Part shown: positions 1-64,000 of the stretch, in pieces | Layout: each line of letters begins with the position of its first letter | Position numbering within the stretch: the stretch's first letter is position 1 | NCBI RefSeq assembly: GCF_001507545.1 | Contig: NZ_LQBP01000003.1 | Location: 372,001 to 436,000, forward strand | Length of the DNA stretch: 64,000 nt | Reading direction: 5' to 3' | From: Ruegeria profundi | Lineage (GTDB): Bacteria > Pseudomonadota > Alphaproteobacteria > Rhodobacterales > Rhodobacteraceae | Position numbers and translations under genes: made by a program | The notes under the pieces: generated by a model | The model's database searches: none | The model's input: the letters and a program-made list of their open reading frames with translations, nothing else | Told to the model about the DNA's origin: nothing

Positions 1-1136
1 GTTTTGATATCCAGCGCCAACCCCCGCACGATGCGAAACACCGTAGGTGAGTTCACAAATACGACTGAGACAAACACAACAAGGATACCACCAGGGATGT
101 CAAAGAGATCCAGATAGGTTGGCAGGCCCCAGATTCGATAGCTGTCGGTGTTGATGATGAAACCACTTGTCGAGATCAGCGACAGGTAAAGCCAGATCGC
201 TACACCTAGCACCCCGATCAAGAGCGGTGTGCGGAACTTAGGCCGCGTGTAGTAACGCGAGTTCAGCAACACACCGATGAACAGGATCGGGAACAGGAAC
301 AAAACGGCGGCCATATAGTTTGGAACACCTGTTGCAACGATCTCTGGAGTTACCAGCAGATAGAATAGCAAGATCACCGGGAAAGCCAGGATCAGGTTCG
401 CCAGAAACGACAGGAACGTGTCCAAACGGCCCCCGTAGTACCCGGCGGGCAACCCCAAAGTAATGCCGACCATAAAGGCAAACAATGTGGCCAGCGGCGC
501 GATTTGCACCACGATCCACGCCCCTTTGACCATACGGCTGAATACATCGCGCGCAAGGTTGTCGCCGCCCAGCAGATACCAGGCGTATTCGCCCTCTTCC
601 GCGGTTGGCAAGGGCGTTCCGGGGACTTTGTTTTTCATCCCCGAAAGCTGCACCAACGGATCATGTGTAACGATCAGGTCCAGCGCACCAAAAATGCCGG
701 TGAACACCCAGAACATCACAAGACCAAAGCCGATCATGCCAATGGGACTATCGAACAATTTGCCGTAAAGGCCCAGACGCCGTTTAAAGGCAATTGACAT
801 GGCGTACAGGATAATCAGCGACAGCCAGACAGGCAGAAACTGCTGTGATACTGCGCCCACGATCCCTGCACTGGTGCCCATCACAATGCCAAGCACGATG
901 TAAGCCAAAGCTAGCGCAACACAGGCGATAAAGCTAAAACGCAAAGCGTTTTGCGTTAGTCCGCGCAGGCCAGAACCCGAGCTGACCGTGCCATCCATGT
1001 TGATGCTCAACGGCGCTTCGGGCAAAAAGATACTCCCCACGATCCAGATCACGATGGACAACAGAAGCGCCGCGATTGCGATCATCAGCAGTGGGTTCAG
1101 GAAGGCGATAGAGCCGGTCCAGGTTAGCGGTTCCAT
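1..1136 (-). CDS. Peptide-type ABC transporter permease, OppC/DppC-like (partial)
   Basis: Inner-membrane permease of a family-5 (oligopeptide/dipeptide/nickel) ABC importer. The N terminus is at 1136 and the C terminus lies beyond base 1; the frame is open throughout. The start is supported by the strong ribosome site AAGGAGGG just upstream of ATG. Around residues 200-260 it has the typical OppC stretch with RDVFSRMVKGAW followed by GLPAGYYGG. An unusually long N-terminal part carries extra hydrophobic segments before the BPD_transp_1 core, as in OppC proteins with an OppC_N region. It lies 13 bp downstream of the OppB-like gene and is co-transcribed with it and the binding protein. Substrate is not readable from sequence. 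Confidence 0.88.
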   Translation of the reverse strand, partial: MEPLTWTGSIAFLNPLLMIAIAALLLSIVIWIVGSIFLPEAPLSINMDGTVSSGSGLRGLTQNALRFSFIACVALALAYIVLGIVMGTSAGIVGAVSQQFLPVWLSLIILYAMSIAFKRRLGLYGKLFDSPIGMIGFGLVMFWVFTGIFGALDLIVTHDPLVQLSGMKNKVPGTPLPTAEEGEYAWYLLGGDNLARDVFSRMVKGAWIVVQIAPLATLFAFMVGITLGLPAGYYGGRLDTFLSFLANLILAFPVILLFYLLVTPEIVATGVPNYMAAVLFLFPILFIGVLLNSRYYTRPKFRTPLLIGVLGVAIWLYLSLISTSGFIINTDSYRIWGLPTYLDLFDIPGGILVVFVSVVFVNSPTVFRIVRGLALDIK

Positions 1137-1149
1137 GATCTATCCCTCC

Positions 1150-2196
1150 TTACGAAATGCGAATGCGCGGGTTGAGGTACACATAGCCGATATCCGAGAT
1201 CAGCTGCGTGACCAGCACAACAAAGACCGACACGACCGAGATAGCCAACAGCAACTGTATGTCGTTGTTGCCTGCCGCCTGAACCAGTGCCCAGCCAAAC
1301 CCTTTGTAGTTGAACAGGGTTTCAACAATCACGACACCGTTCAGCAGCCATGGGAACTGCAGCATGATGACGGTGAAAGGCGCGATCAGTGCATTGCGCA
1401 GCGCATGTTTCATAACGATGTTCGGAAAAGACACGCCTTTGAGCCGTGCGGTGCGAATATATTGCGCGGTCATAACCTCGGTCATGGACGCGCGCGTCAT
1501 TCGGGCAATGTAGCCCATGCCGTAAAGGGCTATGGTAAGCACCGGGAGAAAGAAATTCTCAAAGGTTGGATTGTCCATTGCCTGCGTTGCGGTGCCTTTG
1601 AACCATTTCAGGCCTACGGTGGACGAAGTGAAGATCGCGATGAAGATCACGCCCGATACATATTCCGGCGTCGCCGTGGTTATAATGGAGAATGTAGACA
1701 AAGACCTGTCCAGCGCCGAACCTTCGCGCATCCCTGCCAACACGCCAACGATAAGGGCAGACGGCACCATCAAGACAAGGACCCAGAACATCAGATATCC
1801 GGTATTTCCAAGTCGTTTTCCGACGATTGTTCCAACCTCATCCTTGAAAACGGTGGAGTAACCCCAGTTGCCCTGCAGAACACCGCAGTACCTAGGTGTG
1901 TTTTCCTCGGTCGATCCGGGTCGTGTACAGGTCCCTACGAACGTGCCGTCGTCCAGCGTCTTTGTGAACCCCGGAACCACGCCCAACCACTGACCGTATT
2001 TGACCAGCGTTGGTTGCAAGTAGCCCCGATTTCCCAACCAGGCTTCGACCTGTTCGTCGGACATCCGCTGGTTCCCTTGGGTTTTTGCCAGCTTTTCAAG
2101 GTTCGGATAGAGGTTGGTCAAAAAGAAGACCACGAAAGTCAGGCACAATGCTGTCAGCAGCATGACGCCGAACCGTCGGAGGATAAATAGTCCCAT
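1150..2196 (-). CDS. Peptide-type ABC transporter permease, OppB/DppB-like
   Basis: Inner-membrane permease partner of the OppC-like protein, 348 aa from the chosen ATG at 2196. An upstream in-frame start at 2256 would add 20 polar residues before MGLFILRRFGVMLLTAL, the usual OppB beginning, so the shorter form is preferred; AGGGG lies about 6 bp upstream. The family fold is clear in the C-terminal half: GVSFPNIVMKHALRNALI (the EAA-type loop that contacts the ATPase) and the VVIVETLFNYKGFGWAL segment. A long periplasmic loop near residues 40-115 contains several Cys residues (TCTRPG, RYCGVL). Middle gene of a binding protein - OppB - OppC operon; the ATPases are outside the window. Confidence 0.9.
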   Translation of the reverse strand: MGLFILRRFGVMLLTALCLTFVVFFLTNLYPNLEKLAKTQGNQRMSDEQVEAWLGNRGYLQPTLVKYGQWLGVVPGFTKTLDDGTFVGTCTRPGSTEENTPRYCGVLQGNWGYSTVFKDEVGTIVGKRLGNTGYLMFWVLVLMVPSALIVGVLAGMREGSALDRSLSTFSIITTATPEYVSGVIFIAIFTSSTVGLKWFKGTATQAMDNPTFENFFLPVLTIALYGMGYIARMTRASMTEVMTAQYIRTARLKGVSFPNIVMKHALRNALIAPFTVIMLQFPWLLNGVVIVETLFNYKGFGWALVQAAGNNDIQLLLAISVVSVFVVLVTQLISDIGYVYLNPRIRIS

Positions 2197-2289
2197 GTTG
2201 GCCCCTGTTGTTCGGGTGCTCCGCAGATCATTGGACCATTGCATGGCCTCGGACATCCGACCCCGTGTCGGCTTGTCTGCGGCTGGAAA

Positions 2290-2312
2290 GGGGCGCCCAA
2301 GTCAGGCGCCCC
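2290..2312 (-). terminator. Intercistronic GC hairpin downstream of the binding-protein gene
   Basis: A perfect 8-bp stem, GGGGCGCC / GGCGCCCC, with a 7-base loop lies 20 bp past the stop of the solute-binding protein gene and before the permease genes. On the minus strand it is followed by CTTTCC, only a weak T tract. Such hairpins after binding-protein genes commonly cause partial termination or stabilise the upstream mRNA so the binding protein is made in excess; that role is inferred. Confidence 0.6.
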
Positions 2313-2331
2313 GTCGATTGATTGGCAGATT

Positions 2332-4002
2332 TTAGGCTGCCCAACCCCACTTGTAGTGGTGGTGTTCGAACGACACATGCATGTCAGTGCCCACAAGACC
2401 GTCTTTCATGTGACGATAAAGCGAACGCCAGTACGGCTGTACCGTTACGCCTTCTTCCTGGATCATCGCTTCGCCCTTGGCAACAACCTCGCGACGCTTG
2501 TCGGCATCGGCGATAGCCAGTGCTTCGGTTAGCAATGCGTCGAAATCTGCGTTTGCCCAGCCGAATTCGTTCCAAGCTTCACCCGAACGATAGGCCAGTG
2601 CCCAGATCTGCACACCCAGTGGTCGATGGTTCCAGTTGGTCGAGCTGTAGGGATACTTCGCCCAATCATTCCAGAAGGTGTTCCCCGGCAGAACGGTGCG
2701 TTTCACGTTAATGCCCGCGTCGCGCAGCTGGGCGGCGACGGCATCGGTGGTGTTGCGGCGCCAATCATCGTCGATCGAGATCAGTTCGTGCTCGAAATCG
2801 GCCATACCGGCTTCTTCCATAAGCTTACGCGCCCCTTCCGGGTCCACTTTCTGCGGGGGAAGTTCGAAGTAATCCGGGTGGATCGGACCGACATGGTGAT
2901 TTTCAGCAGGCGCGCCGCGGCCACCATAGCCAAGTTCCAGGCAAACCGCATTATCGACTGCCATTTGCAAAGCCTGACGCACACGCTTGTCTGCATAAGG
3001 CTGCTTACCGTCGATTTCCGCCAACTGGTTCGGGCGGATCACGATCGTGTTCATCGTGACAACTTCGGATTTGACATAGCCCAAGCCGTCCATCACGTCG
3101 ATGAATTCGCCCACTGACTCATACAGCATGTCCACTTCGTCTGACTCAAGCGCGGCCAGCCATGCAGACGGGTCGGTGCCGTAGTCGATATATTCGATTG
3201 AATCCAACGCTGGGCGGCCAAATACTTCTTCGCCCCACCACGTGTGGTCTCCGTTGCGAACCAGAACGGCTTTAACCCCGACCTCAAGTTCGCTCATCAG
3301 GTACGGCCCTGTGCCAACGTTATTCAACAGGTCTGTTTCGCTGAACGAGCTGTGAACGATCGCGGCGGGATAGTCGGCCATGCCTGCGATAAGAGAAATA
3401 TCCGATGCTGGCAGGTTCAGCTTAACCGTAGTTGCGTCAACAACTTCGATTGCGCCTTCAATGGCCTGACCGCTATCAGCATCGATCAAGGTTGCGAAAC
3501 GACCAGCCATCGAGTTTGTCTCGGAACTCTTGTCGCACCAGCGGGCGATGTTGCGGGCTACATCGTCCGCAGTGAAGTCATCGCCGTTGTTCCACTTGAC
3601 GCCCGGACGCACTTTCAATGTGTATTCGGTCGCGTCTTCGTTAACTTCCCAGCCTTCCAGCAGCATGCCGCGGAACGTACCGTCCGAGTTATACTCGACC
3701 AGATACTCCAGTGTGCCGCGTGATACGTTGGCAATCTGCGACCAGTCGTAAGTGCGCGGGTCTTTCAGCGCACGAACTTCCATCTGCACGCGCAGGGTGC
3801 CGCCTTCTTTTTTGGCGTCCTCGCCTTCAGCATGCGCAGGCGCAGCCATGCCGATCATTCCATATGCCGCCGCAGCCGTAACACCCAGACCGGTGGCCCG
3901 GGTTAGAAACTCACGCCGGCTTAGTTTGCCATCCCGATATTCCTGAGCATGCATTTCTGCTGCCCAGTGAACCGGTGCTCCGGTGAAGGTTTGTTTTTGC
4001 AT
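2332..4002 (-). CDS. ABC transporter solute-binding protein, family 5 (peptide type)
   Basis: Periplasmic binding protein, 556 aa, SBP_bac_5 family. The N terminus has a twin-arginine type signal: [14 protein letters not shown] around residues 28-41, a hydrophobic Ala/Gly-rich core, then an AHA cleavage-like site. The family core is visible in [31 protein letters not shown] sequence (the '[19 protein letters not shown]' region), followed by the two-lobe body. ATG at 4002 has AGGGAG 8 bp upstream, so it is preferred to the start 21 bp earlier. It heads the operon with the two permeases. Substrate is probably a peptide or related compound, but family 5 proteins also bind nickel, opines and sugars. 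Confidence 0.9.
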
Positions 4003-4322
4003 TAAGGTCTCTCCCTGTGACACGTATTTTTATTGAAGAAGTTCGGAACCTATCAGACCGGAGCGCACCGGCTAGCGGGTTCCTGGAATTCTTTTTGGAT
4101 ACTCAACATCCCCATACGACTATTGCGCCCTAGATTTCCGATTAGGTCAACGTTCGAATTCGTCATTCAAGACACAAAAACGACATGATCAAGAGTGTTT
4201 AGGCCACCTTTTCGCTTATTCGTCAGATTCCTACTTTGTACACTGTCGTAAACCGACAGTATTGGTCCGATTGGGAATCGATGCAAGGAGGGTACAGAAA
4301 AAAATATTAACATCATGACGTA
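4003..4322. other. Intergenic region upstream of the peptide transporter operon
   Basis: About 320 bases between the binding-protein gene start and the end of miaA, both on the minus strand. No convincing coding sequence. It should hold the promoter of the transporter operon. The part near 4290-4325 is AT-rich, with GAAAAAAATATTAACATCATGACG. I see no clear terminator for miaA or operator. Confidence 0.4.
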
Positions 4323-5216
4323 TCATTTTGAGAAATATAACTGATTCCAATTTCGCATTCGTGACCGGAACCATGTGCGTTGCCGTTTGGCGAATTGGCG
4401 GGTGGCGATTGTCGCCCGCTCTCGGGCGGCCTCAAGTGTCACATCACCGTTTAAATGCGCCATCAACTCTGGGACGCCGATGGCTTTGAATACGGGCATT
4501 GACGGATCATAGAGATCACGCATCGCCGCGACCTCTTGCAAGGCACCATTGTCAATCATCTGATCAAATCGTCGTGCTATGCGATCAAGAAGCCAGTGTT
4601 TGTCAACGTCAAAGAGAATTGGCACCGTATCTGCGAGATCAAGAACCGGGGGCGGCGTTTCGGATTGCCAGTTGCTCAGGCTTCGCCCGGTGGCGAGCTG
4701 CACCTCCCATGCGCGTTGTACGCGGGCGCGGTTCTGTACATCGATCCGGTTCAGCGTGTGTTTGTCAACGCCAGAGAGTAACTCGCTCAGTTTAAGTTGG
4801 TCAGCTTCGGCCCGGATTTCGGGCGGGGTGGGCGGGATGTCAGCCATGCCTTCGGTCAGTGCCGAGAAATACAACCCAGTGCCGCCAACGATGATGGGGC
4901 GTCGATCTCCTTTCAGTACAGTCTGAACCTCGCGAAGCCAGTGGCCGGTCGAGTAGGTCTGGTCATAAGCGACGTGACCATAAAGAAGATGCGGGGCGCG
5001 GGCCTCTTCTTCAGCCGATGGCCGGGCTGAGATCACCCGCCAGCAGTTATAAACCTGGCTCGCATCCGCATTTACGATTACCCCTCCAAGCGCCTCGGCA
5101 ATCTGCAAGGCCAGCGCCGACTTGCCCGAGGCTGTCGGCCCTGCGATCAACACAGGTTTTTCGTCGGGAATAGTTGGAAGTCGGTCCCAAATCTGCGATC
5201 TGTCGTCATTGATCAT
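4323..5216 (-). CDS. miaA: tRNA dimethylallyltransferase MiaA
   Basis: Transfers a dimethylallyl group to N6 of A37 in tRNAs reading UNN codons, the first step of ms2i6A synthesis, in the cytoplasm. 297 aa, the usual family length. The P-loop is GPTASGKSA at residues 26-34, followed by [19 protein letters not shown] (variant of the DSxQVY and substrate-binding motif) and [16 protein letters not shown]. The C-terminal [10 protein letters not shown] segment is the conserved tRNA-binding motif. It is divergent from pyrH with a 97-bp gap. Start is the first ATG giving the full family N terminus. Confidence 0.95.
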
Positions 5217-5313
5217 CCGGGCCGCCCTTTATCCTCAGTAATCGCATTGAACCTGCGAAGCTTTTGCTTCATTTTGCGCCGGAAAATAAACCCGTGCCAG
5301 CCCGGAGCGCAAC

Positions 5314-6066
5314 ATGAGCCTTTCCCAAACCGTCGAAACCGCCGAGACGCCTAAGACAAAGTACAACCGCGTGATGTTGAAAATCTCGGGAGAGGCGCTG
5401 ATGGGGGACCAGGGATTTGGTTTGCATCCACCGACCGTCCAGCGGATCGCGCAAGAGGTTAAGTCGGTTCACGATCTTGGCGTTGAAATCTGTATGGTTA
5501 TCGGTGGCGGCAATATCTTCCGTGGTCTCAGCGGCTCGGCGCAGGGGATGGAGCGGACGACCGCCGATTACATGGGTATGCTGGCCACCGTGATGAACGC
5601 ATTGGGCATGCAATCGGCGCTAGAGGAAATAGGGGTGTTCACCCGCGTTATCTCGGCCATTCGTATGGATGAAGTGTGCGAGCCCTACATCCGCCGCCGC
5701 GCTGTGCGACATCTTGAAAAGAAGCGGGTTTGTATCTTTGCCGCCGGAACTGGCAACCCTTATTTCACGACGGATACAGCAGCGACCCTGCGCGCCAATG
5801 AAATGGCGTGTGAGGCAATCTTCATGGGTAAAAACGGCGTTGACGGGGTTTATGACAAGGACCCCAAAATCCACGAGGATGCGGTTCGATATGATGCCGT
5901 AACATATGATGATGTTCTGACCAAACGGCTGCGCGTGATGGACGCATCAGCGATCGCCCTGGCGCGCGACAATAATCTACCGCTTATCGTTTTTGGACTT
6001 GATGAGCCGGGTGGATTCCGCGGCATCCTGGCGGGTGAAGGAACATATACCAAGGTTCAGGGGTAA
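5314..6066 (+). CDS. pyrH: UMP kinase PyrH
   Basis: Phosphorylates UMP to UDP with ATP in pyrimidine nucleotide synthesis; cytoplasmic hexamer of the amino-acid-kinase fold. 250 aa. Motifs: [17 protein letters not shown] near residue 20, [44 protein letters not shown], and [12 protein letters not shown] short polar N-terminal extension before the kinase core is typical of Rhodobacterales. It is followed by a terminator and a BCCT transporter, not by frr as in most bacteria, so it either sits outside the usual pyrH-frr-uppS cluster or is a second copy. Confidence 0.95.
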
Positions 6067-6092
6067 AACATCTCAGAAACGCTGGATATGCA

Positions 6093-6119
6093 GGCCGGGT
6101 GTTGGACCCGGTCTGTTTT
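6093..6119 (+). terminator. Rho-independent terminator after pyrH
   Basis: Inverted repeat CCGGGT / ACCCGG (6095-6100 and 6106-6111) with a 5-base loop, followed by TCTGTTTT. It lies about 30 bp after the pyrH stop, consistent with termination of a monocistronic pyrH transcript. Confidence 0.7.
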
Positions 6120-6281
6120 GACGTGAAATTACACCATTTTCAGGACACGGCATTCCACCGACCAGACATCTCGCAATCTGCGAAATGTGTCGGTTTCAAG
6201 TAATATGTGGTCTTCTCAATTACATCTTCGTGGCGTGGAATGTCGGATGTCCTGCGAACTAAGTAGTGGAAGGAGGGACAA

Positions 6282-7868
6282 TTGTCCGACAATACAGAGA
6301 CCGACTATGAAGTCGGCCAGGACAACGTTCAGATCATGGGTCTGGACATACACAACCCCGTCTTTGCTGTTTCAGGACTGACCATCATTGCATTTGTTTT
6401 CTTCTCGTTGGTTTTCCGCGAGCAGGCGAGCGAATTCTTTGGGTGGCTTCGACCGGCCCTGACCAGCAATTTCGACTGGGTTTTCATGATTGCGGCGAAC
6501 ATTTTCGTCGTGTTTTCGCTGCTCCTGATCGTAACCCCATATGGCTCGATCCGTTTAGGTGGTGATGATGCCAAGCCGGACTACAGCTATATAGGTTGGT
6601 TCTCGATGCTGTTTGCTGCGGGTATGGGGATCGGATTGGTGTTCTGGGGCGTTGCCGAGCCGATATCGCATTACGGCGCGTCACTGGGCGGCGTTGCCGT
6701 CGGCGAAGACGGGGTGCGCACTGATTGGGCACCACTTGGCGCGGGTCTCGATGATCCAGAGGCTTCGAAAAAACTGGCGATGGCCGCAACCATTTTCCAC
6801 TGGGGTTTACACCCGTGGGCTGTTTACGCGGTTGTCGCGCTGGCGCTGGCATTCTTTAGTTTCAACCGCGGCCTGCCTCTGACCATGCGGTCGGTGTTCT
6901 ATCCGTTGTTCGGTGAGGCGACCTGGGGGCCGCTGGGTCACGTTATCGACGTTCTGGCAGTGTTTGCGACGATCTTCGGTCTTGCAACATCCCTCGGACT
7001 GGGCGCAACGCAAGCGTTGGCAGGTCTGAACTACCTGTTCGATGTTCCGATCACGGACGGGATGAAAGTGCTGTTGATCGGTCTGATCACGGCTTTTGCC
7101 CTGATCTCGGTCGTTGCGGGATTGGACAAAGGTGTCAAGCGGCTGTCCGAAGCCAACATGATCCTTGCTGCTGCCTTGCTTTTGCTGGTGCTGATCGTCG
7201 GCCCGACCGTTGCAATCCTGATTGGTTTCTTCGACAGCCTGTTCGAATACGTTGTTGCTTTGCCTGCGCTTTCGAACTGGGTCGGTCGCGAGGACACCAA
7301 CTTTATGCAGGGCTGGACCACCTTCTATTGGGCATGGTGGATTTCCTGGTCACCGTTTGTTGGTATGTTCATTGCACGCATTTCTCGCGGCCGCACCGTG
7401 CGCGAATTCATAATCTGCGTACTTGTGATCCCAACGGTTGTTGGCGCTTTGTGGATGAGCGTGTTTGGTGGTGCCGCCCTTGATCAGGTGCTGTCCGGTT
7501 CCGGGCAAGAGCTTTCGGACGCTGCGCTTGAACTGAAGATGTTCAAGATGTTCGAAGCTTTCCCGATGACCGGCCTGCTGTCCTTTATTGGTGTTGTGCT
7601 TGTTGTCGTATTCTTCGTCACCAGCTCGGATTCCGGATCGTTGGTGATTGACACGATCACGGCTGGCGGCAAAACCGACGCCCCAACGGCCCAGCGTGTG
7701 TTCTGGTGCGTTCTTGAAGGCGCCATTGCCATCGTTCTTTTGCTTGGGGGCGGACTGGGCGCGTTGCAGGCTGCGGCCATCGCGACAGGCTTTCCATTTG
7801 CTATCGTCCTGATGCTCATGTGCGTTTCGATCTTTATCGGCTTGGCGAACGAAAAGCGTCGCCGCTGA
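6282..7868 (+). CDS. BCCT-family osmolyte transporter
   Basis: Inner-membrane secondary transporter of the betaine/choline/carnitine family, 528 aa with about 12 hydrophobic segments. The start is TTG at 6282, placed by the strong GGAAGGAGGG site 5-6 bases upstream. Family motifs: GMGIGLVFWGVAEPISHY, FHWGLHPWAVYA, WAWWISWSPFVGMFIARIS and TSSDSGSLVIDT. The GMGIG form of the third-helix motif is that of Na+-coupled BetP; proton-coupled choline carriers of the family have Asp at the last position, so Na+ coupling is inferred. Likely substrates are glycine betaine, choline, carnitine or DMSP. Single gene between two terminators. Confidence 0.93.
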   Translation: MSDNTETDYEVGQDNVQIMGLDIHNPVFAVSGLTIIAFVFFSLVFREQASEFFGWLRPALTSNFDWVFMIAANIFVVFSLLLIVTPYGSIRLGGDDAKPDYSYIGWFSMLFAAGMGIGLVFWGVAEPISHYGASLGGVAVGEDGVRTDWAPLGAGLDDPEASKKLAMAATIFHWGLHPWAVYAVVALALAFFSFNRGLPLTMRSVFYPLFGEATWGPLGHVIDVLAVFATIFGLATSLGLGATQALAGLNYLFDVPITDGMKVLLIGLITAFALISVVAGLDKGVKRLSEANMILAAALLLLVLIVGPTVAILIGFFDSLFEYVVALPALSNWVGREDTNFMQGWTTFYWAWWISWSPFVGMFIARISRGRTVREFIICVLVIPTVVGALWMSVFGGAALDQVLSGSGQELSDAALELKMFKMFEAFPMTGLLSFIGVVLVVVFFVTSSDSGSLVIDTITAGGKTDAPTAQRVFWCVLEGAIAIVLLLGGGLGALQAAAIATGFPFAIVLMLMCVSIFIGLANEKRRR

Positions 7869-7886
7869 TAGCGCCAACCAGCTAAG

Positions 7887-7916
7887 AAAGCCCCGGTCAG
7901 TTGCCGGGGCTTTTTT
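7887..7916 (+). terminator. Rho-independent terminator after the BCCT gene
   Basis: Strong hairpin AAAGCCCCGG / CCGGGGCTTT (7887-7896 and 7904-7913) with a 7-base loop and a run of six T at 7911-7916, 18 bp after the transporter stop codon. The A tract on the left side may let it work in both directions. Confidence 0.92.
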
Positions 7917-8085
7917 CATGGCGGGGTGGCATACAAAGTTGTCTCTTCACTGACCATGCGAGGCCCAAGTGGCATTCGTTGTGTGCGTGTGATGACCAAA
8001 ATTAATCAATTAAGTTGTTATCTTGACGCAGTTTTGTGATCCGTTTTCCCTTGCTTTGCGTAGTGTTGAAAAAGACCGGGCGGAC

Positions 8086-9507
8086 ATGGAAAACAATCAA
8101 ACACCGATCATAATGTGGTTTCGTCGGGACTTGCGCCTGTCTGACCATCCTGCATTTGCTGCGGCGGCTGAAACCGGACGTCCTATTCTGCCGATCTTTA
8201 TCTTGGACAACGTTGCGCAAACGCTCGGCGCGGCGCCGAAATGGCGGCTGGGTCTGGGGCTTGAGGTTTTTGCGCAGTCGCTTAAGAAAAACGGTAGCGC
8301 ACTGGTTTTGCGCAGCGGGGATGCCCTGACCGTTTTGCAAGACCTGATAGAGGAAACGGGTGCCAAAAGCGTGTATTGGTCACGCGCCTATGATCCTGAC
8401 AGCATCAACCGAGACAAGCGCATCAAATCCGCACTGACCCAGCAAGGTGTCGAAGCAAAGTCATTTGCCGGACACTTACTGTTCGAGCCCTGGACCGTGG
8501 AAACAAAGTCAGGTGAACCGTATCGCGTGTTTACGCCCATGTGGCGGTCCGTTCAGGGGCGGGACATCGCTTCACCCGATGCTGCACCGAAGATTTCTGC
8601 GCCGACGGAATGGCCAAAATCAGAGGATCTGAAAAAGTGGCAACTGGGCGCGGCGATGAATAGGGGTGCAGCCGTGGTGGCCCCATATGTGCGCCCCGGT
8701 GAAGATGCAGGTTTTGAGGCTCTGCACGGGTTTCTGGATCGAATTTCAGACTACGGCGACAACCGGGACCGGCTAGATAGGGATGGAACTTCGAACCTGT
8801 CGGAATACCTTTCGTTGGGTGAAATCGGGCCTCGCAGTGTTTGGCATATTGTCCAGCGTGCTGCGATGAACGGAGTGCAACGAACAGATGCGTTTCTGCG
8901 TCAATTGATCTGGCGCGAGTTTGCCTATCACCTGATGTATCATACCCCGCAGTTGGTCAGTGAAAACTGGAAGCCTGAATGGGAAGCGTTTCCTTGGAAT
9001 ACGGACACAAGCCACCCTGAGGTTGTGGCGTGGATGCAAGCGCGGACAGGCATTCCTGCCGTCGATGCCGGGCTTCGGGAAATGTATGTAACTGGCCGAA
9101 TGCACAACCGCGCGCGCATGATCGTCGCGAGTTATCTCACCAAACATCTGATGACTCACTGGAAAATCGGCATGGACTGGTTTGCCGACTGTCTGATTGA
9201 CTGGGATCCGGCCTCAAACGCGATGGGATGGCAGTGGGTTGCTGGGTCCGGTCCGGATGCCTCGCCGTTCTTTCGCATTTTCAACCCAGTGACGCAGCAG
9301 GAAAAATTTGACCCCAAAGGGGCGTATATCCATCGATGGATTGCCGAAGGGGAAGCCGAACCCTCGGAAACTGCGTTGGCCTACTTTGAGGCCGTTCCGC
9401 GTTCCTGGGAGTTGGATCCAACCGCATCCTATCCGAAACCAGTGGTAGAACTTGCCGCTGGACGTGCACGGGCCTTGGAGGCCTATGAAGGCAGAAAAAC
9501 CGGGTAA
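8086..9507 (+). CDS. phrB: Deoxyribodipyrimidine photolyase (class I)
   Basis: Light-driven repair of cyclobutane pyrimidine dimers using FADH-. 473 aa from ATG 8086, matching the usual length; an in-frame upstream start would only add non-conserved residues. N-terminal Rossmann-like domain begins IIMWFRRDLRLSDHPA. The C-terminal FAD/DNA-binding half shows LRQLIWREFAYHLMYHTP, TGIPAVDAGLREMYVTGRMHNR, and DWDPASNAMGWQWVAGSG. A cryptochrome role cannot be excluded but the motifs fit a CPD photolyase. The next gene (cfa) starts 69 bp downstream on the same strand. Confidence 0.93.
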   Translation: MENNQTPIIMWFRRDLRLSDHPAFAAAAETGRPILPIFILDNVAQTLGAAPKWRLGLGLEVFAQSLKKNGSALVLRSGDALTVLQDLIEETGAKSVYWSRAYDPDSINRDKRIKSALTQQGVEAKSFAGHLLFEPWTVETKSGEPYRVFTPMWRSVQGRDIASPDAAPKISAPTEWPKSEDLKKWQLGAAMNRGAAVVAPYVRPGEDAGFEALHGFLDRISDYGDNRDRLDRDGTSNLSEYLSLGEIGPRSVWHIVQRAAMNGVQRTDAFLRQLIWREFAYHLMYHTPQLVSENWKPEWEAFPWNTDTSHPEVVAWMQARTGIPAVDAGLREMYVTGRMHNRARMIVASYLTKHLMTHWKIGMDWFADCLIDWDPASNAMGWQWVAGSGPDASPFFRIFNPVTQQEKFDPKGAYIHRWIAEGEAEPSETALAYFEAVPRSWELDPTASYPKPVVELAAGRARALEAYEGRKTG

Positions 9508-9576
9508 CAAACTGAAAACTTGCCAGAAACACAAACTCGGCCTAGCCTGAATAAGCGGTCGCACAGGGGAGCGCGG

Positions 9577-10785
9577 ATGATCCTTACAACTACCGATGGG
9601 CAAAAAGACCTGCCCAGATACTTTGTACAAGTCTTTAAGATGCTGAACGGGATGGACTCGGGGCGGCTGGATATAGCTCTGCCCGACGGGCGGGTTTTCC
9701 GATCCGAAGCGGCAAAGCCCGGACCGGTGGCACGCGTCGACATCCATAACCCTGACGTTTTCGCCCGACTGGTCCGTGAAGGCGAACTGGGTTTTTCAGA
9801 CGCCTATCTGGAAGGCGACTGGAGCACCCCTGATCTACGTGCTTTCATGGATCTGGTGCATTTGGGCACCGAGACGGTCTATGATGATTTTACCGGTAAA
9901 TTCCTGGTGCAAGCCTACGAGCGCCTGCGCTTTTGGCTGCATCGCAACAGTCGTCGCCAAGCGAAGAAGAACATCTCGTATCATTATGACTTGGGGAACG
10001 ATTTCTACAGCGTATGGCTGGATGAAACGATGACTTACTCCAGTGCACTTTTTGAAACGGGGCAGGAAAGTCTGGAAAAGGCCCAAACCGCGAAATACGC
10101 CAGCCTTGTGGATGAAATGGGCGCCAAAGCCGGGGATCACATTCTGGAAATCGGGTGCGGATGGGGCGGTTTCGCCGAATATGCCGCAAAAGAGCGTGGC
10201 CTTCGGGTCACAGGTCTGACAATCAGTCAGGAACAGCTTAAGTATGCGCAGCAGCGCATTGAAAATGCTGGTCTTTCTGATTTGGTACAGTTCAAACTAC
10301 AGGACTATCGGGATGAGCGGGGTCAGTATGACGGTATCGCGTCGATCGAGATGTTCGAGGCGGTCGGACAGAAATATTGGCCGGTGTATTTTGACACGGT
10401 TCGCGAACGTCTGAAACCGGGCGCGCAGGCAACCCTGCAGATTATCACCGTTGCAGATCATCGCTGGGATATTTACAAAAACGGTGTTGATTTTATTCAG
10501 AAATATATATTTCCCGGTGGCATGCTGCCAGCACCATCAGTCCTGAAACAACAAGTAGCAGACGCGGGATTGAACGTCGTGAAATCCCGCGAATTCGGCA
10601 AAAGCTATGACCTCACGCTGCGCCGCTGGTACGAGACGTTCAACGACAAATGGGACGAAATTTCCGAAATGGGCTTTGACGAGCGTTTTCGCCGCATGTG
10701 GAACTATTATTTAACAGCATGTGGCGCGGCCTTTGACACTGGCAACTGCGATGTGACACAGATCACTATAGCAAAACCCAGTTAA
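9577..10785 (+). CDS. cfa: Cyclopropane-fatty-acyl-phospholipid synthase
   Basis: SAM-dependent methyltransferase that adds a methylene bridge to unsaturated acyl chains of membrane phospholipids. 402 aa. ATG 9577 is preferred because AGGGGAG lies 6-7 bp upstream; a longer reading from a TTG at 9520 lacks a ribosome site. An N-terminal lipid-binding region is followed by ISYHYDLGNDFYSVWLDE, TYSSALFE, the SAM loop ILEIGCGWGGFAEYAA and VTGLTISQEQ. The C-terminal FIQKYIFPGGMLPA motif is also conserved. Located between photolyase and trgA. Confidence 0.93.
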   Translation: MILTTTDGQKDLPRYFVQVFKMLNGMDSGRLDIALPDGRVFRSEAAKPGPVARVDIHNPDVFARLVREGELGFSDAYLEGDWSTPDLRAFMDLVHLGTETVYDDFTGKFLVQAYERLRFWLHRNSRRQAKKNISYHYDLGNDFYSVWLDETMTYSSALFETGQESLEKAQTAKYASLVDEMGAKAGDHILEIGCGWGGFAEYAAKERGLRVTGLTISQEQLKYAQQRIENAGLSDLVQFKLQDYRDERGQYDGIASIEMFEAVGQKYWPVYFDTVRERLKPGAQATLQIITVADHRWDIYKNGVDFIQKYIFPGGMLPAPSVLKQQVADAGLNVVKSREFGKSYDLTLRRWYETFNDKWDEISEMGFDERFRRMWNYYLTACGAAFDTGNCDVTQITIAKPS

Positions 10786-10801
10786 CAAAGGGAAAAACCG
10801 A

Positions 10802-11242
10802 ATGCCCAGTGCTCCGCGTCTTGTTGCTGCTGTGTGCCTGTTGGTTGTGGCTTTCATTGTTTCCACGATGATCATCAATAACGGGGATGAGGGCAAAAAC
10901 TATGGTTGGTTCACATACGTCAACATGCTGATCGGTGTGGTTTGTGGCTGGAAAATCATGGGCAAGCGTGTTGGCCGCGGCTGGACCGCTGCGGTAAACA
11001 ACGGAATTGCGGGCGTGCTATCAACGGTATTCTGGGCCCTGTTTGTTCAGGGTAGCTATGAGATGTTCCGCCTTGCCATGCGCCATCGTTTTGACGGTCC
11101 ATTTGAAGCCTTGATCGCGATTTTCCAGATTGGTGTCGAGTACAGTAAACAGCTTGTTGCACCGGAAATCCTGTGGACTTTGGCGATCGGAGCTCTTATC
11201 GCGGGTCTTGCAACCGAAGAAGCTGGCCGTCGTTGGCGGTAA
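10802..11242 (+). CDS. trgA: TrgA family membrane protein (tellurite resistance locus)
   Basis: Small integral membrane protein, 146 aa, with about four hydrophobic segments (residues 5-25, 35-50, 65-85, 120-138). Length, topology and position directly before trgB and cysK match the trgA-trgB-cysK tellurite-resistance locus described in Rhodobacter sphaeroides. Molecular function is not established. A ribosome site GGGAAAAACCGA precedes the ATG. The identification rests on context as much as on sequence. Confidence 0.8.
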   Translation: MPSAPRLVAAVCLLVVAFIVSTMIINNGDEGKNYGWFTYVNMLIGVVCGWKIMGKRVGRGWTAAVNNGIAGVLSTVFWALFVQGSYEMFRLAMRHRFDGPFEALIAIFQIGVEYSKQLVAPEILWTLAIGALIAGLATEEAGRRWR

Positions 11243-11275
11243 ACTCACACGCTGAAAAATCGAGTCGTAATTCTG

Positions 11276-12391
11276 GTGTCCGATTTATTCTTTTACGGTA
11301 CGCTCCGGTATTTGCCATTGCTGGAAACTGTGCTTGGTCGTTCTGCCTCGCAATTGAATATCGCCGAGGCCAGCTTGCCGGATCACGCGGTATACGGCGT
11401 GCAGCGGCAGGCGTTTCCGATGATTGTTCAGGAAAAAGACAGTAAGGCTAGCGGTCTGCTGGTGCGTGGTTTTGGTCAGGAAGACTTGAACCGTTTGGCG
11501 TATTACGAGGGCGGGTTTGATTTCGATCTCAGCGTTCGGGATGTTTGTCTTGCAGACGGCTCGCGGGCCGAAGCCAGCGTATTTTTCCCTGAACCCGGTC
11601 TATGGCAGCCGGGTGCCTTGTGGTCGTTACAGGATTGGGTGGATGAATGGGCCGAGGTTACGTTGCTGGCCGCGCAAGAGGAGCTCGCTTACTACGGCCG
11701 ACTTGATGCAACCACCGTATCCCGCAACTTTGCACCGATCCGTACCCGCGCCTGGGCCAAGCTGGCTGCGCGCAAGCGACGGGCTGGTGATCCGCGCGAC
11801 ACGATGAAGGACGTTATCGTAAAAGAACATCGGCGCGCCTATCTCAGCTATTTCGGCATGGAGGAAATAGAACTGCGCCACCGCCAGCATGATGGCACAA
11901 TGGGCCCGCTTTTGCATCGCAGCGGATTGATGCAGGGGGCTGCGGTGGTTGTTCTGCCTTATGACCCGGTACGTGATGCCGTTCTGCTGGTAGAACAATT
12001 TCGGACGCCCGTGTTTCTGATCGAGGACCCCGAACCGTGGATGTGGGAACCGGTGGCGGGCATGATCGACCCCGGCGAAACTCCGGAGCAGGCTGCGCAC
12101 CGCGAAGCACTGGAAGAGGCCCAAGTTAAGCTAAGTTCATTGGAATGTGTAGGTGGCGCGTATTCCTCAAGCGGGTCATCGACCGAATACATCCATCTGT
12201 ACGTAGGATTGTCTGATTTAAACCAAACCATCGACAATGGTGGGCTAACGTCAGAGGGTGAGGATATCCGCACGCAAATCTTGCCCTATGATACCTTTAT
12301 GCAGCGGGTCGATAACAACGAGTTTAAGGATTTGCCCCTGCTGGCTTTGGCCAATTGGCTGGCCCGAAACCGCGACCGTTTGCGCAGGTAA
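11276..12391 (+). CDS. trgB: TrgB-like protein: gamma-glutamylcyclotransferase-like domain fused to Nudix hydrolase
   Basis: 371 aa, GTG start at 11276. The N-terminal 110 residues resemble the AIG2/gamma-glutamylcyclotransferase fold, with LFFYGTLRYLPLL. The C-terminal half (about 190-365) is a Nudix domain of the ADP-ribose pyrophosphatase type: the Nudix box is GMIDPGETPEQAAHREALEE followed by AQV, where the usual Gly near the end is Gln. It likely hydrolyses ADP-ribose or a similar nucleoside diphosphate derivative. Follows trgA by 33 bp and precedes cysK, as in the known tellurite-resistance locus. Confidence 0.85.
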   Translation: MSDLFFYGTLRYLPLLETVLGRSASQLNIAEASLPDHAVYGVQRQAFPMIVQEKDSKASGLLVRGFGQEDLNRLAYYEGGFDFDLSVRDVCLADGSRAEASVFFPEPGLWQPGALWSLQDWVDEWAEVTLLAAQEELAYYGRLDATTVSRNFAPIRTRAWAKLAARKRRAGDPRDTMKDVIVKEHRRAYLSYFGMEEIELRHRQHDGTMGPLLHRSGLMQGAAVVVLPYDPVRDAVLLVEQFRTPVFLIEDPEPWMWEPVAGMIDPGETPEQAAHREALEEAQVKLSSLECVGGAYSSSGSSTEYIHLYVGLSDLNQTIDNGGLTSEGEDIRTQILPYDTFMQRVDNNEFKDLPLLALANWLARNRDRLRR

Positions 12392-12461
12392 GGATCGCTG
12401 CTTGTGGTTGCCGAACGGCAACTGTAAATCTTCAATGAAACGTAAAGAAAATGAGGGCGCC

Positions 12462-13496
12462 ATGCGCATTGCACGAGACCTTGCCGACGCAGTCGGGAAA
12501 ACACCCCTGATCCGGTTAAAGCGCATCAGTGAAGAGACCGGTTGCGAGATTTTTGGCAAGGCCGAGTTCATGAATCCGGGTCAATCCGTAAAAGATCGCG
12601 CGGCGCTTTACATCATCCGCGATGCAGTTGCCCGTGGCGAGTTGAAGCCCGGTGGCACAATTGTCGAAGGAACAGCAGGCAACACTGGTATCGGACTTGC
12701 GCTTGTTGGGGCGTCAATGGGGTTCAAAACCGTGATTGTGATCCCGGAAACGCAGTCCGAAGAAAAAAAGGACATGCTGCGCTTGGCGGGCGCGCAACTT
12801 GTTCAGGTTCCGGCTGCGCCTTACCGAAACCCGAACAACTTCGTTCATTATTCGCGGCGTCTGGCCGAAGAACTTGCGCAGACCGAACCGAATGGTGCGA
12901 TTTGGGCCAACCAGTTCGACAACGTGGCCAACCGTCAGGCCCACGTGGAAACCACGGGTCCTGAGATTTGGGAACAAACAGGTGGTAAGGTTGACGGCTT
13001 TGTCTGTGCCGTGGGCTCTGGCGGTACGCTGGCCGGTGTGGCCGACGCCTTGCAGCCCAAGGGCGTAAAGATCGGTCTGGTTGATCCGATGGGTGCTGGC
13101 TTGTACTCGTACTATACCACCGGTGAAATTGCGATGGAGGGCAGCTCGATCGCCGAGGGTATCGGACAGGTTCGTATCACCAAGAACCTTGAAGGCTTCA
13201 AGCCGGACTATGTATATCAAGCCACTGATAACGAGGCGCTGCCGTTGGTTTTCACCCTTTTGCGCGAAGAAGGCCTGGTTATGGGCGGGTCGACCGCCAT
13301 CAACATGGCGGGCGCGGTGCGATTGGCTAAAGATCTGGGGCCAGGCCACACCATTGTGACGATCCTGTGTGACTATGGAACGCGGTATCAGTCCAAGCTG
13401 TTTAATCCCGAGTTTCTGCGCGAAAAGGAACTACCGGTTCCTGATTGGATGACCGAAGCCCCGCGCAGCATTCCCGGCGTGTTCGAGGACGTATGA
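12462..13496 (+). CDS. cysK: Cysteine synthase A (O-acetylserine sulfhydrylase)
   Basis: PLP enzyme making L-cysteine from O-acetylserine and sulfide. 344 aa from ATG 12462, which has GAGGGC 5 bp upstream; an in-frame ATG at 12435 is a weaker choice. PLP lysine lies in NPGQSVKDRAALYI; the substrate loop reads EGTAGNTGIGLAL rather than the common EPTSGNTGIG; the phosphate loop is VGSGGTLAGV. Third gene of the trg locus; in Rhodobacter cysK contributes to tellurite resistance. The stop overlaps the start of the mscS-like gene (ATGA), suggesting translational coupling. Confidence 0.93.
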   Translation: MRIARDLADAVGKTPLIRLKRISEETGCEIFGKAEFMNPGQSVKDRAALYIIRDAVARGELKPGGTIVEGTAGNTGIGLALVGASMGFKTVIVIPETQSEEKKDMLRLAGAQLVQVPAAPYRNPNNFVHYSRRLAEELAQTEPNGAIWANQFDNVANRQAHVETTGPEIWEQTGGKVDGFVCAVGSGGTLAGVADALQPKGVKIGLVDPMGAGLYSYYTTGEIAMEGSSIAEGIGQVRITKNLEGFKPDYVYQATDNEALPLVFTLLREEGLVMGGSTAINMAGAVRLAKDLGPGHTIVTILCDYGTRYQSKLFNPEFLREKELPVPDWMTEAPRSIPGVFEDV

Positions 13497-15919
13497 TGCT
13501 ACGGCGGGTTCGCCTGTTTTTTACGCTCTTCCTGGTGTGTTTTGCCATGCTGGGCGGCCCGGTGGCCGCGCAGTTAACTGATCGGCAAAGCGAATATTAT
13601 CAGGGTTGGTTAAGCACGGCGAACCGCGCCGAAACGGTCATTGAGGCGAACCGCGCTTCGAACGCGGCTTTAGAAAACCTGCGTTCGGAAATTAATGGCT
13701 ACCGGGAAGACTTCAACAGGGCTCGAGGGGCAAATACAGAGCGAATTCAAACGCTTCAGAGCCAGCTTGACGCTTTGGGTCCCAAGCCCGAGGGTGACGC
13801 GATTGAACCCGAAGACATCGCAAACATCCGAGCGCACCTTGAGGAGCAACTGAATAGTCTGCGTGTTCCGCGCATAATCTCGGAAGAAGCGTTTAGCCGT
13901 GCCAACGGGCTGATCAGTGAAATCGATCAAATCATTCGGCATCGCCAAACCAAAGAACTGCTTGAGCGTGGACCTTCCCCGATCAATCCGGCCTCTTGGG
14001 GTCCGGCGTGGACGGACGTCAAGAACGCTCTGAGAAGTTTGGTGAATGAAACGATCGAAAACCTGCGAACGGATGTAGTACACGAACAAATTCGCGAACG
14101 CGGGCTGGTGATTTTCGTTTTTGTCGCCATTGCGACTGTTTTACTGATGTTTGGCCGTAGGTGGTCAGAGAGGGGTGGAGACTACCTACGTCGTTTGGGC
14201 GGCTCTGGGTCCGGCGTCTGGACGTTCGTTATCTCTTTGCTGCGCATTGCGCTTCCGTGGCTTGGGGTTTTGGCGGCAGTTGTGGCCGTTAGCCTGACCG
14301 AAGTATTAGGTGTTCGGGGCGCATTACTGCTGGAAAAAATCCCTTTTTGGGCGGCAATCATCCTGTTTTACGATTGGATTGGACGCCAGATCTACCTCAT
14401 CGGTGAGGCGCAGGGATTCAAACAACTATCAGCCGCCAAAATCAGGGAACTGCGTGTTTATATTGATCTGCTCGCCCTGATGCTGATCTTGCACGAATTG
14501 ACAATCCTGTTTCAGGAAATCGAGAATGTGTCGGATACGACGCGTGCTGTTGTTAGCTTCCCGGTTGTAGTGGTCACGGCATTGCTTCTGCTTCGGGTGC
14601 GGCATATCCGGACAGCCGACATCCAGCACGACGCATCGGATACGAGCGGTGCGACGCGGGCGGCCGGATTTGGCCAACTGGTGGAATTCCTGCGACGTGC
14701 TTTGTTTATTCTGGGTATCACAACGCCCGTTCTCGCGGTTTTTGGGTATACAAACGCGGCAGAGGCTATTGTTTTCCCCGCAGTAAAAACGCTTGTTCTG
14801 ATTGCTGCCTTGGTGATTTTTCATCGGTTTATCACTCAGGTTTACGGCTGGATCACAGGGCAGGACGAGGCTGTTTGGGATTCATTATTCTCGGTTCTGG
14901 TGGGTTTTGCGCTTGCGATTCTAGCATTACCCGTTCTTGCGCTTTATTGGGGTGCGCGCGAAACGGACCTGCTTGAAGCCTGGACAAGACTTTTGAGGGG
15001 CTTCGATGTCGGCGGCGTCACGATCTCGCCCAGTAACTTTTTCACTTTCCTAATCGTCTTTCTAATCGGCTATGGCCTTACCCGAATGTTGCAGAGCGGA
15101 CTGCGGAATTCGCTGCTGCCGAAGACGAAAATTGATCCGGGCGGACAGAACGCGATTGCAGCGGGTACTGGATATGTAGGGGTCTTCCTTGCAGCGCTGG
15201 TGGCGATCATGGTGGCTGGGTTCGATCTGTCGTCTCTGGCGATTGTAGCTGGTGCGCTGTCGGTTGGTATCGGTTTTGGTCTGCAAACCATTGTTTCAAA
15301 CTTTGTCTCGGGCATTATCCTGTTGGTTGAACGCCCAATTTCAAAGGGCGACTGGATCGATGTGAATGGCATGATGGGGTATGTGCGCGATATCTCGGTC
15401 CGGTCCACACGGATTGAGACCTTTGACCGGACCGACCTGATTGTTCCCAACTCGGACCTGATCAGTGGTGTGGTCACGAACTACACACGAGGCAATACGA
15501 TCGGTCGGGTCATTGTGCCTGTGGGCGTGGCCTATGGGACCGATACAAGACTGGTTGAGAAAATTCTGGGCGACGTAGCCAATTCGCATCCAATGGTGGT
15601 GGCCAACCCAGCCCCAACCGTAGTGTTTCAGGGGTTCGGCGCAGACTCTTTGGATTTTGAAATCCGGGCCATTCTACGTGATGTGAATTGGGTACTGTCT
15701 GTAAAGTCCGACATGAACCACGAAATCAACCGACGGTTCGTCGAGGAAGGGATCGAGATTCCGTTCGCCCAACGTGATGTCTGGTTGCGAAACCCAGAGA
15801 CGCTGCAGTCGAAAGGTTCGACGCCTGATGCAGACAAGACACCGCCTGAGCAGTCGAAGACAAAGCCAATTGACATGAGCGAGACCGATCTGTCGGAAGG
15901 TGACGGCGACGAGATTTAG
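13493..15919 (+). CDS. MscS-family mechanosensitive channel with N-terminal DUF3772 region
   Basis: Large inner-membrane osmotic safety channel, 808 aa. A signal peptide (MMLRRVRLFFTLFLVC, then GPVAAQ) precedes a long coiled, charged periplasmic region (about 30-200, DUF3772-like), then around ten hydrophobic segments and the MscS pore and beta domain at about residues 590-760: GIGFGLQTIVSNFVSGIILL, VERPISKGDWIDV, and TRIETFDRTDLIVPNSDLIS. ATG at 13493 overlaps the cysK stop by four bases, so it is probably expressed with the trg genes. The C-terminal tail is hydrophilic. Confidence 0.92.
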   Translation: MMLRRVRLFFTLFLVCFAMLGGPVAAQLTDRQSEYYQGWLSTANRAETVIEANRASNAALENLRSEINGYREDFNRARGANTERIQTLQSQLDALGPKPEGDAIEPEDIANIRAHLEEQLNSLRVPRIISEEAFSRANGLISEIDQIIRHRQTKELLERGPSPINPASWGPAWTDVKNALRSLVNETIENLRTDVVHEQIRERGLVIFVFVAIATVLLMFGRRWSERGGDYLRRLGGSGSGVWTFVISLLRIALPWLGVLAAVVAVSLTEVLGVRGALLLEKIPFWAAIILFYDWIGRQIYLIGEAQGFKQLSAAKIRELRVYIDLLALMLILHELTILFQEIENVSDTTRAVVSFPVVVVTALLLLRVRHIRTADIQHDASDTSGATRAAGFGQLVEFLRRALFILGITTPVLAVFGYTNAAEAIVFPAVKTLVLIAALVIFHRFITQVYGWITGQDEAVWDSLFSVLVGFALAILALPVLALYWGARETDLLEAWTRLLRGFDVGGVTISPSNFFTFLIVFLIGYGLTRMLQSGLRNSLLPKTKIDPGGQNAIAAGTGYVGVFLAALVAIMVAGFDLSSLAIVAGALSVGIGFGLQTIVSNFVSGIILLVERPISKGDWIDVNGMMGYVRDISVRSTRIETFDRTDLIVPNSDLISGVVTNYTRGNTIGRVIVPVGVAYGTDTRLVEKILGDVANSHPMVVANPAPTVVFQGFGADSLDFEIRAILRDVNWVLSVKSDMNHEINRRFVEEGIEIPFAQRDVWLRNPETLQSKGSTPDADKTPPEQSKTKPIDMSETDLSEGDGDEI

Positions 15920-16009
15920 GCGCGTGTGTGGCGGAACGACGAAAGCCTGAAAAATCGGTGTAATCGCCCCTTGCAAATCAGTTGGCGATGGTCCAAACAT
16001 CGCGCTCAC

Positions 16010-16099
16010 GGAGAGGTGGCCGAGTGGTCGAAGGCGCACGCCTGGAAAGTGTGTAGGCGGGAAACCGTCTCCAGGGTTCGAATCCCTGTCTCTCCGCCA
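16010..16099 (+). tRNA. tRNA-Ser (GGA)
   Basis: 90 nt including the encoded CCA. The acceptor stem pairs GGAGAGG with the matching 3' strand TCTCTCC before GCCA; D-loop GCCGAGTGGTCGAAGGC; anticodon stem CACGC/GTGTG with loop CTGGAAA, giving anticodon GGA; a long variable arm typical of type II tRNA-Ser; T-arm GGTTCGAATCC. It sits at the border between core-like genes and a stretch of gene remnants. Confidence 0.96.
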
Positions 16100-16166
16100 C
16101 TTGCCCCATCTCGGACAGCAAACCCGTTCCTTCCCTATTTTTCGGACGCCTGGGCTATGGCAACCG

Positions 16167-16801
16167 TCAAACAGACGACAGTAATCCCGTGAGCTGGCGC
16201 GATTTCCTCGTAATATCTCCGGAGGTTCCATCACGCGCTTCGGTTCGATTTCGCAATAGCTCGATCAACGGCCAGACAGCCATGACGATCAAGTGTTGAG
16301 CAACTTCAACGCTGATATTGAATGCAAGCAGGCTTTGCCAGGCATTGGGGGCGTCTATCTTCAGGATATTTTGCAACATGAACGCAAAAATCGAAACCAT
16401 GTAAAAGCCCTAGCAGCACAGTCATTTTTACTGCGCTTGCATTGCTGTTTCTATTCCCCATTGGTCTCGAAACTACGTGGATCGCGGCGTAAAATGATCA
16501 AAGGTGCGATCAAAGCTTCGACAGCCGGAATGAACCACGAGATTTGTGGCGCAAGCCCGAAGTACGCCATGACCAGGGTGACTGAATGACCCACAGTGAA
16601 GCCAGTTGCACGTGCCACGAGAGCACGCAGCGTTGCCGCGCTGAGGATCATGCAGATCACGAAGAGCAAATGGTCGCGTCCCTCGAGAACGTGTCTGATG
16701 CCTTTAAAAATAAAGGCGGAAGCGGCAGAGGCTGCCAGGCCCATTACTTCATTCGGCTCCAGCAGTAGCCCCCGAGCACGATAGGTCCGGGTAACGCCCA
16801 C
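16167..16801 (-). pseudogene. HupE/UreJ-like membrane protein, frameshifted remnant
   Basis: Two adjacent minus-strand frames together match a HupE/UreJ_2-type membrane protein. The 5' part (16451-16801) contains GIRHVLEGRDHLLFVICM, FTVGHSVTLVMAYFGLAP and PAVEALIAPLIILRR, corresponding to the conserved GxxHxxxGxDHLLF, FTxxHSxTL and VEAxIA motifs. The 3' part (16167-16400), in another frame, contains FNISVEVAQHLIVMAVWPL, matching the FNxGVExxQ motif. A frameshift or small deletion between 16400 and 16451 breaks the gene and the N-terminal half is not recognisable. Nickel-transport-like function in the ancestor; no function expected now. Confidence 0.75.
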
Positions 16802-17052
16802 CGATAGTCCAGCAGCAGGTTCACCGTGTTTTCCTGATCAGGCAGATCTGGCCGGGCGCTTGAGGATATTCGGCAAGCGGCGGCCTCTGGAAAAGAAGGG
16901 TCGCAAGGCCGGGTTCCGATACCACGGGGTGTAATCTCACTGCTCCCACAGGAGCAGCCGCCAGTCGGGAGTCGGTCTCCACCCGAAGGTTCTTTGGCAG
17001 CGATCTGCCCTAAACCCAGTGGATCAGCGCGCAGCGCGTCCGCGTCGACAGG

Positions 17053-17223
17053 ATGCATCGGCTCCTAAACAACCTATCGCCATTTAGCTATTTCAATACC
17101 GGCCCTGAATCCATTCGCCTGGCGGTGATGCTGTACGCCCGCTTTCCGCTACCGCTCCGCAATGCCGAATAACGGGAGGTATTGCTGTCCAAGCGTAGAC
17201 TGGTTCGAATGCGTCCGACCTGA
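17053..17223 (+). mobile_element. IS6-family transposase remnant (N-terminal stump)
   Basis: An ATG at 17053 opens a frame reading MHRLLNNLSPFSYF, then ESIRLAVMLYARFPLPLRN, stopping at TAA 17170. This is the N-terminal helix region of IS6-family transposases, which typically read SPExIRLAVxLYxRFPLSLRxVE. The following bases continue the similarity weakly (LLSKRR). The DDE catalytic domain is absent. The segment 17070-17091 recurs with one mismatch at 51884-51905. Confidence 0.8.
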
Positions 17224-17266
17224 CTATGGAAAAGAAATAGAAATGCAGACGGTGAGGCGGCAGAAA

Positions 17267-18838
17267 CTAGGCGACCAAATCCGCAGAGGAAGGCGCGGAT
17301 ATCACGCCCCAATAGTCGGCTTCAAGGAACCAATCGAATGCGGAAAGTTCGGTTGCAATGGACTGGCGTCCTTCGATGGCAAGAATGGACTCGACCCCGG
17401 CCACTGTGATGCCCAACTGCGCCAGCAGTTCAGACGGGTCATCGGAACTGGCAACGAATTCGGAATAGGCCGCCTCATCAAGAACGAGATAAAGGGTGTC
17501 CTGACCGCTGCCTCCAACAAAAACATCGCTCGAAGGTGTTTCATCCCCACCGATCAGAGAAGGTTCGATGAAGACAAAGATATCGTCGGACGCACCGCCG
17601 AAGACGATGTCGCTGCCAAGACCGTCCGTGATGACATCACGACCATCGCCGCCGACCAAAACGTCATTTCCAGCACCGCCACCCAGAATATCATCGCCTG
17701 GGCCGCCGAACACAGTGTCGTCATCACGCCCGCCCTGAATGATATCATTTCCGATGCCACCGTTGATGATGTCGTTTCCAGTACCTCCGAAGACCACATC
17801 GTTTCCCGGTCCGACATTGATCCGATCATCGCCACCCAGCCCGAAAACTCCGTCCGGTCCGGAACCTGAATTGAAAACCGACGCGTCATCGTCCAACAGT
17901 ACCGTGTTGCCCCCGCGAAAGACGAACTCGGAATATGCCCCCCAAAGCTGATGTACCGTTTCCGCCGGGTGCAGCATATCCCACGCAAGAACCTGATCGC
18001 TGTCAAAACTGCTTCCGTCAATCAAAAGGTCGAGTTTGTCGGCAACAATCCCAAAGCTCTCCGGATCTTCCAGAAGGGCGGACGTCACTGCAAAGAAATC
18101 CAGCACGCGAACATCGCTGCCACCAGTGGTCTGGGATTGCACCAGCGCAGCGAGACCCTCGTTGAAGGTATCGACCAGCAACCCAGCAAATTCCTGGGTG
18201 GCCATAGATAAACTGTCGAATTCAGGAAACAATCCCGTTGGCGGCAGGGTGGCCAGATATACAGTCTCGACACCGGCCTGTGTAAGCCTGGCGGATGCCT
18301 GGCCGATTTCCGCCAAAATGGCATCGACTTCCGAACCCAGAAGCGAAAACAATTCTTCAACGGTGGCCCCTTCTTGTGCCTCGGCCTGGTCGACAAGCGA
18401 GTTGAGGTCATTGCCGCCAATCAGAATAACGCCGGCAGAGCCTTTCGGAACGCCTGCGCTCGCGTTCCGTTCGAAGTTATCGATCTGAGTTTCGAGGTCG
18501 ATTATGTTTTCCAGAACATCCCTGCCAATGGTTCTGGCGGCCGCGAAAGCGTAGTTTTCAACCTCGAACCCGCCTAGCGTGGCGGTGTATTCGGGATGTG
18601 TGAAGGCATTTGTGATTGCGCGCTCGCTGCCGAACTCGGGAAAGTTTGTCAAAATAACTTGCTCGGAAATCCTCTCACTCAGCGCCTGCAACTGGGCGAG
18701 CGGCACGACTTCTCCGAACCTTTCGATCAAGTCGGAAAGTATGAACGAGCTGAGAACCGAGGTCAGAAGTTTGAACGCATTTCCAACGTCCGTCAGACTG
18801 TCCCCGAAATAGTATATGCGCGAGAAACTTGTGCTCAT
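17267..18838 (-). CDS. SGNH/GDSL hydrolase with C-terminal RTX calcium-binding repeats
   Basis: Predicted secreted esterase or lipase, 523 aa. ATG 18838 is chosen because GGAG lies 8 bp upstream and the next residues lead straight into the catalytic block YYFGDSLTDVGNAF (nucleophile Ser). The GND block is in VILIGGNDLNSL and the Asp-His pair in WDMLHPAETVHQLW. From about residue 322 to 422 there are tandem GGxGxDxxx nonapeptides (for example GGTGNDIINGG, GGPGDDILGGG) that bind Ca2+ in RTX proteins. It lacks an N-terminal signal peptide and ends in a hydrophobic, acidic tail, consistent with type I secretion; no exporter is nearby. Confidence 0.9.
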   Translation of the reverse strand: MSTSFSRIYYFGDSLTDVGNAFKLLTSVLSSFILSDLIERFGEVVPLAQLQALSERISEQVILTNFPEFGSERAITNAFTHPEYTATLGGFEVENYAFAAARTIGRDVLENIIDLETQIDNFERNASAGVPKGSAGVILIGGNDLNSLVDQAEAQEGATVEELFSLLGSEVDAILAEIGQASARLTQAGVETVYLATLPPTGLFPEFDSLSMATQEFAGLLVDTFNEGLAALVQSQTTGGSDVRVLDFFAVTSALLEDPESFGIVADKLDLLIDGSSFDSDQVLAWDMLHPAETVHQLWGAYSEFVFRGGNTVLLDDDASVFNSGSGPDGVFGLGGDDRINVGPGNDVVFGGTGNDIINGGIGNDIIQGGRDDDTVFGGPGDDILGGGAGNDVLVGGDGRDVITDGLGSDIVFGGASDDIFVFIEPSLIGGDETPSSDVFVGGSGQDTLYLVLDEAAYSEFVASSDDPSELLAQLGITVAGVESILAIEGRQSIATELSAFDWFLEADYWGVISAPSSADLVA

Positions 18839-19159
18839 TGGTGTCTCCGTTTCGATTGAAGCCCGAGACCGCAGGAACCGATTCTGTTCACTTTTCACTG
18901 CACAGTTCTTTCAGAAATCCTAAAGGACCGAGGAAAGAAATCAAGAGCACTGCCAGTTTGCAGTGAGACACGCGGCTTCGCGAGTTTGGAAGGCAATTCC
19001 TGTTTCGCTGGTTCGAAGTCGTCGGTCTTGTTTGTTGCCCAAAGCACGCCGAAGCGTGCTGGTGTCCCAACTCTCTCCGAGTGAATTGGTAGCGGCACGA
19101 ATTAAAAGACAGGCTTACAGGCTAAACAGAGACGTGTTCGAATTCGTCTTGCAAAACCT

Positions 19160-19828
19160 TCATGATGGTCCTGCCTGAGCGACGATTGTAGCGATAATAC
19201 CGTCGCTTACATCCCAACGCCCGCGCAGGTTCAAACTGCCGTCAAGGAGTATGCGTGCATTAAACGTTTGATCCTCAGCGTTAAATTCCAATGACGCGTC
19301 TGAAAAATCGAGAGAGGTTTGCCGTACGGGATACCAAGCCTTGAACACCGCCTCTTTGGCGCAAAAAAGAATGCATCCGTTCAAAGGTGCGCGGGAAATC
19401 CACTCGTGTTCATGCCCATGTGCAACTACCTGCGCAACCTCTGCCGATATGGGTTCGGCAGGTTCAGCATCGATACCTAGCCAATCGGTTTGAGATTTTT
19501 CGCTGACGGCACACGCGACGTATTCGCTGCAGTGCGTGATTGAGCCCCGTACACCTTTTGGCCAATCAGGTGCGCCAGAAGGCAAGATCCCGAGATGTGG
19601 GACATCACGTCCGATCCGGGCCAAAGCTGCATGCGCGCAAGACCGGCCGGCCATGTGATCACGCTGACGCTTGCGCACTGCCCGCTGAACGTTCGACGCA
19701 TAGCGCTGATCCAAGTCCGCCCAAGCTGTCGCGCCGAAGCGTTCCACGACGGTTACGTCGCTGGATGCGAGGCGACTGAGTAGACCCAGCCTGTCAGTAA
19801 CAGCCTTCGATCTGCTGTTGTCATTCAT
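19160..19828 (-). CDS. 4'-phosphopantetheinyl transferase (EntD/Sfp superfamily)
   Basis: Transfers phosphopantetheine from CoA to the active serine of carrier proteins. 222 aa, EntD-like. Motifs: AGRSCAHAAL, WPKGVRGSITHC, LGIDAEPAEP (Mg-binding Asp/Glu) and LFCAKEAVFKAWYP (the KEA..K catalytic helix). It lies 840 bp upstream of, and divergent from, the giant synthase gene, so it is the natural candidate to activate the three carrier domains of that locus. The ribosome site before the ATG is weak. Confidence 0.88.
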   Translation of the reverse strand: MNDNSRSKAVTDRLGLLSRLASSDVTVVERFGATAWADLDQRYASNVQRAVRKRQRDHMAGRSCAHAALARIGRDVPHLGILPSGAPDWPKGVRGSITHCSEYVACAVSEKSQTDWLGIDAEPAEPISAEVAQVVAHGHEHEWISRAPLNGCILFCAKEAVFKAWYPVRQTSLDFSDASLEFNAEDQTFNARILLDGSLNLRGRWDVSDGIIATIVAQAGPS

Positions 19829-20667
19829 CGCGGTTAAGGCGCGACCAGAACGCCGACGGAGGTCGCCCTTTGTCGTTCTTTTGAGTTAACTCTCTTTGAC
19901 CTTGGGGTTTCGACGACATTTCTACTCCGCGCAACGACTCAACTTTCAGACGGCCTTAGTGTCACTGATAATGTGATTTAACTGTCGTGTTGCAAAGCAC
20001 GTTAAACGCCGTTTTCGGGACCTTACCGGTCATCGCGGTGTTGGTGGCTGACAGGCGCAGGTCAGGATGCTTGCTCAATTCAGTCATTAAACTGGGACGG
20101 TATCTTCCGCGCGTTGAAACCGGTCCGGTCGATTGAGATTTCACGCGTCTCAGACGCGAATCGATTCGTTGAAAAACGGATATTGGGTTACCTTAGGTAA
20201 ATGCGGGGTGCTCAAAACCTAGGCATTCACGCCAAGAGTGCAATCATCGGGCCGGTTTTTAACACGACCATCGCTGCGTCTACCACGACGATTTGCAGAA
20301 TGCATTTTTGTATTGAATTGAAAAGATTGGATTTCCCGGTTTCTGAATTCTTCATGAGGTCTTTTCGCATCTGCAGCATTCTAGACAAAACGTGTTAAGT
20401 TGCGTTAGAAGGTACCTGAGCATTGGTAAAATGTTGCTGCGACACTGATATCGACAATTTTATTTCGATAGCGTGGCTGGTTTGAGTTTTTTGGGGCTTC
20501 TGAGTGGGCCCGGACCGTGGGGGTTCAGGGATGTCATCAACGCGAGCCAAGGTCCGCTCATAGTAATTCTCTGGAGCGGTAATCTGACAAAACGCGATCT
20601 ACGCGTAGCTTTGCGCTGATTTATTAGTAGGTGGTTCGGAGTAAGCGCGGGCCAGGAGTTGAGACCG
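19829..20667. other. Long intergenic region between PPTase and the synthase locus
   Basis: 839 bases without a credible gene; only short frames lacking ribosome sites. It is more AT-rich than its surroundings, especially 20150-20480, and must hold the divergent promoters of the PPTase and the synthase genes. A perfect 10-bp palindrome CTACGCGTAG at 20599-20608, about 60 bp before the synthase start, could be a regulator site, but nothing else supports it. Confidence 0.4.
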
Positions 20668-23600
20668 ATGCTTGATTATTTGACGGACAAGAGTTTTGAA
20701 GTCATTGGGTTTTCAATCCCAAACTACCTCGGATCAAAAGTACCGCATGCAGCGTGCAAGGCGAAACATGTTGGCTGCCTTGACCTTGAATATGCTGATC
20801 CGACGCGATTGGACGTTTTGACCGCAGTCACCGATCTGCGTGCCGCTGCGCCAGCGTTATGGGGGCTAAAGCTCACATCGATGGGTCTCGACGCCGCGCT
20901 GGATTCGGATCTGTTTTGCGACGGGGCTCCGCACACGATTGTAATTGTCGGAGAGCTTGCGAAGGCCACTGGCGGGACGATCGCTCGACTGAGGTCCGAG
21001 GCACCTGAAACTCGTGTGCTGGTCGAAGTTGTTTCGCGGTCGCAAATTGCGTTAGAGGCCGACCTTTCCCCAGACGGCTGGCTGGCAAAGGGGCATGAAG
21101 CTGGCGGGCGAAGCGGAGACGAGACGGCGTTTATCCTTCTTCAGGCGCTGCGTCAGGTTACCGATTTGCCGATCATCGTACACGGTGGCGTCGGGCCGGA
21201 TACGGTTGCTGCGCTTCGCTTGGCTGGTGCGGCAGGGGTTGCATTGGATTGGCCCCTTGCGCTGCTGGATGAGGCCCTGACACCTGCACCGATGCACCGG
21301 GCGCTGAAAGTTTTCGACGGCAGCGAAACGCTTCACGTCGCGGGTGTCGACAATATCGGGTACCGGATGTTCTGGAGACCTGATCACGCCCCGGCACGTT
21401 CAGTGAAGGAAGTGGCAGATGCCAGCCCCTCCGCACTCGCTGCAGCGGTAGCAGATCTCTTGGACCCAGCTACTGGCGGTGGTGTCTGGTTGGTGGGTCA
21501 GGATGCATGTTTCGCCAAGCCGATGCTTGAAAAATATGGGCGAGTGGGCACTGCTTTGAATGATCTGTTGGCGCGTTCCAAAGACCAGATTGCTTCGGCG
21601 CATGCGCAGCGTGCTTTGGCGCGCAACAGCGCTTTTGCACAGAAACTGGGTACCGAATTTCCGATACTTCAGGGCCCGATGACCCGGGTAAGCGACCGCG
21701 CGGCCTTTGCTGATTGCGTTGCCGATGGCGGTGGGTTGCCATTCATCGCACTTGCGCTCATGCGGGGCAAAGAGGCCAACGAACTTGTCACTGAAACCAA
21801 GGCATTGCTAGGCAATAAGCCTTGGGGAGTAGGCGTGCTGGGCTTTGTAGATGACGCTCTGCGCGAAGAGCAGTTAGAGATCATTCTGCGGAACGCGCCG
21901 GACTTTGCCCTGATCGCGGGTGGGCGGCCGGACCAAGCACTAAGGCTCGAAAAGTCCGGAATCCCGACGTTCCTGCATGTGCCATCACCGGGGCTACTCA
22001 AAGTCTTTCTGGAGCAGGGATCGCGGCGCTTCATCTTTGAAGGAAGGGAATGTGGTGGTCATGTAGGGCCGCGGTCGAGTGCGGTGTTGTGGCAACAGGC
22101 AATGGACGCGTTGCGCGCATTCTACGGCAGTGATCCAATAGACTGTCAGATCTTGTTCGCTGGCGGCATTCATGACGCATGCAGCTCGGCGATGGTTGCC
22201 ACAATTGCGTCCGACGCGGTGGCGCAGGGTGCCGAAGTTGGTGTTCTCATGGGGAGCGCCTACATCCTGACAAAGGAGGCCGTCGCCGCAGGCGCGGTGG
22301 TGCAGCGGTACCAGGACCTCGTTCTGGGTGCGCGTGATACTGTTTTGCTGGAATCCGGTGTCGGCCATGCGACCCGTGTGGTCCGAAGCACGATCGCGGA
22401 CGAATTCCAAAGCGAAAAGGCCCGACTGCTGGCTGAAGGTGTCGCGGCCGACGATGTCAAGGATGCGCTTGAGCGGTTTAATGTCGGCAGGTCTCGCGTC
22501 GCCTCCAAAGGCATCGACCGTAACCCGAACTTCGGAAAGGTCGATGGGGCAGCAAAATACATCGAAGTACCCGAAGCCGATCAGGAACGGCAAGGGGTGT
22601 ACATGATCGGACAATTGGCGTCGCTACGCAGCAGCGCGTCGACTATTGCCGATTTACACGCGGACGTCTGCGATGGGGCAGTCTCTTATTTGAAAGAGGC
22701 CGTGCCGGAGGCGCCGGGTCAGGAAGCATTCGTCGAAGGCCCGGGGTCACGCGTCGCGATTACCGGCATTTCGACCATTCTGCCGAAAGCGCAGGATCAG
22801 TTTCAGTTTTGGGAAAATATTCTCGACAAGGTGGATGCGATCACCGAAGTACCCGACCGAAGGTGGGACTGGCGGCGGTATTTTGACGAAGACCGGGATG
22901 CGCCAGATAAATCCTATTCCCGCTGGGGCGGGTTCGTGGATGAGATGCCTTTTGATCCGATCCGCTACGGTATTCCACCGAATTCGATGACCAGTGTCGA
23001 ACCGCTGCAGTTGCTGACGCTCGAACTCGTGCGCAAGGCGCTTGAGGACGCCGGGTTCGAAGACGGTGTAATCCCGGATGCTGCACTTCGGCGCCGCACG
23101 TCCGTCATCATTGGCGTAGGCGGCGGCGCAGCGCCGATGGGTCAGCAATATGCGGTGCGCGCAACGTTGCCAGCACTTTTGGGACAGGTGCCCGAGGCGG
23201 TTACCGAGCGGCTACCGCAATGGACCGAGGACAGTTTTCCAGGGGTTTTACTGAACGTGATCGCGGGTCGCGTCGCGAATCGGTTCGATCTGGGCGGAGT
23301 GAACTTCACCGTTGACGCAGCTTGTGGATCTTCCCTTGCGGCAGTGATGACCGGTGTACGCGAGCTTGAGACCGGGACATCCGACATGGTGATTGTTGCG
23401 GGCGTCGATGCGTTCATGAGCCCATTCGATTTCGTCGCTTTTTCCAAGACACGGGCGTTGTCCGCCCGTGGCCGGTGCCGGACTTTTGATGCCAGTGCGG
23501 ATGGAATTGCAATCTCGGAGGGGCTGGTGGCAATGGTGTTGCGCCCGTTAGAGGCCGCCGAGGCAACCAGTGACCGGATCTATGCCGTTCTCCGCGGTGT

Positions 23601-26600
23601 GGCAGGTGCATCGGACGGGCGCGATCTGTCGCTGACGGCGCCGCGGCCGGAAGGGCAGCAGGAAACGTTGCGCAGAGCCTATGAGCGGGCGGGTATTTCA
23701 CCGTCAAGCGTTACCCTCGTTGAAGCCCACGGGACGGGAACGATTGTGGGTGACCGTACCGAGGTTCAGAGCCTCACCAGCGTGTTTGGGCCCACGCGCG
23801 CTGACAAACAGTTCTGCGCGATCGGGTCTGTCAAATCGATGATCGGCCATACGAAGGCGGCGGCTGGCTGTGCCGGAATGGCCAAAATGGCTTTGGCGCT
23901 GCACCACCGCATCTTGCCGCCGACCATGCATGTGGTCGAGCCGAACCCGACCGCGAACTTCCAGGAAAGTCCGTTTTATCCAAATGTCGACGCCCGGCCG
24001 TGGATGAAAACCGGAACCAACCCAAGGCGGGCGGGCGTAAGCGCTTTCGGATTTGGCGGCACGAATTTCCACGCCGTGCTTGAGGAATACAATGGTGGGT
24101 ACCTGCCACGGCATCAGGCCCCGGTGCGACAAAATTGGAGCCATGAGTTACTGTTGTTTTCGGCAGACGACCCAGCGGTTCTGGTGACGGATCTGCGAAA
24201 GGCGGCCATCGCCTTCGAGACAGAGGTGTGGACTTTGCGCGACGTGGCAGCCAGCCTTGCGGCGCGGTTTGACGCGGGTGCCGGTGCCCGCTTTGCCATG
24301 GTGGCAAGCTCGCTTGCTGATGCAGCGACGCGCATCGTTGCTGCGGCGGGCGCGATAGAAACAGGTGCGAGCGATGTGCGCGAGGTTGATCCGATGGGCT
24401 CCTATTTCGCGCAAGGTGAACCGCTGAAGACGGATCAGATTGCGTTTTTGTTTCCGGGGCAGGGGTCACAATATCCCAACATGGCTGCCGGTCTGACTAT
24501 GTACTTCCCGGCCATGCGCAAATCGCTCGATACGGCACACGAACATTTGCGCGATTTACTTGATGTGAGCTTTGCCGATCAGATCTACCCTCGGCCTGCA
24601 ATGTCGGAGGCCGAGAAATCAGAGCAGGTGAAACGCCTGATGCGTACGGATGTGGCACAGCCGGCGATTGGAGCCATCTCAAGCGGTATACTGTCACTTT
24701 TGAGGGCGTTCGGAGCGGATGCGGGTGCCGTGGCCGGTCACAGTTTTGGTGAACTGTCGGCGCTGAGCGCGGCGGGCGCTTTTGGTGAGCGAGAACTGTG
24801 GTCTTTGGCGCATGCACGCGGTGACGCCATGATAAGCGAAGGTGGCGACGATCTCGGAACGATGACTGCGGTGAGTGCGTCTGAAAACGAGATCCGCGAA
24901 GCCGTATCTGATCTGACTGGCATCACATTCGCCAATTACAACGCTCCCAGACAGACCGTGCTGGCAGGAGCGGAAGATGACCTGGCGCGCGTTGAAAACG
25001 CTCTGCATGCGGCAGAGATTGCTGCGCGCCGTTTACCGGTCGCCTGTGCATTTCACTCTGAATTCGTAGCTCCTGCGCGGGAAAAGTTGGCCCGGGCCAT
25101 TGCCGATACGCCCATGACCGCACCGAAACTGTCAGTGTTCGCCAATGAGACGGCCGCCACGTACCCGCCAGATGCCGAGGCTGTGGCCGAAACACTTACC
25201 CGACACCTGACGCAGCCAGTTCGTTTCATGGGCAGTATCGAAGCAATGTACGAGAGCGGCATTCGGTTGTTTGTTGAAGTGGGGCCGAACGCAGTGTTGT
25301 CGCGCCTCACAAAGCGCATTCTGGGCGACAAGAGCCATCTGGCGGTCGCGACCGATGTTGAGGGGCGGAGCGGCGTACACCAGTTCCTCGCGGCTTTAGG
25401 CGCGATGAGCGCTGCGGGGGTGAAACTCGACCTCGGTGCCTTGTGGCAGGATCGTGCGAGTACGTCCGTCGACGTCGAGAACTGGAAGCCAGAAGAGGAA
25501 ACAGAAAACGGATTGCTTTGGATGGTTGATCTGGCCTCTGTTCGGCCAGCGGGGAAAGAGGTTTCGCGTATCGGACTGGCGGCCCGGATCGAAGACGATA
25601 CCGTGATGATACCACCTTCTCCATCCACTCCGCCTGCGCCGTTTCCGGAGCCTGCCACTGGGCCGATGATTTCGATCCCCGGTCAGGGTTCTGAAGCCGC
25701 GGTGGACGTTATGCGCAAGCACCATGCGCTCATGGCGCAGATGCTCGAAAGCCACCAGTCGACCATGCAAATGTTGCTGGGCGGTGCGGCCGCGCCCGCC
25801 ACAAACCGGCCCGACATCGCGATCGCACCAGTTCCAACGCCATCAACTGGTGAGCCGAAACCGTCGGAACCGCGGGCGGCTGAAACTATCGCGGTGAATG
25901 CTGACCCGACACCTTCGCCGGACGTGACTCCCTGCGACGCGCAGCAGGTGACCCATAAACTGCTGGAATTGATATCTGAACGCACAGGCTATCCGCCGGA
26001 AATGCTGGGCCGCGAGATGAACCTTGAGGCCGACCTTGGCATCGACTCCATCAAGCGGGTGGAGATTCTGGCCAACCTGCGTCTGCACTTCCTTGCCGAA
26101 GCGGGTGAAGCGGCTCACGAGCTGATGGGCCCGGTAGCACGCGAACGGAGCGTGGATGGAATTGCGGCGCGGTTTATGGAGGTTGTGGATGCCGTCAGCG
26201 GCGATGCACCAGCGGCGGCCACGCTCACTCATGCGAAGGCAGACCCAGTCTCGTCGAATCCTGAACCGGAAGGGGTGGCCCAAAAGCTGCTGGAATTGAT
26301 TTCCGAACGTACAGGCTATCCACCGGAAATGCTGGGCCGCGAGATGAACCTTGAGGCCGATCTGGGCATCGACTCCATCAAGCGGGTGGAGATTCTGGCC
26401 AGCCTGCGTCTGCACTTCCTTGCCGAAGCGGGAGAAGCGGCACACGAGCTTATGGGCCCGGTAGCACGCGAACGGAGCGTGGATGGAATTGTGGCGCGGT
26501 TTTTGGAGGTTGTAGATGCCGTCAGCGGCGATGCACCTAAAGCTGCCAGTGTTTCCGCGGTAGAGGACGCACTGCCTGCGCCAAGCTATATGGACGGACA

Positions 26601-28173
26601 AACGCGCCGCTTTGTCATGGTGCCATCAACCCCATCAGTGGTGAACCCCAAACCATGGGTTTCATCCGGGGCGACCTATGTCATTACCGAGGACGGGCAG
26701 GGGGTAGCCACCGCTCTGGCCGCGCTTATAGAGGGCGCGGGCGGCGTGCCGATTGTTTTGCCAGTTGAAGGTCTGACGCCCGAAAACGTGGCGTCGGTGA
26801 CCGAAGGTCATAGCGTTGCGGGTCTAATTCATTGCGCGCCACTGGTCTCTGCTGACGAAGTGCCTTTTGAGGCCAAGCGCCTGATGGCGCAGGTGCGCTC
26901 GTCGACCGAAAGCTTGTATGTGATCCTGTCGGTGGTTGGTCCGGCGCTGGCGACCCGGTCTGATGCGGTCATTGTCGTGGCAACGCGCATGGGTGGCTCA
27001 TTTGGGTTTGATGACAACACCACACTCGACCCGACGGCTGGGGGACCGGTTGGTGTTCTCAAGACCCTCGACAAGGAATGGGCCGCGGCTCATGTCCGTG
27101 CGGTCGACGTGGCGGAGACTTACGGGCCTGAAGACATTGCTGGTATCATTTGCGACGAAGCCGGGCGCCGTGATGACGCGGTCGAGATTGGTTGGGTTGA
27201 TGGTAAGCGTGTCGAACTTTTGGCCGAACCGCGTCCGATTTCTTTGATCGAGGGTGCGAAGGACCAGAATCTTCTGGGCGAGGGTTCTGTTGTACTGGTT
27301 ACAGGTGGCGCGCGCGGGATCACAGCGCGGTGTTTGCTTTGGCTGGCAAGTAAATATCAGCCTCGCCTTGTCGTCGCAGGATCCTCTCCGGTTCCTGATG
27401 CAGAAGAAGCGGCTGAAACAGCGGCCATCACCGATCCGATGGCCCTGAGAGCTCATTTGGCGCAGCATGCTAAGGCAGAAGGCGCGAAAGTCACCATTGC
27501 CGAGATTGAGCGTACCAGTCGTGCTCTTCTAAAGGCACGTGAAATCCGTGCCAATATCGCCGCACTCGAAGCGGCCGGGGCGCAGGTCGAATACCATCAG
27601 TGCAACGTGCGGGACGGTGCAGCGTTGACCAACTTGATCGAAGGCCTTTACGAAACCTACGGACGGATAGACGGGGTGATCCACGGTGCGGGTTTGATCG
27701 AGGATCAACTGGTCATCGACAAGACACTCGACAGCTACCGCAGGGTCATGGCCACCAAGGCCGAGAGCGCCTTTACCCTTGTGCAGGCCCTGCAGCCGGA
27801 AACCGTCAAGTTCTGCGCGTTCTTCACATCAGTTGCGGGGCGCTTCGGTAACCGCGGGCAGGGCGATTACGGTGCCGCGAATGAGATTGTTTCAAAGCTG
27901 GCCCGCCGTCTGGATCAAGCTTGGGAAGGTCGTGTTGTCGCGATCAGCTGGGGGCCATGGGACAGTGACGGCATGGTTTCGGACGAGGTCAAAGCGCAGT
28001 TTGAGGCATTGGGTATTGAGGCACTTGATCCTGACCTTGGCATTCGCGCGCTTGAGGCCGAGATCCTTAGCGATACCGATCGTGTGCCTGAAGTTGTCTG
28101 GGGTCTTGGTCCCTGGGCCAGCGATCTGACAGACGACCTCCGGTCAAAAGACACGATCAAGGCCGCCGAATGA
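20668..28173 (+). CDS. Giant iterative synthase: PfaD-like ER domains - KS - AT - ACP - ACP - KR
   Basis: 2501-aa multidomain enzyme of the PUFA/secondary-lipid synthase type. Residues about 1-230 form a TIM-barrel (NMO/PfaD-like) with AKGHEAGGRSGDET; about 325-650 a second, complete-looking one with ILQGPMTRVSD and GRECGGHVGP (His465). KS about 695-1120: Cys886 in DAACGSS, His1021 in EAHGTGT, His1061 in GHTKAAAG. AT about 1255-1540: Ser1359 in GHSFGE. Two ACPs with LGIDSIKRVEIL, Ser1794 and Ser1903. KR about 2195-2480: VTGGARG and Tyr2401 in YGAAN. ATG 20668 has AGGAG 9 bp upstream. Overlaps the next gene by ATGA. Inferred role: chain extension, keto reduction and enoyl reduction of an acyl chain. 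Confidence 0.93.
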   Translation: MLDYLTDKSFEVIGFSIPNYLGSKVPHAACKAKHVGCLDLEYADPTRLDVLTAVTDLRAAAPALWGLKLTSMGLDAALDSDLFCDGAPHTIVIVGELAKATGGTIARLRSEAPETRVLVEVVSRSQIALEADLSPDGWLAKGHEAGGRSGDETAFILLQALRQVTDLPIIVHGGVGPDTVAALRLAGAAGVALDWPLALLDEALTPAPMHRALKVFDGSETLHVAGVDNIGYRMFWRPDHAPARSVKEVADASPSALAAAVADLLDPATGGGVWLVGQDACFAKPMLEKYGRVGTALNDLLARSKDQIASAHAQRALARNSAFAQKLGTEFPILQGPMTRVSDRAAFADCVADGGGLPFIALALMRGKEANELVTETKALLGNKPWGVGVLGFVDDALREEQLEIILRNAPDFALIAGGRPDQALRLEKSGIPTFLHVPSPGLLKVFLEQGSRRFIFEGRECGGHVGPRSSAVLWQQAMDALRAFYGSDPIDCQILFAGGIHDACSSAMVATIASDAVAQGAEVGVLMGSAYILTKEAVAAGAVVQRYQDLVLGARDTVLLESGVGHATRVVRSTIADEFQSEKARLLAEGVAADDVKDALERFNVGRSRVASKGIDRNPNFGKVDGAAKYIEVPEADQERQGVYMIGQLASLRSSASTIADLHADVCDGAVSYLKEAVPEAPGQEAFVEGPGSRVAITGISTILPKAQDQFQFWENILDKVDAITEVPDRRWDWRRYFDEDRDAPDKSYSRWGGFVDEMPFDPIRYGIPPNSMTSVEPLQLLTLELVRKALEDAGFEDGVIPDAALRRRTSVIIGVGGGAAPMGQQYAVRATLPALLGQVPEAVTERLPQWTEDSFPGVLLNVIAGRVANRFDLGGVNFTVDAACGSSLAAVMTGVRELETGTSDMVIVAGVDAFMSPFDFVAFSKTRALSARGRCRTFDASADGIAISEGLVAMVLRPLEAAEATSDRIYAVLRGVAGASDGRDLSLTAPRPEGQQETLRRAYERAGISPSSVTLVEAHGTGTIVGDRTEVQSLTSVFGPTRADKQFCAIGSVKSMIGHTKAAAGCAGMAKMALALHHRILPPTMHVVEPNPTANFQESPFYPNVDARPWMKTGTNPRRAGVSAFGFGGTNFHAVLEEYNGGYLPRHQAPVRQNWSHELLLFSADDPAVLVTDLRKAAIAFETEVWTLRDVAASLAARFDAGAGARFAMVASSLADAATRIVAAAGAIETGASDVREVDPMGSYFAQGEPLKTDQIAFLFPGQGSQYPNMAAGLTMYFPAMRKSLDTAHEHLRDLLDVSFADQIYPRPAMSEAEKSEQVKRLMRTDVAQPAIGAISSGILSLLRAFGADAGAVAGHSFGELSALSAAGAFGERELWSLAHARGDAMISEGGDDLGTMTAVSASENEIREAVSDLTGITFANYNAPRQTVLAGAEDDLARVENALHAAEIAARRLPVACAFHSEFVAPAREKLARAIADTPMTAPKLSVFANETAATYPPDAEAVAETLTRHLTQPVRFMGSIEAMYESGIRLFVEVGPNAVLSRLTKRILGDKSHLAVATDVEGRSGVHQFLAALGAMSAAGVKLDLGALWQDRASTSVDVENWKPEEETENGLLWMVDLASVRPAGKEVSRIGLAARIEDDTVMIPPSPSTPPAPFPEPATGPMISIPGQGSEAAVDVMRKHHALMAQMLESHQSTMQMLLGGAAAPATNRPDIAIAPVPTPSTGEPKPSEPRAAETIAVNADPTPSPDVTPCDAQQVTHKLLELISERTGYPPEMLGREMNLEADLGIDSIKRVEILANLRLHFLAEAGEAAHELMGPVARERSVDGIAARFMEVVDAVSGDAPAAATLTHAKADPVSSNPEPEGVAQKLLELISERTGYPPEMLGREMNLEADLGIDSIKRVEILASLRLHFLAEAGEAAHELMGPVARERSVDGIVARFLEVVDAVSGDAPKAASVSAVEDALPAPSYMDGQTRRFVMVPSTPSVVNPKPWVSSGATYVITEDGQGVATALAALIEGAGGVPIVLPVEGLTPENVASVTEGHSVAGLIHCAPLVSADEVPFEAKRLMAQVRSSTESLYVILSVVGPALATRSDAVIVVATRMGGSFGFDDNTTLDPTAGGPVGVLKTLDKEWAAAHVRAVDVAETYGPEDIAGIICDEAGRRDDAVEIGWVDGKRVELLAEPRPISLIEGAKDQNLLGEGSVVLVTGGARGITARCLLWLASKYQPRLVVAGSSPVPDAEEAAETAAITDPMALRAHLAQHAKAEGAKVTIAEIERTSRALLKAREIRANIAALEAAGAQVEYHQCNVRDGAALTNLIEGLYETYGRIDGVIHGAGLIEDQLVIDKTLDSYRRVMATKAESAFTLVQALQPETVKFCAFFTSVAGRFGNRGQGDYGAANEIVSKLARRLDQAWEGRVVAISWGPWDSDGMVSDEVKAQFEALGIEALDPDLGIRALEAEILSDTDRVPEVVWGLGPWASDLTDDLRSKDTIKAAE
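25948..26540 (+). repeat. Tandem near-identical ACP-coding repeat
   Basis: Two ACP-coding units spaced 327 bp apart (active-site serine codons at 26047 and 26374) are almost identical over about 255 bp, including silent positions, while the Pro/Ala-rich linkers between them differ. This indicates recent duplication or gene conversion. Tandem ACPs are typical of PfaA-type PUFA synthases, where copy number affects output. Confidence 0.9.
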
Positions 28174-31100
28174 AAGAGGATAGGCCCGATATTCAAGCTG
28201 CAGACACATCGTGCGAACCTATTGCGATAGTGGGCATGGGATGCGTGTATCCCAAAGCCCGAAACAAGGCGGCCTTTTGGCGCAATATTGTGGACAAGGT
28301 CGACGCCGTCACAGAGGCGCCTGAAGACTGGGACGGAGCGCAATACCTGGACCCGGACAGCGATGCCAATGACCGCGTCTACACCAATCGGGGCGGGTTT
28401 CTCGGGGATCTGGCGCGGTTCGATCCTTTGCGGCATGGCGTAATGCCGAACTCTGTCGATGGCGGTGAGCCGGACCAGTTTCTGGCACTGGAGATTGCAG
28501 CTGACGCGGTCGAGGATGCACAGTTCGAGATGCGCCCTATACCCGGTGATCGAGTGGCGGTGATCCTGGGCCGCGGAACCTATATCAATCGCGGATTTGC
28601 AAATGTAGTCCAGCACGGAGTGATGGTAGATCGGGTGATCGACATCCTGCGCACCTTACATCCCGAAACCGGCGATGAAGAGGCCGACGCGCTCAAGGCG
28701 GAACTCAAAGCATCACTGCCGCCGTTCAATTCAGAGATGGCGGCCGCGCTGGTCCCAAACCTGGTGACGGGCCGAATTTCAAATCGGCTGAACTTTCGGG
28801 GCGCCAACTACATTATCGACGCTGCCTGTGCCTCCTCCCTCGTGGCGTTGGATCGCGGTGTTGCTGACCTGCGCGCGGGTTCTTGCGACATGGCGCTTGT
28901 TGGCGGTGTTCATGCGTCAACCCCAGCCCCAATCTATCAAATTTTCTGCCAATTGGGAGCATTGTCGCGCAAGGGCAAAATCCGGCCTTTTTCGGCCGAA
29001 GCAGACGGGACGCTGCTGGCAGAGGGCGTCGGCATACTGTGCATAAAGCGTTTGTCCGATGCCGAATTGGCCGGTGATCGGATTTACGCGCTGGTGCGCA
29101 GCGTTGGTGTGGCGAGCGACGGAAAGGGCATGTCGATCCTTGCGCCCCTTATCGAAGGCGAGCGTCTTGCGATCCGTCGGGCCTATACGTCGGCGAACGT
29201 GGCACCGGATACGGTTGGATTGGTCGAAGCGCATGGTACGGCAACCAGCGTTGGTGACGCGACCGAGATTGACGCGCTGAAGGCTGAATTCGGGGACATG
29301 AAACAGGGCTGTGCCATAGGGTCGGTCAAATCAATGATCGGGCATTGCCTGCCCGCCTCGGGGTCTGCCGGGCTGATCAAAGCCGCGCTGGCCCTGCACC
29401 ACCGGGTGTTGCCACCAACTCTGATTGATACGTCCAGCCCCGACCTGGGTCTTGATGACACCGGGTTCTACCTCAACACCGAAGCGCGTCCATGGATCCA
29501 CGGGCGCGAAACACCGAGGCGCGCGGGCGTGAACGCGTTTGGTTTCGGGGGGATCAATTCGCACGCGATCCTTGAGGAATATCGCGGGGCCGCGGAACCA
29601 AAGGCAGCGGTGTCACGTCCCTCCGAGATAATTGCAATGGCTGCGCCAGATCAGGTGCAGTCGCTGTCTCTGATCGAAGCGGTCGCAAGAAAGGTTCACC
29701 AGGCCGATGACCTGACCGCCTGCGCAGCCGCGTTGAATGCGAAGCTCGGTGCCGGACAGGTGCGCATGGCCGTGACAGGCGGCACACGGGAAGATATCCT
29801 TGCTCGTCTCGATCAGATCAAGGCGGCGCTGCAGAAAGGCCGAAAACGCCTGCGCGACCGGCGCGGTGCATACATGTCTGCTGAGCCGCTTGCGGTAACA
29901 GGCAAGGTCGCCTTCCTGTTCCCAGGCGAGGGCAGCCAGTATCGCAACATGTTGGCCCCGCTGATGCTGCATTTTCCGCGCATGCGTGAGTGGTTCGATA
30001 TCGTGGACGGAGCCTATCCCAATGAAACGGGTCGGCAGCGCGTCAGCGATGTGTTTTTCCCGCCACCGCTGGAGACCCCGTCGGACGATGATCTTTGGCG
30101 GATGGATGTGGGGCCGGAGGCGATCTACGCGGCCAATATGGCGATGGCCACTCTGTATCAGCAGATCGGGTTGAAGCCAGACATGTTACTCGGCCACTCA
30201 ACAGGAGAATACGCGGCGCTTTCGGCGGCCGGTGTGACCCAACATGAAGATGTCTCGCACCTTCAACGGGATATACGCGATCTGAACGCGGTTTTTGCCG
30301 CTGCCGAGCGGGATGGCGCGATTGCCAAAGGCACGCTCTTCACGATCGGCCCGGTGAATGTGACCAAGTTGCGAGCTGCGCTTGAGGCGCGCGATGACGT
30401 CTTTCTTGGCATGGACAATTGCGCAGCACAGCAGGTGGTCGTGGCAACAAGTGCCAAGGCTGCGGATTGGGTGCCTGAACTGGCCAAGTCTCTGGGCGGC
30501 TTTTGCGATACATTGCCTTTTGGTCGCGCCTATCATTGTCCTGCATTCGCACCGTTTAGCGGGCGGCTCGAAGAATTTCTGAGTCAAATTGACATCCGCG
30601 CACCTAAGCTGCCGGTCTATTCCTGCCTGACCACCAAGCCGTTCCCGAATACCTCCAAAGACATAAAGTCTTGGATGGCCGCGCAATGGTCCAGCGAGGT
30701 GCGTTTTCAGGACACGATACGGCACATGTATGACGACGGCGCGCGTATCTTTGTTGAATGCGGTCCGCGGAACAATCTGACGTCGTTTGTCGGGGATGTG
30801 CTGCGCAAACAACCGCATGTGACCGTAGCTGCCGATACAGTCGGGCGGCAGGGGCTCACCCAGTTGCATCATCTGGCCGCCCAGCTTTTTGCCGAGGGTG
30901 TGCCTCTTGATCTGGATGCGCTCTCTGGCACTGCGGAAAACGTGCAGAGTAATGCGAAACCGCTGAAGATGGGCTTGCAGCCGATGGCGTTGGGCGAAGG
31001 CCGACGTCCTGCGCGTAAACGGCAAGCTCAGCAAGCGCCTGAAAAGATCATCCCCGACGGGCCACCTGCAGCACCATCGCCGCTCGAGACCCTGATTGAT

Positions 31101-32861
31101 GGTTACTTCGACACGATGAACAAGATGATGCAGACGGAACAGAACGTCATGCAGGCCTTCTTCGCAGGCAGAAACACGCAGCCCAAGAGCGCTGCGCCCA
31201 ATGAAGGCGACCGTTTCCCGATGCTGAGCGAGGTGGATGTGAGCGCAGACGCCCGGTCGCTGCGCGCGCTTATCCATCTCGATCACCAGATTGCGCCTTA
31301 TCTTGCCGATCACGCGTTTGGCCGCGCAATTTCGGGGAATGATCCGGATCGACATGGTCTGAGCGTTGTGCCGCTCACCTTCACGATGGAGGCGTTGGCC
31401 GAGGCCGCCGCTGCGCTACGGCCAGGTCTGAGGGTCGTGGGTCTTCGCGAAGTGCGCGCCTCGCGATGGATCACTGTTGAAAAGCCGTTGTCGCGGAAAC
31501 TTGAGGTCACGGCGGAGTATCTGACCGTTGACGGCGATAAAACGATCATCCGGACACGCATTCGCGATGCTCAAGGTCCGGTCCTGCGTCCGGTGATTGC
31601 GGAAGCTGATATCGAGCTGGCCGCAAACTACGCGCCTGCGCCTACAGCGTCAGCCTCTGCCTTCGAAGGCACGGTAGGAGCATATTGGTCATTGAAGGAT
31701 GTCTATCAGCGCATAATGTTTCACGGGCCGCGCCTGCAGGCCGTGAAGTCTATGCATGTTGCTACACCCACCGCTGCCGAAGGTGTGTTGATCGGGTTGC
31801 CTCAAGACGATCTTCTTGCCGCCACGCGCATGCCGGAATTCGAAATTGATGCCATAACGCTGGATGCCGTCGGTCAATTGGTTGGTGTCTGGTCAGCGGA
31901 CCAATTGGATACGGCCTTTCACATTTTCCCGTTCCGTGTGGAGCACGTTGAGATCTTCCGCCAGATGCTTGCCCCTGACGAAGAGGCGACATGCCGCTGT
32001 GAAATAAAGCTTTTGAGCACCGATGAGATGCGGTCGGACATCGATGTGGTGACGGCAGACGGACATCTTATGTGCCGCATCAAGGGTTGGTGGGACAAAC
32101 GCTTTAACCTACCGGATCCGTTCTTCCACGCACGGTTGGACCCTGCTGGAAATGCGCTGTCGCGGATCATTGAGGTCGCACCGCTTGACGGTTTGAAAAT
32201 CGTGATCACGGAATGCATCAGCGACGGTTTGCTGGCCAACAGCGGGGGAATTTGGGCAGGTGTGTTAGCTGGGCTCGTCCTGTCAGACAGCGAGGCGGCG
32301 ATTTTGCGCGCCCATAGCGGCTCGGAAACCGAAAGGTTCGACTGGTTGCGCCAGCGGGTCGCGGCCAAGGATGCCATTCGCGCCTGGCTAAGTTCGGGAC
32401 TATGTCCGGCGGACATCGAGATTGAAAATGTTTCTAACAATCAAATGCGCGTGGCAGCGGGCTGGCCTGCAGATTGGGGGACAGCTCCGCGGATCGTGAG
32501 CGCGTGTGTCGGGCAGATGGCTGTCGCTGTCGCGACAGATCCCGGCGAATATGCCAACCTGTACATGGGGGTCGCCAGCCTTGCCGCAGATGGAATGACG
32601 GCGGATTTGAGTGCCGCTGACGTGGCCCTGCTGCCGTCCGAGCCAAACCTTCGCGCATCTGCGATTTCCTGCCTGCGCGCCTTGCGACAGGCGATGGGGC
32701 AGGGCGCACGTATCACGCAACTCAACACTGCGAAGGAGTATGCCGTTGTGCAAAGACCCGGCACCACCGACCCGCTGAAAGTCCGTTTCGTTGAGGACGG
32801 AAAGTCAGGCGTCGTCATCGCCCTTCTCGCAGAAACACATCGAATAAAGGAAAAGGAGTGA
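28170..32861 (+). CDS. Second iterative synthase: KS - AT - DH - degenerate PPTase-like domain
   Basis: 1563 aa. KS at about 10-440: Cys220 in DAACASS, His355 in EAHGTAT, His392 in GHCLPASG, so it looks active rather than a chain-length-factor type. AT at about 580-880 with Ser677 in GHSTGE. A Pro/Ala linker leads to a hot-dog dehydratase-like region (about 1035-1330) with His1048 in ADHAFGRAI followed by VVPLTF. The C terminus (about 1385-1530) resembles the integrated PPTase of PksE/HglE-type synthases: WLRQRVAAKDAIRAWL is kept, but the expected GVDxE reads GVASLA and the KEA..K helix is lost. Start overlaps the previous stop (ATGA). No ACP or KR here, so it should act with the upstream synthase. 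Confidence 0.9.
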   Translation: MKEDRPDIQAADTSCEPIAIVGMGCVYPKARNKAAFWRNIVDKVDAVTEAPEDWDGAQYLDPDSDANDRVYTNRGGFLGDLARFDPLRHGVMPNSVDGGEPDQFLALEIAADAVEDAQFEMRPIPGDRVAVILGRGTYINRGFANVVQHGVMVDRVIDILRTLHPETGDEEADALKAELKASLPPFNSEMAAALVPNLVTGRISNRLNFRGANYIIDAACASSLVALDRGVADLRAGSCDMALVGGVHASTPAPIYQIFCQLGALSRKGKIRPFSAEADGTLLAEGVGILCIKRLSDAELAGDRIYALVRSVGVASDGKGMSILAPLIEGERLAIRRAYTSANVAPDTVGLVEAHGTATSVGDATEIDALKAEFGDMKQGCAIGSVKSMIGHCLPASGSAGLIKAALALHHRVLPPTLIDTSSPDLGLDDTGFYLNTEARPWIHGRETPRRAGVNAFGFGGINSHAILEEYRGAAEPKAAVSRPSEIIAMAAPDQVQSLSLIEAVARKVHQADDLTACAAALNAKLGAGQVRMAVTGGTREDILARLDQIKAALQKGRKRLRDRRGAYMSAEPLAVTGKVAFLFPGEGSQYRNMLAPLMLHFPRMREWFDIVDGAYPNETGRQRVSDVFFPPPLETPSDDDLWRMDVGPEAIYAANMAMATLYQQIGLKPDMLLGHSTGEYAALSAAGVTQHEDVSHLQRDIRDLNAVFAAAERDGAIAKGTLFTIGPVNVTKLRAALEARDDVFLGMDNCAAQQVVVATSAKAADWVPELAKSLGGFCDTLPFGRAYHCPAFAPFSGRLEEFLSQIDIRAPKLPVYSCLTTKPFPNTSKDIKSWMAAQWSSEVRFQDTIRHMYDDGARIFVECGPRNNLTSFVGDVLRKQPHVTVAADTVGRQGLTQLHHLAAQLFAEGVPLDLDALSGTAENVQSNAKPLKMGLQPMALGEGRRPARKRQAQQAPEKIIPDGPPAAPSPLETLIDGYFDTMNKMMQTEQNVMQAFFAGRNTQPKSAAPNEGDRFPMLSEVDVSADARSLRALIHLDHQIAPYLADHAFGRAISGNDPDRHGLSVVPLTFTMEALAEAAAALRPGLRVVGLREVRASRWITVEKPLSRKLEVTAEYLTVDGDKTIIRTRIRDAQGPVLRPVIAEADIELAANYAPAPTASASAFEGTVGAYWSLKDVYQRIMFHGPRLQAVKSMHVATPTAAEGVLIGLPQDDLLAATRMPEFEIDAITLDAVGQLVGVWSADQLDTAFHIFPFRVEHVEIFRQMLAPDEEATCRCEIKLLSTDEMRSDIDVVTADGHLMCRIKGWWDKRFNLPDPFFHARLDPAGNALSRIIEVAPLDGLKIVITECISDGLLANSGGIWAGVLAGLVLSDSEAAILRAHSGSETERFDWLRQRVAAKDAIRAWLSSGLCPADIEIENVSNNQMRVAAGWPADWGTAPRIVSACVGQMAVAVATDPGEYANLYMGVASLAADGMTADLSAADVALLPSEPNLRASAISCLRALRQAMGQGARITQLNTAKEYAVVQRPGTTDPLKVRFVEDGKSGVVIALLAETHRIKEKE

Positions 32862-32866
32862 GTCCA

Positions 32867-33163
32867 ATGCCAGTTGCCATTGAAACGGCCAAGACTGCGA
32901 TGCGCGAAATTTTCCATGATCTGGCAGAGGACTTGGAGGAGGAGCCGGTTGAATTCACCGCCGATACCAAACTGGTGGATCTGGGCGTGGAGTCGATCAG
33001 CCTGATCTATCTCATCTCGGAACTGCAGCAACACTTCAATCTTGAGGAGCGGTTGTTCCAACACCTGCGTGAAACCGAGCGGCTTCTGGTGGACATGCAA
33101 GTTAGCGACATTCTCAACGGTGTTGTCGCGGCATCTGCCGGTCAGGAGGTGAGCAATGCCTGA
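32867..33163 (+). CDS. Free-standing acyl carrier protein
   Basis: 98 aa, single ACP fold; the modified serine is Ser43 in LGVESISLIYLISELQ, where Glu replaces the usual Asp before Ser. ATG 32867 is placed by AAGGAG; a GTG at 32858 overlapping the previous stop is an alternative. Immediately downstream of the KS-AT-DH synthase and overlapping the next gene by 8 bp. It may carry the starter, hand over the finished chain to the tailoring enzymes, or serve a separate step; sequence alone does not decide. Confidence 0.88.
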   Translation: MPVAIETAKTAMREIFHDLAEDLEEEPVEFTADTKLVDLGVESISLIYLISELQQHFNLEERLFQHLRETERLLVDMQVSDILNGVVAASAGQEVSNA

Positions 33164-34760
33164 GAGACTTGTCAAAACGCTGCTCATCGGCCTTGATGGG
33201 GCGACCTATGATATCCTCGATCCGCTTGTGTCCGAAGGCGTAATGCCCAATCTCGGTCGGTTGATGGAAGGTGGTAGCCGGGGCATTCTGCGCTCGACAA
33301 TGCACCCTCTCACACCGCCTGCTTGGGCGACGCTCATGACCGGGCGATCACCCGGCAACCATGGCGTATTCGACTTTATCCGGGTGGACCGGACAAACAG
33401 CACGCCGACCTACACCCTTACCACATCCGCCGACCTCAAGGTGCCAACAATCTGGCAGATCGCGTCCGAAGCAGGCATGCGGGTCACGACATTGAACTAC
33501 CCCACCATGTTCCCGGCCAAACCGATCGATGGTGTGGTCATCCCGGGTTATGTGCCGTGGTCCTATCTTGGCCGTGCAATCTATCCCCGCGAAACATACA
33601 AAATGCTGAAAGAAGAAGGCGTTTTCAAAGCACGCGAGATGTCAACTGATTGGCAGCACGAGCGCAAAGCCGTGCAGGGGCTCGCGGAAAATGACCTGCA
33701 GGATTGGGTTCAGTTCCATATCACGCGCGAGCGACGCTGGTTCGAGATCACTCTGAAGCTGATGGAACGCGTGCCGAGTGAACTGACATCCGTTCTTTTT
33801 GATGGTGTCGACCGTATTCAGCACCTCTGTTACCACCTCATCGATCCGGCGACGCGTGGCGACTATACATCTCAGAGTTCGGTCAGGGCGCGCGACTTGG
33901 CGCTGCAGTATTTCCGTGATGTGGATAACTATATTGCCCAGATGGTCGCAAAAGCGGGTGATCAGGCAAGCGTAATCATTGCCTCGGATCATGGGTTTAC
34001 GCGGTCCGGTGCGCGAATTTTCTATGCGAACAGCTGGCTGGAAAGCTTGGGTTTGTTGAAATGGAAACCCGATGTGCCTTTTGACAATCAAGGGCGTGTG
34101 GCACTTGATGAAAATACTGAAGCGACAACGCTTATCGATTGGGGCCCAACCAAAGCCTATGCGCTCAGTTCCTCAAGCAATGCGATCTTCATCCGAGTAG
34201 CTTCGGAAGACGATCCGGATGGAGTACCCCCCGAGCAATATGAAGCCTTTCGCGATGATCTGATTTCCAAGCTAAAGAGCCTTGTTGATTCCGCTTCTGG
34301 AAAACCGGTCGTTCGCGATGTGTTCACGCGCGAGATGGCGTTCCCAGGCACAGAAAGCGCGCGGGCCCCTGATCTGACCCTGCAGATGGCGGATTATTCC
34401 TTTCTTTCTGTGTTGCGCGCGGATGAGCCGGTCAAGGACCGGAAGATCCCTTATGCAACGCATCACCCGGATGGGGTCATAATTGCCAGCGGCCCGGCTA
34501 TCAAATCATCTGGACGGGTCGAGCCGATGCGCATCGTCGATGTGGCTCCGACGGTGCTTTATTCCTTGGGCCTCGATATTCCGAGCAGCTTCGAGGGCCG
34601 GGTGGGTACGGACCTCTTTGATCCTGCATATGTCGCGACTCACGTGCCGGAGATTTCCGATACTGCTGGCAAAGAGTCTGGAACAGACAGCAGCGAAACG
34701 CTGAGCGGCGACGCTGAAGAGCAGATTAGAGCGCGTCTTAAAGCGCTTGGATATTTGTGA
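33156..34760 (+). CDS. AlkP-superfamily type I phosphodiesterase-like protein
   Basis: 534 aa, alkaline phosphatase/nucleotide pyrophosphatase superfamily. Metal-site motifs are present: GLDGATYD (Asp14), the nucleophile region LTPPAWATLMTGRSPGNHGVFDF-type sequence with Thr53, DGVDRIQHLCYH, ASDHGF and ATHHPDGVII. No signal peptide, so probably cytoplasmic. AGGAGG precedes the ATG, which overlaps the ACP gene. Cytoplasmic members near lipid and polyketide loci may act on phospho- or sulfo-esters of the product or precursor; this is inference. Relatives often are annotated only as alkaline phosphatase family. Confidence 0.85.
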   Translation: MPERLVKTLLIGLDGATYDILDPLVSEGVMPNLGRLMEGGSRGILRSTMHPLTPPAWATLMTGRSPGNHGVFDFIRVDRTNSTPTYTLTTSADLKVPTIWQIASEAGMRVTTLNYPTMFPAKPIDGVVIPGYVPWSYLGRAIYPRETYKMLKEEGVFKAREMSTDWQHERKAVQGLAENDLQDWVQFHITRERRWFEITLKLMERVPSELTSVLFDGVDRIQHLCYHLIDPATRGDYTSQSSVRARDLALQYFRDVDNYIAQMVAKAGDQASVIIASDHGFTRSGARIFYANSWLESLGLLKWKPDVPFDNQGRVALDENTEATTLIDWGPTKAYALSSSSNAIFIRVASEDDPDGVPPEQYEAFRDDLISKLKSLVDSASGKPVVRDVFTREMAFPGTESARAPDLTLQMADYSFLSVLRADEPVKDRKIPYATHHPDGVIIASGPAIKSSGRVEPMRIVDVAPTVLYSLGLDIPSSFEGRVGTDLFDPAYVATHVPEISDTAGKESGTDSSETLSGDAEEQIRARLKALGYL

Positions 34761-34767
34761 TGATGCC

Positions 34768-35685
34768 ATGCCACGCATAGAAATAGACGGGACAAAACTC
34801 CATTATCAGCAAATTGGATCCGGGTCCAATTTGCTGCTTGTCCACGGTCTGTTTTCAAGCATTGGGTTCTGGTGGGGTCCTCTGGCGTTCACATTGGCCA
34901 AGAACCATCGCGTCACAGCTCTTGATCTGCGCGGGCATGGGCTGTCAGGCATGACCCAGCGGGGCTACAGCGCAAATGATTTGGCAAAGGACATTCTTGC
35001 CTTGGCAGACCATCTGGGCTTGCGAGATATTCATGTTGTTGGACATAGCTATGGCGGTGCGATTGCGCTAGCCGCAGCACTTCAGGCCAGAGATAAGATC
35101 ATACGCATCACTCTTGCAGATGCCTGGGTCCCCGCCTTGCAGGCTCAGACTTATACTCCCAATCTCAGAAAATGGTCGGCTCTTAAAGAGAAGCTGAAAT
35201 TGAAGGGCCTACAAGGAGAGGGCGACTGGCCGATGGTGGCGATGGCTTTCCTTGAAGAAATTGCGGAAGCGCCGGACGACACCCTCGCAAATATGCAACG
35301 CGGGCAGTATGGGCGTGGCTGGATGCCGACAAAGCACAATTCCAACGCCATACGGCGCTGGCGGCGACTGATGGCAACAACACACGCCTGGAAGGAGTTC
35401 TATGCGACAAGCGTGCTAACGAGCGCAGCGCTTCGGAAACTCGAGACACCCGTCCATATAATTTACGGCAAAAAGTCTGGCTACCACCAAACCCGGGACG
35501 CATTGCTGAAACACCTGCCGAATGCGACCAATCACGAAGTATCAGGTGGTCACTACTTCCCGCTTCTACAGCCGCGCGGGCTTACTGATCTGATCGCGAA
35601 CCCGCCGAAAACAGCCGCGCCAAGCGTTCAATTTCATTCGCGTAGAGAGTTGGTCGATCAGTCAATGGAATATGACCGTGGCTAA
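34768..35685 (+). CDS. Alpha/beta hydrolase
   Basis: 305 aa, alpha/beta-hydrolase fold without a signal peptide. The oxyanion region is LLLVHGLFSS, the nucleophile Ser94 lies in VVGHSYGGA and the catalytic His262 in GGHYFPL. The start ATG 34768 lies 7 bp after the previous stop. In this locus it could be a thioesterase-like enzyme that releases or transfers the chain from an ACP, since neither synthase has a recognisable thioesterase domain; esterase or lactonase activity is equally possible. Confidence 0.85.
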   Translation: MPRIEIDGTKLHYQQIGSGSNLLLVHGLFSSIGFWWGPLAFTLAKNHRVTALDLRGHGLSGMTQRGYSANDLAKDILALADHLGLRDIHVVGHSYGGAIALAAALQARDKIIRITLADAWVPALQAQTYTPNLRKWSALKEKLKLKGLQGEGDWPMVAMAFLEEIAEAPDDTLANMQRGQYGRGWMPTKHNSNAIRRWRRLMATTHAWKEFYATSVLTSAALRKLETPVHIIYGKKSGYHQTRDALLKHLPNATNHEVSGGHYFPLLQPRGLTDLIANPPKTAAPSVQFHSRRELVDQSMEYDRG

Positions 35686-38296
35686 GGATAACTCATTCGA
35701 CACACCTGCCGGAAGCGGCGACGGGCTGAACAGCGGAAATTTCCGCCAGTTGGCAAAGAACGGCATAGGCGATCCCGACAATGCTTATGTTCACGGAATG
35801 GATTTTTTCGAAGGACGTCTATACTGCGGTATGACGCGCAACTCATTTAAGTTGCTCAGACTTTTCCCGCCGATTGATCCGCCTGCGCTGGATCCCTGGC
35901 CCGTGGACGTGCCACCAAAGGTGCAGGACTTGGATATGCAGGGCCAAATCTGGCGTTGGACACCTGGTGAAGACACTTGGGAGATGGCGTACCGTTCACC
36001 GATGATCCCAGGCAAGCAAGGCGAGCCTGCACCTCGGGATTTGGGGTATCGCGGCATGACCGTTTTTCAGGGGGACTCTGACCCGAAACCCGTGCTGTAC
36101 GTTTCAACTATGTCGACAGTGCTGCGCGGGTGCGCAGCCCATGTCTTGCGATCCGAAGACGGGTTGAATTTTGAGCCAGCATCCGAACCCGGGATCGGCA
36201 ACGACAGGATTTCGACCTTCCGCGAGTTGGTCTCTTTTGACGGTTACCTTTATGCCCCGCCTGCGGGTGAGGGTATCCAGTTCAATTCAAACAGAACTGG
36301 CGTGATCAAGCGTTCGAGAGACCCAAAGCCCGGAAACTGGGAAGTGGCCATGGATGTGGGATTTGGCGATCCCAATAACAACGGCGTCTTCATGATGACC
36401 CAGGCGAACGGTCAACTCTACGCAGGCACTTTCAATCACTTCCAAGGCTACCAGATTTGGACCACGCCACCTTGCGGTGACGGGCCGTTGCAATGGCGCA
36501 AGGTCATAGACCGAGGTGCGTACCGGGGGCCTTTGTCGGAAATCGCAATGGGCATGTGCGAGTTCAACGGGGCCTTGTATGTCGGCAGTTCGATCCAGAA
36601 CGGCGGGTATGATCGCACCAATCTGGTTGGACCAGGCGCGGGCGAGATTATCCGGATTTGGCCAGATGACAGCTGGGATCTGCTGGTCGGCATGCCGCGC
36701 GAGACGCCGGACGGTGTTAAGTACCCGCTCTCCGGGATCGGGCCCGGCTTTGACAACCTGTTTTCTGGTTACACTTGGCGGATGTGCGTGCATGACGGGT
36801 GGTTGTATGTTTCGACCTTCGATTGGAGCGTCTTTCTGCAGTATGCGCACCGGCCATCGCCTACATCGCGGCGACTTGTGAATGGTATCGGTTTCGAGCA
36901 GCTCGCTCAGATCGGGGGCGGGTTTGAGCTTTGGCGGACCAAGGATGGGATCACGTGGGTTCCGGTCACAATAAACGGGATGAACAACCCCTATAATTAT
37001 GGCGGGCGAACGATGGTCTCGACACCTGTGGGTCTGTGCGTGGGCACGGCTAACCCGTTCGGGGGTTTGAGCCCGGCGCGCTTTGCATCGCGATGGGAGT
37101 ATCATGAAAACCCCGACGGAGGAACGGAGGTTTTCCTCGGAAATACTAGTCACGAATCCTACACTGTGCCCGACGCCGCGAAAACCACGGAGGAGGCCTC
37201 GGATCAGCAGGCCAGCTCTTTTACCGAGGTGGACTTCGCGATTACCGGCTGCACCGGCTATATCGGCAAACATCTCGTTCCGAAGTTGTTGGAGCGCGGC
37301 TATCGGGTGCGGTGCCTGGTTCTTGCAGGCACAGAGACGGAGTTGCCGGAAAGCGATCAGATTGAATTGATCGTCGGAGATTTGGCTAATGTGGATGCGC
37401 TGAAACGCTTGGTAAATGGCGCGCGCATCGTTCTCCATATGGCGGCGCGTTTGGCCGGGTCCTGCACGGTACCGGAGCTTCGCGCGACGAACGTGCAGGG
37501 TACGCACGACCTGTTGCGCGCTTGCTCTGACTCGCCGGTGCTGGAGCGGTTCGTCTTTTGCAGTTCTGTGGCTGTCTATCAGAACCAGTTCAGTCCGAAA
37601 GACTGGCCGATCCACGAATCTCATGCGTTGCGCATAGATGGTGGTCACGACCTCGCCGACTATGGAATGTCCAAGATCGCGGGCGAAAACCTTGTCCGGC
37701 ATTACGCCAAACATGATGGCTATGCAGGGACTATTTTACGGTTCGCCCTGGTTTATGGTGTTGGCGATCCGATGTTTGATAAAATGGTGCGTGAGTCTGC
37801 TCCGGCGCCTTTTTTTGGCAAGGGACAGCAAGGGGATCAGCAACGCCAATTCGTCCATGTGACAGACGCTGTCGAGGCGATACTGCGGGCCTGCTTCGAA
37901 GAGAACGCAAAAAACAATGTCTTCAACGTCGCTGGACCGGATGTCGTGACCTATCGTGCGATCGGACGTTTGACCCGCGTATCGATCGGCGCAGCAGTGC
38001 GCGAAGACCTGGTACCAGACCAGACCCGAACCTGGAGCCGATACGTGCAGCAATACGACATTTCTACCGCGAAACGTGACCTTGGGTTCTATCCAAATGT
38101 TACGACTTTCGAAGGGTTACGAGAAATAATTGAGGCCGCGCAATCGGACGGAGACCTTCCCATTCCCCGATACGAAGCGGGGCACACAGCGCTCCTGACC
38201 CAATACGGGATCGGTGGTCTGGCCATGGCACGCGACCCGTTAACGTCATCGTTTGGTCCTGAAACCGGCAATGTGCGGGAAGGGCAAAAGAGATGA
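35672..38296 (+). CDS. Beta-propeller-like protein fused to NAD-dependent epimerase/dehydratase
   Basis: 874 aa. The first 500 residues show repeated blade-like units of the form FxGxLYxGT: FFEGRLYCGMT, QLYAGTFNHFQG, GALYVGSS, WLYVSTFDWS. No enzyme motif is seen there. From residue about 520 it becomes an extended SDR: ITGCTGYIGKHLV (NAD loop), HMAARLAG, SSVAVYQ and YGMSKIAGENL (Tyr-xxx-Lys). The fusion is in one uninterrupted frame. It overlaps the hydrolase stop by 14 bp. Likely a sugar- or lipid-headgroup oxidoreductase or epimerase held on a propeller scaffold; substrate unknown. Confidence 0.82.
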   Translation: MTVAKDNSFDTPAGSGDGLNSGNFRQLAKNGIGDPDNAYVHGMDFFEGRLYCGMTRNSFKLLRLFPPIDPPALDPWPVDVPPKVQDLDMQGQIWRWTPGEDTWEMAYRSPMIPGKQGEPAPRDLGYRGMTVFQGDSDPKPVLYVSTMSTVLRGCAAHVLRSEDGLNFEPASEPGIGNDRISTFRELVSFDGYLYAPPAGEGIQFNSNRTGVIKRSRDPKPGNWEVAMDVGFGDPNNNGVFMMTQANGQLYAGTFNHFQGYQIWTTPPCGDGPLQWRKVIDRGAYRGPLSEIAMGMCEFNGALYVGSSIQNGGYDRTNLVGPGAGEIIRIWPDDSWDLLVGMPRETPDGVKYPLSGIGPGFDNLFSGYTWRMCVHDGWLYVSTFDWSVFLQYAHRPSPTSRRLVNGIGFEQLAQIGGGFELWRTKDGITWVPVTINGMNNPYNYGGRTMVSTPVGLCVGTANPFGGLSPARFASRWEYHENPDGGTEVFLGNTSHESYTVPDAAKTTEEASDQQASSFTEVDFAITGCTGYIGKHLVPKLLERGYRVRCLVLAGTETELPESDQIELIVGDLANVDALKRLVNGARIVLHMAARLAGSCTVPELRATNVQGTHDLLRACSDSPVLERFVFCSSVAVYQNQFSPKDWPIHESHALRIDGGHDLADYGMSKIAGENLVRHYAKHDGYAGTILRFALVYGVGDPMFDKMVRESAPAPFFGKGQQGDQQRQFVHVTDAVEAILRACFEENAKNNVFNVAGPDVVTYRAIGRLTRVSIGAAVREDLVPDQTRTWSRYVQQYDISTAKRDLGFYPNVTTFEGLREIIEAAQSDGDLPIPRYEAGHTALLTQYGIGGLAMARDPLTSSFGPETGNVREGQKR

Positions 38297-38357
38297 TGAA
38301 ATCGAACTCATTAAGACCTCGGTCGGCAGCAGCCGCCAGCACAAGCAAGGAGGAAGT

Positions 38358-39635
38358 ATGATGCCCACTACGAACCAGCAAGGACAATGGGAGCCAAGAG
38401 TTGCCCAAGTTCCCCAAAACGATCGTCAGCGAGTGCGGTTCATTCGCGGGCTATTGGCTGATGGTCGTGTCGCAGAAGCTCAGTCCGAATTGATTGGGAT
38501 GATACAGCATGAACCGAAAAATACACGTCTGAGGGTGATGCTTGCGATCAGCTATATGCGGCAGAACCAGTTGGATGAAGCGGCCAATACCCTTGAAGAG
38601 GCGATGCAAACAGATCCGAAGAACCGTTTGGCTCCGTTGCTTGCGGCTTATGTCGGCATGCAGGGCAACGACCCGTCATATTCGGAAAAGAACTTCCACA
38701 AGGCGCTGGACCTCAATCCAACCTCCATACAGGCGCTGAGCGGCCTTGCGTCCCTGCACGAGCAGCAAAAGCGTCCGGATGCGGCTATCGAAGTACTTGA
38801 CCGCGCCTTGGAAACTGATCCGCAATCGGCGGTCGTTCGCCGTCGTATCGCTTCGGTGCTGGCGCGCCAGGACCGCTATGACGAGGCTAAGGCGCATCTG
38901 AAATTCGCGCTGGAAGCCAACCCGGCAGACCCGCGGACGACGCTGCAACTTGCAAGGTTGCTACAGCGTGAAGACGACTACGCTTCGGCGATCAAACTCG
39001 TCGAAACGGCGCTTGCAAAGAAAGCGGGGAATCCGCTGCTGCTGCAACGATTGGGAGAACTCAAGATTTCGCAAAAGGACTATCAAGGAGCAGAAGCAGC
39101 ACTCACCGAGCTTGTAGGGAAAGAGAAGGGGCGTCGTCGAAATTCCAATGCCCGGCTGTCGCTTTCGCGGGCGCTGATTGCTCAGAAGAAATTGGAAGCC
39201 GCGCGCGAAGTTCTTAGCAAACTTAACCGCCCCGTCCTACGGGGAGCCGTGCAGCGTCTTCATGGAGATGCCTTTGCTGCAGAGGACAGAGGTGACGCCG
39301 CTGAGCGCAGCTATCGTGCAGCGATGATGCACATCCGCGATGGGCAGTCTGCGTTGGAAAGGGTCGACCTTGCCAAGGCTGATCTGAAAAAAGTGTCGCA
39401 GAATAACAAAGAAGTACTGGCGCTATACATCGCCGAATTCGACGCTCTGCGGGAGGCAAGAAAAGCACGCGCAGAAGGGCAGGCGGAGAAAGGTCCGAAC
39501 CAGGAACAGTTGGAAGCTCGCGCTCAGAGGCGCCAACGGCGGCGCACGATGCGCCAGCGAATGGTTATGGCCCGTGCGCGAGGTGCACGTAATAGTGGCG
39601 GCGGAGGGTTCCAACCCAATTTAGACAACGGATGA
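38358..39635 (+). CDS. TPR-repeat protein
   Basis: 425 aa, about eight tetratricopeptide repeats spanning residues 25-350, for example AAIEVLDRALETDPQSA and YDEAKAHLKFALEANPAD. ATG 38358 follows AAGGAGGAAGT, a strong site, so the longer in-frame extension to 38253 is rejected. The C-terminal 60 residues are very basic and Gln/Arg-rich (RAQRRQRRRTMRQRM), ending in a Gly stretch. No signal peptide. Probably a protein-protein scaffold for the locus; catalytic role not expected. Confidence 0.85.
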   Translation: MMPTTNQQGQWEPRVAQVPQNDRQRVRFIRGLLADGRVAEAQSELIGMIQHEPKNTRLRVMLAISYMRQNQLDEAANTLEEAMQTDPKNRLAPLLAAYVGMQGNDPSYSEKNFHKALDLNPTSIQALSGLASLHEQQKRPDAAIEVLDRALETDPQSAVVRRRIASVLARQDRYDEAKAHLKFALEANPADPRTTLQLARLLQREDDYASAIKLVETALAKKAGNPLLLQRLGELKISQKDYQGAEAALTELVGKEKGRRRNSNARLSLSRALIAQKKLEAAREVLSKLNRPVLRGAVQRLHGDAFAAEDRGDAAERSYRAAMMHIRDGQSALERVDLAKADLKKVSQNNKEVLALYIAEFDALREARKARAEGQAEKGPNQEQLEARAQRRQRRRTMRQRMVMARARGARNSGGGGFQPNLDNG

Positions 39636-39677
39636 TTTGGGGTATCGTTAACCGTCAAGCCAGATGTGGCAGTTGAG

Positions 39678-40640
39678 ATGAAAGTACTTGTTACCGGACC
39701 TTCAGGAGCCGTTGGTCAATACGTGCTCGAAGCATTGATGCGGACAGACCACCAGGTCCGTGTCTTCGCTTTGCCGGACTCGATGCACCGCATCAATTAT
39801 CGTGACAGGATTGAAATGGCGCCAGGTGAACTCGCCGACCCGGCGGCCCTGTACGACGCGTTGAAAGATGTTGAGCTGGTCTTTCATACCGCATTGATCA
39901 GCCCGCCGCCTGCCATTGATGCGGAGATCCTGGACCACGTGAATGTCGAGGGAACACGCAGTTTGGTTAATGCCTGCCGTGGCAAGGTTTCCCGGCTGGT
40001 GATGATGTCGTCCAACAACGTCTACGTGCCGCATCGAACGCCGGATCTCTGGCCTCTGACTGACGACGCACCAAGAGAAGCACATGGCAACCCAGCGCAG
40101 CAGGCGCTGGGTGAGAGTCTGATACGCGCGGAGGATATTGTATTTGAGGCCGCCGAGACCGGCGCGTTTGACTACGCGATGCTCAGGCCCACGATCGTCT
40201 CCGGTCGCAAAAGCCCATTTGTCGAGAACCTGATCACTCAGTTGATCCGTAATGCCGAAGCGGCTGAATCTTTGCGCCGTATGTGGGACACAATGCAGTG
40301 GACGCATGGGGTCGACATCGGCAGCGCGGCCTTGCTTGCTGCAGAGCATCCCGACCTGCGCAATCAAAGAATGCTAGTGGCAAGCGATGAGCCAATCACG
40401 GCCTATGACGTTGTCTCATTAATGTGGGAGATCATGAATGTCGGGCGTGATGACAATCCTTATGCCGAAATAGCCTCGCAAAACAATGTTGGTTTGCCAA
40501 AGTTCTATCCGGCCAGACTACGCGCGGCTGGTTGGTCTGCGCGCATGACGGCCAAAGACTGCATCCGGGAGGTTCTCGGAAGGCTGGAGTTCTATCATTC
40601 CACGGCTGCGAATTTCCCAGCTTATCTGCAGGTGGAATAG
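39678..40640 (+). CDS. NAD-dependent epimerase-like protein lacking the YxxxK pair
   Basis: 320 aa extended-SDR fold. The nucleotide loop MKVLVTGPSGAVGQYV begins at the chosen ATG 39678. The central core is typical (VFHTALISPP, VNVEGTRSLVNAC, MMSSNNVYVPH). Where extended SDRs have Tyr-xxx-Lys, this protein reads AQQALGESLIRAE, without Tyr or Lys, so classical oxidoreductase or epimerase chemistry is doubtful. It may bind substrate, act as a non-catalytic partner, or use other residues. Between the TPR gene and the SDR fusion, same strand. Confidence 0.8.
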   Translation: MKVLVTGPSGAVGQYVLEALMRTDHQVRVFALPDSMHRINYRDRIEMAPGELADPAALYDALKDVELVFHTALISPPPAIDAEILDHVNVEGTRSLVNACRGKVSRLVMMSSNNVYVPHRTPDLWPLTDDAPREAHGNPAQQALGESLIRAEDIVFEAAETGAFDYAMLRPTIVSGRKSPFVENLITQLIRNAEAAESLRRMWDTMQWTHGVDIGSAALLAAEHPDLRNQRMLVASDEPITAYDVVSLMWEIMNVGRDDNPYAEIASQNNVGLPKFYPARLRAAGWSARMTAKDCIREVLGRLEFYHSTAANFPAYLQVE

Positions 40641-40678
40641 ATTCTGAGATTACGGAGCGTTGAATTCGGAGTGGACGC

Positions 40679-42466
40679 ATGAAGGTCGTTATATTGGATC
40701 GCGGATCGACGCTCGGCGCTATGTTGCAGGCCGCGCTGGAACCGTTGCATTTTAAAGTGGAACGGCATGAACTGCTGGCTGGTCAATCGGTCATCGACGA
40801 GATCGACGAAATCCTGTCCGGAGCCAATGCAGTCTTCATTCTCCATCCCGGTGCGAACCTGCCGCACGAAAAGGTGGAAGCGCGGATGACCGAAATCATG
40901 TCCGCAGCCGCGCGCGCGGGTGTGCGCCGGGCTATTCTGTTGAGCAACACGGTCGTCTATTCTGACACGGCATCGGGCGACGGTACGATCCGGGAAACTG
41001 CACCGATCCATGAAGACGACGAGACGGCGTCCGATGCTGCACGCTTTGCTGTCCGGATTGAGAATGCCTTTTTCGCGGCGGCAGATGACGATCTGGAACG
41101 GGTCACTCTACGGGTTCCAACGCTTTATGACCGGGCGGATCCCGATGCAATTTCCGAATTGCGGTCCATTATGATCGAGGGAAAGAAGGCCTGCTTGCCC
41201 GGTGCCTTTCAGAGACTGCATCCGGCCGATCTTTGTTCAGCGCTTGTGTCGGCCATGCGTGTATCAAGCGCCAGCGGGCATATTTTTAACATTGCTGAAA
41301 CGACGGCAATCTCTCCGGACGTGTTGGTCGCCGAATTGCAGCGACTTGGCCGTCTTTTGTCGGATCCGAACGCGACAGAAGATCGAGTCCGCCCGTCTTA
41401 TCCGTTCGAGGAGCCGAGATTCGCCACTGACAAGGCGAGCCGAATTCTGGATTTCAGGCCGCAGCGCAGCACTTGGTCTTCACTAGCGGAATGTGCGCAG
41501 GAGATTATCTTTGACTTGCGCCGGGAGGGTCACGTCGTAGACAACACGCCGAAGTTGCCCGCTGTCATCGCTGCAATTGAGACGCGAAGCAAACCGCTGG
41601 AAGGGAAGGTCTGCGTCGTGACCGGAGCAACCTCTGGAATTGGGCGCGAACTGGCCGTACTGCTTTCAAGACTTGGGGCGCATGTTGTTGCGGTTGGCCG
41701 AAATACCGAAGCTGGCGCCAGTTTGCTGCAAGAACTCGACGACCGGCCGACCTGCACTCCGGGAGAGTTCTACGCCGCAGACTTGTCCCGATCATCCGAA
41801 GTCAAGAAGCTCGCTGAGGCTCTGGTCGAGCGCCATACCGATATCCACGCGCTTTTCAACAATGCCGGGGCATTGTTTGGTTCGCGGGTCATGACACCGG
41901 AAGGGATTGAAGCCACTTTCGCCGTGAATTATCTGGCAGCCTTTCACCTGACGACGCGCATTCTTAAGGTCATTTCCAAAGAAGGGCACATCGTCAATCT
42001 TTGTTCGGAAGCCCACAGAAGATCCGGGCTGGACTTCGGCGATCTGTTCTCATCGGCCAATTACCAGCCGCTGGAGGCTTATGCGCGTGCGAAGTTTGCG
42101 TTGATGATGTTTTCCAACGCATTGACGCAGCGTCTGGAACGGAATGGACCAAGAGTTTTGACCATTAGTCCTGGTGCCGTTCGCACCGAGATACTCAATA
42201 GAAATGATTTGAAGGACCGGCCTGAACTTGCGGTATTCAACCGTGCGCGCAATCGCATGATATCGCCAGAAAGGGCGGCAAGTTTCGTCGCTAACCTGAT
42301 CATTGATCAAGACCTGCGTGCCAAGACAGGGATATACATGGATCAGGACAAAAAGGTTGAGATCGCTCCTGCGACGACCGATCCAGCCGCATGCGCACAT
42401 CTATGGCGGGTCAGCGAGGCCCTTGTCGAGATGACACTTACCGAACCTGTTCCTGAGGTCAGCTAG
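40679..42466 (+). CDS. Fusion of an epimerase-like domain and a short-chain dehydrogenase
   Basis: 595 aa. Residues 1-290 are an extended-SDR-like domain with a degenerate nucleotide loop (VVILDRGSTLGAML) and no clear Tyr-xxx-Lys. Residues about 305-590 are a classical SDR: VVTGATSGIGREL (315-322), LFNNAGALFG, and YARAKFALMMFSNAL with Tyr468 and Lys472, resembling retinol-dehydrogenase-like SDRs. Starts 38 bp after the previous gene. Only the C-terminal half is expected to be a redox enzyme. It converges with, and overlaps by 8 bp, the SDR gene on the other strand. Confidence 0.83.
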   Translation: MKVVILDRGSTLGAMLQAALEPLHFKVERHELLAGQSVIDEIDEILSGANAVFILHPGANLPHEKVEARMTEIMSAAARAGVRRAILLSNTVVYSDTASGDGTIRETAPIHEDDETASDAARFAVRIENAFFAAADDDLERVTLRVPTLYDRADPDAISELRSIMIEGKKACLPGAFQRLHPADLCSALVSAMRVSSASGHIFNIAETTAISPDVLVAELQRLGRLLSDPNATEDRVRPSYPFEEPRFATDKASRILDFRPQRSTWSSLAECAQEIIFDLRREGHVVDNTPKLPAVIAAIETRSKPLEGKVCVVTGATSGIGRELAVLLSRLGAHVVAVGRNTEAGASLLQELDDRPTCTPGEFYAADLSRSSEVKKLAEALVERHTDIHALFNNAGALFGSRVMTPEGIEATFAVNYLAAFHLTTRILKVISKEGHIVNLCSEAHRRSGLDFGDLFSSANYQPLEAYARAKFALMMFSNALTQRLERNGPRVLTISPGAVRTEILNRNDLKDRPELAVFNRARNRMISPERAASFVANLIIDQDLRAKTGIYMDQDKKVEIAPATTDPAACAHLWRVSEALVEMTLTEPVPEVS

Positions 42467-43259
42467 TTTTACCAATATGGTAGGCTCGCAGGAAATGATC
42501 CATCGCGTCGAGTGTGTTTGGATTGTTCCACTGGACGAATTCGCCGGTCAAACCTTCTGTTTCGGGTGCATTCAGCCACAGTAACAGCCGCGCGGCCAAC
42601 TCGGGCGGGCGTGCTACCGAAGTCATCATTGCGCTTGGCGCGTTGCGCCCCAGCGTTTCTGAAACCTGCCCGAACAAAGGCGTATCGATCGGACCGGGGT
42701 TGAAAGCATTCACTGTTATTCCGGTGCCATTCAATTCAAGTGCGAGCGTTTGAACCATCTGGTTTACAGCCGCCTTGGTCGCTGCGTATGCACCGGTGTC
42801 AGGTTGTGGACTAAACGTTGCTGGCGACGACAAAAAAAGCATCCGTCCGTAATGTTGTGCCTGCATGGGCGGAACGATATGTCTGACTAGGTTCAAGGCA
42901 CCGGTAATGTTCGTCGCGCAGAGCCTCTGCCAGGTTTCTGGTGGTGTTTCCCATAGCTTTTGACCAATGGTTTCTGCCGAACCAGCGATGTTAATAAGGC
43001 TGTCAATTCTACCAGTCGCATTAAGTGTTTCCGAGACGAGCGCTTCAGTTGCTGCCTCATCGGACACATCCGCAGCAATTGCCAAAGCTTTGGCACCTTC
43101 ATCGCGTATTCCGCGAACAACTAGATCAAGTGCCGCGGCATCACGTGCAGTGGCGATCACAACTGCCCCGGCACGCGCCATAACCCGTGCAGTTGCTGCT
43201 CCAAGCCCTTGACTGGCTCCGGTCACCAATACGACGCGGCCACTAAGAAACGGTCTCAA
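42459..43259 (-). CDS. Short-chain dehydrogenase/reductase
   Basis: 266 aa classical SDR: VVLVTGASQGLGAATA (NAD(P) loop), NIAGSAE in place of NNAG, Ser in LFLSSPATF, and YAATKAAVNQMVQTLALEL (Tyr-xxx-Lys). The FabG-like layout suggests a 3-oxoacyl reductase or an alcohol/sugar dehydrogenase. The start is TTG at 43259 with GGGAG 8 bp upstream. It is the only tailoring gene transcribed against the main operon and overlaps the neighbouring gene at their 3' ends. Confidence 0.87.
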   Translation of the reverse strand: MRPFLSGRVVLVTGASQGLGAATARVMARAGAVVIATARDAAALDLVVRGIRDEGAKALAIAADVSDEAATEALVSETLNATGRIDSLINIAGSAETIGQKLWETPPETWQRLCATNITGALNLVRHIVPPMQAQHYGRMLFLSSPATFSPQPDTGAYAATKAAVNQMVQTLALELNGTGITVNAFNPGPIDTPLFGQVSETLGRNAPSAMMTSVARPPELAARLLLWLNAPETEGLTGEFVQWNNPNTLDAMDHFLRAYHIGKTS

Positions 43260-43549
43260 ATTTTGATCTCCCGTAAAAAAACGACGGTTTACCGAAAGAA
43301 GCCTTTGTATTTATGACGGATTTCGAGGCTAAAAAACAAGCGTACTGGGTGAGGTTCGGGGAAAAGCTTGCCTTGATGGGGGAGTCAGATAGACTCTGCA
43401 ATGAATAAGTGCAGGAGGCTCGGATTTCACCGGTGTTTTGGTAAAAAATGCACCAGTAAATTATTCATTATTCCAAGCCTTCGTAGGGCATGTTGGTTCG
43501 TTTAAGTAGGCGTCTTTAACACGAGTTTCAGCGTAGTATGAGCGTATAG

Positions 43550-46333
43550 ATGACAACGATTGATACTACTGTCAACAAACATCCCGACGGCTCCCGGCGA
43601 TATCATTTAGGAAAAAATGCGCTTGTAAGTTTGATTTCGGATGCCGGAAGTGACGGCGTGGTCGCATTCGTTAAGAACACCGAGACCGGCGCGCTATATC
43701 GGATGGGAGAAGAAGAGTTCCTTTTGCTGAATGGGCTCACAAAAGGGTTCTCCCACGAAGGCCTGGCGACAGCGCTCAGTTCGCACTTTCGAATTGTGGT
43801 TAATGCTTCGACAGTTGCGCAGTTTGCGGAACAGATGGTTCAAAACGGTATTTTGGTCGCGGTATTGGATTCTGGAATGAAGCCTCCACTTCATCTGGCT
43901 CAGTCAATGAAGGTCGCAGCGGAAGATTCAATAGAAGACAGTGACCTCGCGGCCAGCGACTGGACGCTTGATGAAGAGGACGGTTCGCTTGGAGCCACTG
44001 TTCAGCCGGATAATTTTCAAGACGAAAACATCTTTTCTGATGATACTGACTTTGACTGGGATGACGACGACGGTTTCGAAGACCGAATATTCGGCGATGA
44101 AGACTTGGTCGGCGTCGAGGACATTCCGGCCGAGCCGCAGATATCAAGAGAAGGTACAAGTTCTAAACGCTACGCGATCGCCAACGATGCTGTTACCGAG
44201 CGCCAACAGAGTTTTGAACGGGCGAAGAAAGAGCAGCCGAAGATCAAGGACATGGACATTGTTCTGTTCGATCCAACGGGCCTGTTACGTTTTCTGAACC
44301 GCTTTTTTGGCTTCGCGGCCTCGATCCTCGCGGGTATCACCGTGCCGCTGGGAATTTTCGCCATTGTTGCTATTTTTCATCGCTTGGACGAGGTGCTCGA
44401 TACCATTTACGCGTCGCGCCGGGTTATCGGTATCGTTGGCATTCTGGCGATCTCGATGCTTTCGGTTAGTCTTGTGTCGCGACTAGTGATCGGGGCTGTG
44501 TTGCAACGTAACGGCAGCGACGTAAAACGCTTTGGCATCAATTTTCTGTTCTTTCTCATCCCCCGGTTCGCAATCGATATGATTGGTGTCAGCAAGTTGG
44601 ACCGCCATGGAAAAATACAAGTCTATGCCTCTGCTCTACGAACACGTTTTCTGATCTTCGCTCTTTGCACATTGATTTGGGCATTCACTCGTCAATCGGG
44701 AAGCAGTCTTTCTCAAGTCGCCGCGATAATCGGGCAGTTTGGACTCTTATCCTTTTTGATAAGTGGTTTTCCTCTCATCAACGGCGAAGGTTATCGGTTG
44801 ATGTGTGTGTGTTTCAGTCAGCCGATGTTGAGAGAACGTTCAATGGCTTACCTGTTTGGTGTCCGTCGCAAAAATTTTGGGCCGGAAACACCGGGCGAAC
44901 GCTGGACTTTCATCCTTTACGGCATTGGTTCGCTGCTTACGTCAGCGTTCCTGGTGACGCTTGTCGCGGCTTATGTTTCGACAATGCTAGAAGCCCGTTT
45001 CGGTGGCACAGGAGTCATTGTATTTCTCAGCCTCATTGCATTGATCCTAGCCTGGTTCGTTGTAACACGCGGCCGCAGCAAACGTATCCGTCAACAAGTC
45101 ACGGCCGAAATGGTTGAAGAAAAAAAGGCGGAAGCCATCGCGTTCAAGAGGGTAGGGCGCGGGCAGAACCTTCCTGTGCCGATACCCGCTGGGTTGGAAC
45201 CGGAGAGAGTGCAAAACCAGCTTCCCGCGAAGGTGCCGAGCCGGAGGATAACGCTCTACCGGCCATTACCCGACGTTTATGGAACCAAAGCAAAGAACAA
45301 CCGACGCGGAATCTGGCTGCGTCGAATAGTGGTTCTATCGCTGGTTTTGGGCGCTATTTACGTCGCCTTTCTTCCCTACAATTACCAATCAGGCGGCGAC
45401 TTTGTGATCCTTGCCGATGACAGGGTTAAGGTTGTGGCGCGCGTGCCAAACGAGCTGACCGCCGTAATGGTTGAAGAAGGCGATATCGTAGAAAGTGGCG
45501 ACATCTTAGCCCTGCAGGATAGTGTTCGTGAAGAACATGCTCTGGCAGTGACAAGGGCCGAACTTGCGAAAGCGCGCGCGCAACTGGAGCGGCTTGAACT
45601 TGGCGCGACAGAAGAAGAAATTCAGGTTGCAATAGAGCAGATTGAGCGGATCAGAAGCGAACTGCCATTCTTGGAGGCCGAAGCAGATCGGGCCCAGAAA
45701 CTGCTGGAACGAGGTGCAATTCCAACTTCACAAGCGGAACGTACGATAAGCAACTTCAATGTTGCAAAGGCCGAATTGCGGTCAGCCGAGGCCAATCTGA
45801 ACCGGGTTGCTGCCGAAGCTGAAGCATCCGAAATAGCCATGGTACAGGCCGATGTAAACCGATTGCAGTCGGAGCTGGCCTTTAACGAAACCAAGCTGGG
45901 CTACACTAAGATTGTTGCGCCGGTTGCCGGGCGCGTGGTCTTTCAAAGTGAGGAGCCAGTGCCCGGGCAATTCCTGGAAACCGGCGATCTGCTGATGGAA
46001 ATCGAAGACCACACCGTCGCACGCGCCGAAATCAAGGTGCCTGAGGCTGATGTGAGCCTGATTGAGGTTGGTGAAAAGGTACGACTGAAGGCTTGGGCAA
46101 TGCCGGACGAAGAACGTGAGGGGGTGGTCTCTGCCATCGCACCTGTCGCCGAGACCGAAGAGTTCGGGCAGGTCGTGCGTATAAAAACATTCATGTCCAA
46201 TGAGAATGGGTTGTTCCGGCCGGGCATGACTGGATATGCCAAGATCGACGGCGAAGAGATGCGGGTTTGGGAAGCCTATTCGCGTTTGCTCGTGCGGTTC
46301 TTCCTCATAGAGATTTGGGGGTGGATTCCGTAG
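43550..46333 (+). CDS. PqqD-like / multi-pass membrane / HlyD-type adaptor fusion
   Basis: 927 aa. Residues about 15-105 look like a PqqD-type winged-helix peptide-binding domain (TGALYRMGEEEFLLLNGL). A very acidic linker (about 140-195) follows. Residues about 240-505 contain 6-7 hydrophobic segments arranged as in M50-type membrane proteins but without an HExxH zinc motif. Another membrane segment at about 592-612 leads to a periplasmic adaptor: biotinyl-lipoyl-like halves, a long coiled-coil hairpin (about 660-770) and a beta-barrel with KVPEADVSLIEVGEKVRL. This is the layout of HlyD-family proteins that accompany exporters. A tiny ATG-led frame at 43538 stops just before the start. Probably export or envelope delivery. 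Confidence 0.82.
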   Translation: MTTIDTTVNKHPDGSRRYHLGKNALVSLISDAGSDGVVAFVKNTETGALYRMGEEEFLLLNGLTKGFSHEGLATALSSHFRIVVNASTVAQFAEQMVQNGILVAVLDSGMKPPLHLAQSMKVAAEDSIEDSDLAASDWTLDEEDGSLGATVQPDNFQDENIFSDDTDFDWDDDDGFEDRIFGDEDLVGVEDIPAEPQISREGTSSKRYAIANDAVTERQQSFERAKKEQPKIKDMDIVLFDPTGLLRFLNRFFGFAASILAGITVPLGIFAIVAIFHRLDEVLDTIYASRRVIGIVGILAISMLSVSLVSRLVIGAVLQRNGSDVKRFGINFLFFLIPRFAIDMIGVSKLDRHGKIQVYASALRTRFLIFALCTLIWAFTRQSGSSLSQVAAIIGQFGLLSFLISGFPLINGEGYRLMCVCFSQPMLRERSMAYLFGVRRKNFGPETPGERWTFILYGIGSLLTSAFLVTLVAAYVSTMLEARFGGTGVIVFLSLIALILAWFVVTRGRSKRIRQQVTAEMVEEKKAEAIAFKRVGRGQNLPVPIPAGLEPERVQNQLPAKVPSRRITLYRPLPDVYGTKAKNNRRGIWLRRIVVLSLVLGAIYVAFLPYNYQSGGDFVILADDRVKVVARVPNELTAVMVEEGDIVESGDILALQDSVREEHALAVTRAELAKARAQLERLELGATEEEIQVAIEQIERIRSELPFLEAEADRAQKLLERGAIPTSQAERTISNFNVAKAELRSAEANLNRVAAEAEASEIAMVQADVNRLQSELAFNETKLGYTKIVAPVAGRVVFQSEEPVPGQFLETGDLLMEIEDHTVARAEIKVPEADVSLIEVGEKVRLKAWAMPDEEREGVVSAIAPVAETEEFGQVVRIKTFMSNENGLFRPGMTGYAKIDGEEMRVWEAYSRLLVRFFLIEIWGWIP

Positions 46334-46344
46334 GTGCAGACCGG

Positions 46345-46923
46345 TTATTCCCGGTTTCGGTAAAGCGCGGGATCGACAACCTGCGCCATCGCGTGTTTGT
46401 CGAGGTCAGCCCCCAGAAATTCGGAGATTTTGGTAACCTCCTCAAATGGGTCTTTCAGGATATTTCCGTAGTCCGCCACGTGCATTTCGATGTTCTGCTG
46501 CGTCGCTACCCAGTTTCGGAAATTGATGACCTCGGACTGAAACAGCTGAATGATCGTTTGGCGCTGTTCTCGGCCGCTATCCAGCCCCTCGCGTTCCAGC
46601 ATCTTTTCCTGCGAGCGTACGACCTCGGCCAGGTCGCGCTGCATGAATAGGATCCGATATGGTACGTCGTGCGGAAGATCATAGACGAGTTTGTAGATGA
46701 TTTTCAGCGCCTTGCCGTGCATCCCCGGCACCCAACTAGAATCCTTCTGCAAATCTTTTACCGGCTCGAATTCGTAGTAGCCCAACGGATTGTCATCGTT
46801 CGGCCGACGCAATTTGTCGGTGACCGGAGGAATGCCCCCGGCTTCCAACATGCGCATCATCATGGACGTGCCAGAGCGCGGTAATCCGGAAACCACGGTC
46901 AAGAAACCTAATGATGAGTTCAT
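46345..46923 (-). CDS. P-loop sulfotransferase-like protein
   Basis: 192 aa. The 5'-PSB loop that binds PAPS is VSGLPRSGTSMMMRMLEAGG at about residues 9-28; an Arg/Asp-containing LFMQRDLAEVVRSQEKML segment corresponds to the 3'-phosphate-binding region. ATG 46923 has GAGGAC 6-7 bp upstream. Short for the family but both cofactor-binding motifs are present. Converges on the HlyD fusion gene with an 11-bp gap. Expected to sulfate a hydroxyl group, possibly on the locus product. Confidence 0.85.
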   Translation of the reverse strand: MNSSLGFLTVVSGLPRSGTSMMMRMLEAGGIPPVTDKLRRPNDDNPLGYYEFEPVKDLQKDSSWVPGMHGKALKIIYKLVYDLPHDVPYRILFMQRDLAEVVRSQEKMLEREGLDSGREQRQTIIQLFQSEVINFRNWVATQQNIEMHVADYGNILKDPFEEVTKISEFLGADLDKHAMAQVVDPALYRNRE

Positions 46924-47067
46924 CAAATTGTCCTCAGATCACTTAATACTTGGCTACTGGCAACTCGAATCCACGCCGAAGCGTGTCATGTCTGGCGATC
47001 ATGGATAGCCAAATAGCCGCCTGCTTGCTAGTCTGTCAGCAGTTCCAAGTCATTTTAGGTCGTAAAC

Positions 47068-48093
47068 ATGAACAATGATTCAGCGGAAAATGATTTTGAT
47101 GAAGACCAGCCTATAGACCCTGAAGCGCTGCGATCTGGCGCGGCAGGACAAGGCTATGTCGGATTCGACAGCAGTATCGGAACTCAGGGGAGCGCCAGAG
47201 GGGAGCGTCGGTTCGCAGGGGCAACGCCGGGTAGTTTCGGCAGGCAACCCCAGGGCGGTGGTTTCCAAGGCGCCGGCGGCGGCTTTGGCGGACGTGGTTT
47301 TGGGATGGGCGCGGGCGCAGGCGGTTTTGGCGGCAGGCAACCCCAGGGCGGTGGTTTCCAAGGCGCGGGCGGTGGCTTTGGCGGACGTGGTTTTGGCCTG
47401 GGCGCAGGCGGTTTTGGCGGTAGGCAACCCCAGAGCGGCGGTTTCCAAGGCGCAGGCGGCGGCTTTGGCGGACGCGGTTTTGGGATGGGCGCGGGCGCAG
47501 GCGGTTTTGGCGGTAGGCAACCCCAGAGCGGCGGCTTCCAAGGCGCAGGCGGTGGCTTTGGCGGACGTGGTTTTGGGATGGGCGCGGGCGCAGGCGGTTT
47601 TGGCGGCAGGCAACCCCAGGGCGGTGGTTTCCAAGGCACAGGCGGCGGCTTTGGCGGACGCGGTTTTGGCCCGGGCGCGGGCGAAGGTGGCTTCGGCGGC
47701 AGGCAACCCCAGGGCGGTGGTCTCCAAGGCGCGGGCGGTGGCTTTGGCGGGCAAAGTACTCCGGCTGGTCGAGGTGGTGACGCCTGGGTCGGGCCGCAAC
47801 AGGGCAACGTCGGCCCGGGAAGACGACGTGCATTCTTTCTTTGGCTGATGTCGCGCAGGCGCGCCGGAGCGAACGCACGAGCTGGATTTGATGGGCCGCA
47901 AGGACCAGGTTCTGCGACAGAGTTTGGCAGGCAACAGGACGCCAATCAGGGCGGTGGACATTTTGGCGCGCCACGATTTGTCAGTGCCCAAGCAGGATTT
48001 CGTGCGCGTGCCGCCCAAAATGGCGCGATTGATGACAACCTTCGCGGGTTCGAAGATCAGATTATCGAAGGTGACCTGGGCCCGGAGAATTGA
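47068..48093 (+). CDS. Glycine-rich tandem-repeat protein
   Basis: 341 aa of unknown function. An acidic, Gly-poor N terminus (about 1-30) is followed by six tandem copies of a roughly 31-residue unit that begins FGGRQPQ(G/S)GGFQG and ends GRGFGMGAGAGG, then a mixed Gly/Arg/Gln tail. No signal peptide or anchor is seen. The low complexity opens long frames on both strands, but only this one starts with a normal non-repetitive leader and a (weak) ribosome site. It lies between two sulfotransferase genes and next to the HlyD fusion, so it could be an exported matrix-like or precursor protein. Confidence 0.65.
   Translation: MNNDSAENDFDEDQPIDPEALRSGAAGQGYVGFDSSIGTQGSARGERRFAGATPGSFGRQPQGGGFQGAGGGFGGRGFGMGAGAGGFGGRQPQGGGFQGAGGGFGGRGFGLGAGGFGGRQPQSGGFQGAGGGFGGRGFGMGAGAGGFGGRQPQSGGFQGAGGGFGGRGFGMGAGAGGFGGRQPQGGGFQGTGGGFGGRGFGPGAGEGGFGGRQPQGGGLQGAGGGFGGQSTPAGRGGDAWVGPQQGNVGPGRRRAFFLWLMSRRRAGANARAGFDGPQGPGSATEFGRQQDANQGGGHFGAPRFVSAQAGFRARAAQNGAIDDNLRGFEDQIIEGDLGPEN
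47235..47757 (+). repeat. Six tandem 87-93-bp repeats
   Basis: Direct repeats of about 93 bp (one copy is shortened by two codons, 87 bp), highly similar to each other, encoding the Gly-rich units. Example shared block: GGCAGGCAACCCCAGGGCGG. Such an array is prone to copy-number change by slippage or recombination. Confidence 0.92.
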
Positions 48094-48262
48094 TTTTTAG
48101 CATCGGCGGCAGCTGTGCTCTCAAATCAGCCTCTAAGCTAGATCAGGAAACGAACCAGAAGTGTCCGCGTTTGATCGGGTCCAACGTCGACAGGCACCCG
48201 AGTTGCATCGAATACATCAATCGGACGTTTTCTCGTAATGCTGGTGTATTGGAGTTGATGAT

Positions 48263-49198
48263 ATGAAACAGATTAGCAAGCTGTCATCAAGCGTCAGACT
48301 TCGAGATGCATTTCCGCGTTTTACGTTGGCGCTAATAGCGTTAGCGCTTGCGTTTTTGGCTACGCAAGCATCCGCGCGCCAACTCGATTTCAACCTGAAG
48401 GTCGATGGGGTTACGCGGACGGCTAAGGCTTATGTTCCGGACGGCTCGTCACCACAAGCGGGCTGGCCGATCATCGTTGCGTTGCACCCGGGCTTTGCTA
48501 CTGGTGAAATCATGGCGAAAACGAGCCGCCTGCATTCTCAAGACGGTTCCAGCAACTACGTAGTCGTGTATCCGGATGGAGTCCGCCGCAGCTGGAATGC
48601 TGGTGAATGCTGTGCGGCGGCTCAAAGAAGGCAAATCAACGATGTCGGCTACATTCTCTCGCTGGTAGAAGAAATCGGCAAACAAATCCCGCTCAACGGT
48701 AAAGTCTTTCTGGCCGGGTATTCGAATGGTGCTCTGATGGCTTATCGGATAGCCTGCTCAGCACCGGACCGCATTACAGCCTTTTCAGTTTACGCCGGCG
48801 CTTACACGATGAACACGTCCAGCTGTAATCCGGCGCACACGGTGCCATTGCTCCATCTGCACGGCGAGTTGGACGCTGTCGCACCTCTCAGAGGTGGCGA
48901 AAGTGTGATCGAAACTGCTGGGAAACGATCGTCGGTGCTTCAAAATATTGACTACTGGGTTCGCCTCGGCAATTGCGATCAAAAGCAAAGCAGTAGCTTG
49001 GTTCAGGGGGCGAATTGTACGCGCTATTCCGGTTGTAAACGTGCCAGCGAGACACTGTTCTGTATTTACCCTGGACAAGGCCACTACTGGCCTGGTGCCA
49101 AACCTACGCGTTTCGGTGAGAATAGGGGGCTTGGACCGGCCCGCACCGATATTGATGGTGGCAGCGCAATGATCCGCTTCTTTGACAAGTACAGATGA
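48263..49198 (+). CDS. Secreted PHB-depolymerase/feruloyl-esterase-like hydrolase
   Basis: 311 aa, esterase family related to LpqC/PHB depolymerase and CE1 esterases. An N-terminal signal peptide (hydrophobic core LALIALALAFLATQASA) directs it out of the cytoplasm. Nucleophile Ser lies in LAGYSNGALMAYR; the oxyanion region is IVALHPGF; Asp probably in LHGELDAVAPL; His in YPGQGHYWPG. Several Cys (GECC, and pairs near the C terminus) suggest disulfides. It could act on extracellular esters, polyesters or the product of the locus. Confidence 0.88.
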   Translation: MKQISKLSSSVRLRDAFPRFTLALIALALAFLATQASARQLDFNLKVDGVTRTAKAYVPDGSSPQAGWPIIVALHPGFATGEIMAKTSRLHSQDGSSNYVVVYPDGVRRSWNAGECCAAAQRRQINDVGYILSLVEEIGKQIPLNGKVFLAGYSNGALMAYRIACSAPDRITAFSVYAGAYTMNTSSCNPAHTVPLLHLHGELDAVAPLRGGESVIETAGKRSSVLQNIDYWVRLGNCDQKQSSSLVQGANCTRYSGCKRASETLFCIYPGQGHYWPGAKPTRFGENRGLGPARTDIDGGSAMIRFFDKYR

Positions 49199-49296
49199 TC
49201 CACTGGGGCCTTATTGTCTTTCAGCAGTCGCTGATCAGTGTTCTCTTACCACGACTGCGCGTTGATCGGATATTTAAAGAGGTGCGAATGACGTGA

Positions 49297-51783
49297 ATGC
49301 GTGAACCGATTTTCATTCTTGGGCCCGGGCGGTCATTCACCTCTGTGATCGGGTCGATGATTGGCCAACATCCCGAGCTTTTCGGTCTTCCCGAAACCAA
49401 TCTTGGGACGGCTGATACGGTTGAAAGGTGGTATCGGATACTCCCGGGTATGGATGCGTTTCCGGCTGGTGTCCTTCGGCTTCTGGCACATTTGCATCAC
49501 GGTGAACAAACGGTTGACGCGGTAAACGAGGTTGATGTGTGGCTTCGGTCGCGGTCAGGCATGTCCACCCAGGGTGTTTACGAACACGTTGAGGGCCTTC
49601 TGGGAGATCGCCAAGTCGTCGACAAGAGCCCCCTTCATTCGACCACAGATGCCTGTCTCAGGCGTTTAAGGCGGATCGCTCCGAACGCCAGATACATCCG
49701 CATCGCTCGACATCCGTATTCGAACGGCAAGTCCATCGTCGCGACAGAATGGTATCTTGAGGGGTTGAAGGCTTGGGGGTCGAGCGGGTGGGATCGGCGC
49801 ACGAACCCGCCGACTCTTGACCCGCAATTCCATTGGCTTGATGTACACGATCGGATCGACAGATTGTTCGCGTCGCTTCCCAGCGAAAGCTACCGAACGG
49901 TCAGGGGAGAGGACTTGCTGGCCAAACCCGAACCCGTTTTAAAACAGATCGCCAATTGGCTGAATATCGACGACTCCGACCTTGCAATCGAAGCGATGTT
50001 GCATCCTGAGCGTTCTCCTTTCGCCACTGAAGGCCCCCCGAACGCCAGGCTCGGAAATGATCCGGGTTTCCTGGCGGATCCTACTCTGCGACCTTTCTCA
50101 CCGCCAAAAGTGCCACTGACTGCGCGTCTGCCTTGGCGAGGCGATGGAGAAGGCTTTGTACCGGCCGTTGTAAATCTGGCGCGGCGGTTCGGTTACGCAG
50201 ACGATCCCATTCCCGCGCCGGAACTCCCGCAGGGATTCAATGGGAGCTGGGGACCCTTGGTAGCCATTGAGCCGGACGGACAGGGCTTTCCTATGGCGCA
50301 CGGAAATCTGTTGGATAGTTCTTACGTTCCATTGACGCCGCTGCGGGAAATTCGGGGCATTGAAACCAAGCCAGACCCAAAATGCGGCGGGGGAAATTTT
50401 GGGGCGTACACTGCCACGGATTATGCGCTTGCAGTGTTCGACAGCCCACACGAGGTGCCGTTAGAAGCAATCGACCTTGAGACCGGCAAAGTCATTTGGC
50501 AATCTGACCTGGGTGACTTTCCGGCCATCAAAGATGGGTTGCGAGGTCGATTCATCGGCGGTGCCCTGCTTGCAAAGCTCCAGTTCTCAAATGGGCGGAC
50601 CCGGCGCTGCATATTTGTTGGCAACCGCGCGGAGATCAGGTGTATTGGTCTGGACGGCAAGACAATCTGGAAACGTGAGACCGCCGATATCGTGAGTGAA
50701 TTGGGCTCGACCGCGCGCGGCCATGGAACACCACGTTGCCTGCGCTACACAACGGACAACGAATTGCTGTACGGAACGCGTAACGGCTATTTGGTGAAAC
50801 TTGATCCTCTGTCCGGTCAAACGATTGACGTCGTGGACCTGAAAACAAAAGTGCTCCATGAAGGAAAGGTTGTTGAGGGGCGGTTCGACGTTCGGCAGTC
50901 GATAGTTGTTCATGGCGATCACGCCTATCTTCAGGCAAAGTTTTCGCCAGAGACCGAGGTCGCGTCACCCCAAGCACTTCCTACTGCCCTGTTTCGTCTG
51001 AAAGTTTCGCGGACTGCGAACGGGGCCGTGGAACACTTGCCTGATTTCGTATCGGAAGAGGATGTGCCGACATATGCCGTTGTCGGCTCTGTCGGTGATC
51101 GCAGGGTTGGTGGTTCTCCTTGCGCGCGTGTTCGTGAGGACGGGAAACTCGTGATCTTCACCAACGAATACCCGTCAAACCTGCGGAACAGCCACGGAAT
51201 GCGGGATGCCTTTCAGCTTAGCGCCATACGTGATGACGGAGATGCCCTTACACATCAGTGGCATTGTATACTTAGGGAAAAAGGAGACGCAAAGGTGACC
51301 GCTGCACCGGCACTCGACCCGGTAAGTGATACGCTTGTTGTTTCGAACAGAATAATGATGCACCTGTTCGCCAACGCTTCTTACCGTGAGGGTGTCATCG
51401 CGCCAGACCTTAGCTTAGCGCCCCTAGACTGCTTGGAACCGGACATGCGAAAACACGCCACGCATGCCGAATTTGCCAGCCCAATCACGATCGCTCGTGA
51501 CGAGGGCGAAAATGGGTTCGTGGCCTATGTCGGACTCGCGGTAAGGAGACCTCAGATGCGCCGCGAGTACGCTATCCTGTCCGCATTGCAAGTGCAGCCT
51601 GGTCCTCTTTTGAGCGTTACCCCTCTGTGGAGTCGGTCGATCAATGTGGATGATGCCGGAAACGCACTGCCAGCGGCCAGATCCTTCGCGCAACCGGCGC
51701 TCTTTTCGGGGAAAGGATCGGGCAAACGCAGCAAAGGCATATTAATGGGAATGCGCTTCGATGGGTTGTCGGTCTTTCGCTAG
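49297..51783 (+). CDS. Sulfotransferase fused to a PQQ-like beta-propeller
   Basis: 828 aa. Residues 1-290 form a P-loop sulfotransferase: the PAPS loop is ILGPGRSFTSVIGSMIGQHP near residue 6, and the 3'-phosphate region includes RYIRIARHPYSNGKS. From about residue 320 the protein becomes a beta-propeller with PQQ-like blades: EAIDLETGKVIWQSDL, IRCIGLDGKTIWKRE, GYLVKLDPLSGQTIDVV. No signal peptide. Last gene of the biosynthetic block before the second IS6 remnant. The second sulfotransferase and second propeller fusion of the locus. Confidence 0.83.
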   Translation: MREPIFILGPGRSFTSVIGSMIGQHPELFGLPETNLGTADTVERWYRILPGMDAFPAGVLRLLAHLHHGEQTVDAVNEVDVWLRSRSGMSTQGVYEHVEGLLGDRQVVDKSPLHSTTDACLRRLRRIAPNARYIRIARHPYSNGKSIVATEWYLEGLKAWGSSGWDRRTNPPTLDPQFHWLDVHDRIDRLFASLPSESYRTVRGEDLLAKPEPVLKQIANWLNIDDSDLAIEAMLHPERSPFATEGPPNARLGNDPGFLADPTLRPFSPPKVPLTARLPWRGDGEGFVPAVVNLARRFGYADDPIPAPELPQGFNGSWGPLVAIEPDGQGFPMAHGNLLDSSYVPLTPLREIRGIETKPDPKCGGGNFGAYTATDYALAVFDSPHEVPLEAIDLETGKVIWQSDLGDFPAIKDGLRGRFIGGALLAKLQFSNGRTRRCIFVGNRAEIRCIGLDGKTIWKRETADIVSELGSTARGHGTPRCLRYTTDNELLYGTRNGYLVKLDPLSGQTIDVVDLKTKVLHEGKVVEGRFDVRQSIVVHGDHAYLQAKFSPETEVASPQALPTALFRLKVSRTANGAVEHLPDFVSEEDVPTYAVVGSVGDRRVGGSPCARVREDGKLVIFTNEYPSNLRNSHGMRDAFQLSAIRDDGDALTHQWHCILREKGDAKVTAAPALDPVSDTLVVSNRIMMHLFANASYREGVIAPDLSLAPLDCLEPDMRKHATHAEFASPITIARDEGENGFVAYVGLAVRRPQMRREYAILSALQVQPGPLLSVTPLWSRSINVDDAGNALPAARSFAQPALFSGKGSGKRSKGILMGMRFDGLSVFR

Positions 51784-52336
51784 CCGTGAAATTCGCGAAA
51801 CTGCGTAACTACATCTGAGAGGGTTTTGTCAGAAGAAACTTGCGTGAGACGGGGAGGGCAGTTTCGCAGCGTCCTGGCAAAACCAACCTATCGCCATTTC
51901 GCTATGGTATCTCGACGAGATGTTCAGGAAAATCAACGGCGAATGGCACTATCTGTGGCGAGCTCTGGATCACGAAGGTAAAGTCCTGAAGGGCTTTGTC
52001 ACAAAGACGCAGGACAAGAAGAGGTTAATCCTATAGCTCACCTCTTTCCGAAACGTTCAATCCGATAATCGAATAGAAGGGTAAACTGAAGACGCAAATC
52101 TCTTCCTGTTTCACTAAATCTACGTAGCATCGGAGATCCGCGACAGCATTAACCTTAGCGACAGTTCACCGTCTTCGATCTAAGCCAGCAACGAAATCAG
52201 ATAAGCGCCTGGAGGGTATTGCCAAGTTGTACGTCGGGCTTGAACTGTAATGTCAATCCCATGAAAATTCCAAGCAATATGGTGTCCTTGAAGGGCTTTC
52301 GCTATCCCGTGAGATCATTGCTTAGGCCCATTGGGC
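51784..52336. other. Intergenic region with an IS6 remnant
   Basis: 553 bases between the sulfotransferase fusion and the LysR gene. 51884-52036 is a transposase fragment (listed separately). Nothing coding or regulatory is recognisable in 52037-52336. Confidence 0.5.
51884..52036 (+). mobile_element. IS6-family transposase remnant (internal deletion)
   Basis: Starts with the same CAACCTATCGCCATTT block found at 17070, encoding the N-terminal NLSPF motif, then jumps straight into the DDE region: WYLDEMFRKINGEWHYLWRA, DHEGKVLKGFVTKTQDKK, ending at TAG 52034. About 60 codons between them and the whole C-terminal half are missing. Clearly non-functional. Confidence 0.85.
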
Positions 52337-53209
52337 TTATATCGGTTTGGCAGCTTGCCTAATCCAATCGGCGAATTTCCTAACGCCGAGTTTGTTGCGC
52401 GTCAGCGGATTGAGCACAAGACTGTAGGCAAATCCACGCAGCATAGGACCGGGAATTTGACGGTAGCGGCCTGAGCTCAGACCTTCATCCACAAGTGCGC
52501 TGCTGGACAACAGCAGCCCCAGCCCCTGATCCAGCGCGTTAAATGCCGAGCTTTCATCGCTGAAACGGGTAATGCGGTCCGACGGGAACGGTTCCCCGGC
52601 TTCCTTGAACCATTGTTCCCAGGTTGGGCCGCACATGTCCGGATTGCGCCAGCGATACCCCAAGAGCCGACTGTCTTGCAAACCCATGTCTGGGAACTCC
52701 GCCAGGCCGACGGGGACATAGTGGTCATAGAACAAAACTTCCGCTTCTTCGTTTGCGGCGCCCTTCGGACCATATCGGATCGCCAAATCCAACCGGTCAG
52801 CCCGCAAGTCCAAAACCTCATCGTCGGTTTCAACCTCGACCCTGACCTCGCCGTGCTTGTCGAAGAAATCTGCCAAGCGCGGAACCAGCCAGCGTTCTGC
52901 AAACGCATGCGTGGTCGTGATCCGGACCAGCGATTGCTCGACGTCTTTGTCGAGCATTTCGAACGCCTCACCCAAGGTATCAAATGCCATCTGCAGCTTG
53001 GGGGACAACTCCTGCCCGGCGGTGGTGAGCGTGATCTGGCGGGGGCGACGCTCGACCAGCTGGAACCCGAGGTAGGCTTCCAAGTGCCTGATCTGGTGGC
53101 TGACGGCGGTGGCGGTGACGCCCAACTCTTCCGCGGCTTCGGCAAAGCTAAGCCTCCGAGCGACTGCCTCGAAGGCGCGAATTGCGTTTAGCGGCGGTAG
53201 CTTACGCAT
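52337..53209 (-). CDS. LysR-family transcriptional regulator (GcvA-like)
   Basis: 290 aa. N-terminal winged helix: LNAIRAFEAVARRLSFAEAA and ELGVTATAVSHQIRHLEAYL; then a substrate-binding domain with AERWLVPRLADFF and LDLAIRYG. It is divergent from the ABC operon that begins 106 bp away, the usual arrangement for a LysR activator controlling its neighbour in response to the transported compound or a derivative. Confidence 0.93.
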   Translation of the reverse strand: MRKLPPLNAIRAFEAVARRLSFAEAAEELGVTATAVSHQIRHLEAYLGFQLVERRPRQITLTTAGQELSPKLQMAFDTLGEAFEMLDKDVEQSLVRITTTHAFAERWLVPRLADFFDKHGEVRVEVETDDEVLDLRADRLDLAIRYGPKGAANEEAEVLFYDHYVPVGLAEFPDMGLQDSRLLGYRWRNPDMCGPTWEQWFKEAGEPFPSDRITRFSDESSAFNALDQGLGLLLSSSALVDEGLSSGRYRQIPGPMLRGFAYSLVLNPLTRNKLGVRKFADWIRQAAKPI

Positions 53210-53235
53210 AGTATCTCTCGTTTGCGAAAAAATAT

Positions 53236-53251
53236 CTCAGCATGGCCTGAG
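53236..53251. promoter_or_regulatory. Inverted repeat between lysR-type gene and ABC operon
   Basis: CTCAG-N6-CTGAG, a perfect 5-bp dyad, lies in the 105-bp divergent promoter region, 27 bp upstream of the LysR start. LysR proteins bind interrupted dyads in this position; the assignment is inferred from position only. Confidence 0.35.
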
Positions 53252-53314
53252 GAATGGTCATTTGTTTTCTTGCCCGCTCTTTCTGAAACTCGTGAGATGA
53301 AAAAGGAGGAAGAG

Positions 53315-54430
53315 ATGACACACAGCATTATCACCTCACGGAGGCGGTTGATCAAGGGGGGGCTTGCTGCCGCGGCAGTGCTCGCCAGCCCAACAGTTCT
53401 GCGCGCACAGGGTCAACGCGAGTTGTCGATGCTCACCTGGGCCGGCCATGCCGACCCCGACGTGATCGGCGCATTTGAAGAAGAGCACAATGTTCGCATC
53501 CGCGCCAAAGAGTATGTCGGCGGTGACCAGATGCTGGCACAAATTGCACAGTCTCCAGCGGGAACTTACGACGTGGTCCTGGCGGATGCGGAATATGTAG
53601 TGCAATTGCAGCAGGCGGGTTTCATCGAGCCGCTGGCCGCCGAGGACTACCCGTTTGATGACTTCTTTCCGGAGTTCCAGAATTTCCGCGGCCACTGGTT
53701 CGACGGCGAACCCTATGCGGTTTTCCTACGGTTCGGTTTCCTTGGGCTTTCCCACAACCGCGCCGCGATGAGCGAAGCGGAAGCCCGCAGCTACCGCAGT
53801 ATGTGGGACAGCCAACATGAGGGTCGGATCGGCCATTTCGACTGGCATTTGCCCAACCTTGGCGCGTTGAGCCTTCTAAATGGCAACGCGTCGCCGTTTG
53901 ACCTCGACGAACAACACTGGACGGAACTGACCGATACGATGATGTCGCTCCGGCCGCAGGTGCGCGGGTTCTATGATTACGGCGGCATGTTGTCCGCGCT
54001 GCGCTCAGGTGAGGTTGCCGCGATCCCCGGAATCGGCGACTGGATCACCGGTGTGCTGGCCCGCGATGGCGCCGATGTCACTACGACCATCCCCGAAGAA
54101 GGCGGCCTGCAATGGACCGAGTCGCTGTCGATTGGCGCAGGCTCCAAAAATCAGGATCTGGCCCGGACCTTTATCCAGTACATGATGTCTCCGGAAGGTC
54201 AGGTGAAAACCGCCACGCTCAAGGCCTATCCGGCCATGATTCCCACAAAGGCGGGTTGGGCTCGGTTGAACGATGAACAACCGGGCGAGGCACAGCGCCA
54301 GAACATGGTGTTGAACGGGCCGAACGCGCTGGATGAAATCCGCGCCGGGCGTATCCGTTTGCGGGAACTTCCGGTGCAGCAATCGCTGGAAACCTGGAAC
54401 GACGCCTGGACGCGCTACAAAAACGCCTGA
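53315..54430 (+). CDS. ABC transporter solute-binding protein, polyamine (PotD/PotF) type
   Basis: 371 aa periplasmic binding protein. The N terminus TSRRRLIKGGLAAAAVLASP is a twin-arginine-like signal ending near LRAQG. ATG 53315 has AAGGAGG 7 bp upstream; longer readings lack a site. The SBP_bac_8-type core starts ELSMLTWAGHADPDVIGAFE and includes DVVLADAEYVVQLQQAGFIEPL and RFGFLGLSHNRAAM. Substrate is probably a polyamine or other organic amine, fitting the permease and ATPase types downstream. Confidence 0.9.
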   Translation: MTHSIITSRRRLIKGGLAAAAVLASPTVLRAQGQRELSMLTWAGHADPDVIGAFEEEHNVRIRAKEYVGGDQMLAQIAQSPAGTYDVVLADAEYVVQLQQAGFIEPLAAEDYPFDDFFPEFQNFRGHWFDGEPYAVFLRFGFLGLSHNRAAMSEAEARSYRSMWDSQHEGRIGHFDWHLPNLGALSLLNGNASPFDLDEQHWTELTDTMMSLRPQVRGFYDYGGMLSALRSGEVAAIPGIGDWITGVLARDGADVTTTIPEEGGLQWTESLSIGAGSKNQDLARTFIQYMMSPEGQVKTATLKAYPAMIPTKAGWARLNDEQPGEAQRQNMVLNGPNALDEIRAGRIRLRELPVQQSLETWNDAWTRYKNA

Positions 54431-54439
54431 TGCAGGTCT

Positions 54440-54463
54440 GGCCCCTGCTTTGTAGCGGGGGCC
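54440..54463 (+). terminator. Intercistronic hairpin after the binding-protein gene
   Basis: Stem GGCCCCTGCT / AGCGGGGGCC (one G-T pair) with loop TTGT, 9 bp after the binding-protein stop and 23 bp before the permease start. There is no T tract, so partial attenuation or mRNA 3' protection is more likely than full termination. Confidence 0.6.
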
Positions 54464-54486
54464 GCAGCCCTATCGGAGATACCGAC

Positions 54487-55374
54487 ATGACTTTCCCTGC
54501 TATCCCGGCCCGTAATTCGGGGCGCCGGTACCAATCCCTGTTCCAGCGCGCTTGGCAGGCCCTGTGGGTGTTGCCGCTGCCCGTCTGGCTACTTTTGTTT
54601 TTTGCAGTGCCGCTCGGCTTGCTGGTGGCGATTTCCTTCTGGTCGGTGGTGAATTACCGGCTGACACCGGACGCAACGCTGTCGGCATGGCGCTATGTTC
54701 TAGGTCTGGATTTCCTCTGGGCCAGCTTCTGGCGCAGCTACGGGCTGTCGCTGTCCAGCGCGGTCGCGATTTCGCTGTTGGCCTTTCCAGCATCCTACGC
54801 GATGGCCTTTGTAGCCACTCCGCGCCAGCGACTGATCCTCTTGGGATTTGCGATTGCACCGTTTTTTACCAGCTATCTTGTCCGTATCTATTCCTGGCAG
54901 GTGTTCCTTGCCGAAGGCGGCGTGATCTCTTCCATTGTTCAGGCGTTTGGCGGTAATGGGGAAAGCCTTCTCAACACCTATTTCGCGTTGTTTATCGGCC
55001 ACGCGACGCTGGCCTTGCCGGTCGTTCTCATCCTGCAAACCATCGCGCTTGCCAATGTTGACAGGACCGAAATCTCTGCTGCGGCCAACCTTGGTGCGCG
55101 TCCGGGCGCGATCCTGTTCCGCGTCATTCTGCCGGCTGCCCGGCCCGGTCTGACACTGGGGCTGCTGTTTGCCTTTCTGCTGTCATATGCAGAGTTCGTC
55201 AGCGCAGCCTACCTGGGCGGCGGCACTTTTCAGACACTGCCGATCCTCGTGACGGACCTTGTCCGAGCCGGTCAGCAATGGCCACGCGCTGCTGTTGTAT
55301 CGCTGCTGATGATCGCCAGCCTGCTGGTCACCGCCTTCGTAACCGTCCTCTGGGCGTACCGCGAGAAAGGATAA
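54487..55374 (+). CDS. ABC transporter permease, PotB/PotH type
   Basis: 295 aa with six hydrophobic segments. ATG 54487 follows CGGAGATACCGAC; an ATG at 54430 overlapping the previous stop would add residues from the hairpin and is rejected. The conserved cytoplasmic loop is ISAAANLGARPGAILFRVILPAARPGL, the EAA motif of polyamine-type permeases (here quoted in part: AAANLGARPGAILFRVILP). Forms the membrane channel with the next permease; genes are separated by 3 bp. Confidence 0.9.
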   Translation: MTFPAIPARNSGRRYQSLFQRAWQALWVLPLPVWLLLFFAVPLGLLVAISFWSVVNYRLTPDATLSAWRYVLGLDFLWASFWRSYGLSLSSAVAISLLAFPASYAMAFVATPRQRLILLGFAIAPFFTSYLVRIYSWQVFLAEGGVISSIVQAFGGNGESLLNTYFALFIGHATLALPVVLILQTIALANVDRTEISAAANLGARPGAILFRVILPAARPGLTLGLLFAFLLSYAEFVSAAYLGGGTFQTLPILVTDLVRAGQQWPRAAVVSLLMIASLLVTAFVTVLWAYREKG

Positions 55375-55377
55375 GAT

Positions 55378-56199
55378 ATGCCCCCGCATTTAAAACATTC
55401 CTTGCCAAAAGCCTTCTGGATCGCCGGGCTCGCAGTGGTCTTCCTGCTGCTCTACGCGCCGATCCTTTCAGCGGTCCTGTTCTCCTTCAGCGCCGACCGC
55501 TTCCCGAGCCTTAATATGTCTGGGTTCAGTACCGAATGGTATACGCAAGTCCTAACAGACCGCGCCATGTTGGAGGCCCTTTGGAACAGTCTTACGGTTG
55601 CCGGGCTCACCGCGTTGATCGCCACGGCACTAGGCTTTGCCGCAGCTTATGCGGACTACCGCTTCAGGTTCTTTGGCCAGAAGGCCGTGTTGGCCCTGGC
55701 TTTGCTGCCGCCGACGGTACCGCTGGTCATCCTCGGGCTGGCCATGCTGGCCTTTTTCTCTCGTATCGGTATCGCAGGCACGTTGATGGCCGTGGTCGCC
55801 GCCCATGTCGTGATTGCCGCACCCTTTGCAATGGCGATATGCCGGTTGCGGTTGGCACAGCTGGATGAGACGCTTGAGATTGCAGCACAAAACCTCGGCG
55901 CGCAGCCGTATTCCGCGCTCATCCGCATCGTGCTGCCGCATACGCTGCCTGCCATTCTTGCCGCCTTCCTCATCACGTTTGCCGTCTCGTTCGACGAATA
56001 CGTGATCTCATGGTTCACAGGCGGGTTGAACCAGACCATTCCGGTTGCGGTTCTCAACACGCTTCAGGGTCAAGTCGACCCGACCATCCACGTTATCGGC
56101 ACAATGAGTTTTTCCGTGACGCTGACACTGGTTCTGATCGCCCTTGCCGTGGTCCTGAGCCAAAGCGGCGGCGCCATGTCCAAGGAGGAGACACAATGA
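55378..56199 (+). CDS. ABC transporter permease, PotC/PotI type
   Basis: 273 aa, six hydrophobic segments. The EAA loop is LEIAAQNLGAQPYSALIRI followed by VLPHTLPAI, and the segment FAVSFDEYVISWFTGG is characteristic of PotC-like permeases. Ribosome site GAAAGGAT precedes ATG 55378. The stop overlaps the ATPase start (ATGA). Confidence 0.92.
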   Translation: MPPHLKHSLPKAFWIAGLAVVFLLLYAPILSAVLFSFSADRFPSLNMSGFSTEWYTQVLTDRAMLEALWNSLTVAGLTALIATALGFAAAYADYRFRFFGQKAVLALALLPPTVPLVILGLAMLAFFSRIGIAGTLMAVVAAHVVIAAPFAMAICRLRLAQLDETLEIAAQNLGAQPYSALIRIVLPHTLPAILAAFLITFAVSFDEYVISWFTGGLNQTIPVAVLNTLQGQVDPTIHVIGTMSFSVTLTLVLIALAVVLSQSGGAMSKEETQ

Positions 56200-57314
56200 C
56201 CAACGCGCATCTGAAATTGGACGGGCTTGCCAAGTCCTACGGCCGCTTCGTCGCCGTCGAAGAGTTTTCGCTTGATATATCCGAGGGGGAGTTCATTGCA
56301 ATCATGGGTCCGTCAGGCTGTGGCAAAACCACGACCCTGCGCATGCTTGCCGGGCTTGAAACCGCAAACCGCGGCCAGATCACGCTTGCGGGTACTCGGA
56401 TCGACCAGTTGCCCGTGTGGGAGCGTGAAACACCTCTGGTCTGGCAGAGTCTGGCGCTGTTTCCTTTCATGACCGTGCGTGAGAACGTCGAATTCGGACT
56501 GAAGATGCGCGGGGTTTCCCGGGCAGAACGCCGACGTCGCGCCGATGACTGGCTGGAGCGGCTGGGCATTTCCAGCTATGCGGATCGCAATGTCGCGCGT
56601 CTTTCAGGTGGTCAGCGCCAGCGCGTCGCCCTGGCCCGCAGCCTTGTGCTGGAGCCCAAGGTGCTGCTCCTGGACGAACCGCTCTCGGCCCTTGACGCCC
56701 ATATGGCGATCAAGATGCAGGGCGAGTTGAAAAAGCTGCAACGCGAGCTTGGCATCACCTTTGTCTATGTCACCCACAGCCATTCCGAGGCCTTCTCGCT
56801 TGCTGACCGCGTGGTCATCATGAACGCCGGTCGGGTTGAACAAATCGGAAGCCCGCAGGATATCTTCTTACGCCCCCGCAGTAAGTTTGTCGCACAATTC
56901 GTCGGCGGGATCAGCCTGCTGGAAGGCCGTGTGTCAGACAAAGAGGATGGCAAACGCTTTCTCGACACACCGGACGGCAAAGTCCGGCTTGCCCACGGCG
57001 CCGGGCTGGCTAAAGGCGCCACGGCGGATCTGGCCGTTCGGGCGGACAGGATCTCCGTTACGGTTGAACCGGGCTGGGGCGAAAACGAAATCGCCTGCAC
57101 TCTGATCTCAGAGGAATTTGCCGGGGCTGTCGTCAATTTGCACCTTGAAACCGCGTCGGGTCACAGCCTTGTGGCGCAACTTCAGCAGCGGGATCTGGAG
57201 CAGTTGGACGCAAGCATCGGGGCGCGGGTCTATGCGTCTTGGCACCCCGACGACGGTTTTCTGTTGGAAAGTACGCGACAATCGGGATCGAGCCCCAGGG
57301 TGAGGGCTGCATGA
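56196..57314 (+). CDS. ABC transporter ATP-binding protein, PotA type
   Basis: 372 aa. Walker A GPSGCGKTTTLRML, Q-loop WQSLALFPFMTV (Trp before Gln where many have FQ), signature LSGGQRQRVALARSL, Walker B VLLLDEPLSALD, switch His in YVTHSHSEA. Residues about 285-370 form the TOBE domain typical of polyamine and Fe/Mo-type importers. ATG 56196 has AAGGAGGAG. It overlaps both the preceding permease and the following small ORF by ATGA, so translation is coupled. Confidence 0.94.
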   Translation: MTNAHLKLDGLAKSYGRFVAVEEFSLDISEGEFIAIMGPSGCGKTTTLRMLAGLETANRGQITLAGTRIDQLPVWERETPLVWQSLALFPFMTVRENVEFGLKMRGVSRAERRRRADDWLERLGISSYADRNVARLSGGQRQRVALARSLVLEPKVLLLDEPLSALDAHMAIKMQGELKKLQRELGITFVYVTHSHSEAFSLADRVVIMNAGRVEQIGSPQDIFLRPRSKFVAQFVGGISLLEGRVSDKEDGKRFLDTPDGKVRLAHGAGLAKGATADLAVRADRISVTVEPGWGENEIACTLISEEFAGAVVNLHLETASGHSLVAQLQQRDLEQLDASIGARVYASWHPDDGFLLESTRQSGSSPRVRAA

Positions 57315-57445
57315 GGTTGGTTCTCGACGATAACCTGGGCGCTCTGCACCGGACAGGATCGCAGGCGCTCGACAGCGACCGCCGATTGCTGGCCACTGCG
57401 GCCATGGTCGAAACACTGCTGATGCAAAAGGAAACCTTGACATGA
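57311..57445 (+). CDS. Small 44-aa ORF within the ABC operon
   Basis: A 44-codon frame starting ATG AGG TTG GTT and ending at TGA 57445. It overlaps the ATPase stop and the deacetylase start by four bases each (ATGA at both ends) and has GAGGG 5-6 bp upstream of its ATG. The peptide begins MRLVLDDNLGALHRTG and is mostly helical-looking and soluble. No family is recognised. The tight double coupling argues that it is translated, either as a functional small protein or as a coupling leader. Confidence 0.55.
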   Translation: MRLVLDDNLGALHRTGSQALDSDRRLLATAAMVETLLMQKETLT

Positions 57446-58338
57446 TCCGCAACCCGATCCGATGGCCGAACGGCGCCCGCTGTGCCTGTGCGATTACGTT
57501 CGACGTGGATGCCGACAGCCTGATCCACATTGCCCGTCCGAACGACGGGCACCGCCGTCTTTATCCGATCAGCATGGGCCGCTATGGCCCGAATGCCGGT
57601 GTACCGCGTATTCTTGAAACCTACCGGCGGCTGGGGCTCAAGCAGTCGTTCTTCATGCCCGGCTGGGTGATGGAACAATACCCCGAGACGGTCGAGGCGA
57701 TCATGGCCGGTGGGCATGAGATCGGCCACCACGGTTATCTGCACGAAGACCCCGCCGAGCAGAGCGCCGATGAACAGACCTATTGGTTTGAACGTGCGCT
57801 TGACGTTCACCGCAAGATGACTGGCAACACCCCGCGCGGCTATCGCGCCCCGGTCTACAATGTCACGCCCGAGGTGCTGTCGCTCGCCGTGAAGCATGGA
57901 CTGACCTATGAAAGCTCGATGATGGCAGATGATCTGCCCTATCGGATCGACACCGCAAACGGATCTCTCTACGAATTGCCGGTGCATTGGGGCAGCGATG
58001 ACTGGCCGCCTTTCGCGCATTTTGACGAGATCGGTTACAAGATGCCGGTTATGTCGCCGCGCCGCGGGTTGGAAGCGTCGTTCGACGAGTTTGAGGCACA
58101 ATACGAGGCCGGAGGGCTCTGGATCGGCATCTGGCATCCGTTCCTGACCGGGCGGCTGGCTCGCTGGCGGGTGGTGGAGCAGTGGCTCGAAGATGTGCTG
58201 GCGCACCGTGACGTGTGGTTTGCGCCGCTGGAAGAGATCGCAGCCTATGTCGCAAAGCTGGAAGCCGAAGGGTCTTGGCAGCCGCACCGTGAACCGGCAG
58301 CCCCCTACGGTCATCCCGTCCTGCAGGAGAAAGAATGA
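57442..58338 (+). CDS. NodB-fold polysaccharide deacetylase family protein (PuuE/PgdA-like amidohydrolase)
   Basis: 298 aa. NodB-homology domain: metal Asp in TFDVDADS, HxxxH pair in HEIGHHGYLHE, and the GYRAPVYN motif. No signal peptide, so cytoplasmic. Cytoplasmic members of this branch cleave small C-N substrates (for example allantoinase PuuE) rather than polysaccharides. Located in an amine-type transporter operon directly before a DUF1989 gene, it probably hydrolyses the imported nitrogen compound. Confidence 0.88.
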   Translation: MIRNPIRWPNGARCACAITFDVDADSLIHIARPNDGHRRLYPISMGRYGPNAGVPRILETYRRLGLKQSFFMPGWVMEQYPETVEAIMAGGHEIGHHGYLHEDPAEQSADEQTYWFERALDVHRKMTGNTPRGYRAPVYNVTPEVLSLAVKHGLTYESSMMADDLPYRIDTANGSLYELPVHWGSDDWPPFAHFDEIGYKMPVMSPRRGLEASFDEFEAQYEAGGLWIGIWHPFLTGRLARWRVVEQWLEDVLAHRDVWFAPLEEIAAYVAKLEAEGSWQPHREPAAPYGHPVLQEKE

Positions 58339-59063
58339 TGGATATCGCCTATCCGCCTTTTGATGCCGCGCGGCCCGATGGTGAAAACCCCAGCGCTCAT
58401 GAAACGCTGGCGCCTGATGGCCGTCTAAGCCCGGAAAAAACCTATACGATCCCAGCCCGTCAGGGGCGGGCAATTCGCGTGCAAAAAGGAGAGCTATTGT
58501 CGGTCATTAATCGCGACGGCAGCCAGATCGGCGATTTCTGGGCCTTTGTCGAAGGTGATTGCAACGAATATCTGTCGATGGAACACTTGCGCCCCACGCT
58601 GCGTTGCATCTCGCCACACCCCGGCGATGCGCTGGTGACCAACCGGCGCCGCCCGATCCTGACTTTGGTTGAGGACACCTCGCCCGGTGTTCACGACACG
58701 CTTGTCGCGTCTTGCGATATTCACCGGTATGCCCAACTTGGGCATCAGGGATATCACGACAATTGCACTGACAATCTGCGCATGGCGCTGGCGGCAATCG
58801 GTTTGCGCCCGTCATCGGTGCCGTGCCCGCTGAACCTCTGGATGAACACGCCGGTCGTCGAAGGTGGTGCGATGGAGTGGCGGGCCCCAGTCTCTGCCGC
58901 TGGCGATCATGTGCTATTCCGTGCGGAAATGGATGCCGTGGTGGTGATTTCCTGCTGCCCGATGGATCTTTTGCCTATCAATGGCGAGGATGCGCAGCCG
59001 CGAGCGTTGGAGGTCATGCTACACCGCATTGGTGGATCAATCACTCCGCGCAAAACCGTTTGA
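58335..59063 (+). CDS. DUF1989 / urea-carboxylase-associated family protein
   Basis: 242 aa. Family hallmarks: IPARQGRAIRVQKGE, NRDGSQIGDFWAF, PCPLNLWMNTPV, and VISCCPMDLLPINGE near the C terminus. Members occur with urea carboxylase and amine or guanidine degradation genes; their biochemical activity is not well defined. Start ATG overlaps the deacetylase stop. Last gene of the LysR-linked operon, reinforcing a role in use of an organic nitrogen source. Confidence 0.88.
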   Translation: MMDIAYPPFDAARPDGENPSAHETLAPDGRLSPEKTYTIPARQGRAIRVQKGELLSVINRDGSQIGDFWAFVEGDCNEYLSMEHLRPTLRCISPHPGDALVTNRRRPILTLVEDTSPGVHDTLVASCDIHRYAQLGHQGYHDNCTDNLRMALAAIGLRPSSVPCPLNLWMNTPVVEGGAMEWRAPVSAAGDHVLFRAEMDAVVVISCCPMDLLPINGEDAQPRALEVMLHRIGGSITPRKTV

Positions 59064-59133
59064 CTGGAAAGGGTATTGTCACATTAACTTTCGTCCGGTT
59101 GCTTATGCCCGCAGTTGGGCGTAGGTGACATCG

Positions 59134-59820
59134 ATGAAGTCATCGTCTTACAAACGCCATCGGCTTCCTCCTCAGATTATCGCGCGCGCGGCGTGACTAT
59201 ACGTTCGCTTCAATCTGAGCCTTCGGGAAGTTGAGGCGTTGTTGCCGCGGCGCGGGATCAATGTGTATTGCGAAACTGTACAGCGTCGGGTCATCAAATT
59301 CGGGCCGGCCATAGCTCGAAACTTCCGGCAGAGGTACGGCCGTCCAGGTGATATCCGGCATCCGGATGAAGTCGCCGTGAGTATCTCAGGTCGCCAGCAT
59401 TGGCTTTGGCGCGCGGTCGATTAGAGTGGCGTCGTACTGGACGAAATCCTCCAATCGAAACAGGACAGACGGGCGGCAGAGAGGTTGTTGCATCGCCTGA
59501 TAAAGCAACTTGGTTTCAGTCCCAAGCGGTTCATCACGGACAAAATGCGTTCATATGGCGCCGTCAAGCGAGTGGTCGCGCGGGGTTCGGACCAGAGGTC
59601 GTGCAAAGGTCTCACCAATCGAACTGAAAACAGTCATCTCCGTTTCCTATAGCAAGAAAAGACAATGCAAAGACATCGCTCTCCAGGAGGGTTGCAAAGG
59701 TTTGTGGCTACCCATTCAGCCGTTCGGAGTTGCTTCAATGTCCCAGCTTGCCGCCGCTCAGCCTTAACAATCTGATATCACCGCCTCGAGGCCCTTGACG
59801 CCTGTAGTGCCGCTACTTGA
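59134..59820 (+). pseudogene. IS6-family transposase pseudogene with in-frame stops
   Basis: One continuous 228-codon frame has IS6 transposase similarity from start to end, interrupted only by four stop codons. N-terminal part: RHRLPPQIIARAA-stop-LYVRFNLSLREVEALLP; central DDE part: HPDEVAVSISGRQHWLWRA, PKRFITDKMRSYGAVKR and NRTENSH; C-terminal part: RHRSPGGLQRFVATHSAVRS. Stops replace a Trp (TGG to TGA), a Gln (CAG to TAG) and Arg-like positions, all explainable by single transitions. No frameshifts. Terminal inverted repeats were not found by eye. Confidence 0.88.
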
Positions 59821-60389
59821 GCCGCTTAAAACCGGACATCAGATTCCTCAGTGATCCAAGGTTGGGGAGCAGCGCAAGCCATCCATGCACTCGCAACTGA
59901 CCCGAACCACCCGATGGAGGGCAAACCAAACTGGTGTTTAAAGTTTCGTATCGAACTCTACCAATGCTTGTACTTTTTGCTTTAGGTGAACAATAACTAG
60001 TCCAGTCCCAAAATCGAGCACAATACGGAGATAATACCAGCGTTCTATCGTCATTTGCGCCACATTTTTGCCTTAAAGAAGCGCCCAAATTTAATTGTTT
60101 GAATGTAAATATTTTTGACGCAGCTGCGTCTTTGGGTAACGAGATGAAGCAACGGATCGCGGTGAGCATTGCACCCGCAATCAGAATTGAAGCTTTTGAA
60201 CGGGTTGATTTCAGTGAAAAGCCCCGTTGGGCCAGCTTTGGGCAAGTCCGTAAACTTGCCTCGTACCGACCCCTGAAAGCTTGTTTTGTCCATCTTGATC
60301 GCTGGATGAAAATCCAAGCCCTCGTGCATTTGATGGAGACCTCTTTTCGACCCCCTTTTGTTTTCGACGCAAGCTCTTGGGGGTAAGCA
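59821..60389. other. Intergenic region between IS6 pseudogene and acyltransferase
   Basis: 569 bases. Both strands contain open frames (a minus-strand one of about 216 codons spans most of it and runs into the next gene; a plus-strand one of 95 codons ends 3 bp before the next start). None shows a recognised family, a ribosome site or convincing composition. It may contain further decayed insertion-sequence DNA. Confidence 0.35.
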
Positions 60390-62063
60390 ATGAAGGTAGA
60401 GTTGATCAAAAACTGGCAGGCAATTGTCAATCTGAAGACGCAATGGCACTCGGTGTACAAGTCAGACCCAGAGGCATGCTACTTCCTGTCACATGAATGG
60501 CTGTTCGGAACCAAAGAAAGCATTGGGCGCGGCGGCTTTGTCATCGGTGTTCGAGAAGCCGATGAAAGTTCCGATTTTGTCGCGTTTCTGCCTGTCCGAC
60601 TGTACACCAAGAACGATAAAAACGGCTTTTACAATGAGGTGGACCTGATCGGAGCCGGAGTCTCGGATTATCACGGATTCATCTGCAATCCGGAATATGA
60701 AGAGAAAGCCATTGTAGCTTTTGCGGACATGCTGAACAGGATGAATTGGCGGCGGTTTCGACTTCGCTATACCCCGACTTCCAAACGCAGATTACAGATT
60801 TTCCTGAACGCCTTTTCCGGCGAGGTTCTTGAGCTCAAGTCTCTTGGTATGCACGATGAAAACGGTATCAACCTTGGAATTTGCCCCTACACCTTGCTCC
60901 CCGATGATTGGGATGAGTATCTAGCAAAGAACGTCAGTTCAAACACCCGCCACAAGATCAGGCGCTATTTGCGCCAAGTGGAAGGATCAGAAAGCTTTTA
61001 TTTCACACACACGACTGCTGAAACGCTTGAGCGGGACATTAAAATATTGAACCGGCTATGGACCGAGCGGTGGGGAGAGAGCAAAGGCGACGAACTGCCT
61101 AACATTCAGCACACGACGCGTCGGATACTGCGTTCAGCCTTTTTTACAGACACGCTTTTCTTCCCCATTCTCTGGCAGAATGACAACCCGCTTTGCGCGC
61201 TTGGTATCTTTGTGGATCACGAGAAAAAGACCTACAATTTCCATATCGGCGGTCGTGACACCTCGTTCAAAGGCCCGCTCTCACCGGGTCTTGTTACTCA
61301 TGCCTATGCCATCCGGCACGCAATTTCCCAAGGCATGCAGCAGTATGATTTCTTGCGCGGGAACGAGCCATACAAGTACTCCTTCTGCTCCGAAGAGCGA
61401 CATCTCAGGTCGCTGATTATTGTAACCAAATCTGGCCGGAACATGGGGGATAAGCTGGAACGAGGCTGCCTTCGATACGTCTGGAAGAACACACTCAGGC
61501 TTTATCGAGAGGGCGATCTTGCGGCCGCTAAGCGCGGGTGTTCTCAGATTCTGAAATCGGATTCGAACCAACCCAACGTTCTTTATTTTTATGGGTACAC
61601 GCTTGCCCAGCTTGGCGATCATGACATCGCGTCTCGGGCTTTCCTAAAAGCGTTGCAACGCAATCCGGAATCGCCGAAGCTTTGGCTTCGGTTGGGACGT
61701 TCCATGATCGCGCGACAAGCGCAATCAAGGGAAGCGGCACGACATGGCAACGGTGGGCTGGATTCACTATATGACGCATCGACCCTCTTGCGGCACATTG
61801 CGCGGATTCTGTCCAAGCTTAATTTGGCCGATCAGGCCGTGGCTGTTTCCGAAGCTGCAGTGAAACTTGATCCCGAAGACACTGATCTTACCGCGGCCCT
61901 TGCCAAGGCGCTGAGCGGGCGCAAAAGTCGTGCCGTGAGCAAGAGGCCAGATAAACAGTCTAACAAGAAAAGGTTATTGAACCGACGGCTAGGAAAAAAC
62001 ACACAGCCGTCAGTAATAAATCCAGTCAGACACAGGGGAAGCCAAGGATCGCCGCGGCTTTGA
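60390..62063 (+). CDS. CelD/FemAB-like GNAT acyltransferase with C-terminal TPR region
   Basis: 557 aa. Residues about 5-350 match the GNAT/FemAB-like 'CelD/BcsL' acetyltransferase group: an N-terminal domain with LSHEWLFGTKES, a central SSNTRHKIRRYLRQVE, then FPILWQNDNPLCALGIF and YDFLRGNEPYKYSF (the DFLxGxExYK motif of the group). Residues about 370-500 contain two to three TPR-like helices (YFYGYTLAQLGDHDIASRAF), then a basic tail. GGGGGT precedes ATG 60390. Members are linked to extracellular polysaccharide or lipid modification; target unknown. Confidence 0.83.
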   Translation: MKVELIKNWQAIVNLKTQWHSVYKSDPEACYFLSHEWLFGTKESIGRGGFVIGVREADESSDFVAFLPVRLYTKNDKNGFYNEVDLIGAGVSDYHGFICNPEYEEKAIVAFADMLNRMNWRRFRLRYTPTSKRRLQIFLNAFSGEVLELKSLGMHDENGINLGICPYTLLPDDWDEYLAKNVSSNTRHKIRRYLRQVEGSESFYFTHTTAETLERDIKILNRLWTERWGESKGDELPNIQHTTRRILRSAFFTDTLFFPILWQNDNPLCALGIFVDHEKKTYNFHIGGRDTSFKGPLSPGLVTHAYAIRHAISQGMQQYDFLRGNEPYKYSFCSEERHLRSLIIVTKSGRNMGDKLERGCLRYVWKNTLRLYREGDLAAAKRGCSQILKSDSNQPNVLYFYGYTLAQLGDHDIASRAFLKALQRNPESPKLWLRLGRSMIARQAQSREAARHGNGGLDSLYDASTLLRHIARILSKLNLADQAVAVSEAAVKLDPEDTDLTAALAKALSGRKSRAVSKRPDKQSNKKRLLNRRLGKNTQPSVINPVRHRGSQGSPRL

Positions 62064-63229
62064 TCTTTGATGACCATTGACACCCGATGGCGCGTTGATC
62101 TGTTTGCATGTAATGTGGTCCGCAGCGGACAATTGCAATCCCGTCGCTGCTCAGGTGCTATCGGGGGCGTCGATTCTGGGACAGGGAGCGTTCTGTAATA
62201 CATCGAAAACCAAACCGCCGATCCCACCGACGCCAGCCAGTAGTTGTTCAGACTTCCGGGTCGGCACTTTTACAGAAACAGACGGCGGCCGCTTGTGCGA
62301 CCCTAGCGGATAACCAGCCCCTGTGTCGGTCTTTACCATCGGCTTGCTTGGTTAGCCTTCCGAGCTTTTGGGCAACTGATTGGAATGGATTGTGGGCCGA
62401 CGGGTCGTTTCAACTAAGTGTGCCCACTTAGGACTACGCTGCCTCTTTCGGCTCTGGTTCCTGTGGTTTCCGGACAAATTTTTAGCCGTTGGTACAAAAC
62501 ACCATGGAGGCGTATTCCTCTTGGATTTTGCGATCTTTTGTAGAGCGTCAGCAATGTGCTTCTGCTCAGCAGCCTTCAGTTTGCTTTCTCTGACAAGTTT
62601 AGTGTTTGAAAACATTGGTTGAGAGACGACCAATGACATAAGTCGAAAACCTAATTTCCTAATGTTGTTTTCCATTTTTAGAACCTGAAATCTGAGTGCG
62701 AAAAAATATCGAAAAAACTGAAGCTATATTAACCGATGGAGGCAGAACATATTGCGAACACCCCAGTGAGTCCCGGTTATTGGCGTCATATTGATGCTGT
62801 AACGCAATCAAAGAAGACTGTTAGCGCCTGTTTGTTTCCATATCCTAAACAAAAAATGTTCGAGCGGTTCTACAGCTCTTGTCAGAAGAAATCAGACTGG
62901 GGCGGGCAGATGGCTTTCGTAGCCTCAGTCAACGACTGAACGATCGCCCTTCGCCCACTTTTCCCTTCTTAAATATACTTCTGAGTCTGCGCCCGAAGCG
63001 CTGATGGCAAAGGTGCTGACATGATACAACCTGCCAATCAGGATGAAACACATCCAGGCTGCATTCGGAATGCTCTGCATTTCAGGTTTTGGCCGAAATA
63101 AAGCAGAAGAACAGTTCAAACAATTTGGGCAAGCAGAGATTTTGCGCCATAGTTTGACTCAATGAGGCATGTCGGCCGTCAATCGTGGGCGTGGGCGTTA
63201 TAGTGATCCAAGCTTTTTGGACTGATTGA
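62064..63229. other. Sparse 1.2-kb region
   Basis: No recognised gene. Weak candidates only: a 107-codon minus-strand frame at 62352-62675 (polar, Lys/Arg-rich, no family) and a 67-codon plus-strand frame at 62736-62939, both without good ribosome sites. A 7-bp perfect inverted repeat CTAAGTG-TGCC-CACTTAG lies at 62414-62431. The last part must hold the promoter of the Na/Pi transporter gene. Confidence 0.35.
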
Positions 63230-64000
63230 ATGATCAAGTACTATCTTCCGGTCGCAATTGGCGCGATACTAATTGCCTTTTGGGCCAGTCCTGACGTGCA
63301 GGTAATTGCAGCCGGCATTGCCATTTTTCTGTTCGGCATGCTGATGCTGGAAGACGGGTTCAAGCTGCTTGGCGGCGGCACACTGGAACGGATGCTTCAG
63401 CGTGCGACAAAATCCGTTTCGCGATCTCTTTTGTTTGGCTTCGTCTCTACTTCGCTGCTGCAATCCAGCTCATTGGTTTCAGTCATCACGATTTCATTTT
63501 TGAGTGCTGGCCTCATTTCTCTGATCGGTGGAGTAGGGATCATATTCGGGGCCAATATCGGGACGACAACGGGTGCGTGGTTGGTCGCTGGTCTGGGCTT
63601 GAAGGTGAATATCGCCAGCTATGCGATGCCGATTATCGGTCTTAGCATCATCCTTGTCTTCCAGAAGTCGAAGGTCCTGCGCGGGATTGGCTACGTTTGT
63701 GGTGGTCTGGGCTTTTTGTTCCTGGGTATTCACTACATGAAAGAGGGTTTCGACGCGTTCAAGGACCAAGTGGACCTTATCCGATTTGCCTTGCCGGGAT
63801 TTTGGGGGCTTCTGGTCTATTGTCTGTTGGGTACTGTCGCGACAGTGATCATGCAGTCGAGCCACGCGACGATGGTGCTAACGCTCACTGCGCTCGCCGC
63901 CTCGCAAATAAGCTATGACAATGCACTGGCCCTGGCGATCGGGGCAAACATCGGCACCACGATTACGGCGATCATAGGCTCGATCAGTGCCAATTTTCAG
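63230..64000 (+). CDS. Na+/phosphate cotransporter, NptA/PhoU-type (partial)
   Basis: The first 257 residues are in the window; the gene continues past base 64000. Type II Na/Pi cotransporter: two inverted QSSS-type repeats are visible, LLQSSSLVSVITISFLSAGL with FGANIGTTTGA, then VIMQSSHATMVLTLTALA with GANIGTTITAIIGS. Seven or so hydrophobic segments. Imports phosphate with sodium; many bacterial members carry a PhoU-like C-terminal domain, which would be outside the window. The ribosome site is weak (TTGGAC). Confidence 0.92.
   Translation, partial: MIKYYLPVAIGAILIAFWASPDVQVIAAGIAIFLFGMLMLEDGFKLLGGGTLERMLQRATKSVSRSLLFGFVSTSLLQSSSLVSVITISFLSAGLISLIGGVGIIFGANIGTTTGAWLVAGLGLKVNIASYAMPIIGLSIILVFQKSKVLRGIGYVCGGLGFLFLGIHYMKEGFDAFKDQVDLIRFALPGFWGLLVYCLLGTVATVIMQSSHATMVLTLTALAASQISYDNALALAIGANIGTTITAIIGSISANFQ

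Follow-up and report, generated by a model that had tools for sequence, protein, structure and literature searches.

The window, by which we mean the whole stretch of 64,000 nucleotides analysed here, carries a real and complete orphan synthase. Its class had probably been listed earlier, with no product assigned, and its PPTase adds a small twist. On balance, we understand it as belonging to the ArsA-containing branch of iterative type I fatty acid/secondary-lipid synthases; it would make a long, largely saturated chain, pass it through a KS2/AT2 relay and submit it to tailoring. The synthase is encoded by two giant genes on the forward strand, gene 1 (20668..28173, 2501 aa from ATG) and gene 2 (28170..32861, 1563 aa), which overlap by four bases, gene 2 overlapping in turn the gene of a free ACP (32858..33163, also forward, 101 aa from GTG, with a PP-binding match in Pfam). 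The ATG at 20668 is backed as a start by a Ruegeria profundi protein, 97% identical, residue 1 of which aligns there. Pfam finds NMO (two stretches), KS, AT, ACP (two) and KR along gene 1, and KS, AT and PS-DH along gene 2; with E-values of 8e-34 to 2e-61, chance is excluded for KR, AT1 and both KS. Reading the motifs as well gives FabK-like half 1, FabK-like half 2, KS1, AT1, ACP, ACP and KR for gene 1, and KS2, AT2, DH and a degenerate PPTase for gene 2. The cluster runs past 33163, as the following genes overlap and recur in relatives. The first-pass annotation of this DNA had proposed a complete, split synthase without an assigned product, a view borne out by the Pfam domains, the free ACP and the tree of KS domains discussed below. 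Its open reading frames and the parts that it named (two KS, two AT, three ACPs, KR, DH and ER) are all present, according to Pfam and to motifs read directly. The order that it gave to these domains also holds; what has to be revised is the ER, made of two FabK-like halves of which only the second has the GGH histidine, and the "PPTase-like" end, which is dead by motif.

Gene 1 opens with a pair of FabK/NMO-like halves. The first (20668..21603, approximate limits) reads KGHEAGGR, with no His at the GGH place, and matches the FabK model TIGR03151 weakly (E 3.6e-4), while the second (21631..22449), a probable enoyl reductase supported by TIGR03151 and by FabK structures, reads EGRECGGH; the score of the model on this ER lies below the model's own cut-off. 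The GGH histidine is catalytic in FabK. Aligned, it is found in 14/14 rows of the second half and in 0/14 rows of the first, ArsA included, and the pair must therefore be old; catalysis of the kind expected for the second half is improbable for the first. A possible parallel, by analogy, is found in thraustochytrid PUFA synthases, where two ER domains are described as forming a heterodimer (PMC13311796). Downstream come KS1 (22747..24189), with an intact Cys-His-His triad (DAACGSS/EAHGTGT/KSMIGH) and in one clade with the KS of ArsA; AT1 (24445..25353), of malonyl type with GHSFGE, Arg and AFHS; the tandem ACP1 and ACP2 (25954..26418, limits approximate), with LGIDSI at 26035 and 26362, that is, serines at residues 1793 and 1902 of the protein, the free ACP having GVES instead; and KR (27289..27963), where VTGGARGI, FTSVAG and GDYGAAN are present. 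Gene 2 provides the DH (31290..32130, approximate limits), with its His in LADHAFG and its Asp in LDAVGQ. The meaning of the KR and DH motifs is taken at the level of their families. All these domains lie on the forward strand, and since gene 1 has a malonyl-type AT, a KS, two ACPs, a KR and a FabK-type ER, to which gene 2 adds the DH, one full reductive cycle is encoded.

The first half of gene 2 holds a second, different KS-AT pair. KS2 (28215..29738, forward) also keeps its Cys-His-His triad (DAACASS/EAHGTAT/KSMIGH) and belongs to a clade of its own. AT2 (29913..30824, forward) has the GHSTGE nucleophile and is without the malonyl-binding Arg. In an alignment of 20 AT rows, whose Arg column was read by eye and where the FabD row was badly cut, hence ignored, and the PfaB row poorly aligned, the Arg that holds the malonyl carboxylate is kept in all eight rows of AT1, ArsA, Solibacter and PfaA, and is missing from all ten AT2 rows; motif I of AT2, also read by eye, has lost its Gln. 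The same Arg is missing from PfaB, an enzyme reported to act on long chains (PMC12895367), and we therefore infer that what AT2 would move is a long chain, not malonyl.

The end of gene 2 (32337..32858, forward, approximate start) derives from a PPTase. It has no match to PF01648, and it aligns with the PPTase domains of relatives, with the His of SxSHxG, GxDxE and WxxKEA all lost in the window. Among the 26 aligned rows (the window, 24 of 120 listed proteins and one Beijerinckia protein), DxE is kept in 19, of which 18 also keep KEA. The two motifs are absent from the seven others, namely the window and proteins P0005-P0010; six of these are also without the His, which P0010 keeps, and the E of DxE persists in P0007 and P0010. 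These seven rows make a single clade (SH-aLRT 100), with two intact rows as its sister. Calls by a loose text pattern disagreed with the alignment, scoring P0007 and P0010 as intact, and the alignment was preferred; by the text pattern alone, P0032, P0037 and P0038 have lost the motifs, while P0039 and P0040 have lost KEA. A stand-alone Sfp/EntD-type PPTase, recognized by PF01648, is encoded nearby on the reverse strand (19160..19828) and is a candidate activator of the ACPs. It is one of two PF01648 matches in the genome, the other, on contig C9, being presumably AcpS. As the fused domain is dead by motif, this enzyme would be the likely activator of the three ACPs and the likely stand-in for the lost fused domain. 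Of 53 further genomes of the genus, 10 have a match to it, never above 36% identity, and the 19 compared loci have none. Beside its gene lies a reverse-strand gene for a GDSL lipase with RTX calcium-binding repeats (17267-18898), which has no match in these 19 loci either.

Beyond the ACP, a series of forward-strand genes begins with a recurring neighbour (33156..34760) for a type I phosphodiesterase of the alkaline phosphatase superfamily, with an NPP/phosphonoacetate hydrolase-like fold: its predicted model resembles phosphonoacetate hydrolase and NPP enzymes, and Asp14, Thr53, Asp278, His279 and His436, putative metal-binding residues, are invariant in 10/10 rows. An alpha/beta hydrolase (34747..35685), candidate for chain release, is followed by a beta-propeller fused to an NAD-dependent epimerase/dehydratase (35672..38296). 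For the propeller, only the fold has support: its model (mean pLDDT 77) has generic propeller matches with low TM-scores that indicate no function. Then come a TPR protein (38253..39635), a 3-beta-HSD/epimerase-like SDR (39666..40640), a two-part SDR protein (40679..42466) and, on the reverse strand, a FabG-like SDR (42459..43259). The forward strand resumes with an HlyD-type adaptor (43550..46333), an export candidate matched in two of five related clusters, once at the end of the stretch; its N-terminal part weakly matches models of peptide-maturation metalloproteases (daptide, YydH/LiaK). A short sulfotransferase-like gene on the reverse strand (46345-46926) has a match in a single one of the 19 compared loci, G367, and 47068-48093 is occupied by long overlapping open reading frames on both strands, the forward one having neither a Pfam match nor a match in those 19 loci. 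A PHB-depolymerase-like esterase (48263..49198) precedes a protein with an N-terminal sulfotransferase (49297..51783), both forward; the C-terminal part of the latter is possibly a PQQ-like propeller (match below cut-off), and this would be a second propeller in the cluster.

Recurrence of these genes was assessed at five of the seven other close loci (G417, G319, G367, G172 and G095), taken as 40-kb stretches, the remaining two, G202 and G276, being on short contigs. Eleven genes are present in 5/5 clusters: gene 1, gene 2, the ACP, the phosphodiesterase, the alpha/beta hydrolase, the propeller-epimerase, the TPR protein, the three SDRs and the esterase, with the third SDR at just 31-32% in two of the five. 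The sulfotransferase is matched in four of the five and, in three of these, over its N-terminal third only, so that sulfation may not be general. Three more distant loci (G265, G373 and G806) can still be matched to the phosphodiesterase, hydrolase, propeller and sulfotransferase.

We can assemble these elements into a scheme in which gene 1, with the DH of gene 2, would, like ArsA, build a long, largely saturated chain. KS2 and AT2 would then extend this chain or shift it to the free ACP, in the place that type III PKSs hold in the ars pathway; the alpha/beta hydrolase would release or transfer it; and tailoring by the SDRs and the phosphodiesterase, joined in most clusters by the sulfotransferase, would convert it to a polar, possibly sulfated lipid, the EntD-type PPTase activating the three ACPs. 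A more detailed form of this scheme, which we put forward as tentative, would have a very long saturated chain built by gene 1 on the tandem ACPs, given a last extension by KS2 and the PfaB-like AT2 and moved to the free ACP, after which phosphodiesterase, propeller-epimerase, SDR and sulfotransferase would yield a sulfated or phosphorylated very-long-chain lipid new to marine Rhodobacteraceae. Against the main reading it must be said that identity to ArsA is just about 41%, over the first 1600 residues, that neither of the two ars-like plasmid clusters examined contains an equivalent of KS2-AT2, and that the loss of the PPTase motifs could mark early decay. The cluster could also be an iterative, partly reducing PKS, using its DH and ER in some cycles only and making a hydroxylated, keto or polyene chain. 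Two different KS-AT pairs and three SDR genes would suit such an enzyme, in which KS2 with the free ACP could add unreduced units; we nevertheless hold it to be rather unlikely, as the reductive motifs are all present and long fatty acids are what the closest characterised relative produces, behenic acid being given for Type P.

Similarity to five relatives of the genus (of 53) ends, in five cases of five, at the 3' end of a tRNA-Ser gene (16099-16106), and the tRNA is found in four of the four that were scanned. To the right of it the window matches nothing in the 20-kb stretches of the five relatives; as similarity stops at this very point, the synthase sits in a region that these relatives lack after the tRNA. 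The boundary, at tRNA-Ser(GGA) (16010-16100), resembles that of an integration hotspot. The synthase genes have a G+C of 0.58-0.60, versus 0.54-0.55 to their left. A search of this genome for the DNA that one relative has to the right of the tRNA, aimed at the other end of the island, returned weak scattered matches only, and a second copy of the 3' end of tRNA-Ser is absent from the window, one more copy existing elsewhere in the genome.

The proteins themselves are sparsely distributed. Among 393 other family genomes sampled, 7 have a relative at 57-62% identity and six more have one at 39-45% (E cut-off 1e-160); close members are thus present in 8/394 sampled family genomes, its own included. 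As Acidobacteria and Nitrospiria MAGs and Streptomyces also have named relatives, the type of lipid may be widespread. Within the genus, 36 other genomes show no comparable protein among the matches listed, which are confined to parts of the KS-AT half and do not exceed 34% identity, and a scan of genome contigs with gene 2 gave one irrelevant KS locus. This isolation within the genus, again among the matches listed, together with the degenerate PPTase domain, might be thought to reveal a decaying, non-functional island. We find this improbable: the remaining active-site motifs are intact, the loss of the PPTase is common to the whole seven-row clade, and Ruegeria profundi keeps both genes, at 97%.

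The KS domains place the synthase among its relatives in a tree of 98 rows. It was built from 108 extracts, less 10 that were short, repeated or a second cut overlapping another; 15 loci whose PKS genes were repeats or close to identical were skipped. The tree was made by a quick method with SH-aLRT support only and an arbitrary root, and it carries long-branch warnings, the Streptomyces KS2 among them. KS1 belongs to a 33-row clade with ArsA (SH-aLRT 97), outside the clade of all seven PfaA rows (100). Within the 33 rows it falls in a subclade of 25 (99), with Solibacter, Brocadia and others, while ArsA is in a subclade of its own (100); as the 25 rows do not include ArsA, the latter is the closest of the characterised relatives without being the closest of all. 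KS2 falls in a separate clade (22 rows, 99) that includes neither the KS nor the CLF of PfaC. It had been proposed at first reading that neither KS is a chain-length factor; with both triads intact and KS2 apart from CLF, this view can be retained. The comparison with PfaA and PfaC that the first-pass annotation had suggested as a check leaves both KS outside the clades of these proteins. A rearranged classical synthase of EPA/DHA-type PUFA is accordingly very improbable, in spite of the fact that the PfaA model TIGR02813 scores 1102 bits on the whole gene 1 protein (cut-off 1010) and that a Roseivivax relative is named PfaA in the database: the PfaD model TIGR02814 has no match anywhere in the genome, there is no CLF, and a single DH is matched. 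None of the pieces reaches the cut-off of TIGR02813 when the gene 1 protein is cut up, and it is worth emphasizing that a PfaA model match on such a protein does not make it a PUFA synthase.

The interest of the cluster lies in that a class of lipid synthases was listed in 2011 without a product, and that the recurring gene set and the named genera now make the question of the product testable; a limited literature search found no product for a close member. We offer as predictions that AT2 is a long-chain transferase, that a PPTase acts in trans and that the product is possibly sulfated.

Compared with known systems, the synthase shares with PfaABCDE the KS-AT-ACP-KR core and an AT2 that, as PfaB, is without the malonyl Arg, and differs from it in the lack of PfaD and CLF, in one PS-DH match in place of a tandem DH and in the clades of its KS; the earlier view that this is not PfaABCD is upheld on these grounds. 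Along gene 1 the domains follow one another as in ArsA of Azotobacter vinelandii (two FabK-like halves-KS-AT-ACP-KR), with 41% identity over residues 16-1606, and its KS1 is in the ArsA clade, within the subclade of 25 rows from which ArsA is absent. In an ars-like plasmid cluster of Beijerinckia gene 1 is laid out alike, and DH-PPTase forms a protein by itself, which matches the second half of gene 2 (26%); this Beijerinckia protein is called ArsD-like by content and place. On a Methylosinus plasmid (locus L062, 12045-34724), an ArsA-like synthase lies near both a KAS III/type III PKS-like gene and another large PKS. Unlike the ars systems, the window has KS-AT fused before the DH-PPTase part, a free ACP, PPTase motifs that are lost and other accessory genes. 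ArsA makes C23-C25 acids that are used by type III PKSs (PMC4824345), and a phenolic-lipid (ars) pathway, which the ArsA-like gene 1 and the Beijerinckia-like end of gene 2 might suggest, is most improbable here, as PF02797 (type III PKS) has no match in the genome, when 3 of 14 control genomes were matched, nor in the Pfam scans of the cluster genes; the chain is therefore not used as in ars.

In the classification of Shulse and Allen (2011), ArsA-type synthases are Type P, with chains such as behenic acid (C22), and Types A-L are split from Types M-T (PMC3098273); the split between PfaA and ArsA in our KS tree fits this division. The same work lists Type O, with a product then unknown, in Dinoroseobacter shibae, Parvularcula and Gloeobacter (PMC3098273). 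As Dinoroseobacter carries both proteins (gene 1 and gene 2 in S76 and S375, gene 1 in PD6, at 55-56% identity), the window probably belongs to Type O, an assignment made at the level of this genus. The first-pass annotation had thought of an undescribed pathway. In kind this is not supported, given the precedents of the ArsA order, the Beijerinckia DH-PPTase match and the homologues in Dinoroseobacter, a genus listed under Type O; no characterised cluster similar over its full length was found in the comparisons made. In an annotated, uncharacterised plasmid cluster of Streptomyces sp. NBC_01243, gene 1 is likewise followed by KS-AT-DH-PPTase, then ACP, then alpha/beta hydrolase; this cluster differs in the glycosyltransferase and methyltransferase that follow, in a PF01648 match that is kept and in one PP-binding match in gene 1. 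For the PPTase of Types M-T an hShxH motif has been given (PMC3098273), and a similar sequence is present in intact relatives and lost in the fused domain of the window. The window thus differs from what is given for Type O in having a dead PPTase domain accompanied by a separate PPTase.
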